Shown piece by piece: positions 1 to 64,000 of a DNA stretch of 64,000 nucleotides. A program made the translations under genes and the position numbers. Location of the stretch: contig JAFWYF010000015.1 in assembly GCA_017522785.1 (NCBI GenBank), positions 186,001-250,000 on the forward strand, in the 5' to 3' direction. Source of the stretch: Bacteroidaceae bacterium (GTDB lineage Bacteria; Bacteroidota; Bacteroidia; Bacteroidales; Bacteroidaceae). Each line of letters begins with the position of its first letter. The first letter of the stretch is position 1. Below the pieces are notes generated by a model. That model was not told the DNA's origin. It saw nothing but the letters and a program-made list of their open reading frames with translations, and searched no databases.

Positions 1-183
1 CAGGGTGCAGAACCCTACTATGTGAGAATGGCTGTCGCATGGCTGTTGGCTACGTCGTTAGCAAAGTTCCCTTCTCTTACACGTGAATATGTTCGTTCAT
101 CACATCTGCCCGACGATGTAGTTCGTCTTTATGTTCGCAAGGCACGCGAATCGTTCCGTACAAAGTTCGTAGAGGCTTTATAA
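1..183 (+). CDS. DNA alkylation repair protein (AlkD-like), C-terminal fragment
   Basis: An open frame enters from the left edge and stops at TAA 181-183, giving the last 60 residues. The segment PYYVRMAVAWLLA followed by a PSLTREY stretch and a KARESFRTK end resembles the last helices of Bacteroidota DNA alkylation repair proteins (HEAT-like AlkD family). That family removes alkylated bases from DNA. Only the C-terminus is visible, so the catalytic residues and the start cannot be judged. The gene ends just before a palindromic terminator shared with the convergent glycosidase gene. Family assignment rests on remembered similarity. Confidence 0.7.
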   Translation, partial: QGAEPYYVRMAVAWLLATSLAKFPSLTREYVRSSHLPDDVVRLYVRKARESFRTKFVEAL

Positions 184-186
184 TAA

Positions 187-220
187 AAGAACTCAGTTGC
201 ACATGTGCAACTGAGTTCTT
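187..220. terminator. Bidirectional palindromic terminator
   Basis: A perfect 34-bp palindrome (17-bp arms, centre between 203 and 204) with A-rich left and T-rich right flanks lies between two convergent genes. It should terminate both the alkylation repair gene and the glycosidase gene. Confidence 0.85.
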
Positions 221-240
221 TTATATCATAAATATCTTTT

Positions 241-3200
241 TTAGAGCAATACTTTCTTACCATTGCTGATGTAGATTCCATGCTCTGCCTTTTCAACTTT
301 ACGTCCGCTAAGGTCGTAAATGTTTCCATCTTCGTTATTATTCTCTGCTTTGTCAGATGTAATATCCTCAATACCTACAGTGGGAAATTCTTCTCCAATA
401 CCATTGAAAATATATACGCTGCTACCGGGAAGAGTCAAAGTGAGTGTCTCGTCGATGTTAATAGGCTCTTCCTCTTTCAATCCACTCAATGCTGCTTGAT
501 CTGCAAATGCTTTGCTTAGTTTGATGCTGCCATTGTAGTTTGCGGGAATCTCTAATGCCTCACGTAATGTGATGGTTATTGTTTGCTCGCCATTTGCTCC
601 ATTACGCAAAGTGAATGTAGATTTTGTTCCGTTCCATGCAGCCCAACCATAAATTTCTGCTTTGCTACCTGTCCAAGGATCTCCGCCTACCCAGTGAGCA
701 TCCATCAATACGTCGGCATTAGCCTCTTGCCATCTGATACAATCGGCCAAGTCGCTCCACAATTTACCGTTCTCTATGGTGTTCATCAAATCGTAGTCGT
801 TGTAAAGCTCAACCAAGCCACTACCACATGCAAAGGCACAACGCATTTCGTTAAGAATATATTTGTATTCACGAGAATCGCTCGCAGGAGGACCATTCTT
901 TGTTAGCATGAATCCATGAGTCATCAAAGTGTTGATGGGGCATATTGGCGATCTTGTAACGTAGTTCTGGTGTACAAGATTGTCACGGTATGTAATCCAG
1001 TTCTCTCTATTGATGCTATTGTTACCAATACGATCGTGGTCGTTTTCCTGACGCCATGTTGCATCGCTTATCTGATACCAGAAAGGAGAAGCCCATGTTC
1101 CCACTGTTGTATTGAAGAAGATATCCTCTTTTAGGTTTTCACGAACATATTGCTCTAGGCGAATAATACCCTCGGCATTCTCGTTACCTGTGTCGCCTGC
1201 ATCGGGGCCAACAGATGTGAACTGTCCCGATATTCCATCAAACTTAAAGAAGTTATATTCTCCCTTGCCATCGATGTGCTGGTTTACTACAAGATTCTCT
1301 GCAGCGTTAAGGAATGTCTCGTAGTATGCAGGGTTACTCAACTGCATGCCACCTTTATCGCTCCAATATTGACGACGGTAACTGCCACTTTGGCCATAAC
1401 CACCAACCGGTCCTAACCATGCGCCTACACCTGCATTCATGTCTGCAGCGTTAGCCGCCATATCTTTCATTTCGTTGGGGAATCCGCTGTGGAATGTCCA
1501 TGTTCCGTATTCGTCCCAACCGTCATCTATCATGAAGCTTTTAGGTGCAACACCATATTTTTCGAATAATTGTGTCTTCCATTGAGATATTACATCAAGA
1601 ACCGATTCTGCCTGCATGTTTGTATGCTCTAGTCCGGGAGCTGCATTGTTACGGTTGATGTTTAGTTCATACCAGCTGATGTAGCATGGGAATGCACGCC
1701 AAGGTACTGCACGCTCGCGCTCGCTATATGCCAAGAATGAACGACGTTTCTGTGTCTTGCGAATGTCGCTTTCGGCTTGTGTTCCATCTTGTGCAATCAA
1801 ACCAACAACAGCTCCAACCTTCCAAGTCTCACCAGCTTTGAGTACAACATTGCGACTCCAACGACCTTCAATATTTACAATGTCGGTCATGATTTCTACG
1901 CCGGCTTTTGCCTCGTAAACCTCTACTTTGAATTCGCTAGATGATTCAATAGCGCCCTCTCTATTGTCGCAGAACATGCGAACCGAGAATGTACCATCGT
2001 TGGGAACATTAAATGAGTAGGTGTTGTTCTCTTTTGCACTACCGGAGTACCCATGGTGGTAGTCGCTTGCAACAATGTCGCCATTTGCGTCTAACAAAAC
2101 AGTTCCATCGATATCAAAACGTTTGTTACCACTTGTGTATGTTAATGTAACTACTACCTTCTGGTCCTTCTTAAGTTCTACTTCTTTGGTATATGTATAG
2201 TATGTTTTATCGGAACCACCAACCTCGTTGATGCGCATAGGCACTTCGCTCGATGCCATCTGTTTCCATGCACTTGCTTGAATATTGTCTTTGACAGGAG
2301 TAGATACTAGTTTATAACCCTCTTCCTCTACGTTGTCGCTACCACCTGCTGTGTTGTATGCAGTGGGAGTTTCCAATCCTGCAAATATTTTGTTGTTCAT
2401 GATAACCTTACCACGAGTGTTACCAATTGCAACCGGTTTGCTTCCTGCAGCGTTGGCATCTACATTGTAGGTCATTGCTATTATGTCATACATATCTACA
2501 TTTCCCTTACCTGTCAATTCCATCTCGGTACGCAAGTAGTGGCTGCCATCGCGAAGCACTGCACGCCAGATAATTTCAATCTCTTCACCTTTGTATGAAT
2601 AGGCAAAAACAGCTTCCAATGCTTTTCCTGCAAAATGTTTTGCACCGCCAATTGCATATTCGTCTGCTACGAGGTTCTTAGTCTCAAAACTCTTCAACTC
2701 CATTTGGCTGGCTGTAACCTTGTCGCCATTTCCAAATCCAACGATAAACAATTCTGTACCTGCTACTAAATCCATGGCTTTGCTACCTAAGAAATAGATA
2801 GCTTTTCCGGTATTTATGAAACTTGCCGCCAATACATTGTTGTATAGGGTGTAAACTTTTTCATCGTTGTCCAATTTTGCAACACCAACCTCGTCTTGTT
2901 GTTTGGGATAAACCCATGCCTGTGTGTAGGGAGCACTCTCGCGAAGTTCGGGCATTGAATAATATGTTACAGATATTGTCATTGCGTCATTGTCAACATT
3001 TGCAACTGCAAACTGGTTCTCTTTTTGTGCTGCAATGACACTGCTGGGAGATAATAAACCTACGACTTTAACTTCATCTCCATTGCTATAACTTTTATCG
3101 TTAATGTATACAGAACCCTCGCTCAATACAACTGTATATGTGTATACTTGTACCTCTTTGAGCATATAACGGCTACCTGCATCATCATTACCATTTTGTC

Positions 3201-3702
3201 TCCACAATCCAATGGTAATCTCGGTGTTGTCAAGTGGGTTAAAATCTTTTCCACCGTTTAGGTTCATGTATGCAGCTGCGGCTGTTCCGGCTGTTGTAAT
3301 AGGTGCAAATTGATAATGACCGCTGTGGCTGGTAGTTTCACTAGTCATCCAAGGCTGTGCATTATCCTTTAAGTCCTCCAAAATTACAAAGTTTCTGCAA
3401 TTGTCGTTGTAACTTGCATCTTTGTTGTAAGATACCCATTTTTTACGGTCTAAACTGTAGATTAAGTATGCATTGCTGTTGTTACTGGCATAAAAAGCAA
3501 ACTTACCAGCATTCTCCGGTGTTTCTGTGGGTGATGTGTAAGATGTTAATGTTAAATTGTTACCATTAACAATGGTGAACATGTGCTCGGGGTTATCCAC
3601 CGACGTGGATACCTTGATTGCATCTTGTCCATACGCAACCGACATGACAGTCAGCAGTGCTAGGATAGAAAGCAATCTTTTCTTGCAAAAACATTGTTTC
3701 AT
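241..3702 (-). CDS. Secreted alpha-galactosidase-like glycoside hydrolase with C-terminal sorting-like domain
   Basis: This 1153-residue protein starts with a signal peptide (basic start, then LLSILALLTVMSVAYG). The first 600 residues look like beta-rich accessory and carbohydrate-binding modules. The catalytic part resembles GH36/clan GH-D barrels: MIDDGWDEYG begins at residue 724, and FFKFDG at 817-822 places a candidate nucleophile at D821. A conserved W-R-Q-E-N-D-H-D stretch near residue 885 may carry the acid/base. The last 30 residues (IYDLSGRKVEKAEHGIYI, then NGKKVLL) resemble the short C-terminal sorting tails common in Bacteroidales, suggesting a surface or secreted enzyme. Substrate is unknown; host or dietary alpha-galactosides are a guess. 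No SusC/SusD pair is adjacent, unusual for a polysaccharide-use gene in this group. Confidence 0.75.
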   Translation of the reverse strand: MKQCFCKKRLLSILALLTVMSVAYGQDAIKVSTSVDNPEHMFTIVNGNNLTLTSYTSPTETPENAGKFAFYASNNSNAYLIYSLDRKKWVSYNKDASYNDNCRNFVILEDLKDNAQPWMTSETTSHSGHYQFAPITTAGTAAAAYMNLNGGKDFNPLDNTEITIGLWRQNGNDDAGSRYMLKEVQVYTYTVVLSEGSVYINDKSYSNGDEVKVVGLLSPSSVIAAQKENQFAVANVDNDAMTISVTYYSMPELRESAPYTQAWVYPKQQDEVGVAKLDNDEKVYTLYNNVLAASFINTGKAIYFLGSKAMDLVAGTELFIVGFGNGDKVTASQMELKSFETKNLVADEYAIGGAKHFAGKALEAVFAYSYKGEEIEIIWRAVLRDGSHYLRTEMELTGKGNVDMYDIIAMTYNVDANAAGSKPVAIGNTRGKVIMNNKIFAGLETPTAYNTAGGSDNVEEEGYKLVSTPVKDNIQASAWKQMASSEVPMRINEVGGSDKTYYTYTKEVELKKDQKVVVTLTYTSGNKRFDIDGTVLLDANGDIVASDYHHGYSGSAKENNTYSFNVPNDGTFSVRMFCDNREGAIESSSEFKVEVYEAKAGVEIMTDIVNIEGRWSRNVVLKAGETWKVGAVVGLIAQDGTQAESDIRKTQKRRSFLAYSERERAVPWRAFPCYISWYELNINRNNAAPGLEHTNMQAESVLDVISQWKTQLFEKYGVAPKSFMIDDGWDEYGTWTFHSGFPNEMKDMAANAADMNAGVGAWLGPVGGYGQSGSYRRQYWSDKGGMQLSNPAYYETFLNAAENLVVNQHIDGKGEYNFFKFDGISGQFTSVGPDAGDTGNENAEGIIRLEQYVRENLKEDIFFNTTVGTWASPFWYQISDATWRQENDHDRIGNNSINRENWITYRDNLVHQNYVTRSPICPINTLMTHGFMLTKNGPPASDSREYKYILNEMRCAFACGSGLVELYNDYDLMNTIENGKLWSDLADCIRWQEANADVLMDAHWVGGDPWTGSKAEIYGWAAWNGTKSTFTLRNGANGEQTITITLREALEIPANYNGSIKLSKAFADQAALSGLKEEEPINIDETLTLTLPGSSVYIFNGIGEEFPTVGIEDITSDKAENNNEDGNIYDLSGRKVEKAEHGIYISNGKKVLL

Positions 3703-3758
3703 AATAGTGTTAATTTTTTGGGTTAGTATATAAATATTATATTATTATATGTATTTTG

Positions 3759-3790
3759 CAAATATACGATTAATATATTATTAAGCAAAA
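3759..3790 (-). promoter_or_regulatory. Bacteroidota-type promoter of the glycosidase gene
   Basis: On the minus strand TTTTG (3786-3790) and TATATTTG (3759-3766) are separated by 19 bases, matching the TTTG...TAnnTTTG promoter. It sits about 57 bases upstream of the glycosidase start codon. Confidence 0.7.
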
Positions 3791-3896
3791 TTTATTTTTA
3801 TATACATGTACAAAGAATTTATGGCATCTGTGTCATGCTGTTTTTGTCAGTATGCCATTTTGGCGCAATTTACTCCAATTATTAAAAAATCTTTGT

Positions 3897-3904
3897 TAAT
3901 TTTG
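3897..3904 (+). promoter_or_regulatory. groESL promoter -7 box
   Basis: TAATTTTG matches the TAnnTTTG box. It lies 123 bases upstream of groES and directly abuts the symmetric element at 3904-3937. No convincing -33 TTTG is seen at the usual distance. The rest of the 325-base gap 3703-4027 is AT-rich and holds only this region and the divergent glycosidase promoter. Confidence 0.6.
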
Positions 3905-3937
3905 CATGCTTAAAATGTAAAAACATTTTTGGCATGC
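3904..3937 (+). promoter_or_regulatory. 34-bp symmetric operator-like palindrome upstream of groESL
   Basis: Two inverted blocks share one centre (3920/3921). GCATGC occurs at 3904-3909 and 3932-3937. AAAATGT at 3912-3918 mirrors ACATTTT at 3923-3929. The element overlaps the expected transcription start just after the -7 box. It is not the CIRCE sequence known from HrcA-controlled groE operons. It may be a repressor site or a 5' leader hairpin. Confidence 0.55.
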
Positions 3938-4027
3938 TTTTCGTTATTAAAACAATGTACCGATTTTTGATTCGGTATAAATATAATAGAAACATAAAAA
4001 TAAGTAATAAATTAAAACTACGTAATC

Positions 4028-4300
4028 ATGAACATTAAACCATTAGCAGACAGAGTGCTTATCGTGCCCATGGCGGCCGAAGAGAAAACTATCGGTGGTA
4101 TAATCATCCCCGATACAGCAAAAGAGAAACCTCTTCAGGGTAAAGTTGTAGCCGTTGGTAACGGTACAAAAGAAGAAGAGATGGTTATTGCTGTCGGCGA
4201 CCAAGTGCTCTATGGAAAATATTCGGGTACAGAATTGGAGTTCGAAGGTGAGAAATATTTGATAATGCGTCAAAGCGACGTTTTAGCTGTTTTAAAATAA
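4028..4300 (+). CDS. groES: Co-chaperonin GroES
   Basis: This 90-residue protein has the full length of a bacterial GroES. It opens with [18 protein letters not shown] and contains the [13 protein letters not shown] mobile loop that contacts GroEL, followed by the conserved GKVVAVGNG core. It caps the GroEL ring and closes the folding chamber in the cytoplasm. groEL follows 52 bases downstream on the same strand, so the two form the usual operon. An unusual symmetric element in the leader suggests stress-linked control, though its regulator is not visible. Confidence 0.98.
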
Positions 4301-4349
4301 ATAATTTAGAGACAATTTCTTATACTGTTTCTTATAAAAATAGAATTAG

Positions 4350-5990
<1,641 letters not shown>

Positions 5991-6012
5991 AAATAGAATC
6001 CGCTTATAAAGT

Positions 6013-6050
6013 ATAAACGGCAACTCAAATTAATTTGAGTTGCCGTTTAT
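6013..6050 (+). terminator. groEL terminator
   Basis: A perfect 38-bp palindrome centred at 6031/6032 follows the groEL stop by about 20 bases. Its T-rich tail overlaps the -33 element of the next promoter. Confidence 0.85.
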
Positions 6051-6082
6051 TTTGCGTATCTTGTAACTATTGGGTATCTTCG
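6051..6082 (+). promoter_or_regulatory. queA promoter
   Basis: TTTG (6051-6054), a 20-base spacer and TATCTTCG (6075-6082) fit the Bacteroidota -33/-7 pattern. It is about 55 bases upstream of queA. Confidence 0.7.
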
Positions 6083-6136
6083 CACTAAAATTGCAAACAG
6101 AGTTCCAATTATTAAAGATATCCCTTTTCTAAAATT

Positions 6137-7351
6137 ATGCTTACTGATATAAAAAATATAGAGATTGCAGAATACGATTACTCATTACCCGATGAACGTA
6201 TCGCAAAATATCCGCTTACACAACGTGATAACTCTAAATTGTTATTGTATAACAAAGGGGTTGTATCAGAAGATTTATTCTATAACTTGCCAAATTATAT
6301 TCCCAATGGCAGTCTGATGATTTTTAATAATACAAAGGTTATTCAGGCTCGTTTGCGTTTTAAGAAAGAGACCGGTGCGCAAATAGAGGTTTTTTGTCTA
6401 GAACCGGAATTTCCTAACGACTATCAACTTATTTTCCAACAAACAGAAGAGTGTGTTTGGAAATGTTTGGTTGGTAACTCGGCACGTTGGAAAAATGGAA
6501 TCCTTACTCAACAATTTGTTGTAAATGGTGTCGTTGTTACGCTATGTGCCGAACGTATAAGTTCTGGTGCCGTTAATTCAGTACGTTTTTCTTGGAATGG
6601 CGGTTTCTCTTTTGCTGAACTGTTAGAGGCTGTGGGAGAATTGCCAATTCCTCCCTATCTCAACCGTAAAACAGAGGAGAGTGATAAAAGCACCTATCAA
6701 ACAGTATATTCAAAGGTTAAAGGTTCTGTTGCTGCGCCGACAGCCGGTTTGCATTTTACTCCTAATGTGCTAAATTCATTGCAACAACATGGTGTTGAAC
6801 TTGCCGAGGTAACATTGCATGTTGGTGCAGGTACTTTCAAACCTGTAAAGAGCAGTGCAATTGGTGAACATGATATGCACGAAGAGTATATTGATGTGAG
6901 TATGGAATTGCTCAATAAACTTATTGTTGCCGGTGGTAGTGTTATAGCTGTGGGTACGACATCGGTACGTACATTGGAGAGTCTCTATTTTCTTGGTGAA
7001 ACAGCATATGAGAATCCTGAATTGCCTTTTGAAAATTTATATGTGCACCAGTGGCAACCATACGAACGAGAACATACATTGTCGGCAGTAGAAGCTCTGC
7101 AAGCGCTTGTCGATTATCTTAAACGCAGTGGCAATGAGCGCGTTCATGCACATACACAAATAATTATTGCTCCGGGATATGAATATCGTATTGTGAAGGC
7201 TATTGTTACCAATTTTCATCAACCCAAAAGTACCTTGTTGTTGTTGGTATCGGCTTTTGTCAAAGGTGATTGGAAAAGGATTTATGACTATGCTCTATCT
7301 CACGATTTTCGTTTCTTGAGTTATGGCGATAGTTCGTTGCTCATTCCATAA
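6137..7351 (+). CDS. queA: S-adenosylmethionine:tRNA ribosyltransferase-isomerase
   Basis: This 404-residue protein makes epoxyqueuosine on tRNA by transferring the ribosyl part of S-adenosylmethionine onto 7-aminomethyl-7-deazaguanine. Recognisable QueA segments are YDLP-like YSLPDERIAKYPL, the VFNNTKVI-type IFNNTKVIQARL, VAAPTAGLHFT, LHVGAGTFKPV and VGTTSVRTLES. The N-terminal lead (about 15 residues before YDYSLP) is slightly longer than in many homologues. The gene stands alone with its own promoter. Length is somewhat above the usual 340-360 residues; the excess lies in the middle and C-terminal part. Confidence 0.95.
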   Translation: MLTDIKNIEIAEYDYSLPDERIAKYPLTQRDNSKLLLYNKGVVSEDLFYNLPNYIPNGSLMIFNNTKVIQARLRFKKETGAQIEVFCLEPEFPNDYQLIFQQTEECVWKCLVGNSARWKNGILTQQFVVNGVVVTLCAERISSGAVNSVRFSWNGGFSFAELLEAVGELPIPPYLNRKTEESDKSTYQTVYSKVKGSVAAPTAGLHFTPNVLNSLQQHGVELAEVTLHVGAGTFKPVKSSAIGEHDMHEEYIDVSMELLNKLIVAGGSVIAVGTTSVRTLESLYFLGETAYENPELPFENLYVHQWQPYEREHTLSAVEALQALVDYLKRSGNERVHAHTQIIIAPGYEYRIVKAIVTNFHQPKSTLLLLVSAFVKGDWKRIYDYALSHDFRFLSYGDSSLLIP

Positions 7352-7455
7352 GCTTACAGATGTTTAATAGATTATCAGTTATATATAAAAATATTTAAAT
7401 AGGTTTTAAACCTTTTATATCTACCGGGTGTTTCTCTATAAGATGCTGTATTAAA

Positions 7456-7908
7456 GTGAATTATAGAGAAATTCTTATTTATATATCGATTCTAGTGTTG
7501 TCTATGGCACTTATAATGTGCAAAGACAAAGATGTACAGGTACAGAGTGGTCATAGCCATCTTTACGACAATACCGATGTAACATTTTATAATGCAACCA
7601 CTGTCAACCCAATTTATTCTCAAGGTAACGGCTTAGAACGACTTCATCTGGCTTCTGTAGATGTGTTGGGAGATGGTGAACTATTTTTCGAAAAATCAAT
7701 GAGCGATACTCTGTTTGTTGAAGTTTCATATAGTTATGAGTGGTTGAGTGATTCTATATTTGAATTTGTGGAGGGTGTATTGCGCTTGCCACTAAGAGTT
7801 ACTCCCGATTTTCTTCATCGTACAATAAATTTTGAGAATATTGCTCCTATTCCTTTTCCCGAGGTTGTATATGACTCAATTGATGTCTCTTTTTCTTCTG
7901 AATATTAA
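7456..7908 (+). CDS. Unrecognised exported protein, 150 aa, GTG start
   Basis: The reading frame begins at GTG 7456. This start gives a credible export signal: NYREILIYISILVLSMALIMC, a hydrophobic stretch ending at a cysteine. The cysteine could be lipidated, but the residue before it is Met, which is unusual for a lipobox. The mature part is acidic and probably beta-rich, with no cysteines and no motif I recognise. It follows queA by 104 bases and precedes a NUDIX gene by 127 bases, so it is probably its own unit. No function is proposed. Confidence 0.6.
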   Translation: MNYREILIYISILVLSMALIMCKDKDVQVQSGHSHLYDNTDVTFYNATTVNPIYSQGNGLERLHLASVDVLGDGELFFEKSMSDTLFVEVSYSYEWLSDSIFEFVEGVLRLPLRVTPDFLHRTINFENIAPIPFPEVVYDSIDVSFSSEY

Positions 7909-8010
7909 AATGGTATAATATATAAATTTTTTGGCGATGTAATAAAAAATATGCTTTGTTGCCACTCTATTATTTACCATTATTCTCTACTTCTTATTGA
8001 AACTTCTTTG

Positions 8011-8018
8011 TATCTTCG
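8011..8018 (+). promoter_or_regulatory. NUDIX-Smr operon promoter -7 box
   Basis: TATCTTCG lies 17 bases before the NUDIX start codon. Its downstream context (GCAC, then AAAATTGC) closely repeats that of the queA promoter. No clear -33 element is seen. Confidence 0.5.
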
Positions 8019-8035
8019 CACAAAATTGCGCATAA

Positions 8036-8542
8036 ATGAAAAGCGATAACAATAAAGAGATTTTTCCTGTAGTGGATGAGAATGGTATCGTAGTTGCCAA
8101 GGCCACAAGAGGAGAGTGCCATAATGGTAGTAAATTGTTACATCCGGTGGTGCATCTGCATCTGTTCGATAAACAGGGTAGGTTGTTTCTTCAACAACGC
8201 CCTCTCTGGAAAGATATTCAGCCGGGTAAATGGGACACTGCTGTCGGTGGGCATGTCGATTATGGCGAACATATCGATATTGCATTACGTCGTGAGGTAA
8301 AAGAGGAACTGGGTATAGAGAATTTCGAACCGAAATTTTTGCTACGTTATGTTTTCGAAAGTGAACGAGAAAAAGAACTTGTTCATGTCTATAGTACAAT
8401 TTATTCGGGTGATGTACATCCAAGCGAAGAACTCGACGGTGGTCGTTATTGGACTATAGAAGAAATAAACTCGGCAATTGGTAAAGGGGTGCTAACACCC
8501 AATTTTGAGCAGGAATTTAAAAGAATAATAGATATATTATGA
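8036..8542 (+). CDS. NUDIX hydrolase
   Basis: This 168-residue protein carries a perfect NUDIX box at residues 72-94: G72, E78, R86-E87, E90-E91 and G93 fit GX5EX7REUXEEXGU. The fold hydrolyses nucleoside diphosphates linked to another group. The flanking layout (an early PVVDENGIVVAKATRG segment and the LFLQQRP strand) resembles the isopentenyl-diphosphate-isomerase-like or YfcD-like branch. The substrate cannot be deduced. The gene overlaps the next one by four bases (ATGA), so the two are translationally coupled. Confidence 0.9.
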   Translation: MKSDNNKEIFPVVDENGIVVAKATRGECHNGSKLLHPVVHLHLFDKQGRLFLQQRPLWKDIQPGKWDTAVGGHVDYGEHIDIALRREVKEELGIENFEPKFLLRYVFESEREKELVHVYSTIYSGDVHPSEELDGGRYWTIEEINSAIGKGVLTPNFEQEFKRIIDIL

Positions 8543-9615
8543 AGATAGGAGATAAAGTGCGTTTCATACACGAAACAGGTGGTGGCGTTGTTACCGGTTT
8601 TCGTGGTAAGGATGTCGTGTTGGTAAAGGGAGAAGATGGCTTCGAAATTCCGATGCCTATACGTGAATGTGTGGCAATAGATACAAATGAGTATAACTTT
8701 CAAAAGAAAACTGTTGCCCCAAAAGAGGAATCAAAGAAGCATGTTCAGCCGGCTGTGGCAAAATCTATAATAGAAGAGGATGAGCCACTTATCTTGTATC
8801 GTCCTAAGGAACGTCCCGAAGGAGAGCGACTCAATGTTTCCTTAGCCTATTTGCCTATGGACGAGAAATCTCTATCGAATTCTCGTTTCGAAGCTTATAT
8901 AATTAATGATAGTAATTACAGCATATATTTTACCTATTCTGTTGTAGAAGGACGTAGTTGGCGCTTGCGTAGCAGTGGTCTTTTGGAGCCTAATTCCAAA
9001 TTATTTATGGAGGAATTTGGTCGTGAGGAACTGAACGAGATGGGGCGCGTCTGTGTGCAACTGATACCTTTTAAAGAGGAAAAAAGTTTTGCTCCAAAGC
9101 CTGCGGTAAGTGTAGAACGTCGCATTGATACCGTTAAGTTCTATAAATTGCATCTCTTCCGCGAAAATCCATTTTTTGACGAAGGTGCCTTGCTATACGA
9201 TGTTGTTGTAGATGACAAACCGGTGAAGGAAATTTTTACCGATGCCAATGAAATTCAGCGTGTAATATTGGAAAAAAAGAAAGACGATAATACTCAACAA
9301 CGTGTGGCACAACCAAAATTGGCAAAGAGCGACGACATAATAGAGGTGGATTTGCATGCACACAATTTGTTAGAGACTACAGCCGGCATGAATGCTTTTG
9401 ATATACTCAATTATCAAATGGATGTAGTTCGCAAAACTCTTGATGCTCATGTAAAAGAGCGTGGCAAAAAGATTGTCTTTATACATGGTAAAGGAGAGGG
9501 TGTTTTGCGTAATGCAATTGCACAAGAGTTAAAGCGTAAATATCCACGTTGCCTTTCACAAGATGCATCGTTTCAAAAGTATGGCTTTGGCGCTACTATG
9601 GTAATTATTAAGTAA
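8539..9615 (+). CDS. DUF2027 / Smr-domain protein
   Basis: This 358-residue protein has a small N-terminal beta domain (residues 1-60, GDKVRFIHETGGGVVTGF) typical of DUF2027. A middle region of about 200 residues follows. The Smr domain at about 275-358 shows VDLHAHNL and IHGKGEGVLRNAI, the motifs found in the MutS2 C-terminal nuclease domain. Smr domains nick DNA or RNA. The family is widespread in Bacteroidota, but its cellular role is not settled. It is co-translated with the NUDIX gene. Its stop codon lies three bases from that of convergent comF, with no terminator between. Confidence 0.9.
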   Translation: MKIGDKVRFIHETGGGVVTGFRGKDVVLVKGEDGFEIPMPIRECVAIDTNEYNFQKKTVAPKEESKKHVQPAVAKSIIEEDEPLILYRPKERPEGERLNVSLAYLPMDEKSLSNSRFEAYIINDSNYSIYFTYSVVEGRSWRLRSSGLLEPNSKLFMEEFGREELNEMGRVCVQLIPFKEEKSFAPKPAVSVERRIDTVKFYKLHLFRENPFFDEGALLYDVVVDDKPVKEIFTDANEIQRVILEKKKDDNTQQRVAQPKLAKSDDIIEVDLHAHNLLETTAGMNAFDILNYQMDVVRKTLDAHVKERGKKIVFIHGKGEGVLRNAIAQELKRKYPRCLSQDASFQKYGFGATMVIIK

Positions 9616-9618
9616 TAG

Positions 9619-10305
9619 TTACGTTGCATTGCTTGAGTAGGCAATAGTAAAAATGCTAACTTTGCAATTGGCTTCTATAATTGTTTTTGCACAATTTGCA
9701 ATGGTGGCACCGGTGGTGAGCACATCGTCTATCAAAAGAATGTGCTTACTTTCAATTTTCTCAGGTTTTGTAAGAGAAAATATGCCCTCGACATTCAACC
9801 AGCGTTCTTCGCGGGTCTTGTGTGTTTGTGTCTCGTTTGCTTTATTGCGAACAATGCAGTCTGTAATAATTGGAATACCCGTTATTTGAGATATGCCTTT
9901 GGCTATGTAATCGCATTGGTTATATCCTCTTTTACGTAGTTTCTTTTTTGATAGTGGAAGTGGAACAATTGCATCTATGCCATCGAAGAAACCTTTCTCT
10001 TTTAGGTCGCCGGTTGCAATGGTTGCAAGGTGTGTTCCAACTTCGGGACGTTCTTTGTATTTTAGTTGATGTAGCAGTTTATTGTATGGCGACCCTTTAC
10101 GATAATAAAGATACGATGTTGCACGCTCAATGGGAACTATGCCCCAGAATATTTTTTCTATCTCTTTGCTATGGATATCGTCGATAACAGGAAGTGTTAC
10201 AAGACACTTAAGACAGATATCTTTTTCACTGCCCGAAAGTACTTCATCGCATACAATGCAGTGGCGTGGAAATATAAGGTCTATTAAATCGTTTATCCAC
10301 TTCAT
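9619..10305 (-). CDS. comF: ComF-family phosphoribosyltransferase-like protein
   Basis: This 228-residue protein has an N-terminal CxxC zinc-finger pair (CIVCDEV and CLKC) and a type I phosphoribosyltransferase domain with the PRPP loop ILLIDDVLTTGATIANC. ComF/GntX proteins assist natural DNA uptake in transformable bacteria. No other competence gene is nearby, so a role in competence here is only a possibility. It is the last gene of the long leftward operon, 26 bases after recX. Confidence 0.9.
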   Translation of the reverse strand: MKWINDLIDLIFPRHCIVCDEVLSGSEKDICLKCLVTLPVIDDIHSKEIEKIFWGIVPIERATSYLYYRKGSPYNKLLHQLKYKERPEVGTHLATIATGDLKEKGFFDGIDAIVPLPLSKKKLRKRGYNQCDYIAKGISQITGIPIITDCIVRNKANETQTHKTREERWLNVEGIFSLTKPEKIESKHILLIDDVLTTGATIANCAKTIIEANCKVSIFTIAYSSNAT

Positions 10306-10331
10306 AGCTCTGCCGTCTTTGAATTAAATCT

Positions 10332-10796
10332 TTAAAAGTCGGAATTGTAATCTAGTTGGTCAAAAATTAGTGATGGTTCAAATCCACGACTTGCTACAAA
10401 GCGTATAATCTTTTGCTTTGTGGCATGGTCGTTGTTTTTCAGTTCTTTAGATTTTGTCTGTATAAGATTCCTTAGGATGTCAATGTACTGTTCTTCGTCA
10501 ATCTGAGCAATGGCATTGTTAATATCGCTCTGTTGCAGATGTTTTTGGCGCATTGCTGCAACTATTTTTAATCGACCCCAATGATTAAATCGTAGTTTGT
10601 CGTTTACAAATGCTTTGCAATAACGACTTTCGTCTATGAACCCTTCGCTTTCCAAACGTTGCAATATGCGTTCTTGTACCGAATGTTCAACACCACATGC
10701 TTTGAGTTTTGTACTTACTTCGTAGCGACATCTTTCGCATAGTGTGCAGTAACCTGCTGCTTTATTAAGCGCTTCGCCTTCGGTCAGTTCTTTCAT
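10332..10796 (-). CDS. recX: Regulatory protein RecX
   Basis: This 154-residue alpha-helical protein has RecX features: LLQRLESEGFIDESRYCKAF-type repeats (ILQRLESEGFIDESRY), a W-G-R-L-K-I segment, and a C-terminal helix ending in a LIFDQL stretch. RecX binds RecA filaments and restrains recombination. recA is not in the window. An early CTLCERC motif with two further cysteines is noteworthy, since many RecX proteins have few. The start overlaps the end of prmC by four bases, so translation is coupled. Confidence 0.85.
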   Translation of the reverse strand: MKELTEGEALNKAAGYCTLCERCRYEVSTKLKACGVEHSVQERILQRLESEGFIDESRYCKAFVNDKLRFNHWGRLKIVAAMRQKHLQQSDINNAIAQIDEEQYIDILRNLIQTKSKELKNNDHATKQKIIRFVASRGFEPSLIFDQLDYNSDF

Positions 10797-11629
10797 CGTT
10801 TTATCGCTTTTATCATTCTGTCGTTGTCGGCAAAATCCTTACGCAATTCAATGTGCTGGTATCCCATATTACGAAGCATCTCTATTATGTCGTTGCCATG
10901 TGCACGGTTAATTTCGAAATAGAGTGCGCCGTTGCCGGTGAGCATTTTTTGTGCTTTTTGTGCTATTACGCGATAGAAAAGCAATGGGTCTTCATTGGGT
11001 ACAAAGAGTGCAATATGTGGTTCGTAATCGAGCACATTCTTTTCCATTGTTCTTTTCTCTATCTCTTTTATATAAGGCGGGTTGCTGACAATTATATCAA
11101 ATTGCTCGTCGCCGGGTATGTACGATAATATGTCTTTTTGTGCAAACAATACATTGGTGTTGTTTGCATTACTGTTCTCTTGTGCCATTGATAGCGCATT
11201 ATTAGAAATGTCCCATGCAGTTATACTGCTCTTTGGCATTCTATGGGCAAGAGATATTGCAATACAACCACTTCCTGTGCCAATGTCCAACATTCTTTCC
11301 GTTCCGGTTGCTTTGTCTGTTATCCATGTAACAAGTTCTTGTGTCTCGGGGCGTGGTATCAGTACCGAACTATTTACTTTAAATTTTAGTCCGCAGAAAT
11401 ACTCATATCCAAGGATATATTGTATAGGAGTGAATTTTTGTAACTCCTCAATTGCATTTTGCAATGTTGTCTGTTCTTCGTTGCTGAGTGTTACCGGCTC
11501 TTTAAGAAAGTATAGGCTCTCTTTAAAGTCTAACAGTTCGGTAGCCAATATTCGTGTCAATGCTACAACTTCACTTTCGTTGTAGTAATTGCATAGGCTT
11601 TCACGTATCTGTCGGGTAATCTCTTTCAT
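10793..11629 (-). CDS. prmC: Peptide chain release factor N5-glutamine methyltransferase
   Basis: This 278-residue enzyme methylates the glutamine of the GGQ motif in release factors 1 and 2. It has an N-terminal helical domain, the SAM motif MLDIGTGSGCIAISLA and the substrate-binding VSNPPYI. Length is standard. It overlaps the HAD phosphatase gene upstream and recX downstream by four bases each, which places it in the middle of a tightly coupled operon. Confidence 0.95.
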   Translation of the reverse strand: MKEITRQIRESLCNYYNESEVVALTRILATELLDFKESLYFLKEPVTLSNEEQTTLQNAIEELQKFTPIQYILGYEYFCGLKFKVNSSVLIPRPETQELVTWITDKATGTERMLDIGTGSGCIAISLAHRMPKSSITAWDISNNALSMAQENSNANNTNVLFAQKDILSYIPGDEQFDIIVSNPPYIKEIEKRTMEKNVLDYEPHIALFVPNEDPLLFYRVIAQKAQKMLTGNGALYFEINRAHGNDIIEMLRNMGYQHIELRKDFADNDRMIKAIKR

Positions 11630-12363
11630 CCTCTATTGAAAGTAGCGATAAGGTTGTCCCATTCGTTGCATAGTGCTTGTACCGATGGGAATACCAAGTT
11701 TGCACCAGCCTCAATAAGCACCTTGTCATTGAGAGGTCCTGTATTTGCTGCAATGGTAAACATGCCTGCGGCAACACCGGCTTTAACTCCTAATGGGGCA
11801 TTCTCTACGACTATTGCCTCGCGAGGTGTGAAACCTCCACGCTCAAGAGCTAAAAGATAGGGATCGGGGTAGGGTTTACCACGTTTTACATTAAAACTAG
11901 TAACAATGTGTTGTTCGTTAAAGAGGCCGGGGAAATGGCTCTGTATTTTGTTGAGTAGTGTAGGTGTTCCGGAACCGGTTACTATCATTGGAGTTAAACC
12001 GCACTCTTTTACCTTTTGGACAAGTTCCAATGCTCCTTGCATACGTGGAGTAGGAGGATATGTAGCAAAAATATCGCATTTAGCCTTGCAAAGTGCATCT
12101 ATCTGCTCTTGTGTTGCCGGCTTGCCGAACTGTGCCATACTTGCGGTATTTATGGTGTCGGCACCTGTTCGTCCTTCATTCATGTATACATCCTCCTTAG
12201 AGAATGTAAAACCGGCATCTGTCATCACTTGCGACCAAGCATCGGCATGAAAGGGCATGGAGTCGAATAGGACTCCGTCCATATCAAATAATACAGCACG
12301 CAACTGCAAGGCTTCGAAGCCTTGCAGTTGCAGATATTGTTTTAACTTGTCGTTATATGTCAT
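11626..12363 (-). CDS. HAD-superfamily sugar-phosphate phosphatase/mutase-like protein
   Basis: This protein has 245 residues from the start at 12363, which lies one base after the pgi stop. A longer upstream start would overlap pgi by 62 bases and is rejected. Motif I is VLFDMDGVLFDSMP (nucleophile first Asp), motif II MIVTGSGTP, a later Lys in KRGKPYPDP, and motif III VVENAPLGVKAG. This is the beta-phosphoglucomutase/phosphatase branch. Placement directly after pgi suggests a sugar-phosphate substrate, but that is inference. The first 25 codons contain a perfect 32-bp palindrome (12300-12331). Confidence 0.88.
   Translation of the reverse strand: MTYNDKLKQYLQLQGFEALQLRAVLFDMDGVLFDSMPFHADAWSQVMTDAGFTFSKEDVYMNEGRTGADTINTASMAQFGKPATQEQIDALCKAKCDIFATYPPTPRMQGALELVQKVKECGLTPMIVTGSGTPTLLNKIQSHFPGLFNEQHIVTSFNVKRGKPYPDPYLLALERGGFTPREAIVVENAPLGVKAGVAAGMFTIAANTGPLNDKVLIEAGANLVFPSVQALCNEWDNLIATFNRG
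12300..12331 (-). repeat. Perfect 32-bp palindrome inside the start of the HAD gene
   Basis: Arms of 16 bases meet at 12315/12316 (centre TTCGAA). The element lies about 32 bases into the coding sequence and encodes a near-mirrored peptide, LQLQGFEALQL. In mRNA it would form a very stable hairpin near the start codon, which could slow ribosomes, protect a processed end or set pgi-to-HAD expression ratios. It has no T-tail and so is not a standard terminator. Confidence 0.7.
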
Positions 12364-12364
12364 A

Positions 12365-13708
12365 TCAGAGTCTTGCACGAATAGCCTTGCTCTCCTCTTC
12401 GTAACCGGGTTTGTCGAGTAGGGCAAACATGTTCTTTTTGTATGCCTCTACGCCCGGTTGGTTGAAAGGATTTACACCTAATACATAGCCACTTATACCA
12501 CATGCAATTTCGAAGAAGTAGATTAACTCGCCAATGTAGAACTCGTTAAGAACGGGAATAGAAATGCGCATGTTGGGTACACCGCCATCGACATGTGCCA
12601 ATTGTGTACCAAGTTCTGCCATTTTATTTACCTCATCCACATGCTTGCCTGCGAGGAAGTTTAATCCGTCGAGGTTTTCATTGTCGCTGGGGACGGTTAG
12701 TGAACTGTTGGGTTGCTCAATTGACAGTACTGTTTCGAAGATAGTACGTTCTCCTTCCTGAATCCACTGACCCATTGAGTGAAGGTCTGTTGTGAAATCG
12801 ACAGAGGCGGGGAATATACCCTTATTTTCTTTTCCTTCAGACTCTCCATAGAGCTGTTTCCACCACTCCGATGTAAAATGTAATTTGGGTTGGTAGTTTA
12901 CAAGTATCTCAATTTTCTTACCGTTTGCATAGAGCGCGTTACGTGTTGCTGCATACATTGCTGCAATATTCTCCTCAAATGGTACTGCAGGTGAACAATC
13001 TTTTTCCATCTGCTGTGCTCCGTTTACAAGTGCATCAACATCGAATCCGGCAACAGCAATAGGTAATAGACCTACAGGTGTGAGCACCGAGAAACGGCCA
13101 CCTACGTTGTCGGGAATGATGAAGCTCTTATATCCCTCTTTGTCAGCTGTTACACGTGCGGCACCTTTGACAGCATCGGTAATGGCAACAATAACTTTGC
13201 TTGCTGTCTCTTTACCACGTTGCTCTTCGCACTGTTTCTTTAGCAAACGGAATGCCAACGCTGTCTCTGTTGTTGTTCCCGACTTAGAGATGTTTATTAC
13301 ACCAAATTTCTTGTCTTTAAGGAATGTGGTTAGTTCACTAAGGTAATCTTCGCTAATGTTATGTCCTGCAAAAATGACACGTGGGTTTTTACCATCGTTC
13401 ATAAATGCTGCAAAATTATTGCTCAAAGCCTCAATTACTGCACGTGCGCCAAGGTAACTTCCACCAATTCCAGCAACAACCACTACGTCGCAGTTCTCGC
13501 GTAATGTTTGTGCAACAGCTTTGATGTCGTTCAAATGTTCTGCTGTGATTGACGAAGGAAGATGTAGCCAACCCAAGAAATCGTTTCCCGGCAGTGTGCC
13601 CTCTTCCAATGCTTTTTGTGCAATCTCAACTTGTGGTTTCAGAGCAAAAATCTGCTCCTTGGCTACAAATCCTGTAACCTTGTCGATGTTAAGAGAAATA
13701 TTTTTCAT
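12365..13708 (-). CDS. pgi: Glucose-6-phosphate isomerase
   Basis: This 447-residue enzyme interconverts glucose-6-phosphate and fructose-6-phosphate. It shows [15 protein letters not shown], the phosphate-binding [15 protein letters not shown], and a [14 protein letters not shown] segment near the end, all typical of the short bacterial PGI form. It starts eight bases after gpsA stops and sits one base before the HAD gene. It is a central-metabolism gene in an otherwise mixed housekeeping operon. Confidence 0.97.
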
Positions 13709-13716
13709 ATTCTTGT

Positions 13717-14715
13717 TTATTTGAATGAGTCTGTTAATAATTTTATCTCAATGACAGGAGAAATATGCTCGTATAATATGTTGTAAACAGCGTCAATAAT
13801 AGGAGTGTTCACACGATAATACTCGTTAATCTCTTTAATACATTTTGCAGCATAGTAACCTTCGGCAATCATCTCCATTTCCACTTGAGCACTTTTTACT
13901 GAATAGCCACGTCCAATCATTGTTCCAAATACTCGGTTACGGCTAAAGTTTGAGTATCCGGTAACTAATAGGTCGCCAAGATAAACACTATCGTTGATAG
14001 TACGTTCTATTGGGTGAACAACATTTATAAAACGGTTCATTTCAATTACTGCGTTTGACATAAGAACGGCTTGAAAATTATCTCCATACTTCAGTCCGTT
14101 GCATATACCTGTGGCAATAGCGTATATGTTTTTCAGCACAGAGCCATACTCAATTCCTACAACGTCGTCGCTCACCGATGTCTTTACAAAACTATTAGCG
14201 ATTTTTTGTGCAAATTGTGTAGCATGGTGTATGCTTGAACAGCCTACAGTAAGGTATGAAAGACGTTCGAGTGCAACTTCTTCGGCATGACATGGACCGG
14301 CAATAACTGCAATGTTCTCATAGGGAACATTGTATGCCTTGTGAAAATATTCCGATATAATTAGGTTTTCGTCGGGTACAATACCTTTAATGGCATTCAC
14401 AATAAACTTATCCTCTAAGTCGGCCTTTAATTTCTTAAGATGACTTTTGAGGTAGGGTGATGGTGTTACAAATACCAAAATATCAGACTCCTTCACAATT
14501 TTATTTATATCGGAAGAGAAATTTATTCTGTTGGTATCGAACTTAACTGAAGATAGGTATGCCGGGTTATGTCCCAAGCGTTTGAACTCTTCAATACGGT
14601 CATCGCGTCTGATATACCAATTGATAGTCTCTACATTGCTGAGCAAAATTTTTGCAATGGCTGTTGCCCAACTGCCTCCGCCCATTATGGCAACTTGTTT
14701 GTTCGCTAATTCCAT
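13717..14715 (-). CDS. gpsA: Glycerol-3-phosphate dehydrogenase (NAD(P)+)
   Basis: This 332-residue enzyme reduces dihydroxyacetone phosphate to sn-glycerol-3-phosphate for phospholipid synthesis. The N-terminal Rossmann motif is [16 protein letters not shown]. Later landmarks are [21 protein letters not shown] and the catalytic-domain segment [15 protein letters not shown]. Length is normal. It lies 17 bases after lysS in the same operon. Confidence 0.97.
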
Positions 14716-14732
14716 AATACTGCAATTTAAGA

Positions 14733-16460
14733 TTATGCAAGTTTCTCAATCCATGCGGTAACATCATTTACCGAAGGGGTGGTGTAATTGAGTTTGTATT
14801 TTTTGTTTATTCCACCAATCTCTTGTTGAATCTTCTGTGGGTTTCCTCCTTTGAGGTCGGAAACAAGGTTGTAACCCGCTTTTTGTAGTACGGGAACCCA
14901 CTCCTCGGGCACTCCTATTGCTGTGAAAGCAGAAACAGGGTCTTTGGGTATCTTCTTTTCGGGACGCATCTGCGGGAAGAATAACACTTCTTGAATTGTT
15001 GTCTGTCCTGTCATGAGCATTACAAGACGGTCCATTCCAATTCCCATACCCGATGTGGGGGGCATACCATATTCGAGTGAACGTACAAAATCATTGTCAA
15101 TGAACATTGCTTCGTCGTCGCCCTTTTCGCTCAAACGCAACTGCTCTTGGAAACGCTCCAACTGGTCAATTGGGTCGTTTAGCTCACTATATGCATTACA
15201 AAGCTCTTTTCCATTTACCATAAGCTCGAAACGCTCTGTCAATTCGGGGTTCTCGCGGTGGCGTTTGCAAAGAGGAGACATCTCAATAGGATAGTCTGTG
15301 ATGAATGTGGGCTGTATGTAATTGCCTTCGCACTTTTCTCCAAATATCTCATCAATCAACTTGCCTTTGCCCATTGTAGAGTCTGTCTCAACACCTAGTT
15401 GTTTGCAAACATCGCGCAACTGATCCTCGTTCATGCCTGTAATATCTACTCCGGTGAACTCTTTGATTGCTTCTGTCATTGTGCGACGTGCAAAAGGTGC
15501 TTTGAAACTGATTGTGTGTTCTCCTACTTGTACTTCGGTTGTGCCGTTTACGTCGAGACATATCTTTTCGAGCATCTGCTCGGTAAATTTCATCATCCAA
15601 TTGTAGTCCTTGTATGCAACGTAAATTTCCATACAGGTAAATTCGGGGTTGTGGGTGCGGTCCATACCTTCGTTACGGAAGTTCTTTGAGAACTCATATA
15701 CACCCTCGAAACCGCCTACTATAAGACGTTTAAGGTACAACTCGTTTGCTATACGTAAATAGAGTGGAATGTCGAGTGCATTGTGGTGTGTGATGAACGG
15801 ACGTGCTGCGGCTCCACCGGGAATAGATTGCAGAACCGGTGTCTCAACCTCCATGTATCCTTTTGCGTTAAAATATTCGCGCATCGATGTATACACCTTG
15901 CTACGTTTGATGAATATATTTTTTACATCTTCATTTACAACAAGGTCAACATAGCGTTGGCGATAGCGAAGTTCAGGGTCTTCGAATTTGTCGTATGCAA
16001 CACCATCTTTATATTTTACAATAGGCAACGGACGGATGCTTTTTGAAAGTAGTGTCAGTTCCTCTGCATGTACAGTGATTTCGCCTGTCTGTGTGCGGAA
16101 TACATAACCTTTTATACCTACAAAGTCGCCAATGTCTAATAGGCGTTTGAATAATACATTATATAAATCTTTGTTCTCACCCGGACATAGGTCGTCGCGT
16201 GTTATATATACTTGAATTCGTCCTTTTGAATCTTGTAGTTCTATAAACGATGCTTTTCCCATTACACGACGGCTCATCATGCGTCCTGCAATACACACTT
16301 TACGTAGCTCTTCTTCGTCTTTAAACTCATTTAGAATGTCGACAGAAAAAGCATTGGTAGGGTACTCTGCTGCAGGATATGCTTCAATACCCATGTTGCG
16401 CAACTCATTAAGTGCTTCGCGACGCACAATCTCTTGTTCGCTAAGTTCTAATATATTCAT
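14733..16460 (-). CDS. lysS: Lysyl-tRNA synthetase (class II) with C-terminal extension
   Basis: This 575-residue synthetase charges tRNA-Lys. An N-terminal OB fold (about residues 55-140) binds the anticodon. The class II core shows motif 2 ([20 protein letters not shown]) and motif 3 ([14 protein letters not shown]). After motif 3 a tail of roughly 75 residues follows the usual end at FFPQMRP. It contains a V-P-V-L-Q-K-A-G-Y helix-hairpin-helix-like stretch and is longer than in E. coli LysS (about 505 residues). Similar tails are known to me in Bacteroidota enzymes; its role is unclear. Confidence 0.97.
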
Positions 16461-16487
16461 TGTTTTATATGTATTTGTTCTATTTTC

Positions 16488-17423
16488 TTAAACTAATTTT
16501 TTGAAGTAATCGATGGTTCTCTTTAATCCCTCCTCTAATTTAACCTCGGGGCGCCAACCGTTTAGTTCGCGATTTGCAAGCGAAATGTCGGGTTTTCTTT
16601 GACGTGGGTCGTCTTGTGGTAATGGTTGAAAAACAATTCTTGATTTAGAATCTGTAAGTTCTATTACCTTATTTGCGAGCTCCAACATCGTGAACTCACC
16701 GGGGTTGCCAATGTTTACGGGGCCTGTGAATTCATCGCCGGTATTCATCATGCGTATCATGCCTTCTACAAGGTCATCGACATATTGAAAACTACGGGTC
16801 TGTTGTCCGTCTCCATATATGGTGATATCCTCGCCACGTAGTGCTTGTACGATGAAATTAGATACAACACGACCATCGTTCATACTCATGCGGGATCCGT
16901 ATGTATTGAATATGCGTACAATTTTAATTCGTATGTTATTCTGACGATGGTAGTCCATGAATAGTGTTTCGGCGCATCGCTTTCCTTCGTCGTAGCATGA
17001 ACGTATTCCTATAGGATTGACATTTCCCCAATATCCTTCGATTTGTGGATGTATGTTTGGGTCGCCGTATACCTCGCTTGTTGATGCTTGAAGAATTTTT
17101 GCTCTCACCAATTTAGCCAGCCCTAGCATGTTCATAGAGCCTATGACACAGGTTTGAATAGTTTTAACCGGGTCGTATTGATAGTGAATGGGTGATGCTG
17201 GACATGCAAGGTTGTATATCTCATCAACTTCGGCAGTGTAGGGCTTTGTTACGTCGTGGCGCACCAATTCGAAATGGTCGTTACCTATCAAATGACGTAT
17301 ATTGTCCTTGCTACCTGTAAAATAGTTGTCGAGGCATATCACATCGTTCCCTTCGTTGAGCAGACGCTCACATAAATGAGAACCAATGAAACCGGCACCT
17401 CCGGTTACAAGTATTCTTTTCAT
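16488..17423 (-). CDS. UDP-glucuronate decarboxylase (UDP-xylose synthase family)
   Basis: This 311-residue extended short-chain dehydrogenase begins [17 protein letters not shown] (NAD-binding) and has the catalytic Y-x-x-x-K in [14 protein letters not shown]. The segments [15 protein letters not shown] and [16 protein letters not shown] are characteristic of UDP-glucuronate decarboxylases, which make UDP-xylose. The product would feed surface polysaccharide or glycan synthesis. It is the first gene of the leftward operon running to comF and has its own promoter. Confidence 0.93.
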
Positions 17424-17454
17424 TATATGTTACTTTTGCAAAAGATTATCTTTG

Positions 17455-17462
17455 CAAAAATA
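17455..17462 (-). promoter_or_regulatory. Promoter -7 box of the UXS-lysS-...-comF operon
   Basis: TATTTTTG on the minus strand, 31 bases upstream of the UXS start, fits TAnnTTTG. No good -33 is seen. The remaining bases 17463-17580 are AT-rich without another feature. Confidence 0.5.
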
Positions 17463-17580
17463 ATACTTTATTTTCATCTTTCCCTTATATCGACTGCTGT
17501 TTTTGTCTCATATTTTATAGATATATCTGTTTTTTTATTTCCTACCACTTATTTATAAAAGCAATATTGTGTATATTTCC

Positions 17581-18741
17581 TTACTGCGCTAATAGTTGAA
17601 TTTTTCTTTTTCTGTTTTTTCTTCTTGTTAAAACTGTTGCTGTGATGAAATAAAATGCTGTTTGTAGCCAAAGCAGACGATATTCGAATAGTACATCGAA
17701 GAGTGGTGCCCCCGTTTCGTTGATAGCTACAAAGCCATTTATCCCGGGCGTTGAGGGTAGTAGATATGAAACATATTTCCAAAATATAGGAATGGAACTT
17801 CCGGGCCAAGATATTCCCGAAAGAAAAAGAAATGGTATTGATGTGAAAACAAACATTAACATGCTGGTTTCTCGGTTACGAATAAAATGTCCAAGAGTAA
17901 TTGCAAAATAGATACAAGCTAACAAGTAGGGTAACATAAACATTGCTAATGTTTGTGCATGACTCAGTTGTGATAAATTAAATATTGCCGGAACTATGCA
18001 TAAAATATATGCAGTAACGGGCATATAAATGGTTAAATATGCAAATCCTCTGCCAATTATATAAGCTAGCGCCGACGATGTTTTATATCGTAATGCCGGT
18101 CTGTGATGTTCTCTATCTGTTCCCATACGCATGCCTACCCCTAACAATAGTGTTTGTTGCAGAATAAGTACCAAAATCGCCGGAATAATAAAATTTGCAA
18201 ATCCGGCTGTAGGGTTGGCTATGCCCACTGCTACATGTTGCAACGGGGTAGTGTATATCTCATCTTCTCGCTCTGTTAATCCACCCAATTGGGCAATCTG
18301 AATATTACTATTCATCGAAAGGCTTACTTCGGTACATGCCACTAATATCGCTTTGTAGTAGAATAGGCTGGCCATACTGCAATATATGCTTACATGCGCC
18401 TGTATATTACTCTGAATGTTATTTGCAAACTCTTCGGGAATATAAATAATTCCTTTTGCTTTATCTTCTTTCATCTGTTTGCGTGCCGATAACATATCTG
18501 TACACAACGAAACAATGGCTATTTCGGGTGTTGCATCACATTTTTGTAAAAAGCATCGGCTTATACTGCTATTTGATAGGTCGCATACCGTAACAGGAAT
18601 ATCGTGTACCACCTCTTGTGAATAAATATAGGTGTAGAGCAGTGGATAGCCTATTGGTACCACAATTAAAAACACCATTACTCCAAGGTCTTCAATGCAT
18701 TGCTTTAACTCACGTATGTAAATATTAAAAATAGTTTTCAT
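17581..18741 (-). CDS. ABC-2-type transporter permease
   Basis: This 386-residue protein has one membrane helix at residues 20-40, a large extracytoplasmic domain to about residue 180, then five hydrophobic segments. This is the layout of YhhJ/YbhR-type ABC-2 permeases. It is likely an export channel subunit in the inner membrane. It lies six bases after a second permease and is the last gene of the TolC-HlyD-permease-permease operon. No ATP-binding subunit is encoded here, so the energy source must be supplied from elsewhere. Confidence 0.88.
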   Translation of the reverse strand: MKTIFNIYIRELKQCIEDLGVMVFLIVVPIGYPLLYTYIYSQEVVHDIPVTVCDLSNSSISRCFLQKCDATPEIAIVSLCTDMLSARKQMKEDKAKGIIYIPEEFANNIQSNIQAHVSIYCSMASLFYYKAILVACTEVSLSMNSNIQIAQLGGLTEREDEIYTTPLQHVAVGIANPTAGFANFIIPAILVLILQQTLLLGVGMRMGTDREHHRPALRYKTSSALAYIIGRGFAYLTIYMPVTAYILCIVPAIFNLSQLSHAQTLAMFMLPYLLACIYFAITLGHFIRNRETSMLMFVFTSIPFLFLSGISWPGSSIPIFWKYVSYLLPSTPGINGFVAINETGAPLFDVLFEYRLLWLQTAFYFITATVLTRRKNRKRKIQLLAQ

Positions 18742-18746
18742 CTCAT

Positions 18747-19928
18747 TTATTCTATATATGAGTAACTTTTAAGTGCTCGTTTCAGTCGTGGTAGAACAAT
18801 TATAGATAACAAGCAAAACGTGATTAATGCTGCATAGTGTATCAGCACTTCTGCAATTGGGTAGCCAAGAAGTGCTTGATTGCAGTATATCATGAAATAG
18901 TGCCGCAGAGGGAATAGGTTTGTAAGTGCTTGTATCGAACCACTCATTCCTTCGATTGGAAACGAAAAACCGGATATTGAAAACGAAACAACACCCCAAA
19001 GCGATGCAATGCTCATTGCCCAACGTGGTGACGGCAGCAACCCCGAAAGAAAGATTCCAAAACTTTGTGAGGCTATGACCATGAGCAACGATGCAATAAT
19101 CATACTGTATATCCCGTCGTGAATGGGGAAATGTAAAAATTTATACAAAAAGATATTATAGAATATTGCCATTAGTGCAAAGAGAATAGTTTGAGGCAAA
19201 AGTTTGCTTACAAGGGCAATAACTATATTGTCATCAGCCTCTTTAATCCACTGTTTCGCAGTGCCAAATTTAATCTCCGATGTAATGCTGTATGTAGTTA
19301 GCAAGAATATCAGTAACGACAACACACCGGGGTAGAGTGTGTTGTTAAGATAAATGGAATAGTTGAGCCACGGGTTGCCAATGGCATGTGTCTCAATTAC
19401 TATTGGTTGCAGAAACGTTGTGGCTTGTTGCAGGCTTGCTCCTTTAGCCAACATGGTTGCTCGTCCTACCGATGCATTGGCTAAAAGTGATGTTATATAC
19501 ATATCGCGATATGTAAGTGAGCCTGCTACCAAATAACTGTAATTCATGTAGAACGAAATAGTTGGTTGTCTGTTTGCCAACAAATCGGCTGTTGTACCTT
19601 GGGGAAAATAGTAGAAAGCGTATATCTCTCCACGTCGCATTGCTTCGGTTGCTCTTAGGATGTCGGCATATCGTGATATGATATCTATTTGTTGCATAGC
19701 GTCGAGGTTGCGTGCTATCTTGCGAGTTGTCGATGTATTGTCGGCATCTACTACGGCAATGGGTAATTCTGTCGGCAATCCGTCATTCATTAGTGTTGCA
19801 AATAGTATGAATGTGCCTAAAGGTGCTATTACACAACAGAATATGTACAGCGGTCTCGAAAACAGTATCCTTAATTCTCTGTGTAATAGAGTGCGAAATC
19901 TGTTATTTGTGGATTGTCTGTTTCTCAT
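18747..19928 (-). CDS. ABC-2-type transporter permease
   Basis: This 393-residue protein has the same design as its downstream partner: an N-terminal helix (LYIFCCVIAPLGTFILFATL), a periplasmic domain of about 150 residues, then a block of membrane helices. The pair probably forms a heterodimeric channel. It starts two bases before the HlyD gene ends. Substrates of this YbhG/YhiI-like class include drugs and lipid-like compounds, but none is indicated here. Confidence 0.88.
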   Translation of the reverse strand: MRNRQSTNNRFRTLLHRELRILFSRPLYIFCCVIAPLGTFILFATLMNDGLPTELPIAVVDADNTSTTRKIARNLDAMQQIDIISRYADILRATEAMRRGEIYAFYYFPQGTTADLLANRQPTISFYMNYSYLVAGSLTYRDMYITSLLANASVGRATMLAKGASLQQATTFLQPIVIETHAIGNPWLNYSIYLNNTLYPGVLSLLIFLLTTYSITSEIKFGTAKQWIKEADDNIVIALVSKLLPQTILFALMAIFYNIFLYKFLHFPIHDGIYSMIIASLLMVIASQSFGIFLSGLLPSPRWAMSIASLWGVVSFSISGFSFPIEGMSGSIQALTNLFPLRHYFMIYCNQALLGYPIAEVLIHYAALITFCLLSIIVLPRLKRALKSYSYIE

Positions 19929-19929
19929 T

Positions 19930-20913
19930 TTATTCTCTTCTTATTAAAACAGACATTCCGGGTCGCAGGCCATCTACTTTTTGAGTGGGACGAGCACGAA
20001 CCTCGAAAGTTTTTATATCATATTCTCCGGTGGTTTTTGTAGCGTGCCACACTGCGTATGTTCCTAAATCTTTCATATAATAAATTTCAATTTCAGTCTC
20101 TTTGTCTATTGCCGGTATGTAAGCCTTTGTTTTGTTGCCAATGTTGTAATCCCTCAAATAATCTTCTCGTATATTAAAACTAATCCACATTTCATCGAGA
20201 TATGCTATATTCATAATTGGAGCACCGGAACCGACCAATTCTCCAACTGATGGAAAAATATCGCTTATCTCTCCATCGTGTATTGCTGTAAGAACCATTT
20301 CGTTTACGTATGAATCGACTTCGTCGACTGCCCCTTGCGCTTGACGATATTTAGCCTGTGCCATCTCTTTCTCTTCGCTTTCTGCTCCTTTCAGGGTCAA
20401 TTCATATTGCGCCTTTGCTGCACGTTCGGTTGCTAATGCTGCGTTATATGTGGCTTCGGCCTCGTCGTGCTTCTGTGCTGTGGTAACACCTTCGTTGTAA
20501 AGATTTTTAACTCGCTCAAATGATTTCTTTGCGATATCTAATCCTGCAATGGATTTTTGCCACATTTCGTATGCTGCCTGCTTCTGTTCCGGTCTTGCTC
20601 CTTGTATCACTTTCTCGTGCATGGCAAAAGCTGCATCTTCCAATGCTTTGGCCTGAATGAGTTTTGCTGTTACATCCGGGGCTTCGAGTGTAACAACAGT
20701 GTCTCCGGCATGAACAGTGTCTCCTTCTTGTACAAAGAGATGCAATATACGCCCCGGGACTTTACTCGACACCCGAAACTCCGTGGCTTCGGCTTGCCCT
20801 TGAATTATATCACTGTTTCTGCCAAGGGTAATTTCTCCTATTATTGCAACTGTTGCTATAATTACTATCAGTATTATAACTACAACAATTATATTACGCT
20901 CATCTTTTTTCAT
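19930..20913 (-). CDS. HlyD-family periplasmic adaptor (membrane fusion) protein
   Basis: This 327-residue protein has an N-terminal membrane anchor (VVVIILIVIIATVAIIGEI), a biotinyl-lipoyl-like half motif (VSSKVPGRILHLFVQEGD), a long coiled coil (about residues 85-210) rich in Ala, Glu and Gln, and a beta-barrel end (GLRPGMSVLIR). It bridges inner-membrane permeases to an outer-membrane TolC channel. It lies between the TolC gene and the permease pair, with spacings of 12 and 1 bases. Confidence 0.93.
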   Translation of the reverse strand: MKKDERNIIVVVIILIVIIATVAIIGEITLGRNSDIIQGQAEATEFRVSSKVPGRILHLFVQEGDTVHAGDTVVTLEAPDVTAKLIQAKALEDAAFAMHEKVIQGARPEQKQAAYEMWQKSIAGLDIAKKSFERVKNLYNEGVTTAQKHDEAEATYNAALATERAAKAQYELTLKGAESEEKEMAQAKYRQAQGAVDEVDSYVNEMVLTAIHDGEISDIFPSVGELVGSGAPIMNIAYLDEMWISFNIREDYLRDYNIGNKTKAYIPAIDKETEIEIYYMKDLGTYAVWHATKTTGEYDIKTFEVRARPTQKVDGLRPGMSVLIRRE

Positions 20914-20925
20914 ATTAACGTTATA

Positions 20926-22383
20926 TTATGGTCTTAATATTCCTAAACTTTTTTTCAAATTTAGATTGGTTAAAATCACATCTATCTGAGCATCAATCTT
21001 TGCAGAGTGTGCTTGTAGCCATGCTGTTTGTGCTTCGAGGACTATTTCACTTGTTGCAACCCCTTCGGCAAAGGAGATATTGGCATTGTGCAAATTCTCT
21101 TCGGCTTTAATGATATTGTTTTGTGCAAGCAGTAGTCGTTTTTCAGCCTCTCTGCATCTTTGTCTTGAACTCTGTACTTGCAGTTCAATCTTTTCGCAAG
21201 CATCGGCCAGTGTGTAGCGTGCAATAATCTCCTCTGTTTTTGCTTTCTTTACCTTAAAATATCCTTCGCCCCAGTTCCATAAAGGGATTTTTAATTCCAA
21301 ACCAACATTCCAAATACCGCGAAATTTATTTTGAAATCCATTTGTTACGCTAGGGTTGCTAAAAATGTAATTTGCTGTTAATGCAAGACGTGGCAGGTAT
21401 TCGGAACGTACAATTTTTCTCTTTTGCCGGTATATTTTACTTGCTAATTCCAAATTCTTTATTTCATCCCTATTATGTATGTTGAATTGATGTTCCCCAA
21501 GATTATTTGTTGGAATAGGTATCTCTTTACACTCTTCGTCGGCAAGAGTTAGGTTGCTATCTATTGGTATACCACATATCTGACATAATAACATTCGGGC
21601 AAGTGATAAACCATTCTCAACTTGTAATTGTGCAATCTGCGCTTCGTTTACTCTTACGCCAACGGCTAACAAGTCGGCCTTTGTCGCTACACCTTGTTTT
21701 ACCATCTTATCGACATCGGAGCAGAGTTTTTCTATCAGTAATACAAAACTGTTTGTAAGACGTAACTTGTTTGATAGCGATACAATCTGCCAATAGGCTT
21801 CGTCAATAGCAAGAATGGTCTCTTGAATTGTCAAATTGAGAGCGTTACGTGATATAATTTCGGAGTAATGTGCAATTTTATTATAGGCAACTATTTCTCC
21901 TCCTGTAAATATGGGTTGAGTTAGAGAAAGTGCTCCAATATAAATATTTCGGGTGTCGAGTGTAAGTGCATCTACAATGGATGCTCCAATACTGTTTATT
22001 GGTGTAGCAATGTCTATATTGCTTAGTAATTTTATTGGTTCTGAGAGTTGTGGAAACGTTACAGCTGTTTTCTGTAATAATTCGCCTATACCATTTTGTA
22101 CTCCTGTTCCAAGGTTTTGTATGGTATTCTTTTGCTGTTCGCCAAGTATAGATACTTGTTCGTTGTTATGCAGATATAAACCTGATAGTGATATTTTGGG
22201 TAAATAGTTGCTGAATGCAACTTTGCGCTCGTAGCATGCCACATTAATATTCTTACGGGCAATCTCTATCTGTTTGTTGTTGCGCAGAGCCAGAGTGCGA
22301 CAACTGTCGAGCGTCAATTGTGGTTGTGCATCTATTGTTGCAACAACTAACATCAATGTTGTAAAGAGTAGAAATCTTCTCAT
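20926..22383 (-). CDS. TolC-family outer-membrane efflux protein
   Basis: This 485-residue protein has a signal peptide (RRFLLFTTLMLVVATIDA) and two repeated outer-membrane-efflux halves. LTLDSCRTLALRNNKQIEIA opens the first half; matching helical segments with A-E-x-N-L-x-N-A-x-x-S-F appear near the end. It forms the outer-membrane duct of the export operon. The start codon sits only 12 bases after the terminator hairpin of the preceding gene. The promoter must therefore lie within or before that hairpin, or the operon is fed by readthrough. Confidence 0.93.
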   Translation of the reverse strand: MRRFLLFTTLMLVVATIDAQPQLTLDSCRTLALRNNKQIEIARKNINVACYERKVAFSNYLPKISLSGLYLHNNEQVSILGEQQKNTIQNLGTGVQNGIGELLQKTAVTFPQLSEPIKLLSNIDIATPINSIGASIVDALTLDTRNIYIGALSLTQPIFTGGEIVAYNKIAHYSEIISRNALNLTIQETILAIDEAYWQIVSLSNKLRLTNSFVLLIEKLCSDVDKMVKQGVATKADLLAVGVRVNEAQIAQLQVENGLSLARMLLCQICGIPIDSNLTLADEECKEIPIPTNNLGEHQFNIHNRDEIKNLELASKIYRQKRKIVRSEYLPRLALTANYIFSNPSVTNGFQNKFRGIWNVGLELKIPLWNWGEGYFKVKKAKTEEIIARYTLADACEKIELQVQSSRQRCREAEKRLLLAQNNIIKAEENLHNANISFAEGVATSEIVLEAQTAWLQAHSAKIDAQIDVILTNLNLKKSLGILRP

Positions 22384-22395
22384 AGGTACGGTATA

Positions 22396-22442
22396 AAAAA
22401 AGTAACTCGTATGAGGAATACCATCATACGAGTTACTTTTTT
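22396..22442 (-). terminator. Terminator hairpin between the coiled-coil gene and tolC
   Basis: Arms of 19 bases (22396-22414 and 22424-22442) enclose a 9-base loop. They run from A-rich to T-rich on both strands. It follows the stop of the coiled-coil gene and directly precedes the TolC start. Confidence 0.85.
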
Positions 22443-22455
22443 ATTTTCGCACCAT

Positions 22456-23337
22456 TTATTTAAGCTCGAAATTGTTGTAACCAATCATACTGCCATCGGC
22501 AAATATGTGTACACGGTATCGTCCTCCTTGCAAGAACTCTTCCACATCCCAATACACCGTAATTGCCTGCTCTTCGCCTGTATACTCTATATATTTCTTG
22601 ATAGAGTAGTTTATCTCACGGTTCTCATATGTAAACAAGTTGCTTGCATCCTTTGTCAAAACATTTCCGTCGGGAGTGGTTATGCGCACATATACGGTTT
22701 TTTCTCCTGTCGATGCGGTAATGTTTTTGGCAATGGTAAAGTTTATAACAAGTTTCTTGGCATTTTTGATTTTGCGAACCTTGCTTCCACTCTTTTTTGC
22801 CGCAATCATGTTTATACCTATTGCATTCAACTGTGATGCCAATTCAACCTTTTCGGTAAGTGCCTCTTTCTCTTCGTTAAGAGTAGTTATGGTTTTTGAT
22901 GCCTCTTTATAACGTGCTTTTACCTGTTTGTTCTCCTTCGATAGTTTCTCGTTAACTTTGTTAAGAGAATCTATCTGAATGACATAACTACGCATTACAG
23001 CACGTACTGTTTTTAACTCCTTCTTTAAACGGGTTATTTCGGCGGCATCGGTCGCTTTTGTCTGTTTTAGCTCCTCTAATAGCTGTTGTGTACGCAACTT
23101 CTCTTGGTCGAGCTTTGCTTGTAATGAGTCGTTGGTGATTCGTATTTTTAACTCGTCGTATTGAGTAGCAAATGTTGCATATTCACTCTCTAGTTCCTCC
23201 TTCTCTATCGCAAACAACTCTTGCATCTCCTCGTTTTGCTTTTCGCTGTTGAAAAGCATGATGCCTAGTGCGACTGCAATGCTGAGTAGAATTGCAGATA
23301 CAACTATCAGAACTATTTTAAAACTCTTATTTTCCAT
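22456..23337 (-). CDS. Membrane-anchored coiled-coil protein of unknown function
   Basis: This 293-residue protein has one N-terminal membrane helix (IVLIVVSAILLSIAVALGIMLF), a long Glu/Lys-rich coiled coil (about residues 32-165) and a C-terminal globular beta-rich domain of about 120 residues. The latter includes VYVRITTPDGNVL and ITVYWDVEEFLQGGRYRVHIF. Similar conserved proteins occur in Bacteroidota next to valS, but I know no function. The domain order suggests an inner-membrane anchor with a periplasmic arm. It lies eight bases after valS and ends in its own terminator. Confidence 0.75.
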   Translation of the reverse strand: MENKSFKIVLIVVSAILLSIAVALGIMLFNSEKQNEEMQELFAIEKEELESEYATFATQYDELKIRITNDSLQAKLDQEKLRTQQLLEELKQTKATDAAEITRLKKELKTVRAVMRSYVIQIDSLNKVNEKLSKENKQVKARYKEASKTITTLNEEKEALTEKVELASQLNAIGINMIAAKKSGSKVRKIKNAKKLVINFTIAKNITASTGEKTVYVRITTPDGNVLTKDASNLFTYENREINYSIKKYIEYTGEEQAITVYWDVEEFLQGGRYRVHIFADGSMIGYNNFELK

Positions 23338-23345
23338 TCTTTCTC

Positions 23346-26087
23346 TTATTTCGACAATTTATCGATACTCTCGGTGAGCATGGCAATTTTTTCTTTTGCA
23401 TCCGACTGTTTTTTGCGCTCAATTGCAATAATCTTTTCGGGTGCTTTGCTCACAAAGTTGGGGTTGTTGAGTTTTGCTTCAACACTCTTAAGGAACTTCT
23501 CGTGGTAGGCGAGTTCTTCGCGCATTTTTGCAATCTCGGCATCTTTGTCTATAAGCGAACCTAGAGGTACTGCGTATTCGGTAGTGCCTACACGGAATGA
23601 TACCGCTGTGGCATCGGGTGTTTCGACATTGTCAATAGATGACAAATTAGCCATTTTAGTCATTACACACTCTAATCCTGCAATGTGAGTCTCTCCTACA
23701 ATTTGTAAAGCCAAAGGCTCACGAGGAGATAGATTCTTTTGCTGGCGAATAGCGCGTATGTTTCCAATAATATCCTTCATGGACTCTATTCGTGAGATGA
23801 ATGTTTCATCGAATGGACGGTTCAAATCTGATGCATTTTGTATCATCAGGCTGTCGCCATCCTTACGCTCATAAATGGATTGCCACAGCTCCTCGGTAAT
23901 AAATGGCATAAATGGATGCAACAGACGCATGAGGCTGTCAAAGAAACCAAGAGTTGCTTCGTAGGTCTCTTTGTCAATTGGCGAGCCGTATGCAGGCTTA
24001 ATCATCTCGAGATACCATGCCGAGAATTCATCCCAGAACAGTGTGTACAAATTCATCAAAGCCTCGCTAATGCGGTATTTGCCAAATTGGTCCTCCAATA
24101 GGTTTGCCGATTTTGCAAGCACCTCTTTAAACCATGCTATTGCAATTTTTGAACTCTCGGGTTGTGCTACCTCTTCGCTCACGCTCCAGCCTTTTACAAG
24201 ACGGAATGCATTCCAAATCTTATTACAGAAGTTACGTCCCTGCTCGCATAATGACTCGTCGAATAGAATGTCGTTTCCTGCAGGCGCCGATAACATAATA
24301 CCCATACGTACACCATCGGCTCCGTAACGTGCTATGAGGTCGAGTGGGTCGGGGCTGTTACCAAGCGATTTACTCATCTTACGTCCCAACTTATCGCGTA
24401 CAATACCTGTAAAGTAGACATTCTTGAAAGGCATATTTCCCTGATACTCATATCCGGACATAATCATACGGGCAACCCAGAAGAAGATGATATCGGGACC
24501 GGTTACAAGGTCGCAGGTGGGGTAGTAGTAATTGATTTCTTTGTTTCCGGGCTCTAAAATACCATTAAACAATGAAATGGGCCACAACCAAGAACTGAAC
24601 CATGTGTCGAGTGCATCTTCATCTTGTTTTAATTCTGCAAGGGTTATGTTCTCGTAACCGGCTATTTTACGTGCCTGTTCGAGTGCCTGCTCTGCACTCT
24701 CTGCAACAACAAATCGTTCTTCTTCGCCGGGTAAGAAATATGCCGGAATACGGTGTCCCCACCACAATTGACGGCTTATACACCAGTCTTGTATATTCTC
24801 TAACCAATTTTTGTATGTGGTTTTGTATTTAGTGGGGTAGAATTTCAACTGGTCGTTCATCACCGGAGGAAGTGCAATGTCGGCAAAGTGCTGCATGCTC
24901 AAGAACCATTGCATACATAGACGAGGTTCTACTGCTGTGTCGGCATTACGTTCGCTATATCCTACTTTGTTTACATAATCTTCGGTTTTTTCCAATAGAG
25001 CAGCTGTCTCAAGGTCTTTAGATATCAGTTTGCGAACATCCATACGGTCCATGCCAACATACATTCCAGCTGCTTCGCTTATAGTAGCATCGGCATTGAA
25101 AATGTCTATAGTCTCAAGGTTGTGAGTCTTGCCCAACATGTAGTCGTTGGTGTCGTGTGCAGGGTTTACTTTCAAGCAACCTGTTCCAAACTCAATCTCT
25201 ACATATCGGTCCTCGATAACGGGAATAGAGCGATTTACCAAAGGTACAATAACTCGTTTTCCTTTCAACCAACTGTTTTTTGGGTCTTTGGGGTTTATAC
25301 ACATAGCTGTGTCGCCCATTATTGTCTCGGGACGTGTTGTCGCAACAACAGCATAACGACGACCATTCGCATCGCGGTGGATAATCTGATGTTTAACAGT
25401 GGGGTCGAAAGCATCTTCGGGTTTTAATGTAACTGCATTACTCTCTTCGCCATCTGTGCTACCGGCAGGTTCGTCAACGTAGTATTTCAAATAATAGAGT
25501 TTGCTGTTCTCCTCTTTGTATATAACCTCTTCGTTGCTTAGTGCTGTCTGTGCTTTGGGGTCCCAGTTTACCATGCGAAGTCCTCTGTATATGAGCCCCT
25601 TGTTATACAAGTCGCAGAAAACCTTTATAACGCTTTTGCTACGTGTCTCATCCATTGTGAATGCTGTGCGTTCCCAATCGCACGATGCACCTAACTTACG
25701 CAACTGCTTAAGTATTATACCACCATGTTCATCGGTCCATTCCCAAGCATGTTTCAGGAACTCTTCGCGTGTTAAATCGCTTTTCTTAATACCCTGCTCC
25801 GAAAGTTTCTTTACAACTTTGGCTTCTGTAGCAATAGAAGCATGGTCGGTTCCCGGAACCCAACAAGCATTTTTCCCGGTCATACGTGCATGACGTACCA
25901 AAATATCTTGAATAGTGTTGTTCAACATGTGTCCCATGTGTAGAACACCTGTAACGTTAGGTGGAGGTATTACAATTGTGTATGGCTCCCTTTCGTCGGG
26001 CTCGGAATGGAACAAGTTATTGTCCATCCAATATTTATACCATTTTTCTTCTACCTCTGCAGGAATATAGGTGGTTGCTAAACTCAT
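23346..26087 (-). CDS. valS: Valyl-tRNA synthetase
   Basis: This 913-residue class I synthetase charges tRNA-Val. The HIGH-type motif is [16 protein letters not shown] near residue 45. The KMSKS-type motif is [15 protein letters not shown]. An editing domain with [10 protein letters not shown] lies between them, and the C-terminal coiled-coil arm (residues 850-913) is present. Length is normal. It starts divergently from mazG and is followed by the coiled-coil gene. Confidence 0.98.
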
Positions 26088-26126
26088 AATATTTAGTTTT
26101 TATATACATTTAAAATTTACAACTTG

Positions 26127-26134
26127 CAAAGTTA
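26127..26134 (-). promoter_or_regulatory. valS promoter -7 box
   Basis: TAACTTTG on the minus strand fits TAnnTTTG. It lies about 40 bases upstream of the valS start, back to back with the mazG promoter. Confidence 0.55.
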
Positions 26135-26153
26135 ATTCTAATAATTTAATTAT

Positions 26154-26161
26154 TACCTTTG
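26154..26161 (+). promoter_or_regulatory. mazG promoter -7 box
   Basis: TACCTTTG fits TAnnTTTG and lies 23 bases upstream of the mazG start codon. No clear -33 element is visible. Confidence 0.55.
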
Positions 26162-26184
26162 TAAACTAAAAAAAATAATGAAAT

Positions 26185-26973
26185 ATGCATAGTAGAACCC
26201 AAATTTTAGAGTCTGTAAACCGTTTTTTGGATGTTCTTGACGAACTTCGTGAGAAATGTCCTTGGGACCGTAAGCAGACAAACGATAGTTTACGCCCTAA
26301 TACAATAGAAGAGGTCTTTGAACTTTCTGATGCTCTTGTTGCCAATGATACACAAAATATTTGCAAGGAACTTGGTGATGTTTTTTTACACATTGCATTC
26401 TATTCAAAAATAGCATCGGAAAAAGGAAAATTCGACCTTAAAGATGTTTGCGACCGCCTATGTGATAAACTCATATATCGTCATCCTCATGTGTTTGGAA
26501 CAGAAAAAGCAGAGACTGCGGGTGAGGTGTGCAAAAATTGGGAGCAGTTGAAAATGTCCGAAAAAGATGGTAACAAAACTATACTTAGTGGTGTCCCGGT
26601 GTCTTTACCTTCTCTAATTAAGGCTTTTCGTATGCAAGAAAAAGCTGCAAACGTTGGATTTGATTGGGAAAAACGCGAAGATGTGTGGGGTAAAGTGCGT
26701 GAAGAATTGGATGAGTTACAGGCCGAAATGGATAAAGGGGATAAAAAGAACTCGGAAAAAGAGTTCGGCGATTTTATATTCAGTTTGGTGAATGCAGGTC
26801 GTTTGTACGATATAAATCCTGATAATGCCCTTGAACTGACAAATAAAAAGTTTCGTAGTCGTTTCAGTTATGTAGAGGAACACTCCATAAAACAAGGAAA
26901 AAACTTAAAGGATATGTCCCTTGCCGAAATGGATGCGTTGTGGAATGAGGCTAAAGAAATGGAGAAAAAATAG
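26185..26973 (+). CDS. mazG: Nucleoside triphosphate pyrophosphohydrolase MazG
   Basis: This 262-residue protein has two MazG helical units. The first shows CPWDRKQTNDSL, the metal-binding E-E-V-F-E-L and KELGDVFLHIAFY. The second shows E-E-L-D-E-L and EKEFGDFIFSLVN. It hydrolyses nucleoside triphosphates to monophosphates and pyrophosphate, acting as a housecleaning enzyme and possibly lowering (p)ppGpp. Length fits the E. coli type (263 residues). It is a single gene with its own promoter. Confidence 0.96.
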   Translation: MHSRTQILESVNRFLDVLDELREKCPWDRKQTNDSLRPNTIEEVFELSDALVANDTQNICKELGDVFLHIAFYSKIASEKGKFDLKDVCDRLCDKLIYRHPHVFGTEKAETAGEVCKNWEQLKMSEKDGNKTILSGVPVSLPSLIKAFRMQEKAANVGFDWEKREDVWGKVREELDELQAEMDKGDKKNSEKEFGDFIFSLVNAGRLYDINPDNALELTNKKFRSRFSYVEEHSIKQGKNLKDMSLAEMDALWNEAKEMEKK

Positions 26974-27052
26974 AATTCCCCACTCATTCTTGTAGCTCCT
27001 TGGAAACAGCTTTCTGATAATTTGAATTGACAGTCTTTGAATTCATATACCT

Positions 27053-28324
27053 ATGATATCTGTTCTAAAAAAACATAGTAAACTGATAATCCCAACCGTT
27101 ATTGTCTGTTTTACTATTATACAAATTTTGTGTTTGTTACTGTTTGGATATACTCCTTATCCCGATAGTAATGGCTACATTCAATTGGCAAAAGAGTGTG
27201 TCGATGCAAATACGTTTTATCCGTTAAATTTAACAGATATCTATTTTTTGTGGAATGTGGGTAGCATAAATGCTGTTGTTTTTTCGCTTTATCTGTTTAA
27301 TTCGGTTTATCCATTGCTACTATTCTATTGTTTCTTACAAGGCTTTTCGGCAAAGCTCATATATGACATTGCCAAACAACTTTTTAATGAAAAAGTTGCA
27401 TTCATTACTCTTTGCTTGTTTGTTTGCTATCCTGCCAATTATGGAACCGGAACATCTTTGCTAAGCGAAACTCCATTCTTATTCTTTTCGCTGTTGTCAA
27501 TTAAACTGTTTTTACGTGGCAATAATTTAATATCGGGAATAGTTATGGCTGTAGCAAACTATTTTCGTCCGTTATCTATAATCTTTATAGTAGCAATTCT
27601 TGTATATAGCTATTTTAAAAAGTGCTCCTTCAAATCGTTCTTAACATTGTGTATGGGCTATTGTATCGTTACATTTTCAATAGGAACAACAAACTATATA
27701 TGCAAAGATAAATTCTTTACACAAGGAGCAATGGGATGGATGGGGCTAATGCAATACTCTTGGGACCACGACAGTAATAAAGAGAACGACTATGAGTTAT
27801 TTGCTGGAAAGGACCCAAATATTATAGAAAATAATAATTATGATTGTTTGCAAAGGGATTCTGTTTGGCGTTCTCATTTCATAATGTGGATTAAAGAGAA
27901 CAAAATAGAGTATGTAAAGCAGATGCCCGAAAAAGTTGTAAGAACATATATTTCCGATAACGTCAATTTTTGTACATTCCTACCTAATAAACAGAACAGA
28001 GAATATTTGTACGAAGAGATAAGTATGAACTCATTAATAGCCTATTTTCCATGTTATAGCGCAGTTCAAATACTTGTGATACTTAATTTGCTATACTACT
28101 ATTTGATATTATTGACAGCTGTTATTGCTTTCTGCATCTGTGTAGTGCGTAGAAATTTATCGAGTGTTGCAATACCTGCAACAGTGATAATTGTCGGTAC
28201 TTTTATGCTTATGCTGGTTGGTCATGGTGAGGCACGCTTTCATCAACCGTTTATGCCTATGTTCATAATGCTGTCGAGCTATTTCTACTATTCGGTAATG
28301 AGGCGTTTTGAGTTAAGGGAATAA
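27053..28324 (+). CDS. Polytopic membrane protein, GT-C glycosyltransferase-like
   Basis: This 423-residue protein has about ten hydrophobic segments. The first loop carries YPDSNGYIQLAKE, with an acidic pair position like the catalytic loop of GT-C enzymes that use lipid-linked sugars. The segments CYPANYGTGTSLLSETPFL and ANYFRPLSIIF resemble the PMT/GT39 and GT87 families. A role in glycan or lipid sugar transfer at the membrane is likely but unproven. It is a lone gene between mazG and a convergent operon and ends in a bidirectional terminator. Confidence 0.7.
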   Translation: MISVLKKHSKLIIPTVIVCFTIIQILCLLLFGYTPYPDSNGYIQLAKECVDANTFYPLNLTDIYFLWNVGSINAVVFSLYLFNSVYPLLLFYCFLQGFSAKLIYDIAKQLFNEKVAFITLCLFVCYPANYGTGTSLLSETPFLFFSLLSIKLFLRGNNLISGIVMAVANYFRPLSIIFIVAILVYSYFKKCSFKSFLTLCMGYCIVTFSIGTTNYICKDKFFTQGAMGWMGLMQYSWDHDSNKENDYELFAGKDPNIIENNNYDCLQRDSVWRSHFIMWIKENKIEYVKQMPEKVVRTYISDNVNFCTFLPNKQNREYLYEEISMNSLIAYFPCYSAVQILVILNLLYYYLILLTAVIAFCICVVRRNLSSVAIPATVIIVGTFMLMLVGHGEARFHQPFMPMFIMLSSYFYYSVMRRFELRE

Positions 28325-28357
28325 ATAAAATGTGATTCTTTAAACAACGGGAATAGT

Positions 28358-28398
28358 CAAATAAAAACAGATGACTCGAGGTCATCTGTTTTTATTTG
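28358..28398. terminator. Bidirectional terminator overlapping a stop codon
   Basis: Arms of 18 bases (28358-28375 and 28381-28398) surround a 5-base loop. The right arm overlaps the last codons and stop of the convergent Spy-like gene, so the hairpin does double duty as coding sequence. Confidence 0.85.
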
Positions 28399-28861
28399 AT
28401 TTATTATCACGTTCTCGTGACATCCTTTTGAGCATATCTCTTTGGAACATATCTTCGGCTCGTTGTACCGCCATAATCTTTTTTGCCGGAATTACTTTAA
28501 GATATTTTTGTATATACTCTTTTTCGAGTTCTGCAATTTTAATTTTTGCATCGGCAAATTCATTAATCAATTGTTGACACTGCTCATCTGTACATTGTTG
28601 ACCACGTTTCATTCTGACCTTTTTACGCGCATCTCTGTTAATGTTCCACTTCTCTTTTTGAAGTTCAAAGAATATCGGAAAGAATTTTTCAGTTTCTTCG
28701 GTTGTTAAGTCGGCATATTTAGCAATGTATTCTTTTTGCTTTGCCTGAAACTCTTCGTGTGAAAATCTGCGATTCTCTTTGTTCCCATTTTTGGGTGATT
28801 GTGCCTGTATTCCTGTCGATAGGGTGAAAAGCATTATAAATGAAAAAAGTAACTGTCTCAT
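28382..28861 (-). CDS. Small exported Spy/CpxP-like helical protein
   Basis: This 159-residue protein has a signal peptide (LLFSFIMLFTLSTGIQAQ) and a highly charged helical body. The body includes a Y-A-D-L-T-x-E-E-x-E-K-F-F-P segment resembling the LTxxQ-type repeats of Spy/CpxP periplasmic chaperones. A role in envelope stress sensing is possible. It is the last gene of a three-gene unit with an ECF sigma factor and a membrane protein, fitting a stress-response module. Confidence 0.7.
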   Translation of the reverse strand: MRQLLFSFIMLFTLSTGIQAQSPKNGNKENRRFSHEEFQAKQKEYIAKYADLTTEETEKFFPIFFELQKEKWNINRDARKKVRMKRGQQCTDEQCQQLINEFADAKIKIAELEKEYIQKYLKVIPAKKIMAVQRAEDMFQRDMLKRMSRERDNKSNKNR

Positions 28862-28871
28862 TTTTATATAT

Positions 28872-29222
28872 TTAGTAATTTATGTCATTATTTGTCAGAT
28901 AGCAATAAAAAGTATAGTCGTCTATTGGGTAGTTGTCTATGATCTCATCGATTGAATATTCAACAGTGCTTGCTAAATCATTGTATGGAGCCTCTTTTGT
29001 AGATGTATATATTGTAATGCCACCTAGTAGTAGTGCTATTGTTATGATTGCAGCATAACTCCATTGTTTGAATGTGGTAAATATAATTTTTTTGCGAGGT
29101 TTTGCTACTGTATCATTCGCACGATGAATGTTTTTCATCATGTTGTCATGAAAATTCTGGAAATATCCTTCGGGTGTTTCAAAGGGATTTCTGTTCTTGT
29201 ATTTCCTCTCTTCAATATTCAT
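28872..29222 (-). CDS. Single-pass membrane protein, probable anti-sigma-like regulator
   Basis: This 116-residue protein has a cytoplasmic N-terminus with the N-P-F-E-T-P-E-G-Y-F motif found in many Bacteroidota proteins encoded beside ECF sigma factors. One membrane helix (YAAIITIALLLGGITIYT, about residues 56-74) and a short acidic outer tail follow. It has no zinc-binding HxxxCxxC motif of classic ZAS anti-sigma factors. Location directly between the sigma gene and the Spy-like gene supports a regulatory role, but this is inference. Confidence 0.65.
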   Translation of the reverse strand: MNIEERKYKNRNPFETPEGYFQNFHDNMMKNIHRANDTVAKPRKKIIFTTFKQWSYAAIITIALLLGGITIYTSTKEAPYNDLASTVEYSIDEIIDNYPIDDYTFYCYLTNNDINY

Positions 29223-29267
29223 TTGGTTATCTTTGTTATTTGTTTGACTCTACTCTGTGTAAAAGGT

Positions 29268-29831
29268 TTAATTCTTTTCTTCTAAATAGCTTTCAATCTT
29301 TTTCACTGCTATGTGATACGATGCTTTGAGTGCGCCTACCGTCGTTCCTAAAATAGATGAAATATCTTCGTACTTCATCTCATCGAAATATTTCATTACA
29401 AACACTAAACGTTGCTTGCTGGGTAAACTGTTTACAGCTTCTTGAAACATCGCTTCGGCATGGTCGCCATTAAAAAATGCATCACTCTCTAAAAGCTCTG
29501 CAACAGAGCCTTCGGGCGTGTTAATTGATATTGTGTTATGTTGTTTTCCAATGAATGTCAGTGTTTCGTTAATGGCAATGCGGTAGAGCCATGTCGATAG
29601 TTGGGAATCGCCTCTGAAGTTTTCTATGTTACTCCATGCCTTTACAAATGTGTTTTGTAGTATATCATCGGCATCGTCGTGAGTTAATACCATGCGACGT
29701 ATGTGCCAATATAGTGGCTCACTGAACCTCTTTACAATATTTGAAAATGCCATCTCTCGCACATTGCTGTCCTTGTCGTGCAGTTGTGCAATAATATCCT
29801 TTTCGTTATATATGAGTTCTTGTGATGCCAT
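29268..29831 (-). CDS. ECF-type RNA polymerase sigma factor
   Basis: This 187-residue sigma-70 family protein has region 2 (DADDILQNTFVKAWSNIENFRG, then LSTWLYRIAINE) and region 4 (LPSKQRLVFVMKYFDEMKYEDISSILGTTVGALKASYH). Region 3 is absent, as expected for the ECF group. It probably redirects polymerase to envelope-stress genes and is likely held by the membrane protein encoded next. It lies 48 bases after rnz. Confidence 0.93.
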   Translation of the reverse strand: MASQELIYNEKDIIAQLHDKDSNVREMAFSNIVKRFSEPLYWHIRRMVLTHDDADDILQNTFVKAWSNIENFRGDSQLSTWLYRIAINETLTFIGKQHNTISINTPEGSVAELLESDAFFNGDHAEAMFQEAVNSLPSKQRLVFVMKYFDEMKYEDISSILGTTVGALKASYHIAVKKIESYLEEKN

Positions 29832-29879
29832 TTTTTTTAGACTGCAATTCTTCTATTTGGTTTAAGATGTAACAGAAAA

Positions 29880-30794
29880 TTATATCTTAAATATCCTATT
29901 TTCGTCGGCCTTTTCTGCTGTTTGAAAAATTTCTCTTGCTTCTTTTAGTAGCATGTCGTCGTTTGTATATCTCGATGAGAAATGGCCTATTACAAGTTGT
30001 TTAACATTGGCCTCCTGAGCAAGCTCTGCCGCTTGTCGTGCAGTGGTGTGGTAAGTCTCTTTAGCACGTACTTTTTCACTCTCGGCAAATGTTGCTTCGT
30101 GATAAAGCAGGTCTACCCCTTTTAAATATTTTATATTTTGGGGGCAGGGTAGTGTATCACTACAATAGGCATAACTACGTGAAGGGTCGGCTTCTCGTGT
30201 AAGGCGATTATTTGGAATGGTAATCCCATCGGGGGTGATAAAATCGTTCCCTTCCTTTAATCCTTTGCGCAGATATTCAGGAACTTTGTAATATTCCATC
30301 ATTTCGCCTATAATATGCCTTTTCTTTGGCTTCTCGCGAATAATAAAACCGCAACAGGGTAAACGATGCTCCTGTGGTATCGTCTCTACGGTTATCACAT
30401 TGTCCTCGTATATTATGCTATGTATCGTAGCATCGATATCGTGAAATATTAGTTCATAAGATATACCTTTGCAAAAGAAGTCAAGTTGGGGCTTCATGAT
30501 TTGTCGTAGTAATTTATCGGCAAAAATATGTAATGGTGCACTCCTCCCCAATAGCGCAAAACTCGAAATCATGCCAATTAACCCAAAACAATGGTCTCCA
30601 TGCAGGTGTGAAATAAAAACAGAACTAATTTGTGAGAATGATATATGCTGTTTGCGTAATTGTTGCTGAGTCCCTTCGCCACAATCTATCATAAGCCATC
30701 TATTGCCAATTCTCACAACCTGAGAAGATGCATTGTGGCGTGTGGTTGGCAACGCTGAGCCACATCCCAATATCTGTATCTCAAATGGTTCCAT
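29880..30794 (-). CDS. rnz: Ribonuclease Z
   Basis: This 304-residue metallo-beta-lactamase-fold enzyme matures tRNA 3' ends. The metal site H63-x-H65-x-D67-H68 sits in SHLHGDHCFGL. Further ligands lie in SYAYCSDT and VIGHFSSRY (H near residue 271). Length matches the short bacterial RNase Z. It is expressed from a clear Bacteroidota promoter and precedes the ECF sigma operon. Confidence 0.96.
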   Translation of the reverse strand: MEPFEIQILGCGSALPTTRHNASSQVVRIGNRWLMIDCGEGTQQQLRKQHISFSQISSVFISHLHGDHCFGLIGMISSFALLGRSAPLHIFADKLLRQIMKPQLDFFCKGISYELIFHDIDATIHSIIYEDNVITVETIPQEHRLPCCGFIIREKPKKRHIIGEMMEYYKVPEYLRKGLKEGNDFITPDGITIPNNRLTREADPSRSYAYCSDTLPCPQNIKYLKGVDLLYHEATFAESEKVRAKETYHTTARQAAELAQEANVKQLVIGHFSSRYTNDDMLLKEAREIFQTAEKADENRIFKI

Positions 30795-30818
30795 TATATT
30801 TGTTCTAGTTACAATGTG

Positions 30819-30851
30819 CGAATATAGCGATTTATTGTAAACTAATCAAAA
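30819..30851 (-). promoter_or_regulatory. rnz promoter
   Basis: On the minus strand TTTTG (30847-30851), a 20-base spacer and TATATTCG (30819-30826) match the Bacteroidota consensus, about 24 bases upstream of rnz. Confidence 0.7.
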
Positions 30852-30861
30852 TGAAGATTGG

Positions 30862-31542
30862 TTATAAAATTATATTTTTAATTAAATGAAATATAACAGG
30901 AACAAATAGAGCCGGAAGTAAATTAAGCGTTTTGCAATCTTTTATCTCCAATATGCTTAACCCAGATGCAGCAATAAGCACCCCACCGATAATGGAAATT
31001 TCAGTTACTAAACTGTCGGGAATAATGTTACCGACATACATGGTTAGAAGATATATTGAACCTTGCCAAATAAACAGGATGGGCGCAGCTAAAATCATGC
31101 CTATACCGTAGGTTGTTGCAAGCACTGCCGATGTTACCAAATCGAGTGTCGCATTTGTATATAAATAGGTGTTGTCGCCGTATAATGCACTAATAATAGG
31201 ACCAACAATTGATAGTGTGCCGATGCAGTATAATAAAATTCCGGTTGAAAGGCCTTGTGCTAAATTTGATGCTGAAAAACGTGAAACTAATTTGTTGAAC
31301 CAACTATTTATATCGATTATTGTTCCAATTAGCCCGCCTATGGCAAGACTTACAATGAATAGTACAGGATATTCGCTCTTGGAAAGATTATTGCTTACGG
31401 CATTGAAACCTAGTGTCATAGCGGCCAATCCCATAGCTGTAAACATCACTTTCTGATACTCTTTTTTTATCCCTTTTTTTGCAAAATGTCCAGCAATGCT
31501 TCCGATAATTATTGTGATTGTGTTTACAATTGTTCCTAACAT
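30862..31542 (-). CDS. DUF554 (YqgA-like) membrane protein
   Basis: This 226-residue polytopic protein begins LGTIVNTITIIIGSIAGHFA, the hallmark of DUF554. Later it has F-N-A-V-S-N-N-L and two segments rich in GIGMILAAP and GVLIAASGLSIL. At least six hydrophobic helices are visible. It is an inner-membrane protein of unsettled function, sometimes suggested to be a transporter. It stands between the rnz promoter and the terminator after the tryptophanase-like gene. Confidence 0.9.
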   Translation of the reverse strand: MLGTIVNTITIIIGSIAGHFAKKGIKKEYQKVMFTAMGLAAMTLGFNAVSNNLSKSEYPVLFIVSLAIGGLIGTIIDINSWFNKLVSRFSASNLAQGLSTGILLYCIGTLSIVGPIISALYGDNTYLYTNATLDLVTSAVLATTYGIGMILAAPILFIWQGSIYLLTMYVGNIIPDSLVTEISIIGGVLIAASGLSILEIKDCKTLNLLPALFVPVIFHLIKNIIL

Positions 31543-31576
31543 TATTCAGTTTTTGTTTTAGTGATACTATACCGTA

Positions 31577-31622
31577 ATATCTATTGAGGCTGTATCAAAA
31601 ATGATACAGCCTCAATAGATAT
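31577..31622 (-). terminator. Hairpin after the tryptophanase-like gene
   Basis: Two 21-base arms (31577-31597 and 31602-31622) enclose a 4-base loop. The T-tail is weak, but stem length and position 11 bases beyond the stop support termination or 3'-end protection. Confidence 0.75.
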
Positions 31623-31632
31623 AAAAAATAGA

Positions 31633-33084
31633 TTATAGGCTATCGCCAAAATCTTCACGGAATTTGGCTGCAAGTTTTTCTTGCCAATCTCCTATAGGCT
31701 CTAAACGACCAAAGAAGAAACGTAAGACATTAGGCTCTTCCACCCATTTGAGTCCACCAATAAGATGACGATTGTCATATAGCCATTTTACTCTGTCGGC
31801 ACAATATTTAATTTGTGATAGAGTGAAAACACGACGAGGACAAGCGAGGCGCACCAATTCCATTTCGGCAAAGTGTTCACTGCCGTCAGGTTCACGCTGT
31901 TCCGACAATGTGCCACGTTCCATACCTCTTATGCCACCTGCGATGTAAAGAGCAACAGCAAGTGAACCGGCAGGATATTGGCTTTGTGGCATATCTTTTA
32001 AGAACTCCATTGCGTTAATGTGTGCTCCTAATCCTCCCGCCGGTAAAATCATAGGAATACCGTAAGCATCTAACTCTTTTACCAATTGTTCAATGAAAAT
32101 AGGACCTTGGCTTATAATATCTTCATCCATTGTCTCCAAAAGACCTACTGCCATAGCCTCCATAGAACGTACCTCCATACCTCCGTAGGTGAGGAAACCT
32201 TCGTAAAGAGGTATGAACTCTTTCATCTTTATAATCAGTTTCTCATTGTTGGAAATTATTGCTCCACCACGTGCAAAACCCAATTTACGACTAGAAAAAT
32301 AGATAAGGTCCATTTGGTCGCAAAGTGTACGGGTGATTTCTCTAATGCTCATATTTTTGCATGCCTCTTCTCTTGTTTTGATGAAGTGTAGGTTATCCTG
32401 CAAAAGTGAAGCATCTAGTACAGTAATAATACCATATTTCTTACATAATGCAGCAACCTGCAACATGTTCTCAAGTGAAAGAGGTTGTCCGCCAATGAGG
32501 TTTGTACCCGATTCAATACGTACAAAAGGAATGTGGTCAGCACCAACTTCATTTATGATAGCTTCCAATGCAGGTATATCGAAATTTCCTTTAAATGGCT
32601 CATCGCTTTGCGGTACTAATCCTTCGGGGCGAAGAACCTCTACAACACTTACGCCTCTGCGTGTTATGTGCGACTTGGTTGTAGTAAAATGGTAGTTCAT
32701 GGGAACAACATCACCCGGTTTTACAAATGCTTCGGCAAGAATGTTCTCACAAGCTCGTCCTTGGTGTGCAGGGAGGAAATATTCTGTACCAAAAACTTCC
32801 TTGAGAACTTTTAATAGGCGGTTGCATGTCTCTGAACCGGCATAAGAATCGTCGGCCTGAAACATTGCAGCAACTTGATTATCCGACATTGCATTCACTC
32901 CAGAGTCGGTAAGCATGTCCATATATACATCCTTGTTCTGTAATAGGAATGTATTATTGCCTGCTTCGTTTATATTTTTTACTCGTTCTTCAACTGTTGG
33001 TAAATATAACTTTTGTACTACACGCACTTTGTGCATTTCCAATGGCACTTGCTCTTCCGATTTGTAAAATTTAATTTTAGACAT
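31633..33084 (-). CDS. Tryptophanase-family beta-eliminating lyase (divergent)
   Basis: This 483-residue PLP enzyme matches tryptophanase/tyrosine phenol-lyase along its length: TDSGVNAMSDNQ, DDSYAGSE, LPAHQGRACEN, MNYHFTTTKSHI, GFLTYGGMEVRSM and the substrate-carboxylate PRRVFT. The segment around the PLP lysine reads YFSSRKLGFARGG. The common form I recall is SSKKDxxxxxGG, and the upstream FDSARFAENAYF-type stretch is LDASLLQDNLHF. Substrate preference may therefore differ. True tryptophanase makes indole, pyruvate and ammonia. It is a lone gene beside the phage-derived cassette with no tryptophan permease. Confidence 0.85.
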   Translation of the reverse strand: MSKIKFYKSEEQVPLEMHKVRVVQKLYLPTVEERVKNINEAGNNTFLLQNKDVYMDMLTDSGVNAMSDNQVAAMFQADDSYAGSETCNRLLKVLKEVFGTEYFLPAHQGRACENILAEAFVKPGDVVPMNYHFTTTKSHITRRGVSVVEVLRPEGLVPQSDEPFKGNFDIPALEAIINEVGADHIPFVRIESGTNLIGGQPLSLENMLQVAALCKKYGIITVLDASLLQDNLHFIKTREEACKNMSIREITRTLCDQMDLIYFSSRKLGFARGGAIISNNEKLIIKMKEFIPLYEGFLTYGGMEVRSMEAMAVGLLETMDEDIISQGPIFIEQLVKELDAYGIPMILPAGGLGAHINAMEFLKDMPQSQYPAGSLAVALYIAGGIRGMERGTLSEQREPDGSEHFAEMELVRLACPRRVFTLSQIKYCADRVKWLYDNRHLIGGLKWVEEPNVLRFFFGRLEPIGDWQEKLAAKFREDFGDSL

Positions 33085-33161
33085 TGTTTTATATTCTTTT
33101 TGTTTTGATTTTTTTTGTTTCGTTGCAAAAATGGAATAAAAAAAATATATTTACAATAAAA

Positions 33162-33211
33162 AAGCAAGTAAATATGTCAAAATTTGTTATTTCTTGTTTA
33201 TAAACTTGCTT
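33162..33211 (-). terminator. Possible terminator after the terminase gene
   Basis: On the minus strand AAGCAAGT (33204-33211), a 34-base loop and ACTTGCTT (33162-33169) are followed by a T-run. The left arm falls in the last terminase codons. The long loop makes this weak. Confidence 0.35.
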
Positions 33212-35219
33212 CGCTTACTATTTTAGTCCTTCTATTGTTATGTTTATTGCCTACAATGTGAGTAGGAAGAGGGTAGTTGTAACATACCCAAATGAGTATT
33301 GCAGTTGCCATGACTCTATCGTCGTGGTTGCCTTCTACTGCTCCCATCTCTTTACCGTTTTCTTTTATTTCATATAAGTCCAGTTCATAGGTTGTCTCAA
33401 TACAACGCTCAATGTATAATTGGTCTCGCATCGCCTTAATGAGAAAGTTTATTACCATTGGTTTTGTTGAAGAATTTGTGTGAAATCCCCAACGACGTGG
33501 GCGACCTTGTTTAATCTCCTGCCCCGATGTGCGACAATAAAGGTTATTGTAATGTCCTGCAATCTCATTAAGAATATATTCGAAATTGTCTCCTTCGGTA
33601 CCTTCTGTTTCCAAAGTATTAGCCTCTATTACAAGTAGAGCATTGTCGTAGGCACGTGCTATTTCAACTGCTTTCCATGCTAATTTGTCATGTTCAATGT
33701 GCCCGTGCCAACATGCTACAATCTCAGGTACTCCGCCATCGAGCATTGCCATGCGGTCTGCCACAACAATACACGAGTAATCGGCTTTGTCCGATACTCC
33801 GCCTACATCAACTGTTACAATATACCGGTCGCGAATATGTTGTTCACAATCGGGCATCAGCCATATCCATAAGCAATTTTCTTTAACATTCTCACCGGGG
33901 AGTGCAGGCACAAAACGGCATCGTTGCTCTATCCTTTCACTTTGTGGTGTTACGTTCTCTGTGGCTATTATATCTCCTTTGAATATTGGTGGAACACATG
34001 TTGAACGCATATTTTGTACATACGATATTTTAAATACTCTGCGTCCTGTACTTTGAAAAGCTTCATTCGCTGTTGATGGGAATTCAGAAAAAAGACGCCA
34101 TTCATCGGGTATCTCACGCCGTTTATCCCGATACCATGCTATTGCTTCCAATGTGGCTCCCAAATTAAATAGTTCTTGCTCATATTCGTTCATGCTATCG
34201 ATGAAACTGCTATAATGATTCTTATCTATTGCTTTGCTATAAAGGTCGATACTATACCATGGAATGAATACAGGTGTAAAGTTGTTACGCCCCTCTATTG
34301 CATCAATCCATGTACGGTGAAAAAAGTTACCCACACCTTTTGCTGTCGATTCCAAAATTTTCATAGTGTATGGTCCACTTGCAATTGAACCGAATATCGA
34401 TTGTACCAAGTCTTCGGGCTTACGTCCTGCTGTAGATTTCCACAAACCAACCTCGGTGAGATGTGCCATGCATATATCTTCGCTTCTTAGAGAATCGGGT
34501 TTTTGTGATGAGCCTAGTGAGTATCGGCTGTTACTCCAACTTATTACACGAGTCTTTGATATACCCTGATAGGGACTAGTGTAAATCTTTTTGCCTTCAG
34601 TTGCCCATTGTGGATAGTTATTTATAACTTTTGCCAACATACCTGCCACAATTGACGATTGTTTCTCTATATCTCCGCATATTACACTATTCCAATTTTG
34701 TTTGTGTACAAGTTGAATCCATAACATATATAGTTGAGTTAATGTTGAACCTCCCCATTGGCGTGCCTTACATAAAATTATATCTATTGGTTTGTCTTGC
34801 AAACGTAGCTTTTCCATTTCGTGTAAATATTTACGCTGTGGCCGGTTTAGCGTGAAAGGGATATCACGCCCTTTTCCTTTGTCAGATATTATTGCCATAC
34901 TCCTTGCCCAATACTCAAAGTCGTGGCATATACGTGTGCGACAAAATTGCAACCAGAGTGCAACAATCTCACGCTGAGAAGCTTTCTTACCGTTTCTTTC
35001 GAATAAGAATTTTTCGGCACCATGTTCTATCAGTTCTGCAATACGTTCATCTTTTGACATAGTAATTGGTAAATATATTTTTTCCAAAGGAAAACCCTCT
35101 ATATTAACCCAATTACGGGCGATGCTCGTTGAGCCTTCGCCCGTAATTGGGTTGTAATATGCAGATATAGATTTCTGACGTTCTAAATTTAACTTTATAA
35201 TTTCGGATACATTCATCAT
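33198..35219 (-). CDS. Phage large terminase subunit
   Basis: This 673-residue DNA-packaging motor protein has about 120 N-terminal residues of unknown type, then an ATPase domain with a Walker-A-like loop at 151-159 (KARQWGGST). A C-terminal RNase-H-like nuclease shows IVTVDVGGVSDKADYS, LLVIEANTLE and NHDDRVMATAI as acidic-site segments. It cuts and pumps DNA into proheads through a portal. No portal gene is recognisable in the cassette. It ends the leftward arm and lies 14 bases after a small protein gene. The frame is intact and both catalytic domains look complete. Confidence 0.9.
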   Translation of the reverse strand: MMNVSEIIKLNLERQKSISAYYNPITGEGSTSIARNWVNIEGFPLEKIYLPITMSKDERIAELIEHGAEKFLFERNGKKASQREIVALWLQFCRTRICHDFEYWARSMAIISDKGKGRDIPFTLNRPQRKYLHEMEKLRLQDKPIDIILCKARQWGGSTLTQLYMLWIQLVHKQNWNSVICGDIEKQSSIVAGMLAKVINNYPQWATEGKKIYTSPYQGISKTRVISWSNSRYSLGSSQKPDSLRSEDICMAHLTEVGLWKSTAGRKPEDLVQSIFGSIASGPYTMKILESTAKGVGNFFHRTWIDAIEGRNNFTPVFIPWYSIDLYSKAIDKNHYSSFIDSMNEYEQELFNLGATLEAIAWYRDKRREIPDEWRLFSEFPSTANEAFQSTGRRVFKISYVQNMRSTCVPPIFKGDIIATENVTPQSERIEQRCRFVPALPGENVKENCLWIWLMPDCEQHIRDRYIVTVDVGGVSDKADYSCIVVADRMAMLDGGVPEIVACWHGHIEHDKLAWKAVEIARAYDNALLVIEANTLETEGTEGDNFEYILNEIAGHYNNLYCRTSGQEIKQGRPRRWGFHTNSSTKPMVINFLIKAMRDQLYIERCIETTYELDLYEIKENGKEMGAVEGNHDDRVMATAILIWVCYNYPLPTHIVGNKHNNRRTKIVSEASL

Positions 35220-35233
35220 GCAATTTTTTTGTT

Positions 35234-35710
35234 TTATATTCCGGCAAGGTCGGTGGAGCGACGTCTTACTTTATTTTTATTGTAAAATATGGCAAATATG
35301 TCTTTTACTTTGCTTAATTCAATATTGTGTATCTGATAATATTCGGCTGTTGATGCCGTCTGTCGCAGGTTTAGCCAACTATAAATGATTTCGTTCACCA
35401 AGTAATCTTTTATTCTTTGGCGCAATATGCTTGTTACCTCTATATTTGTCTTGCCGTTATGTGTAAATGATATACTTACATAATTATCCGTTACATCGAA
35501 TTTAACCGAGTCGAAACGCATGGCAATGCTTGTTGCCAATTCATTTACAGCCTTTTGCAAAAACATACCAAATAACTCTTCTTCGTCGGTGGAACTCTGA
35601 ACTGTATCGGCATCGATATCTTTGCGTTTAATTGCTTCGCCCATGTAGTATGTTTTTAAATCTACCTCTTGCTGTAATTCCTCACGTTTAATAAGAATGT
35701 TGTTTTCCAT
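35234..35710 (-). CDS. Phage cassette protein, 158 aa, paralogue of its neighbour
   Basis: ATG at 35710 is chosen; the upstream alternative is TTG and overlaps the preceding gene. The protein is not recognised. It shares a layout with the next gene upstream: an early T-Y-Y-M-G-E-A-I-K-R resembles S-Y-Y-T-G-E-A-R-R-E there. An acidic S-x-D-x-E-E-L segment and a basic K-V-R-R-R end follow. The two may be paired neck or head-completion proteins, since they precede the terminase. That role is inferred from position only. Confidence 0.6.
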   Translation of the reverse strand: MENNILIKREELQQEVDLKTYYMGEAIKRKDIDADTVQSSTDEEELFGMFLQKAVNELATSIAMRFDSVKFDVTDNYVSISFTHNGKTNIEVTSILRQRIKDYLVNEIIYSWLNLRQTASTAEYYQIHNIELSKVKDIFAIFYNKNKVRRRSTDLAGI

Positions 35711-35711
35711 T

Positions 35712-36224
35712 TTATAGGTCAATTAGGTTGTCGAATGAATTTTCTTTTTCTCTGTGTGGACGCTTGCGTAGTGCAAACATTTCGCGCAGATTGAATATGA
35801 TTTGTTGTATCTCACCTGTAGCAATAGCTGCTTCGTCGGGTTTGTGTTGCTGCATCCACAGTTGCAGTGTACGCATAACTGCATAATTTTCTATCATCAT
35901 TTCCAATTGTGGCACAGTTTCGTCGGGGTAGTTCTGTGGTATGTCAATTATAAAAATTGTGTTTTTAATTTCATCTGTTGTTTCACTGACTTCCGTCTCA
36001 TTTCTGCATAATGCAAAGTATCTCGACAACATTCGTGTTATCTCTCCAATAGGAGTGTTCATGTGGTCGCATAGTTGCTCTTTGTCGTCGTTGGAGGCTT
36101 GTAGTTTCGCTACTGCTTTTTCCGGAAATCCAATCTCTCGGCGTGCCTCTCCGGTGTAGTAACTATGTGTGTATATACGTTGCAACACGTTATTATGGTC
36201 TAATGTTAGTTTTCTCTTTTTCAT
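35712..36224 (-). CDS. Phage cassette protein, 170 aa
   Basis: The protein is not recognised by family. It begins KKRKLTLDHNNVLQRIYTHS, then Y-Y-T-G-E-A-R-R-E, which is repeated in the downstream gene. A Q-A-S-N-D-D-K-E-Q-L stretch and helical middle follow, with a basic R-K-R-P-H-R near the end. The stop lies one base from the start of the next gene. The similarity to its neighbour suggests tandem duplication of a structural protein. Confidence 0.6.
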   Translation of the reverse strand: MKKRKLTLDHNNVLQRIYTHSYYTGEARREIGFPEKAVAKLQASNDDKEQLCDHMNTPIGEITRMLSRYFALCRNETEVSETTDEIKNTIFIIDIPQNYPDETVPQLEMMIENYAVMRTLQLWMQQHKPDEAAIATGEIQQIIFNLREMFALRKRPHREKENSFDNLIDL

Positions 36225-36242
36225 TATATTGTAAATTATCTA

Positions 36243-36659
36243 TTATACTAGTTCTATTTTTCTCTCTTTAATGGATTTGTAAACAAGTCCGCGAAATGTA
36301 CCTTCGTCAATGTAAAAAGATGGTGCCGGTTCCTCAATTATACTATCTAATATTGTGTAATTGTTGCAGGCTTCTTTAATTCTTCTCTTGTATCGTTCAT
36401 ATAACTCTTTATACATTGCCACCTTATTACTATTCACAATTGGCAATCGTTTCTTTCTCATAAGTAGCGATATGAATCGACGGGCATTCTCATAGCTTAT
36501 ATAAAAACGTGGAGCATTCGATTTGACAGCTTCGTGTATAACTTCGCCAATAGTTGTTTCAGGGTCTTTTTTTCTCATATTTTTCAGTGTCTCGAAAAAT
36601 ATTTCAATAACTGCCTGTTTACGCATTTCACTAACTTTTTTCTCTTCAATTTTTGTCAT
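36243..36659 (-). CDS. Small basic protein of the phage cassette, first gene of leftward arm
   Basis: This 138-residue, Lys/Arg-rich helical protein is the first gene of the leftward arm. Distinct segments are APRFYISYENARRFIS, a K-K-R-L-P-I-V-N-S-N-K-V-A-M-Y run, and PAPSFYIDEGTF. I have an impression of related proteins beside Bacteroidales phage-like loci but cannot name a family. Size, charge and position next to the divergent promoter would fit a DNA-binding or regulatory role, or a small terminase-type partner. Both are guesses. Confidence 0.6.
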   Translation of the reverse strand: MTKIEEKKVSEMRKQAVIEIFFETLKNMRKKDPETTIGEVIHEAVKSNAPRFYISYENARRFISLLMRKKRLPIVNSNKVAMYKELYERYKRRIKEACNNYTILDSIIEEPAPSFYIDEGTFRGLVYKSIKERKIELV

Positions 36660-36709
36660 AATAGGTTCTGTTTTTTTCTTACAAAAATATAGCCAAAAAT
36701 GGCTAAAAT

Positions 36710-36769
36710 GTTGCAGAATTATAAAAATGTTTTCAACAATTAATTATGTCGATGTTATAATTCTGCAAC
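36710..36769. promoter_or_regulatory. Symmetric divergent promoter-operator of the phage cassette
   Basis: A perfect 14-bp inverted repeat (36710-36723 and 36756-36769) with a 32-base centre separates the two arms. Each arm contains, facing outward, TATAAT and the overlapping TAATTCTG, which is one base from TAnnTTTG. The two arms would thus carry matching promoters, and the repeat could also bind a dimeric regulator. A shorter AGCCA/TGGCT repeat lies at 36691-36704. Confidence 0.6.
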
Positions 36770-36820
36770 CCAAAAGAGCTATTTGCATCTCATCTTTGCC
36801 AATGAAAAAAATAAATAATC

Positions 36821-37609
36821 ATGAATCAGAACTTTACAAATCATGGACAAGAGGAGGTGAATGCAGTGCAGGCACCGTCGAATGAAATTCCTCAGCAGAG
36901 TAGTGTACAACAGTTTCCCGAAAATCCTTATGAAGATTTTGAAACAGAATTACAAGAGATTTTTGGCGAGGGTTTTAAACTCGAAGATGAATCATCACAA
37001 GAATTGTTGCTAAGACATCTTAGAATCAATCGCGAACAGAACGACAAACTAGCCGATGCTTTGGAGCAAGATCCACGTCTTGCGCAAATGTTGTCGGATG
37101 TAGTAGAGGGTAAAAGAAATGCCCATGCTTCTATGGCTCGCTATTTCGGACGTTCACTAATGGATGTGGATGAAAATAGTCCTGAATATGAAGAGATGAT
37201 GATTGCCGACGAGGAGCGTCGTGAAGAGGTGTTTCGTCTTGCTGAGAACCGTCGTGAGTATGAAGCAAATCTAGAGATAAGTCGTCCTATTATCGAGACA
37301 TTTTGTCGCGATAGGGGCTATGACCCTTCCGACTTTATGGAGATGGTTTGGGAAAAAGTGGTGTTTCCCATTCTGTCGGGTAAATATTCCTATGAGGTTT
37401 GTACTGCTCTCGACCACTCTTTAACATACGAACAAGATGTAGAAGATGCATTTACAGCCGGTAATGTGAAAGGACGCAATACAAATATCCAAAGAATGAA
37501 AGAGGATATAGGTGATGGCTTGCCAAAAGGACTTAATAGTGTTGCTCCCGAAACAGCTCCTGTAAAACGTAGAACAAACAGCCTTATTGAGGCTGCTCTC
37601 AAAGCATAA
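36821..37609 (+). CDS. Acidic scaffold-like protein of the phage cassette
   Basis: This 262-residue acidic, Glu/Gln-rich, mostly helical protein lies directly before the capsid gene. The first 45 residues are low complexity (N, Q, E, P). A conserved-looking middle carries E-I-F-G-E-G-F-K-L-E-D and an R-P-I-I-E-T-F-C-R-D-R-G-Y-D-P-S-D segment. The C-terminus is basic (P-V-K-R-R-T). Acidic body plus basic tail just upstream of a capsid gene is the usual look of a phage scaffolding protein. No direct family match is claimed. Confidence 0.65.
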   Translation: MNQNFTNHGQEEVNAVQAPSNEIPQQSSVQQFPENPYEDFETELQEIFGEGFKLEDESSQELLLRHLRINREQNDKLADALEQDPRLAQMLSDVVEGKRNAHASMARYFGRSLMDVDENSPEYEEMMIADEERREEVFRLAENRREYEANLEISRPIIETFCRDRGYDPSDFMEMVWEKVVFPILSGKYSYEVCTALDHSLTYEQDVEDAFTAGNVKGRNTNIQRMKEDIGDGLPKGLNSVAPETAPVKRRTNSLIEAALKA

Positions 37610-37646
37610 TCTTTAATATTTTTATTAACTATTTAATCTGTTTTTT

Positions 37647-39275
37647 ATGAGAAAATTTTTTAGTTTTTTGAAAGAGAATCCAATGTTTGTTTTTCTTTCT
37701 TTGGTAGCAGTTGCACTTTGTTTCTTAGAGGGTGAAGAGGGCTATCTGATGTTGGCAACAGTGAATGTGGTATCTCCCGGTTCACCTCGTGCTTCACGCG
37801 GAATAGCCGGTTTGCCCTCCCATGCCTATGGTAGTGCAACCACTGTTTCAAATGCTTCGGAACTTAGTAACGATTTTATTGAGCCCGATTTTGACGAAGA
37901 TATCATCAAAATCGCAAGCGACGAGAGCGTAATCGATACTATTAAAAGACGTGTCGATCGTCAGGTGGCTGTAAACTCTTTCGAGGTAAATCACTATATG
38001 ATAGACGAGAAACGTTCCAAGGCATATACTAATGAAACATATACCGGAATAAAAGCAACACGTGCAGAGATTCCTTTCTCCACAACCGGTGAAAGGAAAA
38101 TCTTCCAAGAATATTTTACAGCAATATGTAAAGGTGTTAATGGCTATGACCCTACGGGACAGATTGAACTGCCCGGAGTAGACCTTATGCTCTTTTTTGT
38201 TGGAAAGAATGGGACAACAGAAGCTCCCATCGCTATGGCTGTAAATGGACCTAAAGTAAATCCAACAGATGATTATTGCGTTGTTCCTACTATTCCGGCA
38301 GGCACTGAAGTCATTTTGCTATCATCGGCAGCATACGAAACACAAAAGTTTATAGCACCAAGTACTATTGTACCTGTTCCCGAACGTGTTTATTTGCAAA
38401 AACAGCTTTGCAATAATATTGTAAGTGATTACTTCAAAGCACAAAGAAAAAAGATTGATTTTAGTGAAGCACAAATTGCCGAGGCTGTTGTGCGCCAGTT
38501 CCGTCTCGAAAGTTGTCGTACTGCATGGGTCGGACAACCCGGAAAATTTAAAGTTCAAGCAATGGATGCTTCAATGGGCTATCAGTGGGATTACTTCTCA
38601 AAAGGTTTGCGTTGGCAGTTTAAACGTCAGTACGACCTCTCTTCAACAATTACATTCGCTGATTTAATCAATCTGTCAATGGTGAAGTTCACAGGATATA
38701 ATTGTAGTAAAAAGGCTGTTTGGCTTTTAGGACGTCAACTGCTTAATGACATTCAGAAAATAGACATTACATTACACAAAAACATTTCTATGTCGGGTGG
38801 TAGTGTCTTTGGACTCAAATGTACCCGAATACAAACAGTCTTTGGTGAAATTAATCTTGTTCACGATCCAACTCTCGACGCTCTTGGCTACTCAAATTGT
38901 GGTGGTCTTATAGATGAAAACGGTTTGGTACGTTACTTCATGAAAAACGAAGATACCAAAACCGAAAGTGTAGATGGAGAGGAGGCTAAACGTCAGGTAG
39001 TAATGACTATAGACTGTTTGTGTCTTAAAGGCTATAGCCATATATGGGTTAATGGTGCCGCAGAAAAGAGCGATATACCCGGTGCATCGCGTGTAACAAG
39101 CTCTGCCACATTGCCTGAGTCGCCTAATACAAACGATGTAGTGGTGCTTACAGCCGATGTAAATCATACAGTGAATGATGTATCACAGTTGTGGTTCCCT
39201 GCCGGCAGTGTTGTAACATACACAGGCTCTACATGGGTGGAATATACAGGTGAAATTCTTACTGTTGGTGAATAA
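37647..39275 (+). CDS. Major capsid-like protein with N-terminal hydrophobic segment
   Basis: This 542-residue protein resembles SU10/DUF5309-like phage capsid proteins. The key stretch is a strand-rich block near residues 385-430 (RIQTVFGEINLVHDPTLDAL). Unusually, residues 13-27 form a hydrophobic helix (MFVFLSLVAVALCFL) preceded by basic residues, like a membrane anchor or signal. An internal ATG at 37749 would remove it and start MLATVNVVSPGSPRASRG. The C-terminal 80 residues look like an added beta domain. It is the most abundant structural subunit if particles form. Confidence 0.75.
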   Translation: MRKFFSFLKENPMFVFLSLVAVALCFLEGEEGYLMLATVNVVSPGSPRASRGIAGLPSHAYGSATTVSNASELSNDFIEPDFDEDIIKIASDESVIDTIKRRVDRQVAVNSFEVNHYMIDEKRSKAYTNETYTGIKATRAEIPFSTTGERKIFQEYFTAICKGVNGYDPTGQIELPGVDLMLFFVGKNGTTEAPIAMAVNGPKVNPTDDYCVVPTIPAGTEVILLSSAAYETQKFIAPSTIVPVPERVYLQKQLCNNIVSDYFKAQRKKIDFSEAQIAEAVVRQFRLESCRTAWVGQPGKFKVQAMDASMGYQWDYFSKGLRWQFKRQYDLSSTITFADLINLSMVKFTGYNCSKKAVWLLGRQLLNDIQKIDITLHKNISMSGGSVFGLKCTRIQTVFGEINLVHDPTLDALGYSNCGGLIDENGLVRYFMKNEDTKTESVDGEEAKRQVVMTIDCLCLKGYSHIWVNGAAEKSDIPGASRVTSSATLPESPNTNDVVVLTADVNHTVNDVSQLWFPAGSVVTYTGSTWVEYTGEILTVGE

Positions 39276-39290
39276 TCTATGAATAATTGG

Positions 39291-39320
39291 TATGACGCAC
39301 CATTTTCTGGGTGCGTCATA
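39291..39320 (+). terminator. Hairpin after the capsid gene
   Basis: Arms of 11 bases (39291-39301 and 39310-39320) enclose an 8-base loop. There is no strong T-tail, so it may be an RNA-stabilising hairpin or partial terminator that keeps capsid mRNA in excess. Confidence 0.55.
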
Positions 39321-39336
39321 CATAAAAACTAAAATT

Positions 39337-39759
39337 ATGAAAAAGATAATTACTTACGAGATACATGGACAAGTAGAAAGAAATAGTTATTTTCGAGTAG
39401 GAAAGGCTTTGATACGTATTGAGTTCAAAGGTGGTTCAATTAACTCTGCAGAATGTATTCCTGCACGTTTCATTACCGATAATCCGCTTCTGCAAAATGC
39501 TATCGAGAGTAGCGAATCCTACCGTAGTGGTCAAATCAAAAAAGGCAAGGTTGATGTAATAGAGGATGAACCGGATAAAGTTATTCCTCGAGTTGATTCT
39601 GTAGATAACAGTGCTTTTCCCGATGTCAAGAATATGCAACAGGCACGCGCTCTTTTAATGGCAGAACCATATATGTGCCAATTGTCGGAACTACAAACAA
39701 AGGCGGCGGTAAAGGTCAAGGCTGCAGAAAAAGGAGTTACATTCCCTAATTGGCTATGA
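39337..39759 (+). CDS. Small phage structural-cassette protein, 140 aa
   Basis: The start at 39337 (KKIITYEIHGQVERNSYFRVG) is preferred over an upstream one that would run through the hairpin at 39291-39320. The N-terminal half looks like a small beta barrel (ALIRIEFKGGSI), and the C-terminus has an A-V-K-V-K-A-A-E-K-G helix ending in P-N-W-L. It overlaps the next gene by four bases. It may be a head decoration or joining protein by position; no family is recognised. Confidence 0.55.
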   Translation: MKKIITYEIHGQVERNSYFRVGKALIRIEFKGGSINSAECIPARFITDNPLLQNAIESSESYRSGQIKKGKVDVIEDEPDKVIPRVDSVDNSAFPDVKNMQQARALLMAEPYMCQLSELQTKAAVKVKAAEKGVTFPNWL

Positions 39760-40409
39760 TAACAACAGAAAATTTAAAAGCAAAGGTTCGCTTTTTGCTG
39801 AACGAAGCAAATGACGACAGCGATGTTACACTACTTACTGTTGATACACGTAAGATAGATGATTATATAGAGATGTTGCTCCCCGAAGCTGTACTATTTG
39901 TGCAAAAGAATAGCAATCGTTGCGGAGTGAATACGAAAAGTGCAACCATTGCCAAAGAGAAGATAACCACTGCCGCAGATGGCAGTGGATATCTTCCCTT
40001 GCCCGATGATTTTGTAAGACTCGTAAAACTGCAAATGACAGGGTGGAAACGTCCTTGTAATATACTCTATCCCAATGATACAGCAATTGCATTGGCACAA
40101 GGAAATGTACATACTAGAGCAGGATGGTGTAAGCCTATTGCCGTTCAAGATTATACTGCCGAAGGTTTAAACGCTCTCTTTTTCTATTCATTGCCAGTTG
40201 GAGTTGCACCAAATGTTGAAGCTTTTATTTACGAAGCAAGATATGTTCCCGAAAACGGATTGTCGGGTAACGATGATACTCTGCATGAGGCTGTCGCATA
40301 CCAATGTGCTGCGTTGGTCTTTAATGTTTTTGATAAACGCGATAGTGCTGCTTCGATGCTATCGATAGCGGCATCGCTTTGTAACGGTAATAGTAATAAT
40401 GAAAAATAG
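39756..40409 (+). CDS. Head-tail adaptor-like phage protein
   Basis: This 217-residue protein starts at ATG 39756, overlapping the previous stop; a TTG two codons earlier is rejected. It is mixed alpha/beta, with KVRFLLNEANDDSDVTLLTV at the start, a YLPLPDDFVRLVKLQM strand pair, and a helical end E-A-V-A-Y-Q-C-A-A-L-V-F-N-V. This resembles head-completion or connector proteins of podovirus-like phages, which bind below a portal. The assignment is tentative. Confidence 0.55.
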   Translation: MITTENLKAKVRFLLNEANDDSDVTLLTVDTRKIDDYIEMLLPEAVLFVQKNSNRCGVNTKSATIAKEKITTAADGSGYLPLPDDFVRLVKLQMTGWKRPCNILYPNDTAIALAQGNVHTRAGWCKPIAVQDYTAEGLNALFFYSLPVGVAPNVEAFIYEARYVPENGLSGNDDTLHEAVAYQCAALVFNVFDKRDSAASMLSIAASLCNGNSNNEK

Positions 40410-40414
40410 AAGTT

Positions 40415-40696
40415 ATGGCTGTAAAACAATTAACAATAATAAAAAATGGTACTTTCTGGGAAACTGCTCCTTTGCAGTGTATCGGTGGCGATATAAGAGT
40501 TAGAGTACACAAAGAAGGACTTTACCCTGTAGAAATATTAGTTAGTATAGATGGAGAAGAGGAGTATCTGCGTCACGACGATTTTGGCTTTGATGAATAT
40601 AAATGTGAGATAACAATCGAAGGTGTTATGCCGGGACAGTTCTTAGTGTTACGATCACGTAGCGAACTGACATTGGTGAAAACATTGGAAATGTGA
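40415..40696 (+). CDS. Small unrecognised phage-cassette protein, 93 aa
   Basis: This short, beta-rich protein lies five bases after the adaptor-like gene and seven before the holin. The sequence (AVKQLTIIKNGTFWETAPLQ at the start, VMPGQFLVLRSRSELTLV near the end) suggests a compact beta sandwich. No family or function is recognised. Tight spacing supports co-transcription. Confidence 0.6.
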   Translation: MAVKQLTIIKNGTFWETAPLQCIGGDIRVRVHKEGLYPVEILVSIDGEEEYLRHDDFGFDEYKCEITIEGVMPGQFLVLRSRSELTLVKTLEM

Positions 40697-40703
40697 TATT
40701 CTT

Positions 40704-41174
40704 ATGGACGGAGTTAAAGTTTTTGCAGCATCTTTTTTTGCCAATATAGCAAGTCTGCTATTTCCAATAAGAAACGATATCTTCGGCCTTATAATGCTAT
40801 TTACATTAAATTTTGTAATTGGTTTACTTGCCGATTTGAGCAACCGTCGTGAATGGTCTTTTAAAAAAGCTTTTCAACTATTTAGAGATGCCGCCATATA
40901 TTTTGTGCTGGTTGCTTCTATATATCTTTTGGGACATATAAAAGGCGAAGATGCAACGGCTGTTCAATGTGTATCGTTTCTCATCTATATAGCAATATAT
41001 TTCTATGGAACCAATATTTTGCGCAACGCAAGAATGATAACCCAGCATGGAAGTACTCTGTTCCGTATTCTCGATTTTCTTTACTATGTTCTCAGCCTAC
41101 GCATAATGGAGCATTTCAGCTATTTGAAAGGATATGTCAATGAATATGAAAAAGAGAATAAAACAGTGCTTTAG
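40704..41174 (+). CDS. Phage holin-like membrane protein
   Basis: This 156-residue protein has three to four hydrophobic helices: FFANIASLLF, IFGLIMLFTLNFVIGLLAD, AAIYFVLVASIYLLG and CVSFLIYIAIYFYGTNI. It ends with a charged tail. Size, topology and the following Rz-like gene fit phage holins of Bacteroidota, which form membrane holes during lysis. No endolysin gene is nearby. Its last 41 bases overlap the next gene. Confidence 0.7.
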   Translation: MDGVKVFAASFFANIASLLFPIRNDIFGLIMLFTLNFVIGLLADLSNRREWSFKKAFQLFRDAAIYFVLVASIYLLGHIKGEDATAVQCVSFLIYIAIYFYGTNILRNARMITQHGSTLFRILDFLYYVLSLRIMEHFSYLKGYVNEYEKENKTVL

Positions 41175-41565
41175 TCTGTTGCTTTTTCTGCTTATCGCAT
41201 CGTGCGCAGTAACCCGCTCAGTCGATAATGTAAAACATTCGTTGCTGAGCCGTTCTCAAAAGCAAATTCGCGACAGTGTTTTTATTTATGATAGTGTCAT
41301 TGTACATGCAAAGGCAGATACAGTGTACAAACATCATTGGAAAACTCTCTATCGCGACCGTATACGTATAGATACTGTTTTAGTAACCGATACTATTTAT
41401 CGTGATAGAATTGCTGAACAGTTGAATAGTGATGCTAATGATGATGTATCAGCAAAAAGTATATTTCGTTTTGCATCTCTTGTTTTTCTCTTTGTCGTTT
41501 TGTGGAAGTGTGGTCTGCTCGATGTGGTTTCACAACTGTTGAAGCAACTGTTTATACGTCATTAG
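41134..41565 (+). CDS. Rz-like lysis lipoprotein
   Basis: This 143-residue protein has a lipoprotein signal (LLFLLIASCA, lipidation at C24), a tract of Asp/Arg/Tyr-rich periplasmic repeats (D-S-V-F-I-Y-D-S-V-I-V then T-L-Y-R-D-R-I-R-I-D-T-V), and a C-terminal hydrophobic helix near residues 112-125. Similar proteins accompany holins in Bacteroidota prophages and are thought to act like spanins, linking inner and outer membranes during lysis. Its start lies inside the holin gene; a second ATG four codons later is also possible. Confidence 0.65.
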   Translation: MSMNMKKRIKQCFSLLLFLLIASCAVTRSVDNVKHSLLSRSQKQIRDSVFIYDSVIVHAKADTVYKHHWKTLYRDRIRIDTVLVTDTIYRDRIAEQLNSDANDDVSAKSIFRFASLVFLFVVLWKCGLLDVVSQLLKQLFIRH

Positions 41566-41622
41566 AATAATATAGTAATGATTTTCTCTTATTGTACTAT
41601 TTAATTTAAAAATATAAATCTT

Positions 41623-44517
41623 ATGCAAAAGAGTTTTTCTTTTCGTGGCATAGTTCGCAACACCGACAACTTGTTCGCTCGCGAGGGAGAATGTATGGAA
41701 CTTGTTAATATGCGGGTGTGCAATGGCTCTTTAGAACCAATCGCTCCACCTTTCGAAATTGCACGTTTGCCTGCAGGTTATTCAGCAATATATTATCATA
41801 CATCAGCTTCGGTGTATATGTGCATAACCAGCAAAGATAAAGTCGTACATCTCTATGATATTACTTTTAGCCCACTCTCTACGGCTGTTTATGTTAATTC
41901 GGCACCTTTGCTTTCGAATGAGGCTGTAGATGTACAGCGTATAGAGTTTTCGGGTAACATTGCATGCTTGCTTACATCAAGTAATACCTTATATGCTATT
42001 TACGATAATGGCAAGTATAAATGGCTAGGCGCTTCTCCCAAATTGCCAAAACTGACATTTACCATAGATTCTGTTATTCATAAAGTAACAACTGAGGATG
42101 AGTATTATCAGGGTGTGATTCGTGATAGCGAAAAAGCATCGTTGTATTGGAATAACGCTTCCAAAGGTTATTTCGATGAGTGTGTAGCAAAATTAAATGA
42201 ACAAGGTTATTTCGTCGATAGAGCACTTTTTCGTTTCGCGTTTCGTCTGTTTGATGGTAGTTATGCCTACTATTCACCTATCTACTATGTAGATGACAAA
42301 AACAGTATTAACGGTTTATATCGTGATAAAGGTAACTTCGTGTCTGCCAGAGTGAACACAACAGATACAGTTGGACTGTCAAAGTATAATGCTATGGTAC
42401 AGGGATTTAAACCAACATTTCATTTCTCCGGTTTAAATTTGTCGGATTGGGAGAATATTATAGTCTCTGTCGATATGTTTACATCGGGTTCTATAATGGG
42501 ACATAAAATTGTGAACAATGGAAAGAGTGTTTCATCACGTATCGAAAACGTAAATGAGTCTCCTTCTGATGGATACGATAGTTACGTAAATAAGACAAAT
42601 GCTGAGATATTCAATGATATTTCAACAACTGCATCTTTTTACAAAATTGCTGAATATAAATTGAATGGAGTACTGCAGAACAAAGAAGAAAATGTTTCGT
42701 ACGAAAAACTGGTTTTATGTAATTCACTACCGGCCGATAATGGTACTCTCTCGAACTGTTCTGCAAATTATAGCTATATGTTCAATGGTCGTCTTCATTT
42801 GGCATCCTTACGCGAAAAACTATTCGGTGGTTATGATGGAGATTGTTTCTTACCTGTATCACTTTCATCAGTATATGTTACAGCAACTGTGTATACTGAA
42901 CTAAAAACTTCAAATGGAACTTCTGTGGTAAGAAAACAACATAATGGAAATTTCCCTGTTGGAGTAAAGGATAATGAATATCTTTTGTCGCCATACATTT
43001 CGTATCCCGATTCTCGTGCTGTTAAAATGACATTATCTTTACTTATAAATGATGTCTTTTACACCAAAAGTTTTTCGCTGATACAACACAAAACCCTGAA
43101 CCTCGCCTATTATCTTAATACGAAAGATAGCGGATTAACTCTAAACGTTGATGCTACAAACTCATCTGTTACATCCGTACGAGTCTACTACGAGGATATG
43201 ATAAAATCCTTCTTCTCTTATAAAATAGGTAGTTATAGTATTGTCTACACTGTAGCTGGTGGATGGATGTTTGGCGACAAAGTGTTTGACCTACATACAA
43301 AAGATGGAAGCGGAGAACGCTATCCGGCAATAACATGGAGAGGAACACCGGTAGATGGGGATACAATTATTTTTACGATTGCTAATAGCAGTGATATAGA
43401 AAATGTTGGTGTAGTAGAAGATATAGTCGTGGACTCTACATGGGAAAATAGTTCCACAATGGTAGAAATACCCGAAGTTAATACGATAGAGATACGCAAG
43501 AATGTTTTAAAAGTTTCTGCTGTGGATAATCCATTTCTTTTTCCGGCGATACAAACTTATGCACCGACAGATGAAGAGATAATTGGAGTTTGCAGTAACA
43601 CTGTAGCTCTTTCTCAAGGACAGTTTGGGCAACATCCTCTGTATATCTTTTGTAGTAATGGAATTTGGGCTATGTCGGTAGATGCATCGGGAACCTTTGC
43701 CTATACCGGTTCCTATCCTATGTCGCGCGAAGTTTGTACAAATGCCAATTCAATACGTGGCATAGATGCCGGTGTGGTGTTTATCACTGCAAAAGGGGTA
43801 ATGTTGCTGTATGGAGGCAATATAAAACATCTCTCTTCCTCAATGGATGCAGATACACATCCATTAAAGGTTGTCAGTACAACAAATATATTCAGTAGAA
43901 TTGCCGCTATAGTTTCTTTGAATAATATTTTCCAAAATGAAACATTTCACGATTATCTGTTGTATGCAAATATTGGATTTAATTATTCAAAGCGTGAAAT
44001 AGTGGTTAGTAATCCAGCATACCCATATAGCTACCTCTATTCGTTGGAAAATGGAGAGTGGAGTAAAATATCATACAGTTTTAACTATGTATTGAATAGT
44101 TATCCTCAATTGTTATGTGTGAAGAGTGAATATAACAAAACTATTTTGCTTACTCCAAATAACTATGTTGTAAGTGAGAATTCCGTGTTGCTAATATCTC
44201 GTCCTCTGTTGTGGGGTGGAAAATTATTTAAAAGGGTGTTGCAGATGTTACTGCATGCAACGGTTAAACCGGCAACAGCAGAAAATGCCTTCAATGGCTT
44301 AGCTTGTTATCTTTTATGTAGTAACGATGGCGTAAATTTTAAATTAGTAACCGGTAGTGAACGTCGTGTAGAGTTCTTCGATATGACACTGCCTTATATA
44401 CCAACTCAATCATACCGATATTTTGCCATAGCGCTTGTTGGCAATATATCTACAAATAGTAAAATTAATGCTGTAGAGATGTATATCGATGCGGCATGGA
44501 ATAACCGCTTACGTTAA
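41623..44517 (+). CDS. Large tail-hub / DNA-stabilisation-like phage protein (P22 gp10-like)
   Basis: This 964-residue protein opens FRGIVRNTDNLFAREGECMELVNMRVCNGSLEP, the layout of P22 gp10-type packaged-DNA stabilisation proteins, which close the podovirus neck and have beta-propeller repeats. The body is beta-rich with repeated aromatic strand segments, and it ends NAVEMYIDAAWNNRL. It is the largest gene of the cassette. It would mount on head-completion proteins. No other tail gene is visible. Assignment rests on the N-terminal pattern and size. Confidence 0.6.
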   Translation: MQKSFSFRGIVRNTDNLFAREGECMELVNMRVCNGSLEPIAPPFEIARLPAGYSAIYYHTSASVYMCITSKDKVVHLYDITFSPLSTAVYVNSAPLLSNEAVDVQRIEFSGNIACLLTSSNTLYAIYDNGKYKWLGASPKLPKLTFTIDSVIHKVTTEDEYYQGVIRDSEKASLYWNNASKGYFDECVAKLNEQGYFVDRALFRFAFRLFDGSYAYYSPIYYVDDKNSINGLYRDKGNFVSARVNTTDTVGLSKYNAMVQGFKPTFHFSGLNLSDWENIIVSVDMFTSGSIMGHKIVNNGKSVSSRIENVNESPSDGYDSYVNKTNAEIFNDISTTASFYKIAEYKLNGVLQNKEENVSYEKLVLCNSLPADNGTLSNCSANYSYMFNGRLHLASLREKLFGGYDGDCFLPVSLSSVYVTATVYTELKTSNGTSVVRKQHNGNFPVGVKDNEYLLSPYISYPDSRAVKMTLSLLINDVFYTKSFSLIQHKTLNLAYYLNTKDSGLTLNVDATNSSVTSVRVYYEDMIKSFFSYKIGSYSIVYTVAGGWMFGDKVFDLHTKDGSGERYPAITWRGTPVDGDTIIFTIANSSDIENVGVVEDIVVDSTWENSSTMVEIPEVNTIEIRKNVLKVSAVDNPFLFPAIQTYAPTDEEIIGVCSNTVALSQGQFGQHPLYIFCSNGIWAMSVDASGTFAYTGSYPMSREVCTNANSIRGIDAGVVFITAKGVMLLYGGNIKHLSSSMDADTHPLKVVSTTNIFSRIAAIVSLNNIFQNETFHDYLLYANIGFNYSKREIVVSNPAYPYSYLYSLENGEWSKISYSFNYVLNSYPQLLCVKSEYNKTILLTPNNYVVSENSVLLISRPLLWGGKLFKRVLQMLLHATVKPATAENAFNGLACYLLCSNDGVNFKLVTGSERRVEFFDMTLPYIPTQSYRYFAIALVGNISTNSKINAVEMYIDAAWNNRLR

Positions 44518-44522
44518 AAACT

Positions 44523-44939
44523 ATGGAAATAACAATAAACAAACAAGATGTAATTGAGAATTTACACAAAGTAACAGGAAATCTTGCTCTTAAACTTGGT
44601 GCTCCCGAACTTATTGCATCAACCGAAGAGGATGTCGAAAGAATTGCTCCATTGTGGAATAATGCTTCATTGGATTTATTGCATGTGTTGTCGCCATACG
44701 CCGACATGCTTTTCAATAATAATGGGGTGGTGTATTCACTGGAAATGCCAGTTAATTGGAAAGTATCACAAAGAAACAATTTGTTTATGCAATGTGCTGC
44801 TTATATAAAGCAGGCTCTCGTTGCCCGTTGGCTCGATTTTGTAAAGCCTGATAGTGCTATGCTGTACAGAACACTTAATCAGAATATAGCTGAGGCTATA
44901 CAGCATATTCTCACACTAAGACAAAAACCTGATAGATAG
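44523..44939 (+). CDS. Small phage-cassette protein, 138 aa, last gene of rightward arm
   Basis: This mainly helical protein begins EITINKQDVIENLHKVTGN and continues with an acidic T-E-E-D-V-E-R, a mid segment LEMPVNWKVSQRNNLF, and an A-L-V-A-R-W-L-D-F helix. No family is recognised. Helical proteins of this size are often phage neck or connector components. It lies five bases after the gp10-like gene and stops at the palindromic terminator that bounds the cassette. Confidence 0.6.
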   Translation: MEITINKQDVIENLHKVTGNLALKLGAPELIASTEEDVERIAPLWNNASLDLLHVLSPYADMLFNNNGVVYSLEMPVNWKVSQRNNLFMQCAAYIKQALVARWLDFVKPDSAMLYRTLNQNIAEAIQHILTLRQKPDR

Positions 44940-44973
44940 AAAAAGTCCGGCATGCCGGACTTTTTCTATCTAT
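44932..44973. terminator. Bidirectional terminator at the right edge of the phage cassette
   Basis: A perfect 42-bp palindrome centred at 44952/44953 has a GC core (GTCCGGCATGCCGGAC) and A/T flanks. It overlaps the last codons of the phage gene and precedes the DUF1573 stop. Confidence 0.9.
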
Positions 44974-45407
44974 TCTGATACTTCAATGATTTCTGTTTCT
45001 TGTTCCTGTTTGGGCAACATCTTTCCTGTAAGATAGAGCTTTACCATTTCAGTATCTGAATTGTTATGCACTGTAATTCTTTTTCTTATTTTCCCCGGTG
45101 CATTACGTCGGCCATCGTATTTTACCGTTATAGTGTCGCTTTCTCCCGGTTTTACAGCATCGGTATTGTGCGATGCTATTGTGCATCCGCAAGATGTGAA
45201 TACTTGATGTATATAAAGGTCGGCATCGCCTGTGTTCTTGAAAGTGTAGTGGCAAACTATTACAGAGGAATCTGCCGAAAATGTTCCCATATTATATACT
45301 AAACTCTCAAACTCAATTTTTGCTTTTCCTTTTTTCTGGTTGTTGGCTTGTAACGATGTTGGCGCCAACACAAATAACATCATTAATAATATTATAAAAT
45401 TCTTCAT
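44970..45407 (-). CDS. DUF1573 exported protein
   Basis: From the start at 45407 the protein has 145 residues and a clear signal peptide (KNFIILLMMLFVLAPTSLQA); a longer upstream frame lacks a signal and is rejected. The DUF1573 core shows YNMGTFSADSSVIVCHYTFK and VFTSCGCTIA. This immunoglobulin-like fold is abundant in Bacteroidota envelopes, with unknown function. It follows relA on the same strand with its own promoter in the 76-base gap. Confidence 0.85.
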   Translation of the reverse strand: MKNFIILLMMLFVLAPTSLQANNQKKGKAKIEFESLVYNMGTFSADSSVIVCHYTFKNTGDADLYIHQVFTSCGCTIASHNTDAVKPGESDTITVKYDGRRNAPGKIRKRITVHNNSDTEMVKLYLTGKMLPKQEQETEIIEVSE

Positions 45408-45437
45408 ATTTAAACAGCTTCTTAATACTCTTGCTTG

Positions 45438-45445
45438 CAAAGGTA
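45438..45445 (-). promoter_or_regulatory. DUF1573 promoter -7 box
   Basis: TACCTTTG on the minus strand fits TAnnTTTG, 30 bases upstream of the chosen start. This supports the shorter start codon. Confidence 0.6.
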
Positions 45446-45483
45446 ATACATTTGCTTGAGTAACCTCTGCTTGTTTTGCAAAA

Positions 45484-47688
45484 TTAAACACGCTTAACCT
45501 GTTTTACTCCTTTTATCCCTTCTATCTTGGTAATAAGTTTTTTGAGTTTTGCCGTATCATCAATCATAAGAGTCAATGTGCCCGAAAATAGAGTGTCGTG
45601 CGACTCAATATTTATTCCACGCATAATAACATCTTTTTCTTGTGTTATAAGCGATGTTATATTATTTACAATTCCAATATCGTCGTGTCCTACAACACGA
45701 AGTGTAACAGGGTAGAGTGCTTTGTTTTTTCCACTATCGCTCCATCGTGCTTCAATTATTCTGTATGGGTATCGTTCTCGCAGTTGTTTGGCATTTGTAC
45801 AATCTTTTCTATGCACCGATATTCCTCCGTTAATTGTAACAAACCCAAATATCTCATCACCGAATATTGGCGCGCAACATTTCGATAGTTTATAATCTAT
45901 TCCTTTTAAATTCCGTTCAATAACCAGTACATCGTTTGAAGCACCGGTCTCTTTGTCGGTTATAAGAGTGAAATCTTGTGCACTTTGAACTGCTTCGTTG
46001 CTCTCCGGGTTTGCAATCTCGTTATAACGCTTATAAATGTCGGTAATGTCGATACCCCCTTCAGCAACTCGTTGATAGAAATCGCTCAGACGCTTGTAGC
46101 CCATTTTGCGTATGAGATGGTCCATCATAGACTCATCATACTCTATTTTATGGTTCTTGAATTTGCGTATTAGCATTTCACGAGCCATGTCAGCCTGACG
46201 TGCTGTGATATCTTTGAGTGCCTGACGTATCTTTGAGCGTGCGCGGCTGGTTTGTGCAATATTCAGCCATGCTTGCTTTGGTGTTTGACTGTTTGCTGTT
46301 ATAATCTCTACTTGGTCGCCATTGTTCAGTGTGTGTCTGATAGGAACATTACGCCCATTAACCAATGCACCTGTACATTTGCTTCCAATGCCACTATGTA
46401 TGCAGAATGCAAAATCGAGAATTGTTGCTCCTTTGGGTAAACGGAAAAGGTCTCCTTTGGGAGTGAAAATGAAAATCTCATCTTTGTAGAGCTCCATTTT
46501 AAACTTATTCTCATTAACCTCTTCTTGTGCAAGATGCTCCAATGTATCACGAATCGATGCAAGCAGGTTGTCGAGCCCCTTTTCACTTTTAATACCTTTG
46601 TATCTCCAGTGTGCAGCCAAACCATGCTCGGCAATGGCATCCATTCGTTCTGTACGAATCTGTACCTCAACCCAACGACCTTCGGGGCCCATAACAGTAG
46701 TGTGTAGAGACTCATAACCATTGCTTTTGGGTACCGATAGCCAATCGCGCAAGCGATGTGGGTTAGGAGTGTACATGTCGGCTATAATTGAGTAAACTTG
46801 CCAACATTCGCTCTTTTCGTTAACGATTTCGCTATCCAAAATTATACGTATTGCAAATAAATCGTAAATGTTTTCAAACGGCAACTTCTGGCGTTTCATC
46901 TTCTGCCAAATAGAGTTAATGGATTTTGTGCGTCCCTTAATTCTGAATTTTAGATGTGGGTGCTTGCGTAACTCTAATTCAATTGGACGTATGAACGATG
47001 CAATATAATCCTCACGTGATGCTGCTGTCTCTTCCAATTTTTTGCTCAAATCAGCATATATTTCGCTCTCTGTATATCGGAGTGATAGGTCCTCCATTTC
47101 CGACTTTATTTTGTAGAAACCGAGTTTGTGAGCAAGGGGAATATATAATTTTGATGCTTCGTTTGCCACCTGTTTGCGTGCTTCTATATTATCGTAATCA
47201 AATAGACGACGCAGTAGAACCAAACGGCTTGCTATCATTATGAGAATAATGCGCATGTCATTAGCGAACGATAACAATAGGTTCCTGAAATTTTCACTTT
47301 CAATGGTTGGACTTTTTTCGTATAGTGCATTAATTTGTGTCAGATTTGCCAAAATCTTAGTGGTATTTTCGCCACAGATAGTAGTAATCTCATCCATACC
47401 TATTGTGCCAAGTTCAACACAACGGCTCAACAGAATGCTAATTATTATCTCGCGATGAAATCCAATCTCTTGTCCAATAAGTTCGGCTGTTTGCATGTCG
47501 AGAATAATTGGATTGAATCCAAAACTGTCGCGTGTAATTTTACCTTCATTTATAGCTTTTGTAATAGCCTCCTTAATAAATCGGTAATCGCTCTTATGTA
47601 ATTCGCCAAGAGTCTCTTTACGAAGTGTGCGACATAGTTTAAATAGTTCTTCGCGCTCACAATTTCTAAATAGGTTCACATCCGACAT
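45484..47688 (-). CDS. relA: RelA-type (p)ppGpp synthetase with inactive hydrolase domain
   Basis: The start MSDVNLFRNC at 47688 gives 734 residues; a start three codons earlier (47697) is also possible. A longer upstream frame runs through AT-rich noncoding sequence and is rejected. The HD hydrolase domain has lost its key residues: positions equal to His, His-Asp and Asp read N59, S88-R89 and S154. The synthetase site is intact: KGRTKSINSIWQKM at 251-264, D276, SVPKSNGYESLHTTV and E341 in VEVQIRT. TGS, zinc-finger-like (KCCAPIFGDE) and ACT domains follow. It should make but not degrade the stringent alarmone. Confidence 0.93.
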   Translation of the reverse strand: MSDVNLFRNCEREELFKLCRTLRKETLGELHKSDYRFIKEAITKAINEGKITRDSFGFNPIILDMQTAELIGQEIGFHREIIISILLSRCVELGTIGMDEITTICGENTTKILANLTQINALYEKSPTIESENFRNLLLSFANDMRIILIMIASRLVLLRRLFDYDNIEARKQVANEASKLYIPLAHKLGFYKIKSEMEDLSLRYTESEIYADLSKKLEETAASREDYIASFIRPIELELRKHPHLKFRIKGRTKSINSIWQKMKRQKLPFENIYDLFAIRIILDSEIVNEKSECWQVYSIIADMYTPNPHRLRDWLSVPKSNGYESLHTTVMGPEGRWVEVQIRTERMDAIAEHGLAAHWRYKGIKSEKGLDNLLASIRDTLEHLAQEEVNENKFKMELYKDEIFIFTPKGDLFRLPKGATILDFAFCIHSGIGSKCTGALVNGRNVPIRHTLNNGDQVEIITANSQTPKQAWLNIAQTSRARSKIRQALKDITARQADMAREMLIRKFKNHKIEYDESMMDHLIRKMGYKRLSDFYQRVAEGGIDITDIYKRYNEIANPESNEAVQSAQDFTLITDKETGASNDVLVIERNLKGIDYKLSKCCAPIFGDEIFGFVTINGGISVHRKDCTNAKQLRERYPYRIIEARWSDSGKNKALYPVTLRVVGHDDIGIVNNITSLITQEKDVIMRGINIESHDTLFSGTLTLMIDDTAKLKKLITKIEGIKGVKQVKRV

Positions 47689-47951
47689 AATCAGCATTTT
47701 TATAGTTTTTACACTCTTTATGCGCGAAGTTAATTTATAAATTTTTAAATAATTGTTTTTTTTACCTCTTTTTAGAAATTTATTTATATTTTTGCCATAA
47801 TTGGCAATGAAGTGTGTAAAAAGTATTAAATTATACTTTGCATATTTTACTCGTTTGCTGCACTGTTTGTAGTAAACAGCAAATCTCTCCGAGTTAATTC
47901 GGTATGATTTTTGTTTTGGCAATAATTGTAGAACCTAATAACATAACAGCT

Positions 47952-49469
47952 ATGATGATTAGTAAAGCAGATCAAGCATTGTTGAACAAGAAAGGTATTT
48001 CGGTAGATAAGTTCGCCGAGCAGTTAAAAACATTTAAGACAGGCTTCCCATTCCTTAAAATAGAGGATGCTGCAACTGTTGGAAATGGAGTGTTACGTCC
48101 TACTTCTGACGAGATTGCTCACTATTTAAGCGTGTGGGATAACTATTGCAAAGCCGGTAACTCGGTCCTTAAATTTGTTCCTGCTTCGGGTGCTGCAAGT
48201 CGTATGTTTAAAGACCTGTTCGCATTTTTAAGTGCAGAATACGATGTTCCTACTTCCGATTTTGAAAAGAACTTTTTCAACAATATCGAGAAGTTTGCAT
48301 TCTATGCTGAATTGAATGCAATGTGCCAAAAAAATAATTCCGCATCGATACAGGATTTGGTTGCTGCCGGCAATTATAAGGCAGTCGTTTTCAACCTTCT
48401 CGATTTTACAGGTATGAACTACGGTTCATTACCCAAAGGATTGCTGAAATTCCATACCTACGAAAATGATGTCAGAACATCTGCCGAAGAGCATTTTGTA
48501 GAGGGCGCACTATATGCGGCAATGGGTAGTAAAGTACGCTTGCATTTTACAGTATCTCCCAATCATAAAGCTCTGTTCGAGGAACTTGTTGCAGAACGTA
48601 AATCCTACTACGAGGGCCTGTTTGGTGTAGAGTATGAGATTTCTTTCTCGGAACAAAAACAAAGCACAGATACTGTTGCCGCTGATGCCGATAATGAGCC
48701 TTTCCGCGAGAATGGAGCATTGGTTTTCCGTCCCGGTGGTCATGGAGCGTTAATAGAAAATCTAAATGATATCGATGCCGATGTTATCTTTATTAAGAAT
48801 ATCGACAACGTTGTTCCCGATAGATTAAAAGAAGATACCGTAACATATAAGAAACTTCTTGCTGGTATATTGGTCGATTTACAAAGAAGAGCATTTGAAT
48901 ATATTCGTCTCATCGATAGTGGTAAATATACTCATGAGCAGGTTCAAGAGATGATATGTTTTGTTCAGCAAGAACTAATGTGTCGCAACGAAGAGATAAA
49001 GAATATGGAAGATTGCGATTTAGTTCTCTATTTGCGCAAGAAATTAAATCGTCCTATGCGTGTGTGCGGTATGGTAAAAAATGTAGGTGAACCGGGTGGT
49101 GGTCCGTTCCTTGCATACAATCCCGACGGCTCTGTCTCTTTACAAATTTTGGAAAGTTCGCAAATAGACATGAATAATGCCGAAGCTAAATCTATGTTCG
49201 AGAATGGAACACACTTTAATCCGGTGGATTTGGTTTGTGCTGTTAAAAATTACAATGGCGAGAAATTCAATTTGCCTCAATATGTAGACAAGAACACAGG
49301 TTTCATTTCGCATAAATCTAAAAATGGTAGAGAATTAAAGGCTATGGAGTTGCCCGGATTATGGAATGGTGCAATGAGCGATTGGAGCACAATTTTTGTT
49401 GAGGTACCTTTGATAACCTTCAATCCTGTGAAAACTGTTAATGACCTTTTGAGAGAGGTGCATCAGTAA
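47952..49469 (+). CDS. DUF4301 family protein, possibly nucleotidyltransferase-like
   Basis: The chosen start at 47952 (next ATG at 47955) gives 505 residues; an earlier frame start includes unlikely sequence. DUF4301 is common in Bacteroidota and has no established function. FVPASGAASRMFKDL resembles the nucleotide-binding loop of sugar-phosphate nucleotidyltransferases. GGHGALIENLN followed by VIFIKNIDNVV resembles the GNGxL...NxDN region of UDP-sugar pyrophosphorylases. A link to nucleotide-sugar metabolism is inference. It is divergent from relA. Confidence 0.85.
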   Translation: MMISKADQALLNKKGISVDKFAEQLKTFKTGFPFLKIEDAATVGNGVLRPTSDEIAHYLSVWDNYCKAGNSVLKFVPASGAASRMFKDLFAFLSAEYDVPTSDFEKNFFNNIEKFAFYAELNAMCQKNNSASIQDLVAAGNYKAVVFNLLDFTGMNYGSLPKGLLKFHTYENDVRTSAEEHFVEGALYAAMGSKVRLHFTVSPNHKALFEELVAERKSYYEGLFGVEYEISFSEQKQSTDTVAADADNEPFRENGALVFRPGGHGALIENLNDIDADVIFIKNIDNVVPDRLKEDTVTYKKLLAGILVDLQRRAFEYIRLIDSGKYTHEQVQEMICFVQQELMCRNEEIKNMEDCDLVLYLRKKLNRPMRVCGMVKNVGEPGGGPFLAYNPDGSVSLQILESSQIDMNNAEAKSMFENGTHFNPVDLVCAVKNYNGEKFNLPQYVDKNTGFISHKSKNGRELKAMELPGLWNGAMSDWSTIFVEVPLITFNPVKTVNDLLREVHQ

Positions 49470-49487
49470 TAACAGTATAGATAAATA

Positions 49488-49528
49488 AATTGAGGACGAC
49501 TAAAATCACTATTTAGTCGTCCTCAATT
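49488..49528 (+). terminator. DUF4301 gene terminator
   Basis: Arms of 17 bases (49488-49504 and 49512-49528) with a 7-base loop lie 18 bases after the stop, followed by a T-rich stretch. Confidence 0.85.
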
Positions 49529-49593
49529 ATTGTTATATTATTGGCTTAAACTGTATCATATTATTTCTATTTGAAAGAACTCTATTTCTAATG

Positions 49594-49624
49594 TTGATAG
49601 ATAAAAAATATTGCATTATCTTCG
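49594..49624 (+). promoter_or_regulatory. Promoter of the unknown 188-aa gene
   Basis: TTG (49594-49596), a 20-base spacer and TATCTTCG (49617-49624) fit the Bacteroidota consensus, 21 bases before the start codon. Confidence 0.65.
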
Positions 49625-49645
49625 CGTAAATTTTATGTATTTAAT

Positions 49646-50212
49646 ATGACAACAGATTATACAGAATATCTGCGAGATTTTGAGAACCGTTTGCAAGACG
49701 ATGTATTACGTTTGTGCACATCGTGTAAGATGCTCGACAAGGTATTACTATCCTCCGAAGATGTTGATACTCGTTGGGAGGCGCTATCACTCGATTACAT
49801 TGCCGATGCTGTTGCACAAGTAAATGAGTATCCGGCAGTTGCTGTAGCATGGGCCGGATATATGGGTATGGCTGTTGCACATCGTTGGGACGAGGATTGG
49901 GAAAAATATTCTACCGAAGAATATAAGTCGCTCTATGGTGAAAATGGATTCGATGATATGGATGAACACATTCTGCGCGATATATTGGGACTTCCTCTCG
50001 ATTCAGAAGAGGCCAAAAATATAGAAGAGGTCCTTCGTCGTTGTGCCTACTCGATACTTACACTCATTCGTCACGAAAATATAGAACCGCAAAGTCCTGT
50101 GGCATACTATACATTTGCACGTGCTGCCAAGGTTATGTACAAAACGGGTGCGGCTATAGAACTTAAACGATTGGGTTATAAGTTCGAAAAAGTAAATGTA
50201 CCAACATGTTAA
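49646..50212 (+). CDS. Conserved protein of unknown function, 188 aa
   Basis: This soluble, mostly helical acidic protein is not recognised. Features are TRWEALSLDYIADAVAQVNEY, a W-A-G-Y-M-G-M-A-V-A-H-R-W-D segment, then an aromatic and acidic stretch before a helical C-terminus ending in a Cys. There is no signal peptide, membrane helix or catalytic signature that I can name. It stands alone with a clear promoter and is followed by an AT-rich 120-base gap before metY. Confidence 0.65.
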   Translation: MTTDYTEYLRDFENRLQDDVLRLCTSCKMLDKVLLSSEDVDTRWEALSLDYIADAVAQVNEYPAVAVAWAGYMGMAVAHRWDEDWEKYSTEEYKSLYGENGFDDMDEHILRDILGLPLDSEEAKNIEEVLRRCAYSILTLIRHENIEPQSPVAYYTFARAAKVMYKTGAAIELKRLGYKFEKVNVPTC

Positions 50213-50332
50213 AATGTTAAAATTTAATGTTATAATTATATAAATTATATTTGATTATTTAAATAGTTATAATTTTTAGCATTATCTTAGTGCATAAAAA
50301 TTATATTATAACTGAAAATAAGTTTTACAATC

Positions 50333-51616
50333 ATGACAAAAGAATTTAAGAAAGGCACCCTATGTGTACAAGGAGGGTGGCAACCTAAAAAAGGAGAATC
50401 GCGTGTACTGCCTATTTATCAGAGTACAACTTTTAAATATGAAACAAGTGAGCAGATGGCACGTCTCTTCGATTTGGAAGACTCCGGATATTTTTACTCA
50501 CGTCTGCAAAATCCTACAGTGGATGCAGTTGGTGCAAAGATAGCGGCACTCGAAGGTGGTGTAGCAACAGTTATGACAGCATCGGGACAAGCAGCCAATT
50601 TCTATGCAATTTTTAATATCTGCCAAGCCGGAGATCACTTTGTTTCGGCAAGTACTATATATGGTGGAACATACAACCTTTTCTCGGTAACAATGAAAAA
50701 ACTTGGTATAGATGTAACATTTGTAGATGCCGATGCTTCTGCCGAAGAGATAGAAAAGGCGTTCCGTCCAAATACAAAGGCTCTTTTTGGAGAAACAATC
50801 TCCAATCCCGGAGTAAATATTCTCGATATTGAGAAATTTGCAGAAATAGCACACAAACATGGTGTTCCTTTCATTGTGGATAATACTTTTGCAACTCCCG
50901 TTAATTGTCGTCCGTTTGAGTGGGGTGCTGATATTGTTACACACTCTACAACAAAATATATGGATGGACATGCTGTTGCTGTGGGTGGTGCTGTTGTAGA
51001 TAGTGGAAACTTCGATTGGGAGGCTTGGCATGATAAATATACATGCTTGACAGAACCCGATGATTCTTACCATGGTTTAGTATATACTCAGGCTTTTGGA
51101 AAAGCCGCATACATAACTAAAATGGTTGCACAAGTGATGCGCGACCTTGGCTCAATGATGGCACCCGAGAACGCTTTCTTGTTGAATCTAGGCTTGGAAA
51201 CATTACATTTGCGCATGCCACGACACTGTGAGAATGCACAAAAGGTTGCAGAATACCTTGAGAACCATCCAAAAGTAGCATGGGTAAATCATTGTGGATT
51301 ACCTAGTAACAAATACTACTCACTTGCAAAGAAATATCTTCCCAATGGTGCTTGTGGTGTTTTGGCATTTGGCGTAAAAGGTTCTAAAGAGGATGCAATC
51401 CGTTTCATGGATAGTCTTAAACTTATATCAATCGTAACTCACGTTGCTGATGCTCGTTCATGTATCCTGCACCCTGCAAGCCACACACATCGTCAGTTGT
51501 CCGATGAACAGCTTATCGAGGCCGGTGTTGCTCCCGATTTGATGCGTCTTTCGGTTGGTATAGAGGATGCAGAAGATATTATCGCAGATATTGAACAAGC
51601 AATGCAGGTGCTCTAA
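50333..51616 (+). CDS. metY: O-acetylhomoserine sulfhydrylase / Cys-Met metabolism PLP enzyme
   Basis: This 427-residue PLP enzyme belongs to the cystathionine gamma-synthase family. Visible segments are GYFYSRLQNPTVDAV, TASGQAANF, ETISNPGVNILDI, the PLP lysine in THSTTKYMDGH, and R-S-C-I-L-H-P-A-S-H-T-H-R-Q. Length and insertions fit O-acetylhomoserine sulfhydrylase (homocysteine synthesis) better than the roughly 390-residue methionine gamma-lyases, though lyase activity cannot be excluded. The stop overlaps the start of pgeF (TAATG), so the two are coupled. Confidence 0.88.
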   Translation: MTKEFKKGTLCVQGGWQPKKGESRVLPIYQSTTFKYETSEQMARLFDLEDSGYFYSRLQNPTVDAVGAKIAALEGGVATVMTASGQAANFYAIFNICQAGDHFVSASTIYGGTYNLFSVTMKKLGIDVTFVDADASAEEIEKAFRPNTKALFGETISNPGVNILDIEKFAEIAHKHGVPFIVDNTFATPVNCRPFEWGADIVTHSTTKYMDGHAVAVGGAVVDSGNFDWEAWHDKYTCLTEPDDSYHGLVYTQAFGKAAYITKMVAQVMRDLGSMMAPENAFLLNLGLETLHLRMPRHCENAQKVAEYLENHPKVAWVNHCGLPSNKYYSLAKKYLPNGACGVLAFGVKGSKEDAIRFMDSLKLISIVTHVADARSCILHPASHTHRQLSDEQLIEAGVAPDLMRLSVGIEDAEDIIADIEQAMQVL

Positions 51617-52398
51617 TGATACCTGAAATCTTGCAATATAATATGGGAGAAGGCGTTTTAGCCTTCTCCACAACTCGCAAAGGCGGAGTAAGTACAGGAA
51701 CTTACTCTGCTTTTAATATTACTCACTATTGTGGCGATTCACCGCATTGTGTAGAACAGAACCGCAAACTACTGTCCGATTTTCTGGGAATATCGGATGA
51801 GAGTCTCATATTGCCTCGTCAAACACATAGCACTAATGTACTTTGTATAAACGAGGGTTTTATGGCAAAATCAAAAGGAGAGCGAACTGCAGAACTTGAA
51901 GGTATAGATGCGGTTATAACAAATATCCCCAACTTGTGTATAGGTGTCTCTACTGCCGATTGTGTGCCAATACTCCTTTATGATAAAAGAAATAGGGTAG
52001 TGGCTGCAGTACATGCAGGATGGCGTGGTACCATTGCGCGTATTCTGGAAAAATGTGTGCAACGAATGGTTGATGAATATAATACTTCTCCGGCTGACAT
52101 TTATGCAGTAATTGCACCAAGTATTTCGCTCGATAGTTTTGAGGTTGGAGATGAAGTCTATAATACATTTGCCGATAATGGTTTTGATATGGATAGAATT
52201 GCTGTGCGTTACGATATACGTTGGCATATAGATTTGTGGGAGGCAAATCGATTACAGCTTCTGTCATGTGCCGTACCGGAAAATGCAATATATATATCGA
52301 ATGTATGTACGTACAAGGATTATTCCCGTTTCTTTTCTGCGCGCAGAATAGGAATCTCTTCGGGTAGAATTTTTAATGGCATAATGTTGAGATTATAG
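51616..52398 (+). CDS. pgeF: Peptidoglycan editing factor / multicopper polyphenol oxidase-like (PgeF, YfiH)
   Basis: This 260-residue protein has the conserved metal site of the family: a His in LPRQTHSTNV, Cys in VSTADCVPILL and His in AVHAGWRGTIARI. PgeF removes wrongly incorporated serine-containing stem peptides from peptidoglycan precursors. Related proteins also act on purine nucleosides. It is co-translated with metY. Why a sulfur amino acid enzyme is coupled to it is not clear. Confidence 0.93.
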   Translation: MIPEILQYNMGEGVLAFSTTRKGGVSTGTYSAFNITHYCGDSPHCVEQNRKLLSDFLGISDESLILPRQTHSTNVLCINEGFMAKSKGERTAELEGIDAVITNIPNLCIGVSTADCVPILLYDKRNRVVAAVHAGWRGTIARILEKCVQRMVDEYNTSPADIYAVIAPSISLDSFEVGDEVYNTFADNGFDMDRIAVRYDIRWHIDLWEANRLQLLSCAVPENAIYISNVCTYKDYSRFFSARRIGISSGRIFNGIMLRL

Positions 52399-52416
52399 AA
52401 ACATATAACATTATAT

Positions 52417-52460
52417 ACAAATAAGAAGGATGTTCGCAAGCGAACATCCTTCTTATTTGT
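52417..52460. terminator. Bidirectional terminator between pgeF and hydA
   Basis: Two perfect 21-base arms (52417-52437 and 52440-52460) with a 2-base loop lie between convergent genes, flanked by A-rich and T-rich sequence. Confidence 0.88.
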
Positions 52461-52475
52461 ATTGTTTTATTCTAT

Positions 52476-53915
52476 TTATTTCTTCTTCATTTCTGCTTCG
52501 AAACGTCTGGCAGCCTCATTGCTGTCGGAGCATGAGCATGGACCTGTTATACAGCCACCGGGACACGACATAACCTCTACCATCTTGCCTGGACATTTTC
52601 CAGTCTTTGCATAGGCACGTAGAACACCAATGTTCTTTTTATTCAAATCGGCAATAACAACTCCTTCAATCTCTTCTCCACCAAGAATGTTTTTAACAGC
52701 AGTAAATACACCACCGGTCTTTGCAAAACCATGTGCATCTTTTCCTGCCGATTCATCGGGGGTAAATGGCTGGCAGTTGTCAATATCAATACCCATACCA
52801 TCTATTACAGCATCTACTTCGCGGAATGTCCATACAAAATCGACACTGTCATGTTCACGACATTCTGCCTTTTTCGATGCACAAGGTGATATAAATACAT
52901 TTATAGCATCGGGGTGTTTTTTGCGCGCATATTCTGCTGTATATACCATTGGCGATGCAGTAGTAGAAACATACTTCATTAAATCGGGGATATGCTTACG
53001 AGCCAAATTAACATATGCGGGACAGCAGCTTGTTGTCATAAAAGGAGCGCCCTCTTCCATCTTTTCCTTGAATTCAGCCGATTCACGACGTGTGGTCTCT
53101 TCGGCTCCGTATGCAACCTCTATGACATCGTGGAAACCAATCTCCTTCAATGCTCCGAATACCTGTTCTATTGGTTTTCCAAACTGTGCGAGTACCGATG
53201 GAGCAACCATAGCTACAACCTTTTTGCCTTCTTTTATGCGCTTCAGTACATCGAATACTGTACATTGGTCGAAAATAGCACCAAAAGGACAAGCGTTAAG
53301 GCATTTTCCACAATAGATACACTTTTCGGGGTCGATATGCTCAACTCCATATTCATCTTTTGAGATTGCTTTAACAGGACAAGCCTCTTCACATGGCACA
53401 GGCATATAAACAATTGCGTGGTAGGGACATACCTGCTGGCATTTGCCACAACTGATACATTTTTCGTGGTCGATGTGAGCTTTTCCATCTCTATCGTAAG
53501 AGATTGCATCTTTAGGGCAGTTCGTATAGCAAGGACGTGCAACACAACCGCGACAAAGGTCGGTAATTTCGTAGTTAATTTTTACGCAAGAAGAGCAAGC
53601 TTCGTCCATAACATTTAAGATACCACGTTTGTCATCGGGCATCTCACGCTCCATCATGCGTCTAACGTAACTGCTCAATCTGTCCAACTCGTCATGCTCA
53701 TCATCCATGTTGAATCCGAGCATAGCCATTGTTTTGTACTTCATTACTCCACGCTCCTTGTATATACAGCAACGACCTTTGGGGTTGCGTTTACGAGGAT
53801 AGCGGTTTATAAGCATGCGGTCAATATTCTCCTCGAGAGAATTTTCTTTCCACATTCTAACCATCTCTGCAAGCAGATTGTATCTAATGAACATAACATT
53901 GTTATTATATGCCAT
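52476..53915 (-). CDS. [FeFe]-hydrogenase, monomeric, ferredoxin-type clusters
   Basis: This 479-residue enzyme produces or consumes H2. An unfamiliar N-terminal part (1-105) is followed by a cysteine-rich stretch (107-218) for several [4Fe-4S] clusters, then the H-cluster domain. The H-cluster motifs are TTSCCPAY (C297-C298), SPCASKKAE (C345) and VMSCPGGCITGPC (C451, C455). The second motif has Ser where classic group A enzymes have Met, and the first ends in Tyr rather than Trp, suggesting a group B-like enzyme. Its maturases are encoded divergently next door. Confidence 0.9.
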   Translation of the reverse strand: MAYNNNVMFIRYNLLAEMVRMWKENSLEENIDRMLINRYPRKRNPKGRCCIYKERGVMKYKTMAMLGFNMDDEHDELDRLSSYVRRMMEREMPDDKRGILNVMDEACSSCVKINYEITDLCRGCVARPCYTNCPKDAISYDRDGKAHIDHEKCISCGKCQQVCPYHAIVYMPVPCEEACPVKAISKDEYGVEHIDPEKCIYCGKCLNACPFGAIFDQCTVFDVLKRIKEGKKVVAMVAPSVLAQFGKPIEQVFGALKEIGFHDVIEVAYGAEETTRRESAEFKEKMEEGAPFMTTSCCPAYVNLARKHIPDLMKYVSTTASPMVYTAEYARKKHPDAINVFISPCASKKAECREHDSVDFVWTFREVDAVIDGMGIDIDNCQPFTPDESAGKDAHGFAKTGGVFTAVKNILGGEEIEGVVIADLNKKNIGVLRAYAKTGKCPGKMVEVMSCPGGCITGPCSCSDSNEAARRFEAEMKKK

Positions 53916-53980
53916 AGTAGTTCTTTTTGAGATTATGTTTAAATTTTGCGGTAAAAATAGTAAAAAAGAGTCAATTTTTG

Positions 53981-53988
53981 TAATTTTG
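53981..53988 (+). promoter_or_regulatory. hydEGF operon promoter -7 box
   Basis: TAATTTTG fits TAnnTTTG, 22 bases upstream of hydE. No clear matching box for hydA was found in the 95-base divergent gap. Confidence 0.6.
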
Positions 53989-54010
53989 CAATAATCTTTC
54001 TCTATTTATT

Positions 54011-55081
54011 ATGAAAAAATATTTTTTGGGTGAAAATTATGCTCTAATAGATGCACTATATGAGCAGAAACAGATAGAGCAAAGCGATTGGTTTGCTCTA
54101 TTAACCATGCTTACACCTGACGAGAAAGAGTATTTGAGAAAAATAGCATCCGATGTGGCTAAATCTAATTTTGGTAATGGTATCTACATAAGAGCATTAA
54201 CCGAAATTAGCTCTTATTGTAAGAATAACTGTTTCTATTGTGGATTACGTACTTCAAATAGTTTGGCAGAACGCTATCGACTGACAAAAGAAGAGATTCT
54301 CGATTGTTGTAGCGAAGGAGATGCTATGGGATTCAATACATTTGTATTACAAGGTGGTGAGGACCCTAAGCAAAATGATGAGTGGATAACAGATGTAGTA
54401 CGCTCTATACGTGAAAAATTTCCCGAAAAAGCCATAACATTATCGGTAGGAGAGAGAAGTAAAGAGGCATATATGGCTTTTCGTGATGCAGGGGCTAATC
54501 GCTACTTGTTACGTCACGAAACACGTTGCGATGAACACTATTCCCGTTTGCATCCAGCAGTTATGAGTGGAGAAAAACGTCGAGAATGTTTGCAGACTCT
54601 AAAAGAGTTAGGCTTTCAGACAGGTAGTGGCATGATGATAGGTTCTCCATTTCAGACTATGGAACATATTGTAGAGGATATAATGTTTCTCGAACAGCTA
54701 AATCCCGAAATGATAGGAGTTGGGCCTTTTATCCCGGCACAAGGAACACCTTTTGCAAAATATGTAGCAGGAAGTGTCGAAAACACATTGCTTGTAGTAT
54801 CTTTGTTACGTCTGCGTTTCCCAAAAGCACTTATACCTGCAACCACAGCTCTCTCTACTTTGTGCGAGAATGGTTTGGAAAAAGGTATATTGGCTGGAGC
54901 AAATGTGGTTATGCCTAATATATCCCCGGCAAATGTTCGAAAAAAATATTCTATATACGATAACAAAAAAAGCTACGGAACAGAATCGGCTCAACAGTTG
55001 CATTTGCTTGATAAACGGTTGAATGTAATTGGATATCATATTGATTATGGACGTGGCGATTATGATAATAATAAAAAATAA
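54011..55081 (+). CDS. hydE: [FeFe]-hydrogenase maturase HydE (radical SAM)
   Basis: This 356-residue radical SAM enzyme has the CX3CX2C cluster motif at C70, C74 and C77 (SSYCKNNCFYCGLR). It also carries GFNTFVLQGGEDP, GVGPFIPAQGTPF and NISPANVRKKYSIYDNK, all HydE features. It acts on the HydG product while building the dithiomethylamine-bridged diiron subcluster. It is the first gene of the maturation operon, six bases before hydG. Confidence 0.95.
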   Translation: MKKYFLGENYALIDALYEQKQIEQSDWFALLTMLTPDEKEYLRKIASDVAKSNFGNGIYIRALTEISSYCKNNCFYCGLRTSNSLAERYRLTKEEILDCCSEGDAMGFNTFVLQGGEDPKQNDEWITDVVRSIREKFPEKAITLSVGERSKEAYMAFRDAGANRYLLRHETRCDEHYSRLHPAVMSGEKRRECLQTLKELGFQTGSGMMIGSPFQTMEHIVEDIMFLEQLNPEMIGVGPFIPAQGTPFAKYVAGSVENTLLVVSLLRLRFPKALIPATTALSTLCENGLEKGILAGANVVMPNISPANVRKKYSIYDNKKSYGTESAQQLHLLDKRLNVIGYHIDYGRGDYDNNKK

Positions 55082-55087
55082 TTATAT

Positions 55088-56506
55088 ATGTATAATGTAA
55101 AATCTCATATAGCAGAAGAGTTTATAAACGATGCAGAGATATGCGACACCATGATATATGCTCGTGAGCATTGTAACGATGCAGAACTTATACAACAGAT
55201 ATTGAAAAAAGCACGCGAGCATAAAGGAATTACACATCGCGAAGCTGCAGTGTTACTCGAATGTGAGGACAAAGATGTTATCAACGAGATATTTGATATT
55301 GCAAACGAAATAAAACATCGTTTCTATGGTAATAGAATTGTAATGTTTGCCCCTTTGTATCTATCCAATTACTGCGTGAATAGCTGTGTCTATTGTCCCT
55401 ATCATGTGAAAAATAAAAATATAAGACGCAAGAAACTTTCTCAAGAAGAGATTCGTCAAGAGGTTATTGCGCTTCAAGATATGGGACACAAACGTTTGGC
55501 ATTGGAAGCCGGTGAGCATCCTATTTACAATCCATTGGAATATATTCTCGAGAGCATCAAAACTATTTATAGTATAAAACATAAGAATGGTGCTATAAGG
55601 CGTGTGAATGTAAATATTGCCGCTACAACAGTGGAAAACTATCGTCGTTTGAAAGATGCCGGCATAGGTACATACATCCTTTTCCAAGAAACATATAACA
55701 AAAAGAACTACGAAGCATTACACCCAAAAGGCCCCAAAAGCGATTATGCATACCACACAGAGGCAATGGACCGCGCTATGGAGGCCGGAATTGATGATGT
55801 TGGTATTGGTGTTTTGTATGGTTTGGAAACATATCGTTACGATTTCATAGGCTTGCTCATGCATGCAGAACATTTGGAAGCAACATTTGGAGTGGGACCA
55901 CATACTATTAGTGTACCGCGTCTTTGTATGGCAGATGACATAGATACTACCGATTTTAAGAATGCAGTTCCCGATGATATTTTCTATCGAATAGTTGCAA
56001 TTATTCGTATTGCTGTTCCATATACAGGTATGATAATATCAACACGTGAAAGTGAGAAATGTCGTGCCCGACTTTTGGAGATCGGAATATCACAAATGAG
56101 TGGTGGCTCGCGCACAAGTGTTGGTGGTTATGTCTCTCCCGAGAGTGAAGAGGAAAATTCTGCACAATTTGATGTTGCCGACCATCGTACTTTAGACGAA
56201 GTGGTAGGGTGGTTGCTCGACCTAAATCATATACCGAGTTTTTGTACTGCCTGCTATCGTGAAGGACGTACAGGAGACCGTTTTATGACTCTTCTCAAAA
56301 ATGGACAAATATCTAACTGCTGTTTACCTAATGCGCTCATCACATTAAAGGAGTATGCAAAGGATTATGCATCGCCTGAGGTGCGCGAGAAGGCCGAAGA
56401 AATGATTAAACGCCTACTTGCCAATGTGCCAAATGAGAAGGTGCGTGCCAATGCAACAAAGTATCTTGCTGCAATAGATGAAGGTAAAAGAGATTTTAGG
56501 TTTTAA
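55088..56506 (+). CDS. hydG: [FeFe]-hydrogenase maturase HydG (tyrosine lyase, radical SAM)
   Basis: This 472-residue enzyme cleaves tyrosine to give CO and cyanide ligands. The radical SAM motif is C96, C100, C103 (SNYCVNSCVYCPYH). The C-terminal second cluster motif is C-T-A-C-Y-R-E-G-R-T-G-D-R-F-M followed by an N-C-C-L-P-N segment. It also has LEAGEHP and SGGSRTSVGGY. It matches HydG rather than ThiH by the C-terminal motif and neighbours. hydF follows 11 bases later. Confidence 0.96.
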   Translation: MYNVKSHIAEEFINDAEICDTMIYAREHCNDAELIQQILKKAREHKGITHREAAVLLECEDKDVINEIFDIANEIKHRFYGNRIVMFAPLYLSNYCVNSCVYCPYHVKNKNIRRKKLSQEEIRQEVIALQDMGHKRLALEAGEHPIYNPLEYILESIKTIYSIKHKNGAIRRVNVNIAATTVENYRRLKDAGIGTYILFQETYNKKNYEALHPKGPKSDYAYHTEAMDRAMEAGIDDVGIGVLYGLETYRYDFIGLLMHAEHLEATFGVGPHTISVPRLCMADDIDTTDFKNAVPDDIFYRIVAIIRIAVPYTGMIISTRESEKCRARLLEIGISQMSGGSRTSVGGYVSPESEEENSAQFDVADHRTLDEVVGWLLDLNHIPSFCTACYREGRTGDRFMTLLKNGQISNCCLPNALITLKEYAKDYASPEVREKAEEMIKRLLANVPNEKVRANATKYLAAIDEGKRDFRF

Positions 56507-56517
56507 AACAGAACTTT

Positions 56518-57705
56518 ATGAATAATATAGCACGTTCCAACCGCTATCATATAGGAATTTTTGGCCGTCGTAATGCCGGAAAATCGACATTGCTAAATAG
56601 ACTCACAGGACAAGATGTATCAATTGTTTCTGATGTTCCCGGTACAACAACCGACACCGTTTGGAAAAATATCGAATTACCGGGTATTGGAGCCGCAGTA
56701 ATAGGAGATACCGCCGGGTTTGATGACGAAGGTGAGTTGGGTCTTATGCGAACAGAACGTACCCGGCGAGTTGTTCAACAAATTGATATGGCGTTGCTCC
56801 TTTTGACCGGTTCGCCCAATGATGCATCAGTGGAAAAAGAGTGGCACAAAATGTTTCTTAAAGCCGACATTCCGGTTATAATGCTACTCGCAAAATGCGA
56901 TGATGAATGTGATAGCAATTTGCTCAATGCTTGGAGCAATGTGATGAATGAAATTGTGTTGCCAATATCAGCAAAAGAGGGCAAGGGTATGGAATCGTTG
57001 TTTGAGAGAATGTCTGCAATATACAAAAAAGATGATAATCTCGAAGATATAACATATACTCTGGCAAAGGCTGGCGATACGGTGTTGTTGGTAATGCCTC
57101 AAGATGCACAAGCACCTAAAGGTCGTCTAATACAGCCACAAGTACAGACATTACGAAATCTTTTGGATAAGCACTGTTTGGTACTATGCTGTGCGCCCGA
57201 AGAGATGCCGGCTATGCTTGCAATACTCAAAAATCCGCCACAATTGGTGATAACCGATTCACAAGTCTTTGCACAAGTTCATTCACTTACACCAAAGGAA
57301 AGCAAACTGACATCTTTCTCGGTTCTTATGGCTCGTCATAAAGGTGATATAGATACTTTTAGAGCAGGAGCCAATGCTTTGATGAAACTGCCCGAAGATG
57401 GCAAAGTGCTCATAGCAGAGACATGTTCACATGTTCCTCAAAACGAGGATATAGGTCGTGTTAAGTTACCCCGTTTATTACACAAAAAATTTGGAGAGAA
57501 AATAACAATTGATGTGGTATCGGGTAACGATTTTCCCGAAGACCTCACCGCATATGATATAATTATACATTGTGGAGCATGTATGTTCACACGTCGCCAT
57601 GTTCTGTCGCGTGTTCGACGTGCAAAAGCACAAAATGTACCTATCACCAATTATGGTATTGCCATTGCTGCTCTAACCGGTATTCTCAATAAAGTAACAA
57701 TATAG
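56518..57705 (+). CDS. hydF: [FeFe]-hydrogenase maturation GTPase HydF
   Basis: This 395-residue scaffold assembles the diiron unit and passes it to the hydrogenase. The N-terminal GTPase has a P-loop G16-x4-GKST (GRRNAGKST), SDVPGTTTDTV and an AKCD guanine motif. The C-terminal cluster-binding part has A-E-T-C-S-H and, about 50 residues later, I-I-H-C-G-A-C, the expected CxH...HCxxC set. It completes the maturase trio; a thioesterase gene follows six bases later. Confidence 0.96.
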   Translation: MNNIARSNRYHIGIFGRRNAGKSTLLNRLTGQDVSIVSDVPGTTTDTVWKNIELPGIGAAVIGDTAGFDDEGELGLMRTERTRRVVQQIDMALLLLTGSPNDASVEKEWHKMFLKADIPVIMLLAKCDDECDSNLLNAWSNVMNEIVLPISAKEGKGMESLFERMSAIYKKDDNLEDITYTLAKAGDTVLLVMPQDAQAPKGRLIQPQVQTLRNLLDKHCLVLCCAPEEMPAMLAILKNPPQLVITDSQVFAQVHSLTPKESKLTSFSVLMARHKGDIDTFRAGANALMKLPEDGKVLIAETCSHVPQNEDIGRVKLPRLLHKKFGEKITIDVVSGNDFPEDLTAYDIIIHCGACMFTRRHVLSRVRRAKAQNVPITNYGIAIAALTGILNKVTI

Positions 57706-57711
57706 TCCGTT

Positions 57712-58089
57712 ATGCTTAAAGAAGGATTAACATATAAAAGTACAACAACCGTTTCCAATGAAAACAGTGCATTGACAATGGGTTCCGGTAACCTGCCGGT
57801 TTTCGCAACACCGGCGATGGTTGCACTCATGGAAAATGCCACAATGCTTGCCGTAGCCGATGCTCTGCCCGAAGGGTTCACTACTGTTGGTTCAGAAATG
57901 AATGTTCGACATATTAAACCATCGCCGGTTGGCGCTCAGATTACAGCAGTAGCATTGCTTACAGCTGTAGAAGGACGAAAACTGACATTTGATGTTTCGG
58001 CATACGATGGCGAAGAACAAATAGGTAAAGGTGTGCATGTTCGTTTCATGGTTGATATTGAGCGTTTCATGAATAAAATCAACCGTTAG
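57712..58089 (+). CDS. Hotdog-fold thioesterase, fluoroacetyl-CoA thioesterase-like
   Basis: This 125-residue hotdog protein shows VFATPAMVALMENA and a G-S-E-M-N-V-R-H-I-K-P-S-P-V-G segment, typical of the FlK-like/YbgC-like thioesterase branch. It may hydrolyse a small acyl-CoA, but no substrate is shown. It is spaced only six bases after hydF, so it is expressed with the hydrogenase maturases. The link between the two is unexplained. It faces the candidate RNA and its terminator. Confidence 0.85.
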   Translation: MLKEGLTYKSTTTVSNENSALTMGSGNLPVFATPAMVALMENATMLAVADALPEGFTTVGSEMNVRHIKPSPVGAQITAVALLTAVEGRKLTFDVSAYDGEEQIGKGVHVRFMVDIERFMNKINR

Positions 58090-58124
58090 CTTTACGATAA
58101 TTCTCATCAATTTATGAATAATAA

Positions 58125-58157
58125 AAAACCGTATTCAAGGGGAGTGAATACGGTTTT
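58125..58157 (-). terminator. Terminator of the candidate structured RNA
   Basis: Arms of 12 bases (58125-58136 and 58146-58157) enclose a 9-base loop. Six T residues follow on the minus strand and only four on the plus strand, so its main direction is leftward. It also faces the thioesterase gene and may stop that transcript too. Confidence 0.8.
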
Positions 58158-58275
58158 GCCGAGTAAACGCTTTTACCCGTTCGGGCATCGACTTTTCGCA
58201 AGCAGATGTTGCCGTAGAATCTATTACTATGAAAAACACATAGATATAACGCTAAGCGCGGGTAAAAGTTTTGTT
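58158..58275 (-). ncRNA. Candidate structured noncoding RNA
   Basis: The 235-base gap 58090-58324 between convergent genes has no convincing open frame. On the minus strand, a perfect 10-bp closing stem (CUUUUACCCG with CGGGUAAAAG, at 58259-58268 and 58170-58179) encloses about 80 bases. These can form a short CGC/GCG hairpin, a CUAUG/CAUAG hairpin and a GGC...GCC arm. An intrinsic terminator follows directly. The region is richer in GC than its surroundings. I could not match it to SRP RNA, RNase P RNA or tmRNA motifs. A 6S-like RNA is possible but unproven. The 5' end is not defined and no clear promoter was seen. Confidence 0.5.
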
Positions 58276-58324
58276 ACTTATTAGCTTTTAACTCTTTTTT
58301 AACTCTTTTTTATTACATCTAACA

Positions 58325-61180
58325 TTATCTCCCACATAGGTTTTTGAAATCACACCATTCACAACGTTTTATATCGTCGATTGGTTTGAATGGTTTTTCA
58401 ATATCGAATATTTCTTCTAACAAATTGTTGAGTAACTTCATGAACTCTTGGCGCACCATTTCTACATTTACAATAGGGGTATCTGCTATTTTTACTACAC
58501 AATCTTTTCGTTGCTCAGAGAATTTCTTGTGTATATAAATAAGCGTTGGAGATGCTTTTTCGCACATTTTGTTCTCTATCGCTGCAATAGAGTACAATAG
58601 TGTCTGAAGTATATATCCACTTCCGCTTTTTTTGCCCTCGAATACCTCTGTTATATTACCAATCTTATCAATTCTTCCTCCTGTCTTGTAGTCAATAATA
58701 CTCCATGTTCCATCTTTTTCATCTATTCGGTCTATTCGTCCACCAATGCACAACTCAATATCTTCTTCTTTATTTGGGTTTTTAATTACTATTGGGAAAT
58801 TAATATCCTTTTCGCTACCAATGTACGTGAATGGTGCGTGTGTGGCATCGCTTTTTATCAGTTTTAAAAGAAAACGATGCAGTACCTCTCTGTTTATGTA
58901 TTGTTCTCCGTCGTATGTAAACCCTTTCTCGCGCTTAAAAAAGAGCTTGCCAAAAGATTCATCTATGAATTTATAGAGTAGGGCATCCTTTTCAATATAT
59001 GGGGTAAGAGAGCTCTTTTCAATTCTTTGTTGCCCGTTTTCTGTTATTTTATTATAGAAATCTTCGGCTGCTGCATGAAATATATTACCAACATCTGTAG
59101 CCTGTAGTTCGCTTGTTAGTTCTTGTGGCTTTTTTAAATACAACACATATTTATAAAAGAAACATAAAGGACATTTGATATACTGGTTAATTGCTGTTGG
59201 AGATAGAATTTGTGCCTTGTTCCCATTTGCAAAATTGTATCTCTTTGTAAGTTTGCTTATAATCTCTTTATCCTTTTGTATACATCTTGGCTCTATAATT
59301 CTGTTTTGTTGCCTTGCCTGCAAAGATATGTTCTCTATGTAATGGTTGTTGTCGGCAAGCAATTGCAATATATAACGAGAACATTCTCCACGTGTGGCAC
59401 TCTCTGTTGAACTATTATATAAGAATGTAATATTCTCGGCGCGTTGCATCAGTCGGTAGAAGTTATAAGCATAAATAGAATCGCGATGCTCGCTTAGTGT
59501 AAGTCCAAATGCTCGACGAAGGTTGTACGGAACGAAAGAACTATCTCCTCCCGACTTGGGAAGATTTCCTTCGTTTACTGAAAGCATTACTAAATTTTTG
59601 AAATCAAGGTTTCGTGTCTCTAATAATCCCATAATTTGCATACCTACAACCGGTTCCCCATGGAAAGGCATGCTTTGCATAGATAGTGCACTCATGAACA
59701 GATTGCCAATGGTTGATTGTTGCATGATTGCTTCGCCACTCTCTATTATTGTTATGAAGCGTTGTGTCAGTGTAAATGTTTTTAGCAGTGCTTCGCGGAA
59801 CAATTGTTCATATATGTCGCCTTCTCTATCCTCTTTGCCTGTAATTATCTGTGCAATACGATATATGGCGTTTCCTAGTGATGCTATCCATAAACTATTG
59901 TCGGTGAAACGTGTAAATAATTGTTCCAAAAGTTCATCGCCTTTGAAAAAATCGATGTCGGGAAAGAAACAACGTTCTTCCAAAATCTTTTTGTCTATCT
60001 CTTTCGCTTTTGGACAACAATGAATTATATAAGGATGTGTCAGCAGGTTATGTACATGTTCGAGTGTAAACGTTAATTGCCCCTCGTCGTAACCTCTTGT
60101 TTGTAGGTCTATTAACATACGCATCAAACTGTAGACAGGGGTATGAGATATTGGGTAACCCATTGTAACATTAATATTTTTAATGTCATTGGGAATTGTG
60201 TGCAATACACTCTCCAACATTGTTTCGTCGCATAATATTATAGCTGTATCTATCTCGTTTCCTCCTACCAGCGATTTAATCTTTTCGGGAATATATCTTG
60301 CCTGTATGCTCTCTGTTGCAGTAGATATTATCTCAATATTCTTTTTTGTAGAGAGATTGTCGAACAATTCATCTGATAGGGCATTGGGAAATCGTTTTAA
60401 GTTACGATGCATAAATAGTCCTGCTTCATGATATTGTGCATTTATGTAGGAGTTGTCGTAATCCCAATAGAATAGCGCTTGTCCACGCTCTTTCAGTGTA
60501 TCAAAAAGTGTGCACTCAACACCATTGAGCGCATTAAATCCAACAAATATATATTTTTTGTATGGGAATGATAAAGTATCTATTTTCTCTATTGTATCTC
60601 GATACAGTTGTCCCTCATAGGCAATATTATCCTTTCGTAGCGCCTCTTTAAAATCGTGATAGATATCTCCTAGAACTTGCCATATATTCAAAAAGCGTTT
60701 TTTAATCTCACTTTTCTCCTCTGTTTTGAAATTGATGAAAAATCTTGATATAGCTTCGCGTTGTTCATCGGTTAGGACATCACTCCCATTGCCTAATGCT
60801 TGCAGGTCATTAAGATTAGTAAACAGTGTGTCAGCATCGGCAAGGTTTTTGTCAATGTCATCGAAATCTTTTATCATCAGTTCCCCCCAATGGTAAAAAC
60901 GGTCGATACTCTCGTTGCTATGTGTATGTTTACAATATATGTTATACAATTTACATACAAGCAGAATAGGGTCAGCTTTTATTGTATTACTGCATTGCTC
61001 AAACAGCTCGCTTATGGTAAGATATTTGGGACTCCAAATGGGGCGATTGCTGTTTTGTAACAGATATTTATTGAAAAATAATCCGGCACGTTTGTTGGGG
61101 AAAACAATAGCAATATCTGTTAAATCGCCATTGAATTTATTATATATATCATTAGCAACTAATTGCAAAAAAGGTGTCAT
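58325..61180 (-). CDS. addB: AddB-like PD-(D/E)XK nuclease / helicase-like subunit
   Basis: This 951-residue protein resembles AddB-type partners of RecBCD-like complexes, which process DNA double-strand ends. The N-terminal two thirds look like a degenerate helicase (NKRAGLFFNKYL). The C-terminal nuclease has CIGGRIDRIDEKDG and SIIDYKTG. Cysteines in K-C-P-L-C and the C-terminal C-E-W-C-D-F-K-N-L-C fit the iron-sulfur staple of AddB. It starts eight bases after the helicase gene ends. Sequence conservation to Gram-positive AddB is low, so the symbol marks the functional type. Confidence 0.85.
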   Translation of the reverse strand: MTPFLQLVANDIYNKFNGDLTDIAIVFPNKRAGLFFNKYLLQNSNRPIWSPKYLTISELFEQCSNTIKADPILLVCKLYNIYCKHTHSNESIDRFYHWGELMIKDFDDIDKNLADADTLFTNLNDLQALGNGSDVLTDEQREAISRFFINFKTEEKSEIKKRFLNIWQVLGDIYHDFKEALRKDNIAYEGQLYRDTIEKIDTLSFPYKKYIFVGFNALNGVECTLFDTLKERGQALFYWDYDNSYINAQYHEAGLFMHRNLKRFPNALSDELFDNLSTKKNIEIISTATESIQARYIPEKIKSLVGGNEIDTAIILCDETMLESVLHTIPNDIKNINVTMGYPISHTPVYSLMRMLIDLQTRGYDEGQLTFTLEHVHNLLTHPYIIHCCPKAKEIDKKILEERCFFPDIDFFKGDELLEQLFTRFTDNSLWIASLGNAIYRIAQIITGKEDREGDIYEQLFREALLKTFTLTQRFITIIESGEAIMQQSTIGNLFMSALSMQSMPFHGEPVVGMQIMGLLETRNLDFKNLVMLSVNEGNLPKSGGDSSFVPYNLRRAFGLTLSEHRDSIYAYNFYRLMQRAENITFLYNSSTESATRGECSRYILQLLADNNHYIENISLQARQQNRIIEPRCIQKDKEIISKLTKRYNFANGNKAQILSPTAINQYIKCPLCFFYKYVLYLKKPQELTSELQATDVGNIFHAAAEDFYNKITENGQQRIEKSSLTPYIEKDALLYKFIDESFGKLFFKREKGFTYDGEQYINREVLHRFLLKLIKSDATHAPFTYIGSEKDINFPIVIKNPNKEEDIELCIGGRIDRIDEKDGTWSIIDYKTGGRIDKIGNITEVFEGKKSGSGYILQTLLYSIAAIENKMCEKASPTLIYIHKKFSEQRKDCVVKIADTPIVNVEMVRQEFMKLLNNLLEEIFDIEKPFKPIDDIKRCEWCDFKNLCGR

Positions 61181-61187
61181 GGTTCTA

Positions 61188-64000
61188 TTATACTATTTTG
61201 TTTGTGTATACATACCAAATATGTCCTGTTACATTTTCGTAACCCATCTCTCTCAATATCGATTTGTATTTTTCAATCTGTGTAATGTATTCTTCTTTAT
61301 GCTTACCAAATTTAAAGTCTACAACAACAGCATTCTTGTCGTAAATCATAACGCGGTCGGGACGACAGCTCTTGTATTCATTATCTTCTTTATATAAAAT
61401 TGAACACTCATTAAATAGTTTATATTTACCTGAGAACCATTCACTTGCTTTGGGATTAGATAATGCTCGTTCAATGAGTTTTTTAATCTTGTTGTACTCT
61501 TTTTCATTACCAATGAGTCCTTCTATTTGTAATTTCTTCAATTCTTGCTTTAAATTATCTCCGGTTTCCAATTTTGACAGAAGCTCGTGCATTAGTATTC
61601 CATGCATTTGGTATTCCAATTGTTCTTCTTCCTCTCTGTTTCTTGCAAGAAATCGTGTTAGATTATTTGATTGACGAAACGGTATGTGATTATCGAATGA
61701 GATAAATGGTTGTTCTTTCTCTTGTGGTATTTGAGTAAATGGATTATCGCTTTTTTTCTCCTTTTCAATGCTTGGCATAATTTCGCCATATGTCAATATT
61801 CCATTTTCTGTATCACAAATAATTTCATCACTTCCCATATTCCCAATCATTGTTTCCAGATGTTTTCCCATTGTATCTTTTTTAGCATCTTTATCGGAGA
61901 AAATAAACAGGTTGTTTTTCGCTCTGGTAAATGCAACATACATAAGATTCATGTTATCTACCAATTGAAAAAGATATTCGTGGTTAAACTCTTCTTCATA
62001 TATAGAGTTTTGCATATCATTAACAAATTCAATAGGGAGAAGATCTAAATAGTTAAATGGAACCTCTTTGGGGTGGCACCATATCAAATTTTCATGGAAA
62101 TGGGAATGCATCTCTCCTGTAAGTTTCCATATTCCAAACGGAATAATTACTGTGTGAAATTCCAAACCCTTCGATTTGTGTATAGTCATCATTCTTACAC
62201 TGTTTGTTTCACCGGTGGGTATTGTCTTATTTGCCAATTCCTCATCCCACTCATCCAAGAATGCTGTCAGGTCGCTAATTCCACAATTTATATATTGAGA
62301 TGCACAATCAAGGAAAGAGTACAGAAAAGCCTCTTCGCCTTGCATAGTGTTTAGTTCAAACAATTCAATCAATTGTTCTATTAACTCATATATCGGCATT
62401 TCGCCTAAATGGTCTATTTTGCTTATGAATTTATTAGGTAACATTGTTGTTAAATCTCTGTTACCTGCCAGCACCTGTGGTGTTGTGGCAATACCCTTTG
62501 TCTCATTAAGGTATAGCATCAGTAATTGTATCAGGTTAATCCTGTCTTCGGGCATCGTAATGTATCGTATTGCTGCAATTATTATGTTAATGGCAACAGA
62601 TGACGATAATCGGTATGCATCGTCCGATACTATACCGAAGTTATATTCTTTGAATGTTTCGTTGAAATGACGAGCAATTATAGGCATAAATCTGTTTACT
62701 CGAACCAATATGGTAATATCATTTGGTTTTACCCCCTTTTCCAATAATAATACACGCAGGGTGTCCATAAGTTGTGAATATGCCAACTCGTCATATTTTT
62801 TCTCTTTTTCTTTGAGTAATCTAATCTCTACGTAACCATTGTTTGGCTTGTTATCCGGGATTTCCTGTTTTACTTCGGCATATGCTTTCTGAAAATCTTT
62901 AATTCTATTTCCTAATTTCTCGGAATATGTTTCCTCAATTATATCCTTTGATTTTTCAAAGAATTTGTTGTTAAATTCAATAATACGTCTTTCGCTTCTG
63001 TAATTCGTGGTATAACCACTTTCTTTTTTCTCATTGCTTATGATTTCGTATTTGCCTATCGATTCTGTGTGAAATTCCCCCTCTATATGGTTTAGAATGT
63101 TCCAGTCGCTGTTTCTCCAACGATAAATGGATTGCTTTACATCGCCAACAATAAGGTTCTTTGTCCCATGTGCCATTACTTCTTGTAGTAAAACTTTGAA
63201 GCATTGCCATTGCAACTTAGATGTATCTTGAAATTCATCAATGAAGATATGACTGATTTCGCTACCAATTTTTTCAAAGATAAACGTTGTACTGTTCTCA
63301 ATCATTTTGCTAAGCAAAAATGTTGTTTGTGCCAGCAGAAAACGGTTCTCACGACTATTCTCTTCTTGTAGTTGCTTGCCTATGCTATCGAGCAGACGTA
63401 ACTGATGAAAACGTATTAGTGATAAAGAACAACTGTTATATAGTCGGGAATCTTTTTCGTAACTTGAGTAATATTCTTTAATCAAATTAGCAATTTCGTT
63501 ACACTTGTCAATCGATAATCTCTCGGAAATTTTTTGAGGATTATCCATACATGTCATTGCGACACCTCTTGGAGTAATTTCAGGTAATTCCCCATTTTGT
63601 AGTTTCCTAAAGAAACTATATATACCATTTTTCTTTTTATAAAAATCGGCATCAGTCAGATACGCATCATTTGCAATTTCAAAAAAACGGTTGCCTATAG
63701 ATTTAACCTTTGCAATTATCTCTTTTTCTATCTTTCGTAATGTCTTACGATATTCAGCAAGTTGTGCTCCGTTGTTTTCTTCTATTTGTTGTCGAAGATT
63801 TTCGCCTCGCTCCTGATACTCCTCTTTTAATATGTTTTCGGCAAACTTCTTTATTGAGTCGCGTATCTTCCAGCTTTTGTCATTTTCCAAATGCTCCTCA
63901 ATATATTCTACCAACCAACTCATTTGCTCACTTGTAGGTTTAAGCTGTTTTATAAGAATGTCTACTGCATCGTGTAGAAATTTAGTGCCATTAATGGAAA
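61188..64000 (-). CDS. addA: AddA/RecB-like UvrD-family helicase-nuclease, 5' end beyond window
   Basis: The frame stays open through the right edge, so the 911-residue stretch from the methionine at 63923 is not the true start: 25 more in-frame codons precede it without a stop. Walker A is missing and must lie outside. Visible motifs are HIFIDEFQDTS, GDVKQSIYRWRNSD, TIHKSKGLEFHTVI and YVAFTRAKNNLFIF of superfamily 1 helicases, then a C-terminal nuclease stretch (RPDRVMIYDKNAVVVDFKFG). With AddB it would resect broken DNA ends for RecA. Confidence 0.9.
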   Translation of the reverse strand, partial: SINGTKFLHDAVDILIKQLKPTSEQMSWLVEYIEEHLENDKSWKIRDSIKKFAENILKEEYQERGENLRQQIEENNGAQLAEYRKTLRKIEKEIIAKVKSIGNRFFEIANDAYLTDADFYKKKNGIYSFFRKLQNGELPEITPRGVAMTCMDNPQKISERLSIDKCNEIANLIKEYYSSYEKDSRLYNSCSLSLIRFHQLRLLDSIGKQLQEENSRENRFLLAQTTFLLSKMIENSTTFIFEKIGSEISHIFIDEFQDTSKLQWQCFKVLLQEVMAHGTKNLIVGDVKQSIYRWRNSDWNILNHIEGEFHTESIGKYEIISNEKKESGYTTNYRSERRIIEFNNKFFEKSKDIIEETYSEKLGNRIKDFQKAYAEVKQEIPDNKPNNGYVEIRLLKEKEKKYDELAYSQLMDTLRVLLLEKGVKPNDITILVRVNRFMPIIARHFNETFKEYNFGIVSDDAYRLSSSVAINIIIAAIRYITMPEDRINLIQLLMLYLNETKGIATTPQVLAGNRDLTTMLPNKFISKIDHLGEMPIYELIEQLIELFELNTMQGEEAFLYSFLDCASQYINCGISDLTAFLDEWDEELANKTIPTGETNSVRMMTIHKSKGLEFHTVIIPFGIWKLTGEMHSHFHENLIWCHPKEVPFNYLDLLPIEFVNDMQNSIYEEEFNHEYLFQLVDNMNLMYVAFTRAKNNLFIFSDKDAKKDTMGKHLETMIGNMGSDEIICDTENGILTYGEIMPSIEKEKKSDNPFTQIPQEKEQPFISFDNHIPFRQSNNLTRFLARNREEEEQLEYQMHGILMHELLSKLETGDNLKQELKKLQIEGLIGNEKEYNKIKKLIERALSNPKASEWFSGKYKLFNECSILYKEDNEYKSCRPDRVMIYDKNAVVVDFKFGKHKEEYITQIEKYKSILREMGYENVTGHIWYVYTNKIV

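Follow-up and report, generated by a model that had tools for sequence, protein, structure and literature searches.

Because they resemble prophage remnants and have their genes divided among several loci, gene transfer agents (GTAs) are difficult to spot, according to the part of an account available to us (PMC11841831). Another source, also seen in part, lists six features of GTAs: proteins derived from caudoviricetes, particles filled mostly with random host DNA, complete endogenisation that often spans more than one locus, a genome that cannot be packaged whole, mostly vertical inheritance with host co-diversification, and delivery of the DNA to other cells (PMC9662315). Our literature searches found no GTA in Bacteroidota. 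Among the closest described systems is FpGTA of Faecalibacterium, for which particles, DNA of ~9 kb and proteomics have been demonstrated. It is podovirus-like, near-universal in its genus and, in the available text, described with no phage replication genes; it is split into two operons separated by ~125 kb, the second of which holds the lysis and fibre genes (PMC12946183, in part). RcGTA also has dispersed loci and mostly vertical inheritance, and a single direct activator, GafA, acts at structural, lysis and its own promoters, as the accessible portions of two papers describe (PMC6363796, PMC9662315).

The system reported here resembles both. By description, it has homologues of terminase, portal, scaffold and capsid in common with FpGTA, but it occupies at least five loci instead of two, in another phylum and host, and it is known from genes alone whereas FpGTA particles have been seen (PMC12946183, in part). 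RcGTA differs in phage ancestry, with an HK97-like capsid, and in regulation, which runs through CtrA, GtaR and GafA rather than a CI/LexA-like repressor, as far as the same portions go (PMC6363796, PMC9662315). With a probability of roughly 70%, we read our cassette as one module, for head, packaging and lysis, of a short-tailed phage that has been domesticated and that the host now maintains as a particle system with dispersed genes, most likely a GTA. A podovirus-type GTA or GTA-like particle best fits the genes, and such particles would probably carry the bacterium's own DNA between cells.

The window cassette and its phage relatives

The window, a 64,000-nucleotide stretch of a Bacteroidaceae genome, contains a compact cassette at 33198-44939 that an earlier note had described as 13 genes with every frame open. 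The open reading frame list and translations bear this out (Table 1). The host genus comprises uncultured bacteria of the ruminant gut. From terminase to tail protein, the cassette forms locus A of the system. Four genes run leftward (terL, two of phrog_19255 type and one of phrog_27246 type) and nine rightward, in the order scaffold position, capsid, small gene, adaptor, small gene, holin, spanin-like gene, 964-aa tail protein and 138-aa gene. Portal, integrase and repressor, none of which that note had recognised, are also missing from the Pfam and PHROG matches in the interval.

Table 1. Features of the window cassette and its flanks (window coordinates).
Feature	Position	Strand	Evidence
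Left flank, presumably tryptophanase-like gene	31633-33084		translation
terL, large terminase, 673 aa	33198..35219	-	PHROG terminase match 1e-21
g2, 162 aa, phrog_19255 type	35234..35722	-	PHROG 1.1e-4
g3, 170 aa, phrog_19255 type	35712..36224	-	PHROG 3.2e-9
g4, 138 aa, leads leftward operon	36243..36659	-	phrog_27246 8.5e-13; phage homologues
-7-like element TATTTTTG, leftward promoter	36682..36689	-	sequence
Palindrome TAGCCAAAAATGGCTA, possible repressor operator (weak)	36690..36705	.	4 sites in G000 against 8 for control
Shared promoter element, leftward copy TAATTCTGCAAC	36710..36721	-	sequence
Shared promoter element, rightward copy	36758..36769	+	17 bases as in portal-locus promoter
-7-like element CATCTTTG, rightward promoter	36791..36798	+	sequence; same position in other genomes
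Scaffold-position protein, 262 aa	36821..37609	+	phrog_22323 1.1e-14; phage homologues, same position
Major capsid protein, 542 aa	37647..39275	+	SU10_MCP family matches; phage homologues
g7, 155 aa, conserved head-region protein	39292..39759	+	phage homologues
Adaptor-like, 219 aa	39750..40409	+	SU10_adaptor 1.1e-4, below cut-off
g9, 93 aa, no assigned role	40415..40696	+	found in 19 genomes
Holin, 156 aa	40704..41174	+	Phage_holin_4_1 0.0012, below cut-off; phrog_15037 1.3e-9
Spanin-like lipoprotein, 143 aa	41134..41565	+	visual reading of a lipobox and of a hydrophobic stretch at the C terminus
964-aa tail protein	41623..44517	+	phrog_32516 6.4e-52; phage homologues
g13, 138 aa, distant phrog_19255 relative	44523..44939	+	PHROG comparison
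Probable bidirectional terminator (inverted repeat plus A and T runs)	44940..44965	.	sequence
Right flank, presumably RelA/SpoT-like gene	45484-47922		translation

Several assignments in the window are sub-threshold in Pfam: the capsid scores 20.1 bits against SU10_MCP (cut-off 24.1), the adaptor 23.2 against SU10_adaptor (cut-off 27) and the holin 19.4 (cut-off 22.2). SU10_MCP is matched at E ≤ 0.01 by 14 of 30 members of the capsid alignment and at 1.5e-29 by the capsid of phage BS-TP4. Pfam Terminase_6N has no match across the genome, though PHROGs identify the terminase. Both Pfam and PHROGs were used to scan g7, g9, the spanin-like gene and the holin, and g7 matched neither; PDB sequence searches with the tail protein and the capsid found nothing. 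The protein first called Rz-like reads better as a putative one-protein spanin, and it matches a gene in the prophage G009:C6 at 48%. The protein first called gp10-like is homologous to BS-TP4 gp26. We infer the 964-aa tail protein to be a nozzle or stabilisation protein, and the promoter type to which we assign the -7-like elements is presumed.

Cassette gene order is that of real Bacteroides phages, more so than chance would give. BS-TP4, BKO1-TP3, BF1-TP2 and four IMG/VR contigs have homologous portal, terminase, scaffold, capsid and adaptor genes in the same internal order, as well as homologues of the tail protein, the giant protein and the endolysin. Their capsids are 24–25% (phages) and 62–64% (IMG/VR contigs) identical to the window's. 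These relatives are contiguous, with portal next to terminase, whereas the loci of the window's genome are dispersed; BS-TP4 and BKO1-TP3 have an integrase and a repressor, and BF1-TP2 has a transposase in the part of its genome read. Two regions, G009:C6 and G016:C128, are true prophage relatives and were excluded from the orthologue, dN/dS and tree sets.

Dispersed loci and a shared promoter element

The genome of the window (G000) holds at least five loci of the system, A to E, on contigs C5, C7, C10 and C17, well within long contigs. Locus B (C17) encodes a portal (G000:C17:229354-231357; Pfam P22_portal, 4.5e-43) and three ejection-like proteins, as well as one divergent gene of 81 aa. 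Locus C (C7) comprises a CI/LexA-like repressor and its two partners of 129 aa and 68 aa, locus D (C7) a fibre-like gene and locus E (C5) a phage-type endolysin. The earlier note had offered a split locus as one reading and proposed searching the same genome for portal and endolysin genes; both turn up on other contigs, together with the fibre-like gene. This last gene evolves fast, with matches in 20 of 41 genomes and identities of 30–52% outside G000. No integration or replication gene is among the listed ORFs of these two loci, A and B, in G000; an integrase gene adjoins the portal in G019. Of 38 genomes, 9 have no ligA next to the portal although enough sequence is present, which counts against the main reading. 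A search for a homologue of BS-TP4 gp14 (2645 aa), run without a positive control genome, found none in G000, and an HExxH motif considered for the giant ejection-like protein was dropped at a count of 0/21.

One promoter element links the scattered loci. Its 12-mer occurs six times in the 2.1-Mb genome (control, 0), five times upstream of system genes, and variants precede the endolysin and the 81-aa gene near the portal locus. A 12-mer copy on C32 and four two-mismatch sites lie beyond the loci accounted for. A matrix of the element found matches upstream of the terminase operon (24/33), the 81-aa gene (30/34) and the fibre-like gene (12/19), none of which was used in building it; controls gave 0/19 for maeB, 0/21 for dapA, 3/23 for ligA and 0/37 for portal. 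Against the main reading, the scaffold site in G000 itself scores only 7.7, and upstream of e1 in that genome the matrix picks another string. A similar element can also be seen at part of the IMG/VR loci: the scaffold scores are 12.2 in two contigs and -1.8 in the other two, and the g4 scores are 9.2–15.2 in all four. Because the element recurs upstream of the 81-aa gene, we count that gene into the system and dropped the alternative that it is host flank. Its product may, at a guess, be the small terminase; its PDB profile matches are weak (best 0.021), as are those to PHROGs and Pfam.

Regulation would centre on the repressor, whose cleavage site and catalytic Ser and Lys are invariant in 15/15 sequences. 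The palindrome, a weak candidate for its operator, lies upstream of g4 in 19/33 cases, of CI in 9/18 and of e1 in 0/34. The 129-aa protein is perhaps an activator. Its predicted structure (mean pLDDT 80.8, pTM 0.60) combines one long helix with a region rich in strands and shows no helix-turn-helix obvious by eye, so it may not be one.

We infer trigger, activator, host-DNA packaging, lysis order and delivery as follows. An inducing signal, which the LexA and CI analogy suggests to be DNA damage, would lead the repressor to cleave itself; an activator, perhaps the 129-aa protein, would act at the shared promoter element, and the dispersed loci would switch on together. Heads would fill with host DNA, because a single packaged piece could probably not hold genes dispersed over C5, C7, C10 and C17. 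Holin, endolysin and spanin would lyse the cell, and the fibre would direct particles to kin.

Conservation, inheritance and competing readings

The system is near-universal in the genus and under purifying selection. Orthologous terminase occurs in 35 of 37 genomes and portal in 38 of 41 (rpoB, for comparison, in 30 of 41), both mostly in single copy. In G002, G025 and G029, however, no gp10, holin or spanin gene turned up at locus A, a point against the main reading. Median dN/dS is 0.050 for capsid, 0.084 for terminase and 0.082 for portal, against 0.046 for ligA. Terminase residues K151-T159, E256, D471 and E532 are invariant in 34/34 genus copies and D633 and D634 in 33/33; we take these to be the ATPase and nuclease motifs.

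Agreement between cassette and host trees ranges from partial to good. The ligA+maeB tree and the terL+portal+mcp tree agree in 7/9 splits, including 6/6 strong ones, and rpoB+ligA agrees with the cassette in 5/5 (n=8). rpoB alone agrees poorly (7/15, with 2/5 strong splits contradicted), and the rpoB and ligA trees have just 2/10 splits in common. "Mostly" is a fair word for vertical inheritance here, and co-diversification with the host is partial. Alongside this inheritance, the GTA features found are caudoviricete-derived proteins (terminase, P22-type portal, SU10-like capsid, phage gene order) and endogenisation across the loci under one promoter element. The domesticated GTA-like particle proposed in the earlier note appears to hold together, as a label taken from genomics. 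Of what that note named as evidence against it, a portal near the cassette and a variable site in a single strain were not encountered, and broken frames are very few.

The same dispersed, host-controlled genes could instead build a killer particle like PBSX (a comparison drawn in the available part of PMC12946183), whose DNA-filled particle kills competitors and delivers no useful DNA. The same gene content would serve, and the rapid evolution of the fibre-like gene suits a weapon no less than a carrier. However, the terminase motifs and the head genes rank among the most conserved parts, and we therefore argue that filling heads with DNA matters; a killer particle seems unlikely to us.

It is very improbable that the parts belong to an ordinary temperate phage or prophage, a contiguous genome with integration and replication genes, separated here by assembly gaps or recent rearrangement. 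MAG assemblies are fragmented, true prophage relatives exist, and 9 of 32 genomes have terminase and portal on one contig, 18–109 kb apart. Yet a complete ATP synthase operon intervenes between them in G004, G036 and G023, and against this reading also stand the depth of the G000 loci inside long contigs, the ORF content of loci A and B, and near-universal, mostly single-copy occurrence.

Decay of a prophage would explain the missing integrase and replication genes at loci A and B and a few partial copies (scaffold in G005; a G018 terminase match with one internal stop), but capsid (28/28), terminase (34/35) and portal (36/38) are full length, the remainder being cut by contig ends, dN/dS is far below 1, and the promoter element is retained at scattered loci. 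As the earlier note argued from its open frames, recent decay fits poorly, very few frames being broken in relatives, and we give remnants hardly any weight. Least credible is a mobile, helper-dependent satellite borrowing a portal, which the portal-less cassette by itself had suggested to that note: a portal, a fibre-like gene and an endolysin are encoded by the genome itself, the genes read in G000 for loci A and B include no integrase, the system is near-universal in the genus and mostly single copy, and e1 has the same left neighbour in 33/33 scorable loci.

A second, possibly older capsid lineage in Bacteroidales

A second capsid lineage suggests another, older domestication. It adjoins fumarase in 12 of 23 regions read, in five Bacteroidales families. 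Scaffold and capsid genes lie beside fumarase in families f29, f60, f67, f86 and f105, and beside an aminopeptidase-like gene in f22, mostly with ligA on the opposite side. The window's promoter element was not found in older-lineage promoters (best matrix score 1.5, nine regions), and two separated older-lineage loci in G057 have no common string longer than in shuffles. Among the genomes searched, the window lineage occurs in one genus only. We lean slightly towards one SU10-like short-tailed phage group having been domesticated at least twice in Bacteroidales, once in the window lineage and once in the older fumarase/aminopeptidase lineage. If so, unrecognised GTA-like systems would be widespread in Bacteroidales, and the window lineage would be one under CI/LexA-type control, perhaps with a small terminase of 81 aa that lacks a DNA-binding domain.

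The shared promoter element allowed scattered parts to be found from sequence alone, which makes it a usable method. If the particles of the window system carry host DNA, they would represent a GTA lineage in Bacteroidota, a phylum without one in the literature searched. They would then also be a candidate means by which gut Bacteroidales exchange genes.

The cassette, its relatives and its scattered partners

Open-frame reading recovered the 13 intact genes described in the earlier note, four leftward and nine rightward, with both operons starting in one divergent promoter region. PHROGs named the terminase as claimed; the proposed capsid, adaptor and holin were matched in Pfam, but all below threshold. 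Within the cassette, neither Pfam nor PHROGs named a portal, integrase or repressor, as had been reported. We take the flanks, from their translations, to be a tryptophanase-like and a RelA/SpoT-like gene.

Coordinates of the cassette and associated features
Feature	Sequence	Position
Cassette	Window	33198-44939
Divergent promoter region	Window	36660-36820
Tryptophanase-like gene	Window	31633-33084
Portal	G000, C17	229435-231270
Repressor	G000, C7	134999-135637
81-aa gene	L050	8339-8584
Tyrosine-integrase gene	G019, L057	3765-4961

Three Bacteroides phages, BS-TP4, BKO1-TP3 and BF1-TP2, match the cassette. In their records portal and terminase are neighbours, the scaffold position, capsid and adaptor come next, and farther along are lysis genes and one for a 900-aa tail protein. 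Unlike the cassette, BS-TP4 and BKO1-TP3 carry an integrase and a repressor, and BF1-TP2 a transposase in the part of its record examined. On four IMG/VR contigs whose capsids are 62-64% identical to ours, a single block contains portal, terminase, scaffold, capsid and adaptor; the cassette is, to judge from sequence, this block minus some pieces. The nearest relative seen apart from the genus copies is a prophage-like region of a congeneric genome (G009:C6; L039, L063, L064), which carries many other phage-type genes (identities: capsid 71%, portal 58%, terminase 59-62%). A prophage in G016:C128 (L067-L069) has a portal 63% identical to that of BS-TP4.

The earlier note proposed a search of the same genome for portal and endolysin genes; this 2.1-Mb, 40-contig assembly has a portal gene and an endolysin-like gene. 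The BS-TP4 portal matches a gene on C17 (locus B) that also matches Pfam P22_portal (4.5e-43). It is preceded by genes for three ejection-like proteins, e1, e2 and e3; e1 and e3 have phage homologues, and residues 863-997 of the giant e3 match a phage giant-protein family. Across the genus, the same query at a limit of E <= 1 picks up a portal homologue in 38/41 genomes, each with a best match of 4.5e-41 or better. The endolysin-like gene, on C5, encodes 133 aa. Its identity is 45% with the endolysin annotated in BF1-TP2 and 62% with that of the G016:C128 prophage, and relatives turned up in 19/41 genomes.

Cassette (locus A) and portal locus lie on separate contigs in the window's genome, G000, where the window occupies positions 186001-250000 of C10. 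In 9/32 genomes the terminase and portal genes are on one contig, 18 to 109 kb apart; in G004, G036 and G023 the operon separating the loci is, by our reading of its sequence, presumably that for ATP synthase. Of 38 genomes, 22 have the host gene ligA no more than 2 kb from the portal and one has it far away; nine lack it there although the sequence is long enough, and six are not scorable. G019 has a tyrosine-integrase gene adjoining the portal, the sole integrase at such a locus among regions with an ORF listing. Divergent from e1, and within 1 kb of it in 33/38 genomes (the remaining five not scorable), is an 81-aa gene that has the promoter element described below in its own upstream region; its product, with 28 invariant residues across 29 sequences, is a possible small terminase.

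In many genomes a CI/LexA-like repressor gene follows the tail genes of the cassette; in 22/38 it is <25 kb from the terminase or the portal. Relatives occur in 39/41 genomes, the match in G029 (7e-6) being weak. In G000 the protein resembles phage repressors and contains a Peptidase_S24 domain (2.2e-9); an Ala-Gly site, a serine and a lysine, whose roles we presume from LexA and CI, are invariant in 15/15 aligned sequences. The repressor would respond to DNA damage. Its 129-aa partner, predicted to fold as a long helix plus a strand-rich part, is at a guess an activator.

A capsid scan of named genomes gave 42 loci, every record titled Bacteroidaceae or Bacteroidales bacterium and most sample names indicating ruminant hindgut. 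The tryptophanase-like neighbour also lies near the cassette in G009, and a copy was found in G035; because this gene recurs, G000, G009 and G035 may share one move of locus A. Holin, spanin and the 964-aa gp10-like tail protein were not found at locus A in G002 (L027), G025 (L158) or G029 (L028), where they may be lost, too diverged or moved.

A promoter element common to the loci

The cassette and its partners share a promoter element. In G000, the 12-mer TAATTCTGCAAC is present in both divergent cassette promoters and the e1 promoter, and the rightward cassette promoter shares 17 identical bases with that of e1. The genome holds six copies, against none of the backwards-read control: two at locus A, one at locus B, two on C7 (one between the repressor and 129-aa genes, one upstream of a gene for a 266-aa protein, locus D) and an unexplained sixth on C32. 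Pfam and PHROGs gave the 266-aa protein no name; its C-terminal part matches a fibre-like protein of the G009:C6 prophage, and from this match and its sequence we consider it probably fibre-like. When as many as three mismatches were allowed, the genome had 63 sites versus 26 in the control. Four sites have 0-1 mismatch: A-right, B, D and A-left; among six at two mismatches, one is at the repressor locus, one lies 59 bases upstream of the endolysin-like gene and four have no clear meaning.

A matrix built from 57 pattern-picked sites upstream of scaffold and e1 extended the comparison to the genus. At a score of 8 or more, leave-one-genome-out scans matched 29/30 scaffold and 31/34 e1 promoters, counts that are partly circular because the building sites were picked from those promoters. 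The sole scaffold miss is G000 (7.7), whose e1 match is a different string from the 12-mer. Among genes outside matrix building, the element lies upstream of the 81-aa gene in 30/34, the terminase operon in 24/33, the fibre-like gene in 12/19 (a set including weak homologues, E up to 9e-4, and some uncertain start codons) and the 129-aa gene in 4/17. Controls gave 3/23 for ligA, 1/27 for the tail protein, 1/18 for the repressor and none for maeB (0/19), dapA (0/21), c_190 (0/8), holin (0/25), g7 (0/30), portal (0/37) or terminase (0/33). Just 4/20 endolysin loci reached 8; in 10/20 the best site starts exactly 59-60 bases upstream. In G000, G004, G011, G020, G023 and G031 the A and B promoters of the one genome have 17 to 20 bases in common; in many other genomes they share only chance-length strings.

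Selection and inheritance

Capsid (28/28), terminase (34/35) and portal (36/38) are full length, the remainder cut by contig ends. One of 28 scaffolds is partial, spanin, e2 and e3 alignments are often partial, and one stop was counted in the G018 terminase match. Most pairs are saturated. Median dN/dS, taken over pairs with dS below 1.5, is 0.050 for capsid (42/378 pairs), 0.084 for terminase (30/561), 0.082 for portal (13/630), 0.091 for holin and 0.113 for scaffold (4 pairs), versus 0.046 for ligA and 0.024 for maeB; cassette gene g3 reaches 0.49.

Terminase, capsid and portal trees agree mutually in 15-17 of 24-26 splits, with at most one supported conflict. Against host trees, the cassette shares 7/9 splits with ligA+maeB, including 6/6 strong ones (n=12; both genes sit close to locus B and are only partly independent markers), and 5/5 with rpoB+ligA (n=8). 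Against rpoB alone it shares 7/15, with 2/5 strong splits contradicted (n=18); rpoB and ligA themselves share 2/10.

A second capsid lineage and comparison with gene transfer agents

Capsids also occur elsewhere in the order. A search of 393 Bacteroidales genomes matched 36, including G000, and none of five listed genomes from other genera of the same family. Regions L305-L327, from other families, hold small scaffold-capsid clusters amid housekeeping genes. Fumarase is near the scaffold gene in 12/23 regions (227-457 bases in 11, 3.5 kb in one), distributed as f29 2/5, f60 1/1, f67 3/3, f86 1/1 and f105 5/5, the f105 gene being confirmed by Pfam; in two f29 regions (G327, G386) the cluster adjoins an ExbD-like gene instead. 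In family f22, an aminopeptidase-like gene lies ~1.2 kb from the capsid in 5/7 regions, four of them also with ligA ~2.3 kb on the opposite side; the other two are prophage-like, and G057 has its terminase on a different contig. A 37-capsid tree places these families together at modest support (69 with f26, 75 without it; f29-f60-f67, 99); the three Bacteroides phages fall outside that group, and the window lineage is distant from it. In nine regions scored, the window's element was not found in their promoters. Judging by sequence, we read this lineage as a second, older domestication.

Of six gene transfer agent (GTA) features listed in PMC9662315, three are found on genomic data and two others lie with experiments; a sixth, a genome that cannot be packaged whole, may apply, as the loci are spread over C5, C7, C10 and C17. 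Among the literature matches listed, mostly outside subscription papers, no description of a Bacteroidota GTA was found. FpGTA, which is podovirus-like and divided between two loci, is the closest described system; according to its authors it is the first GTA of podovirus-like morphology, and they also report lateral transduction in Bacteroides. A dispersed, co-regulated and maintained phage-derived particle system in this genus is well supported, and it is likely a GTA in the strict sense.
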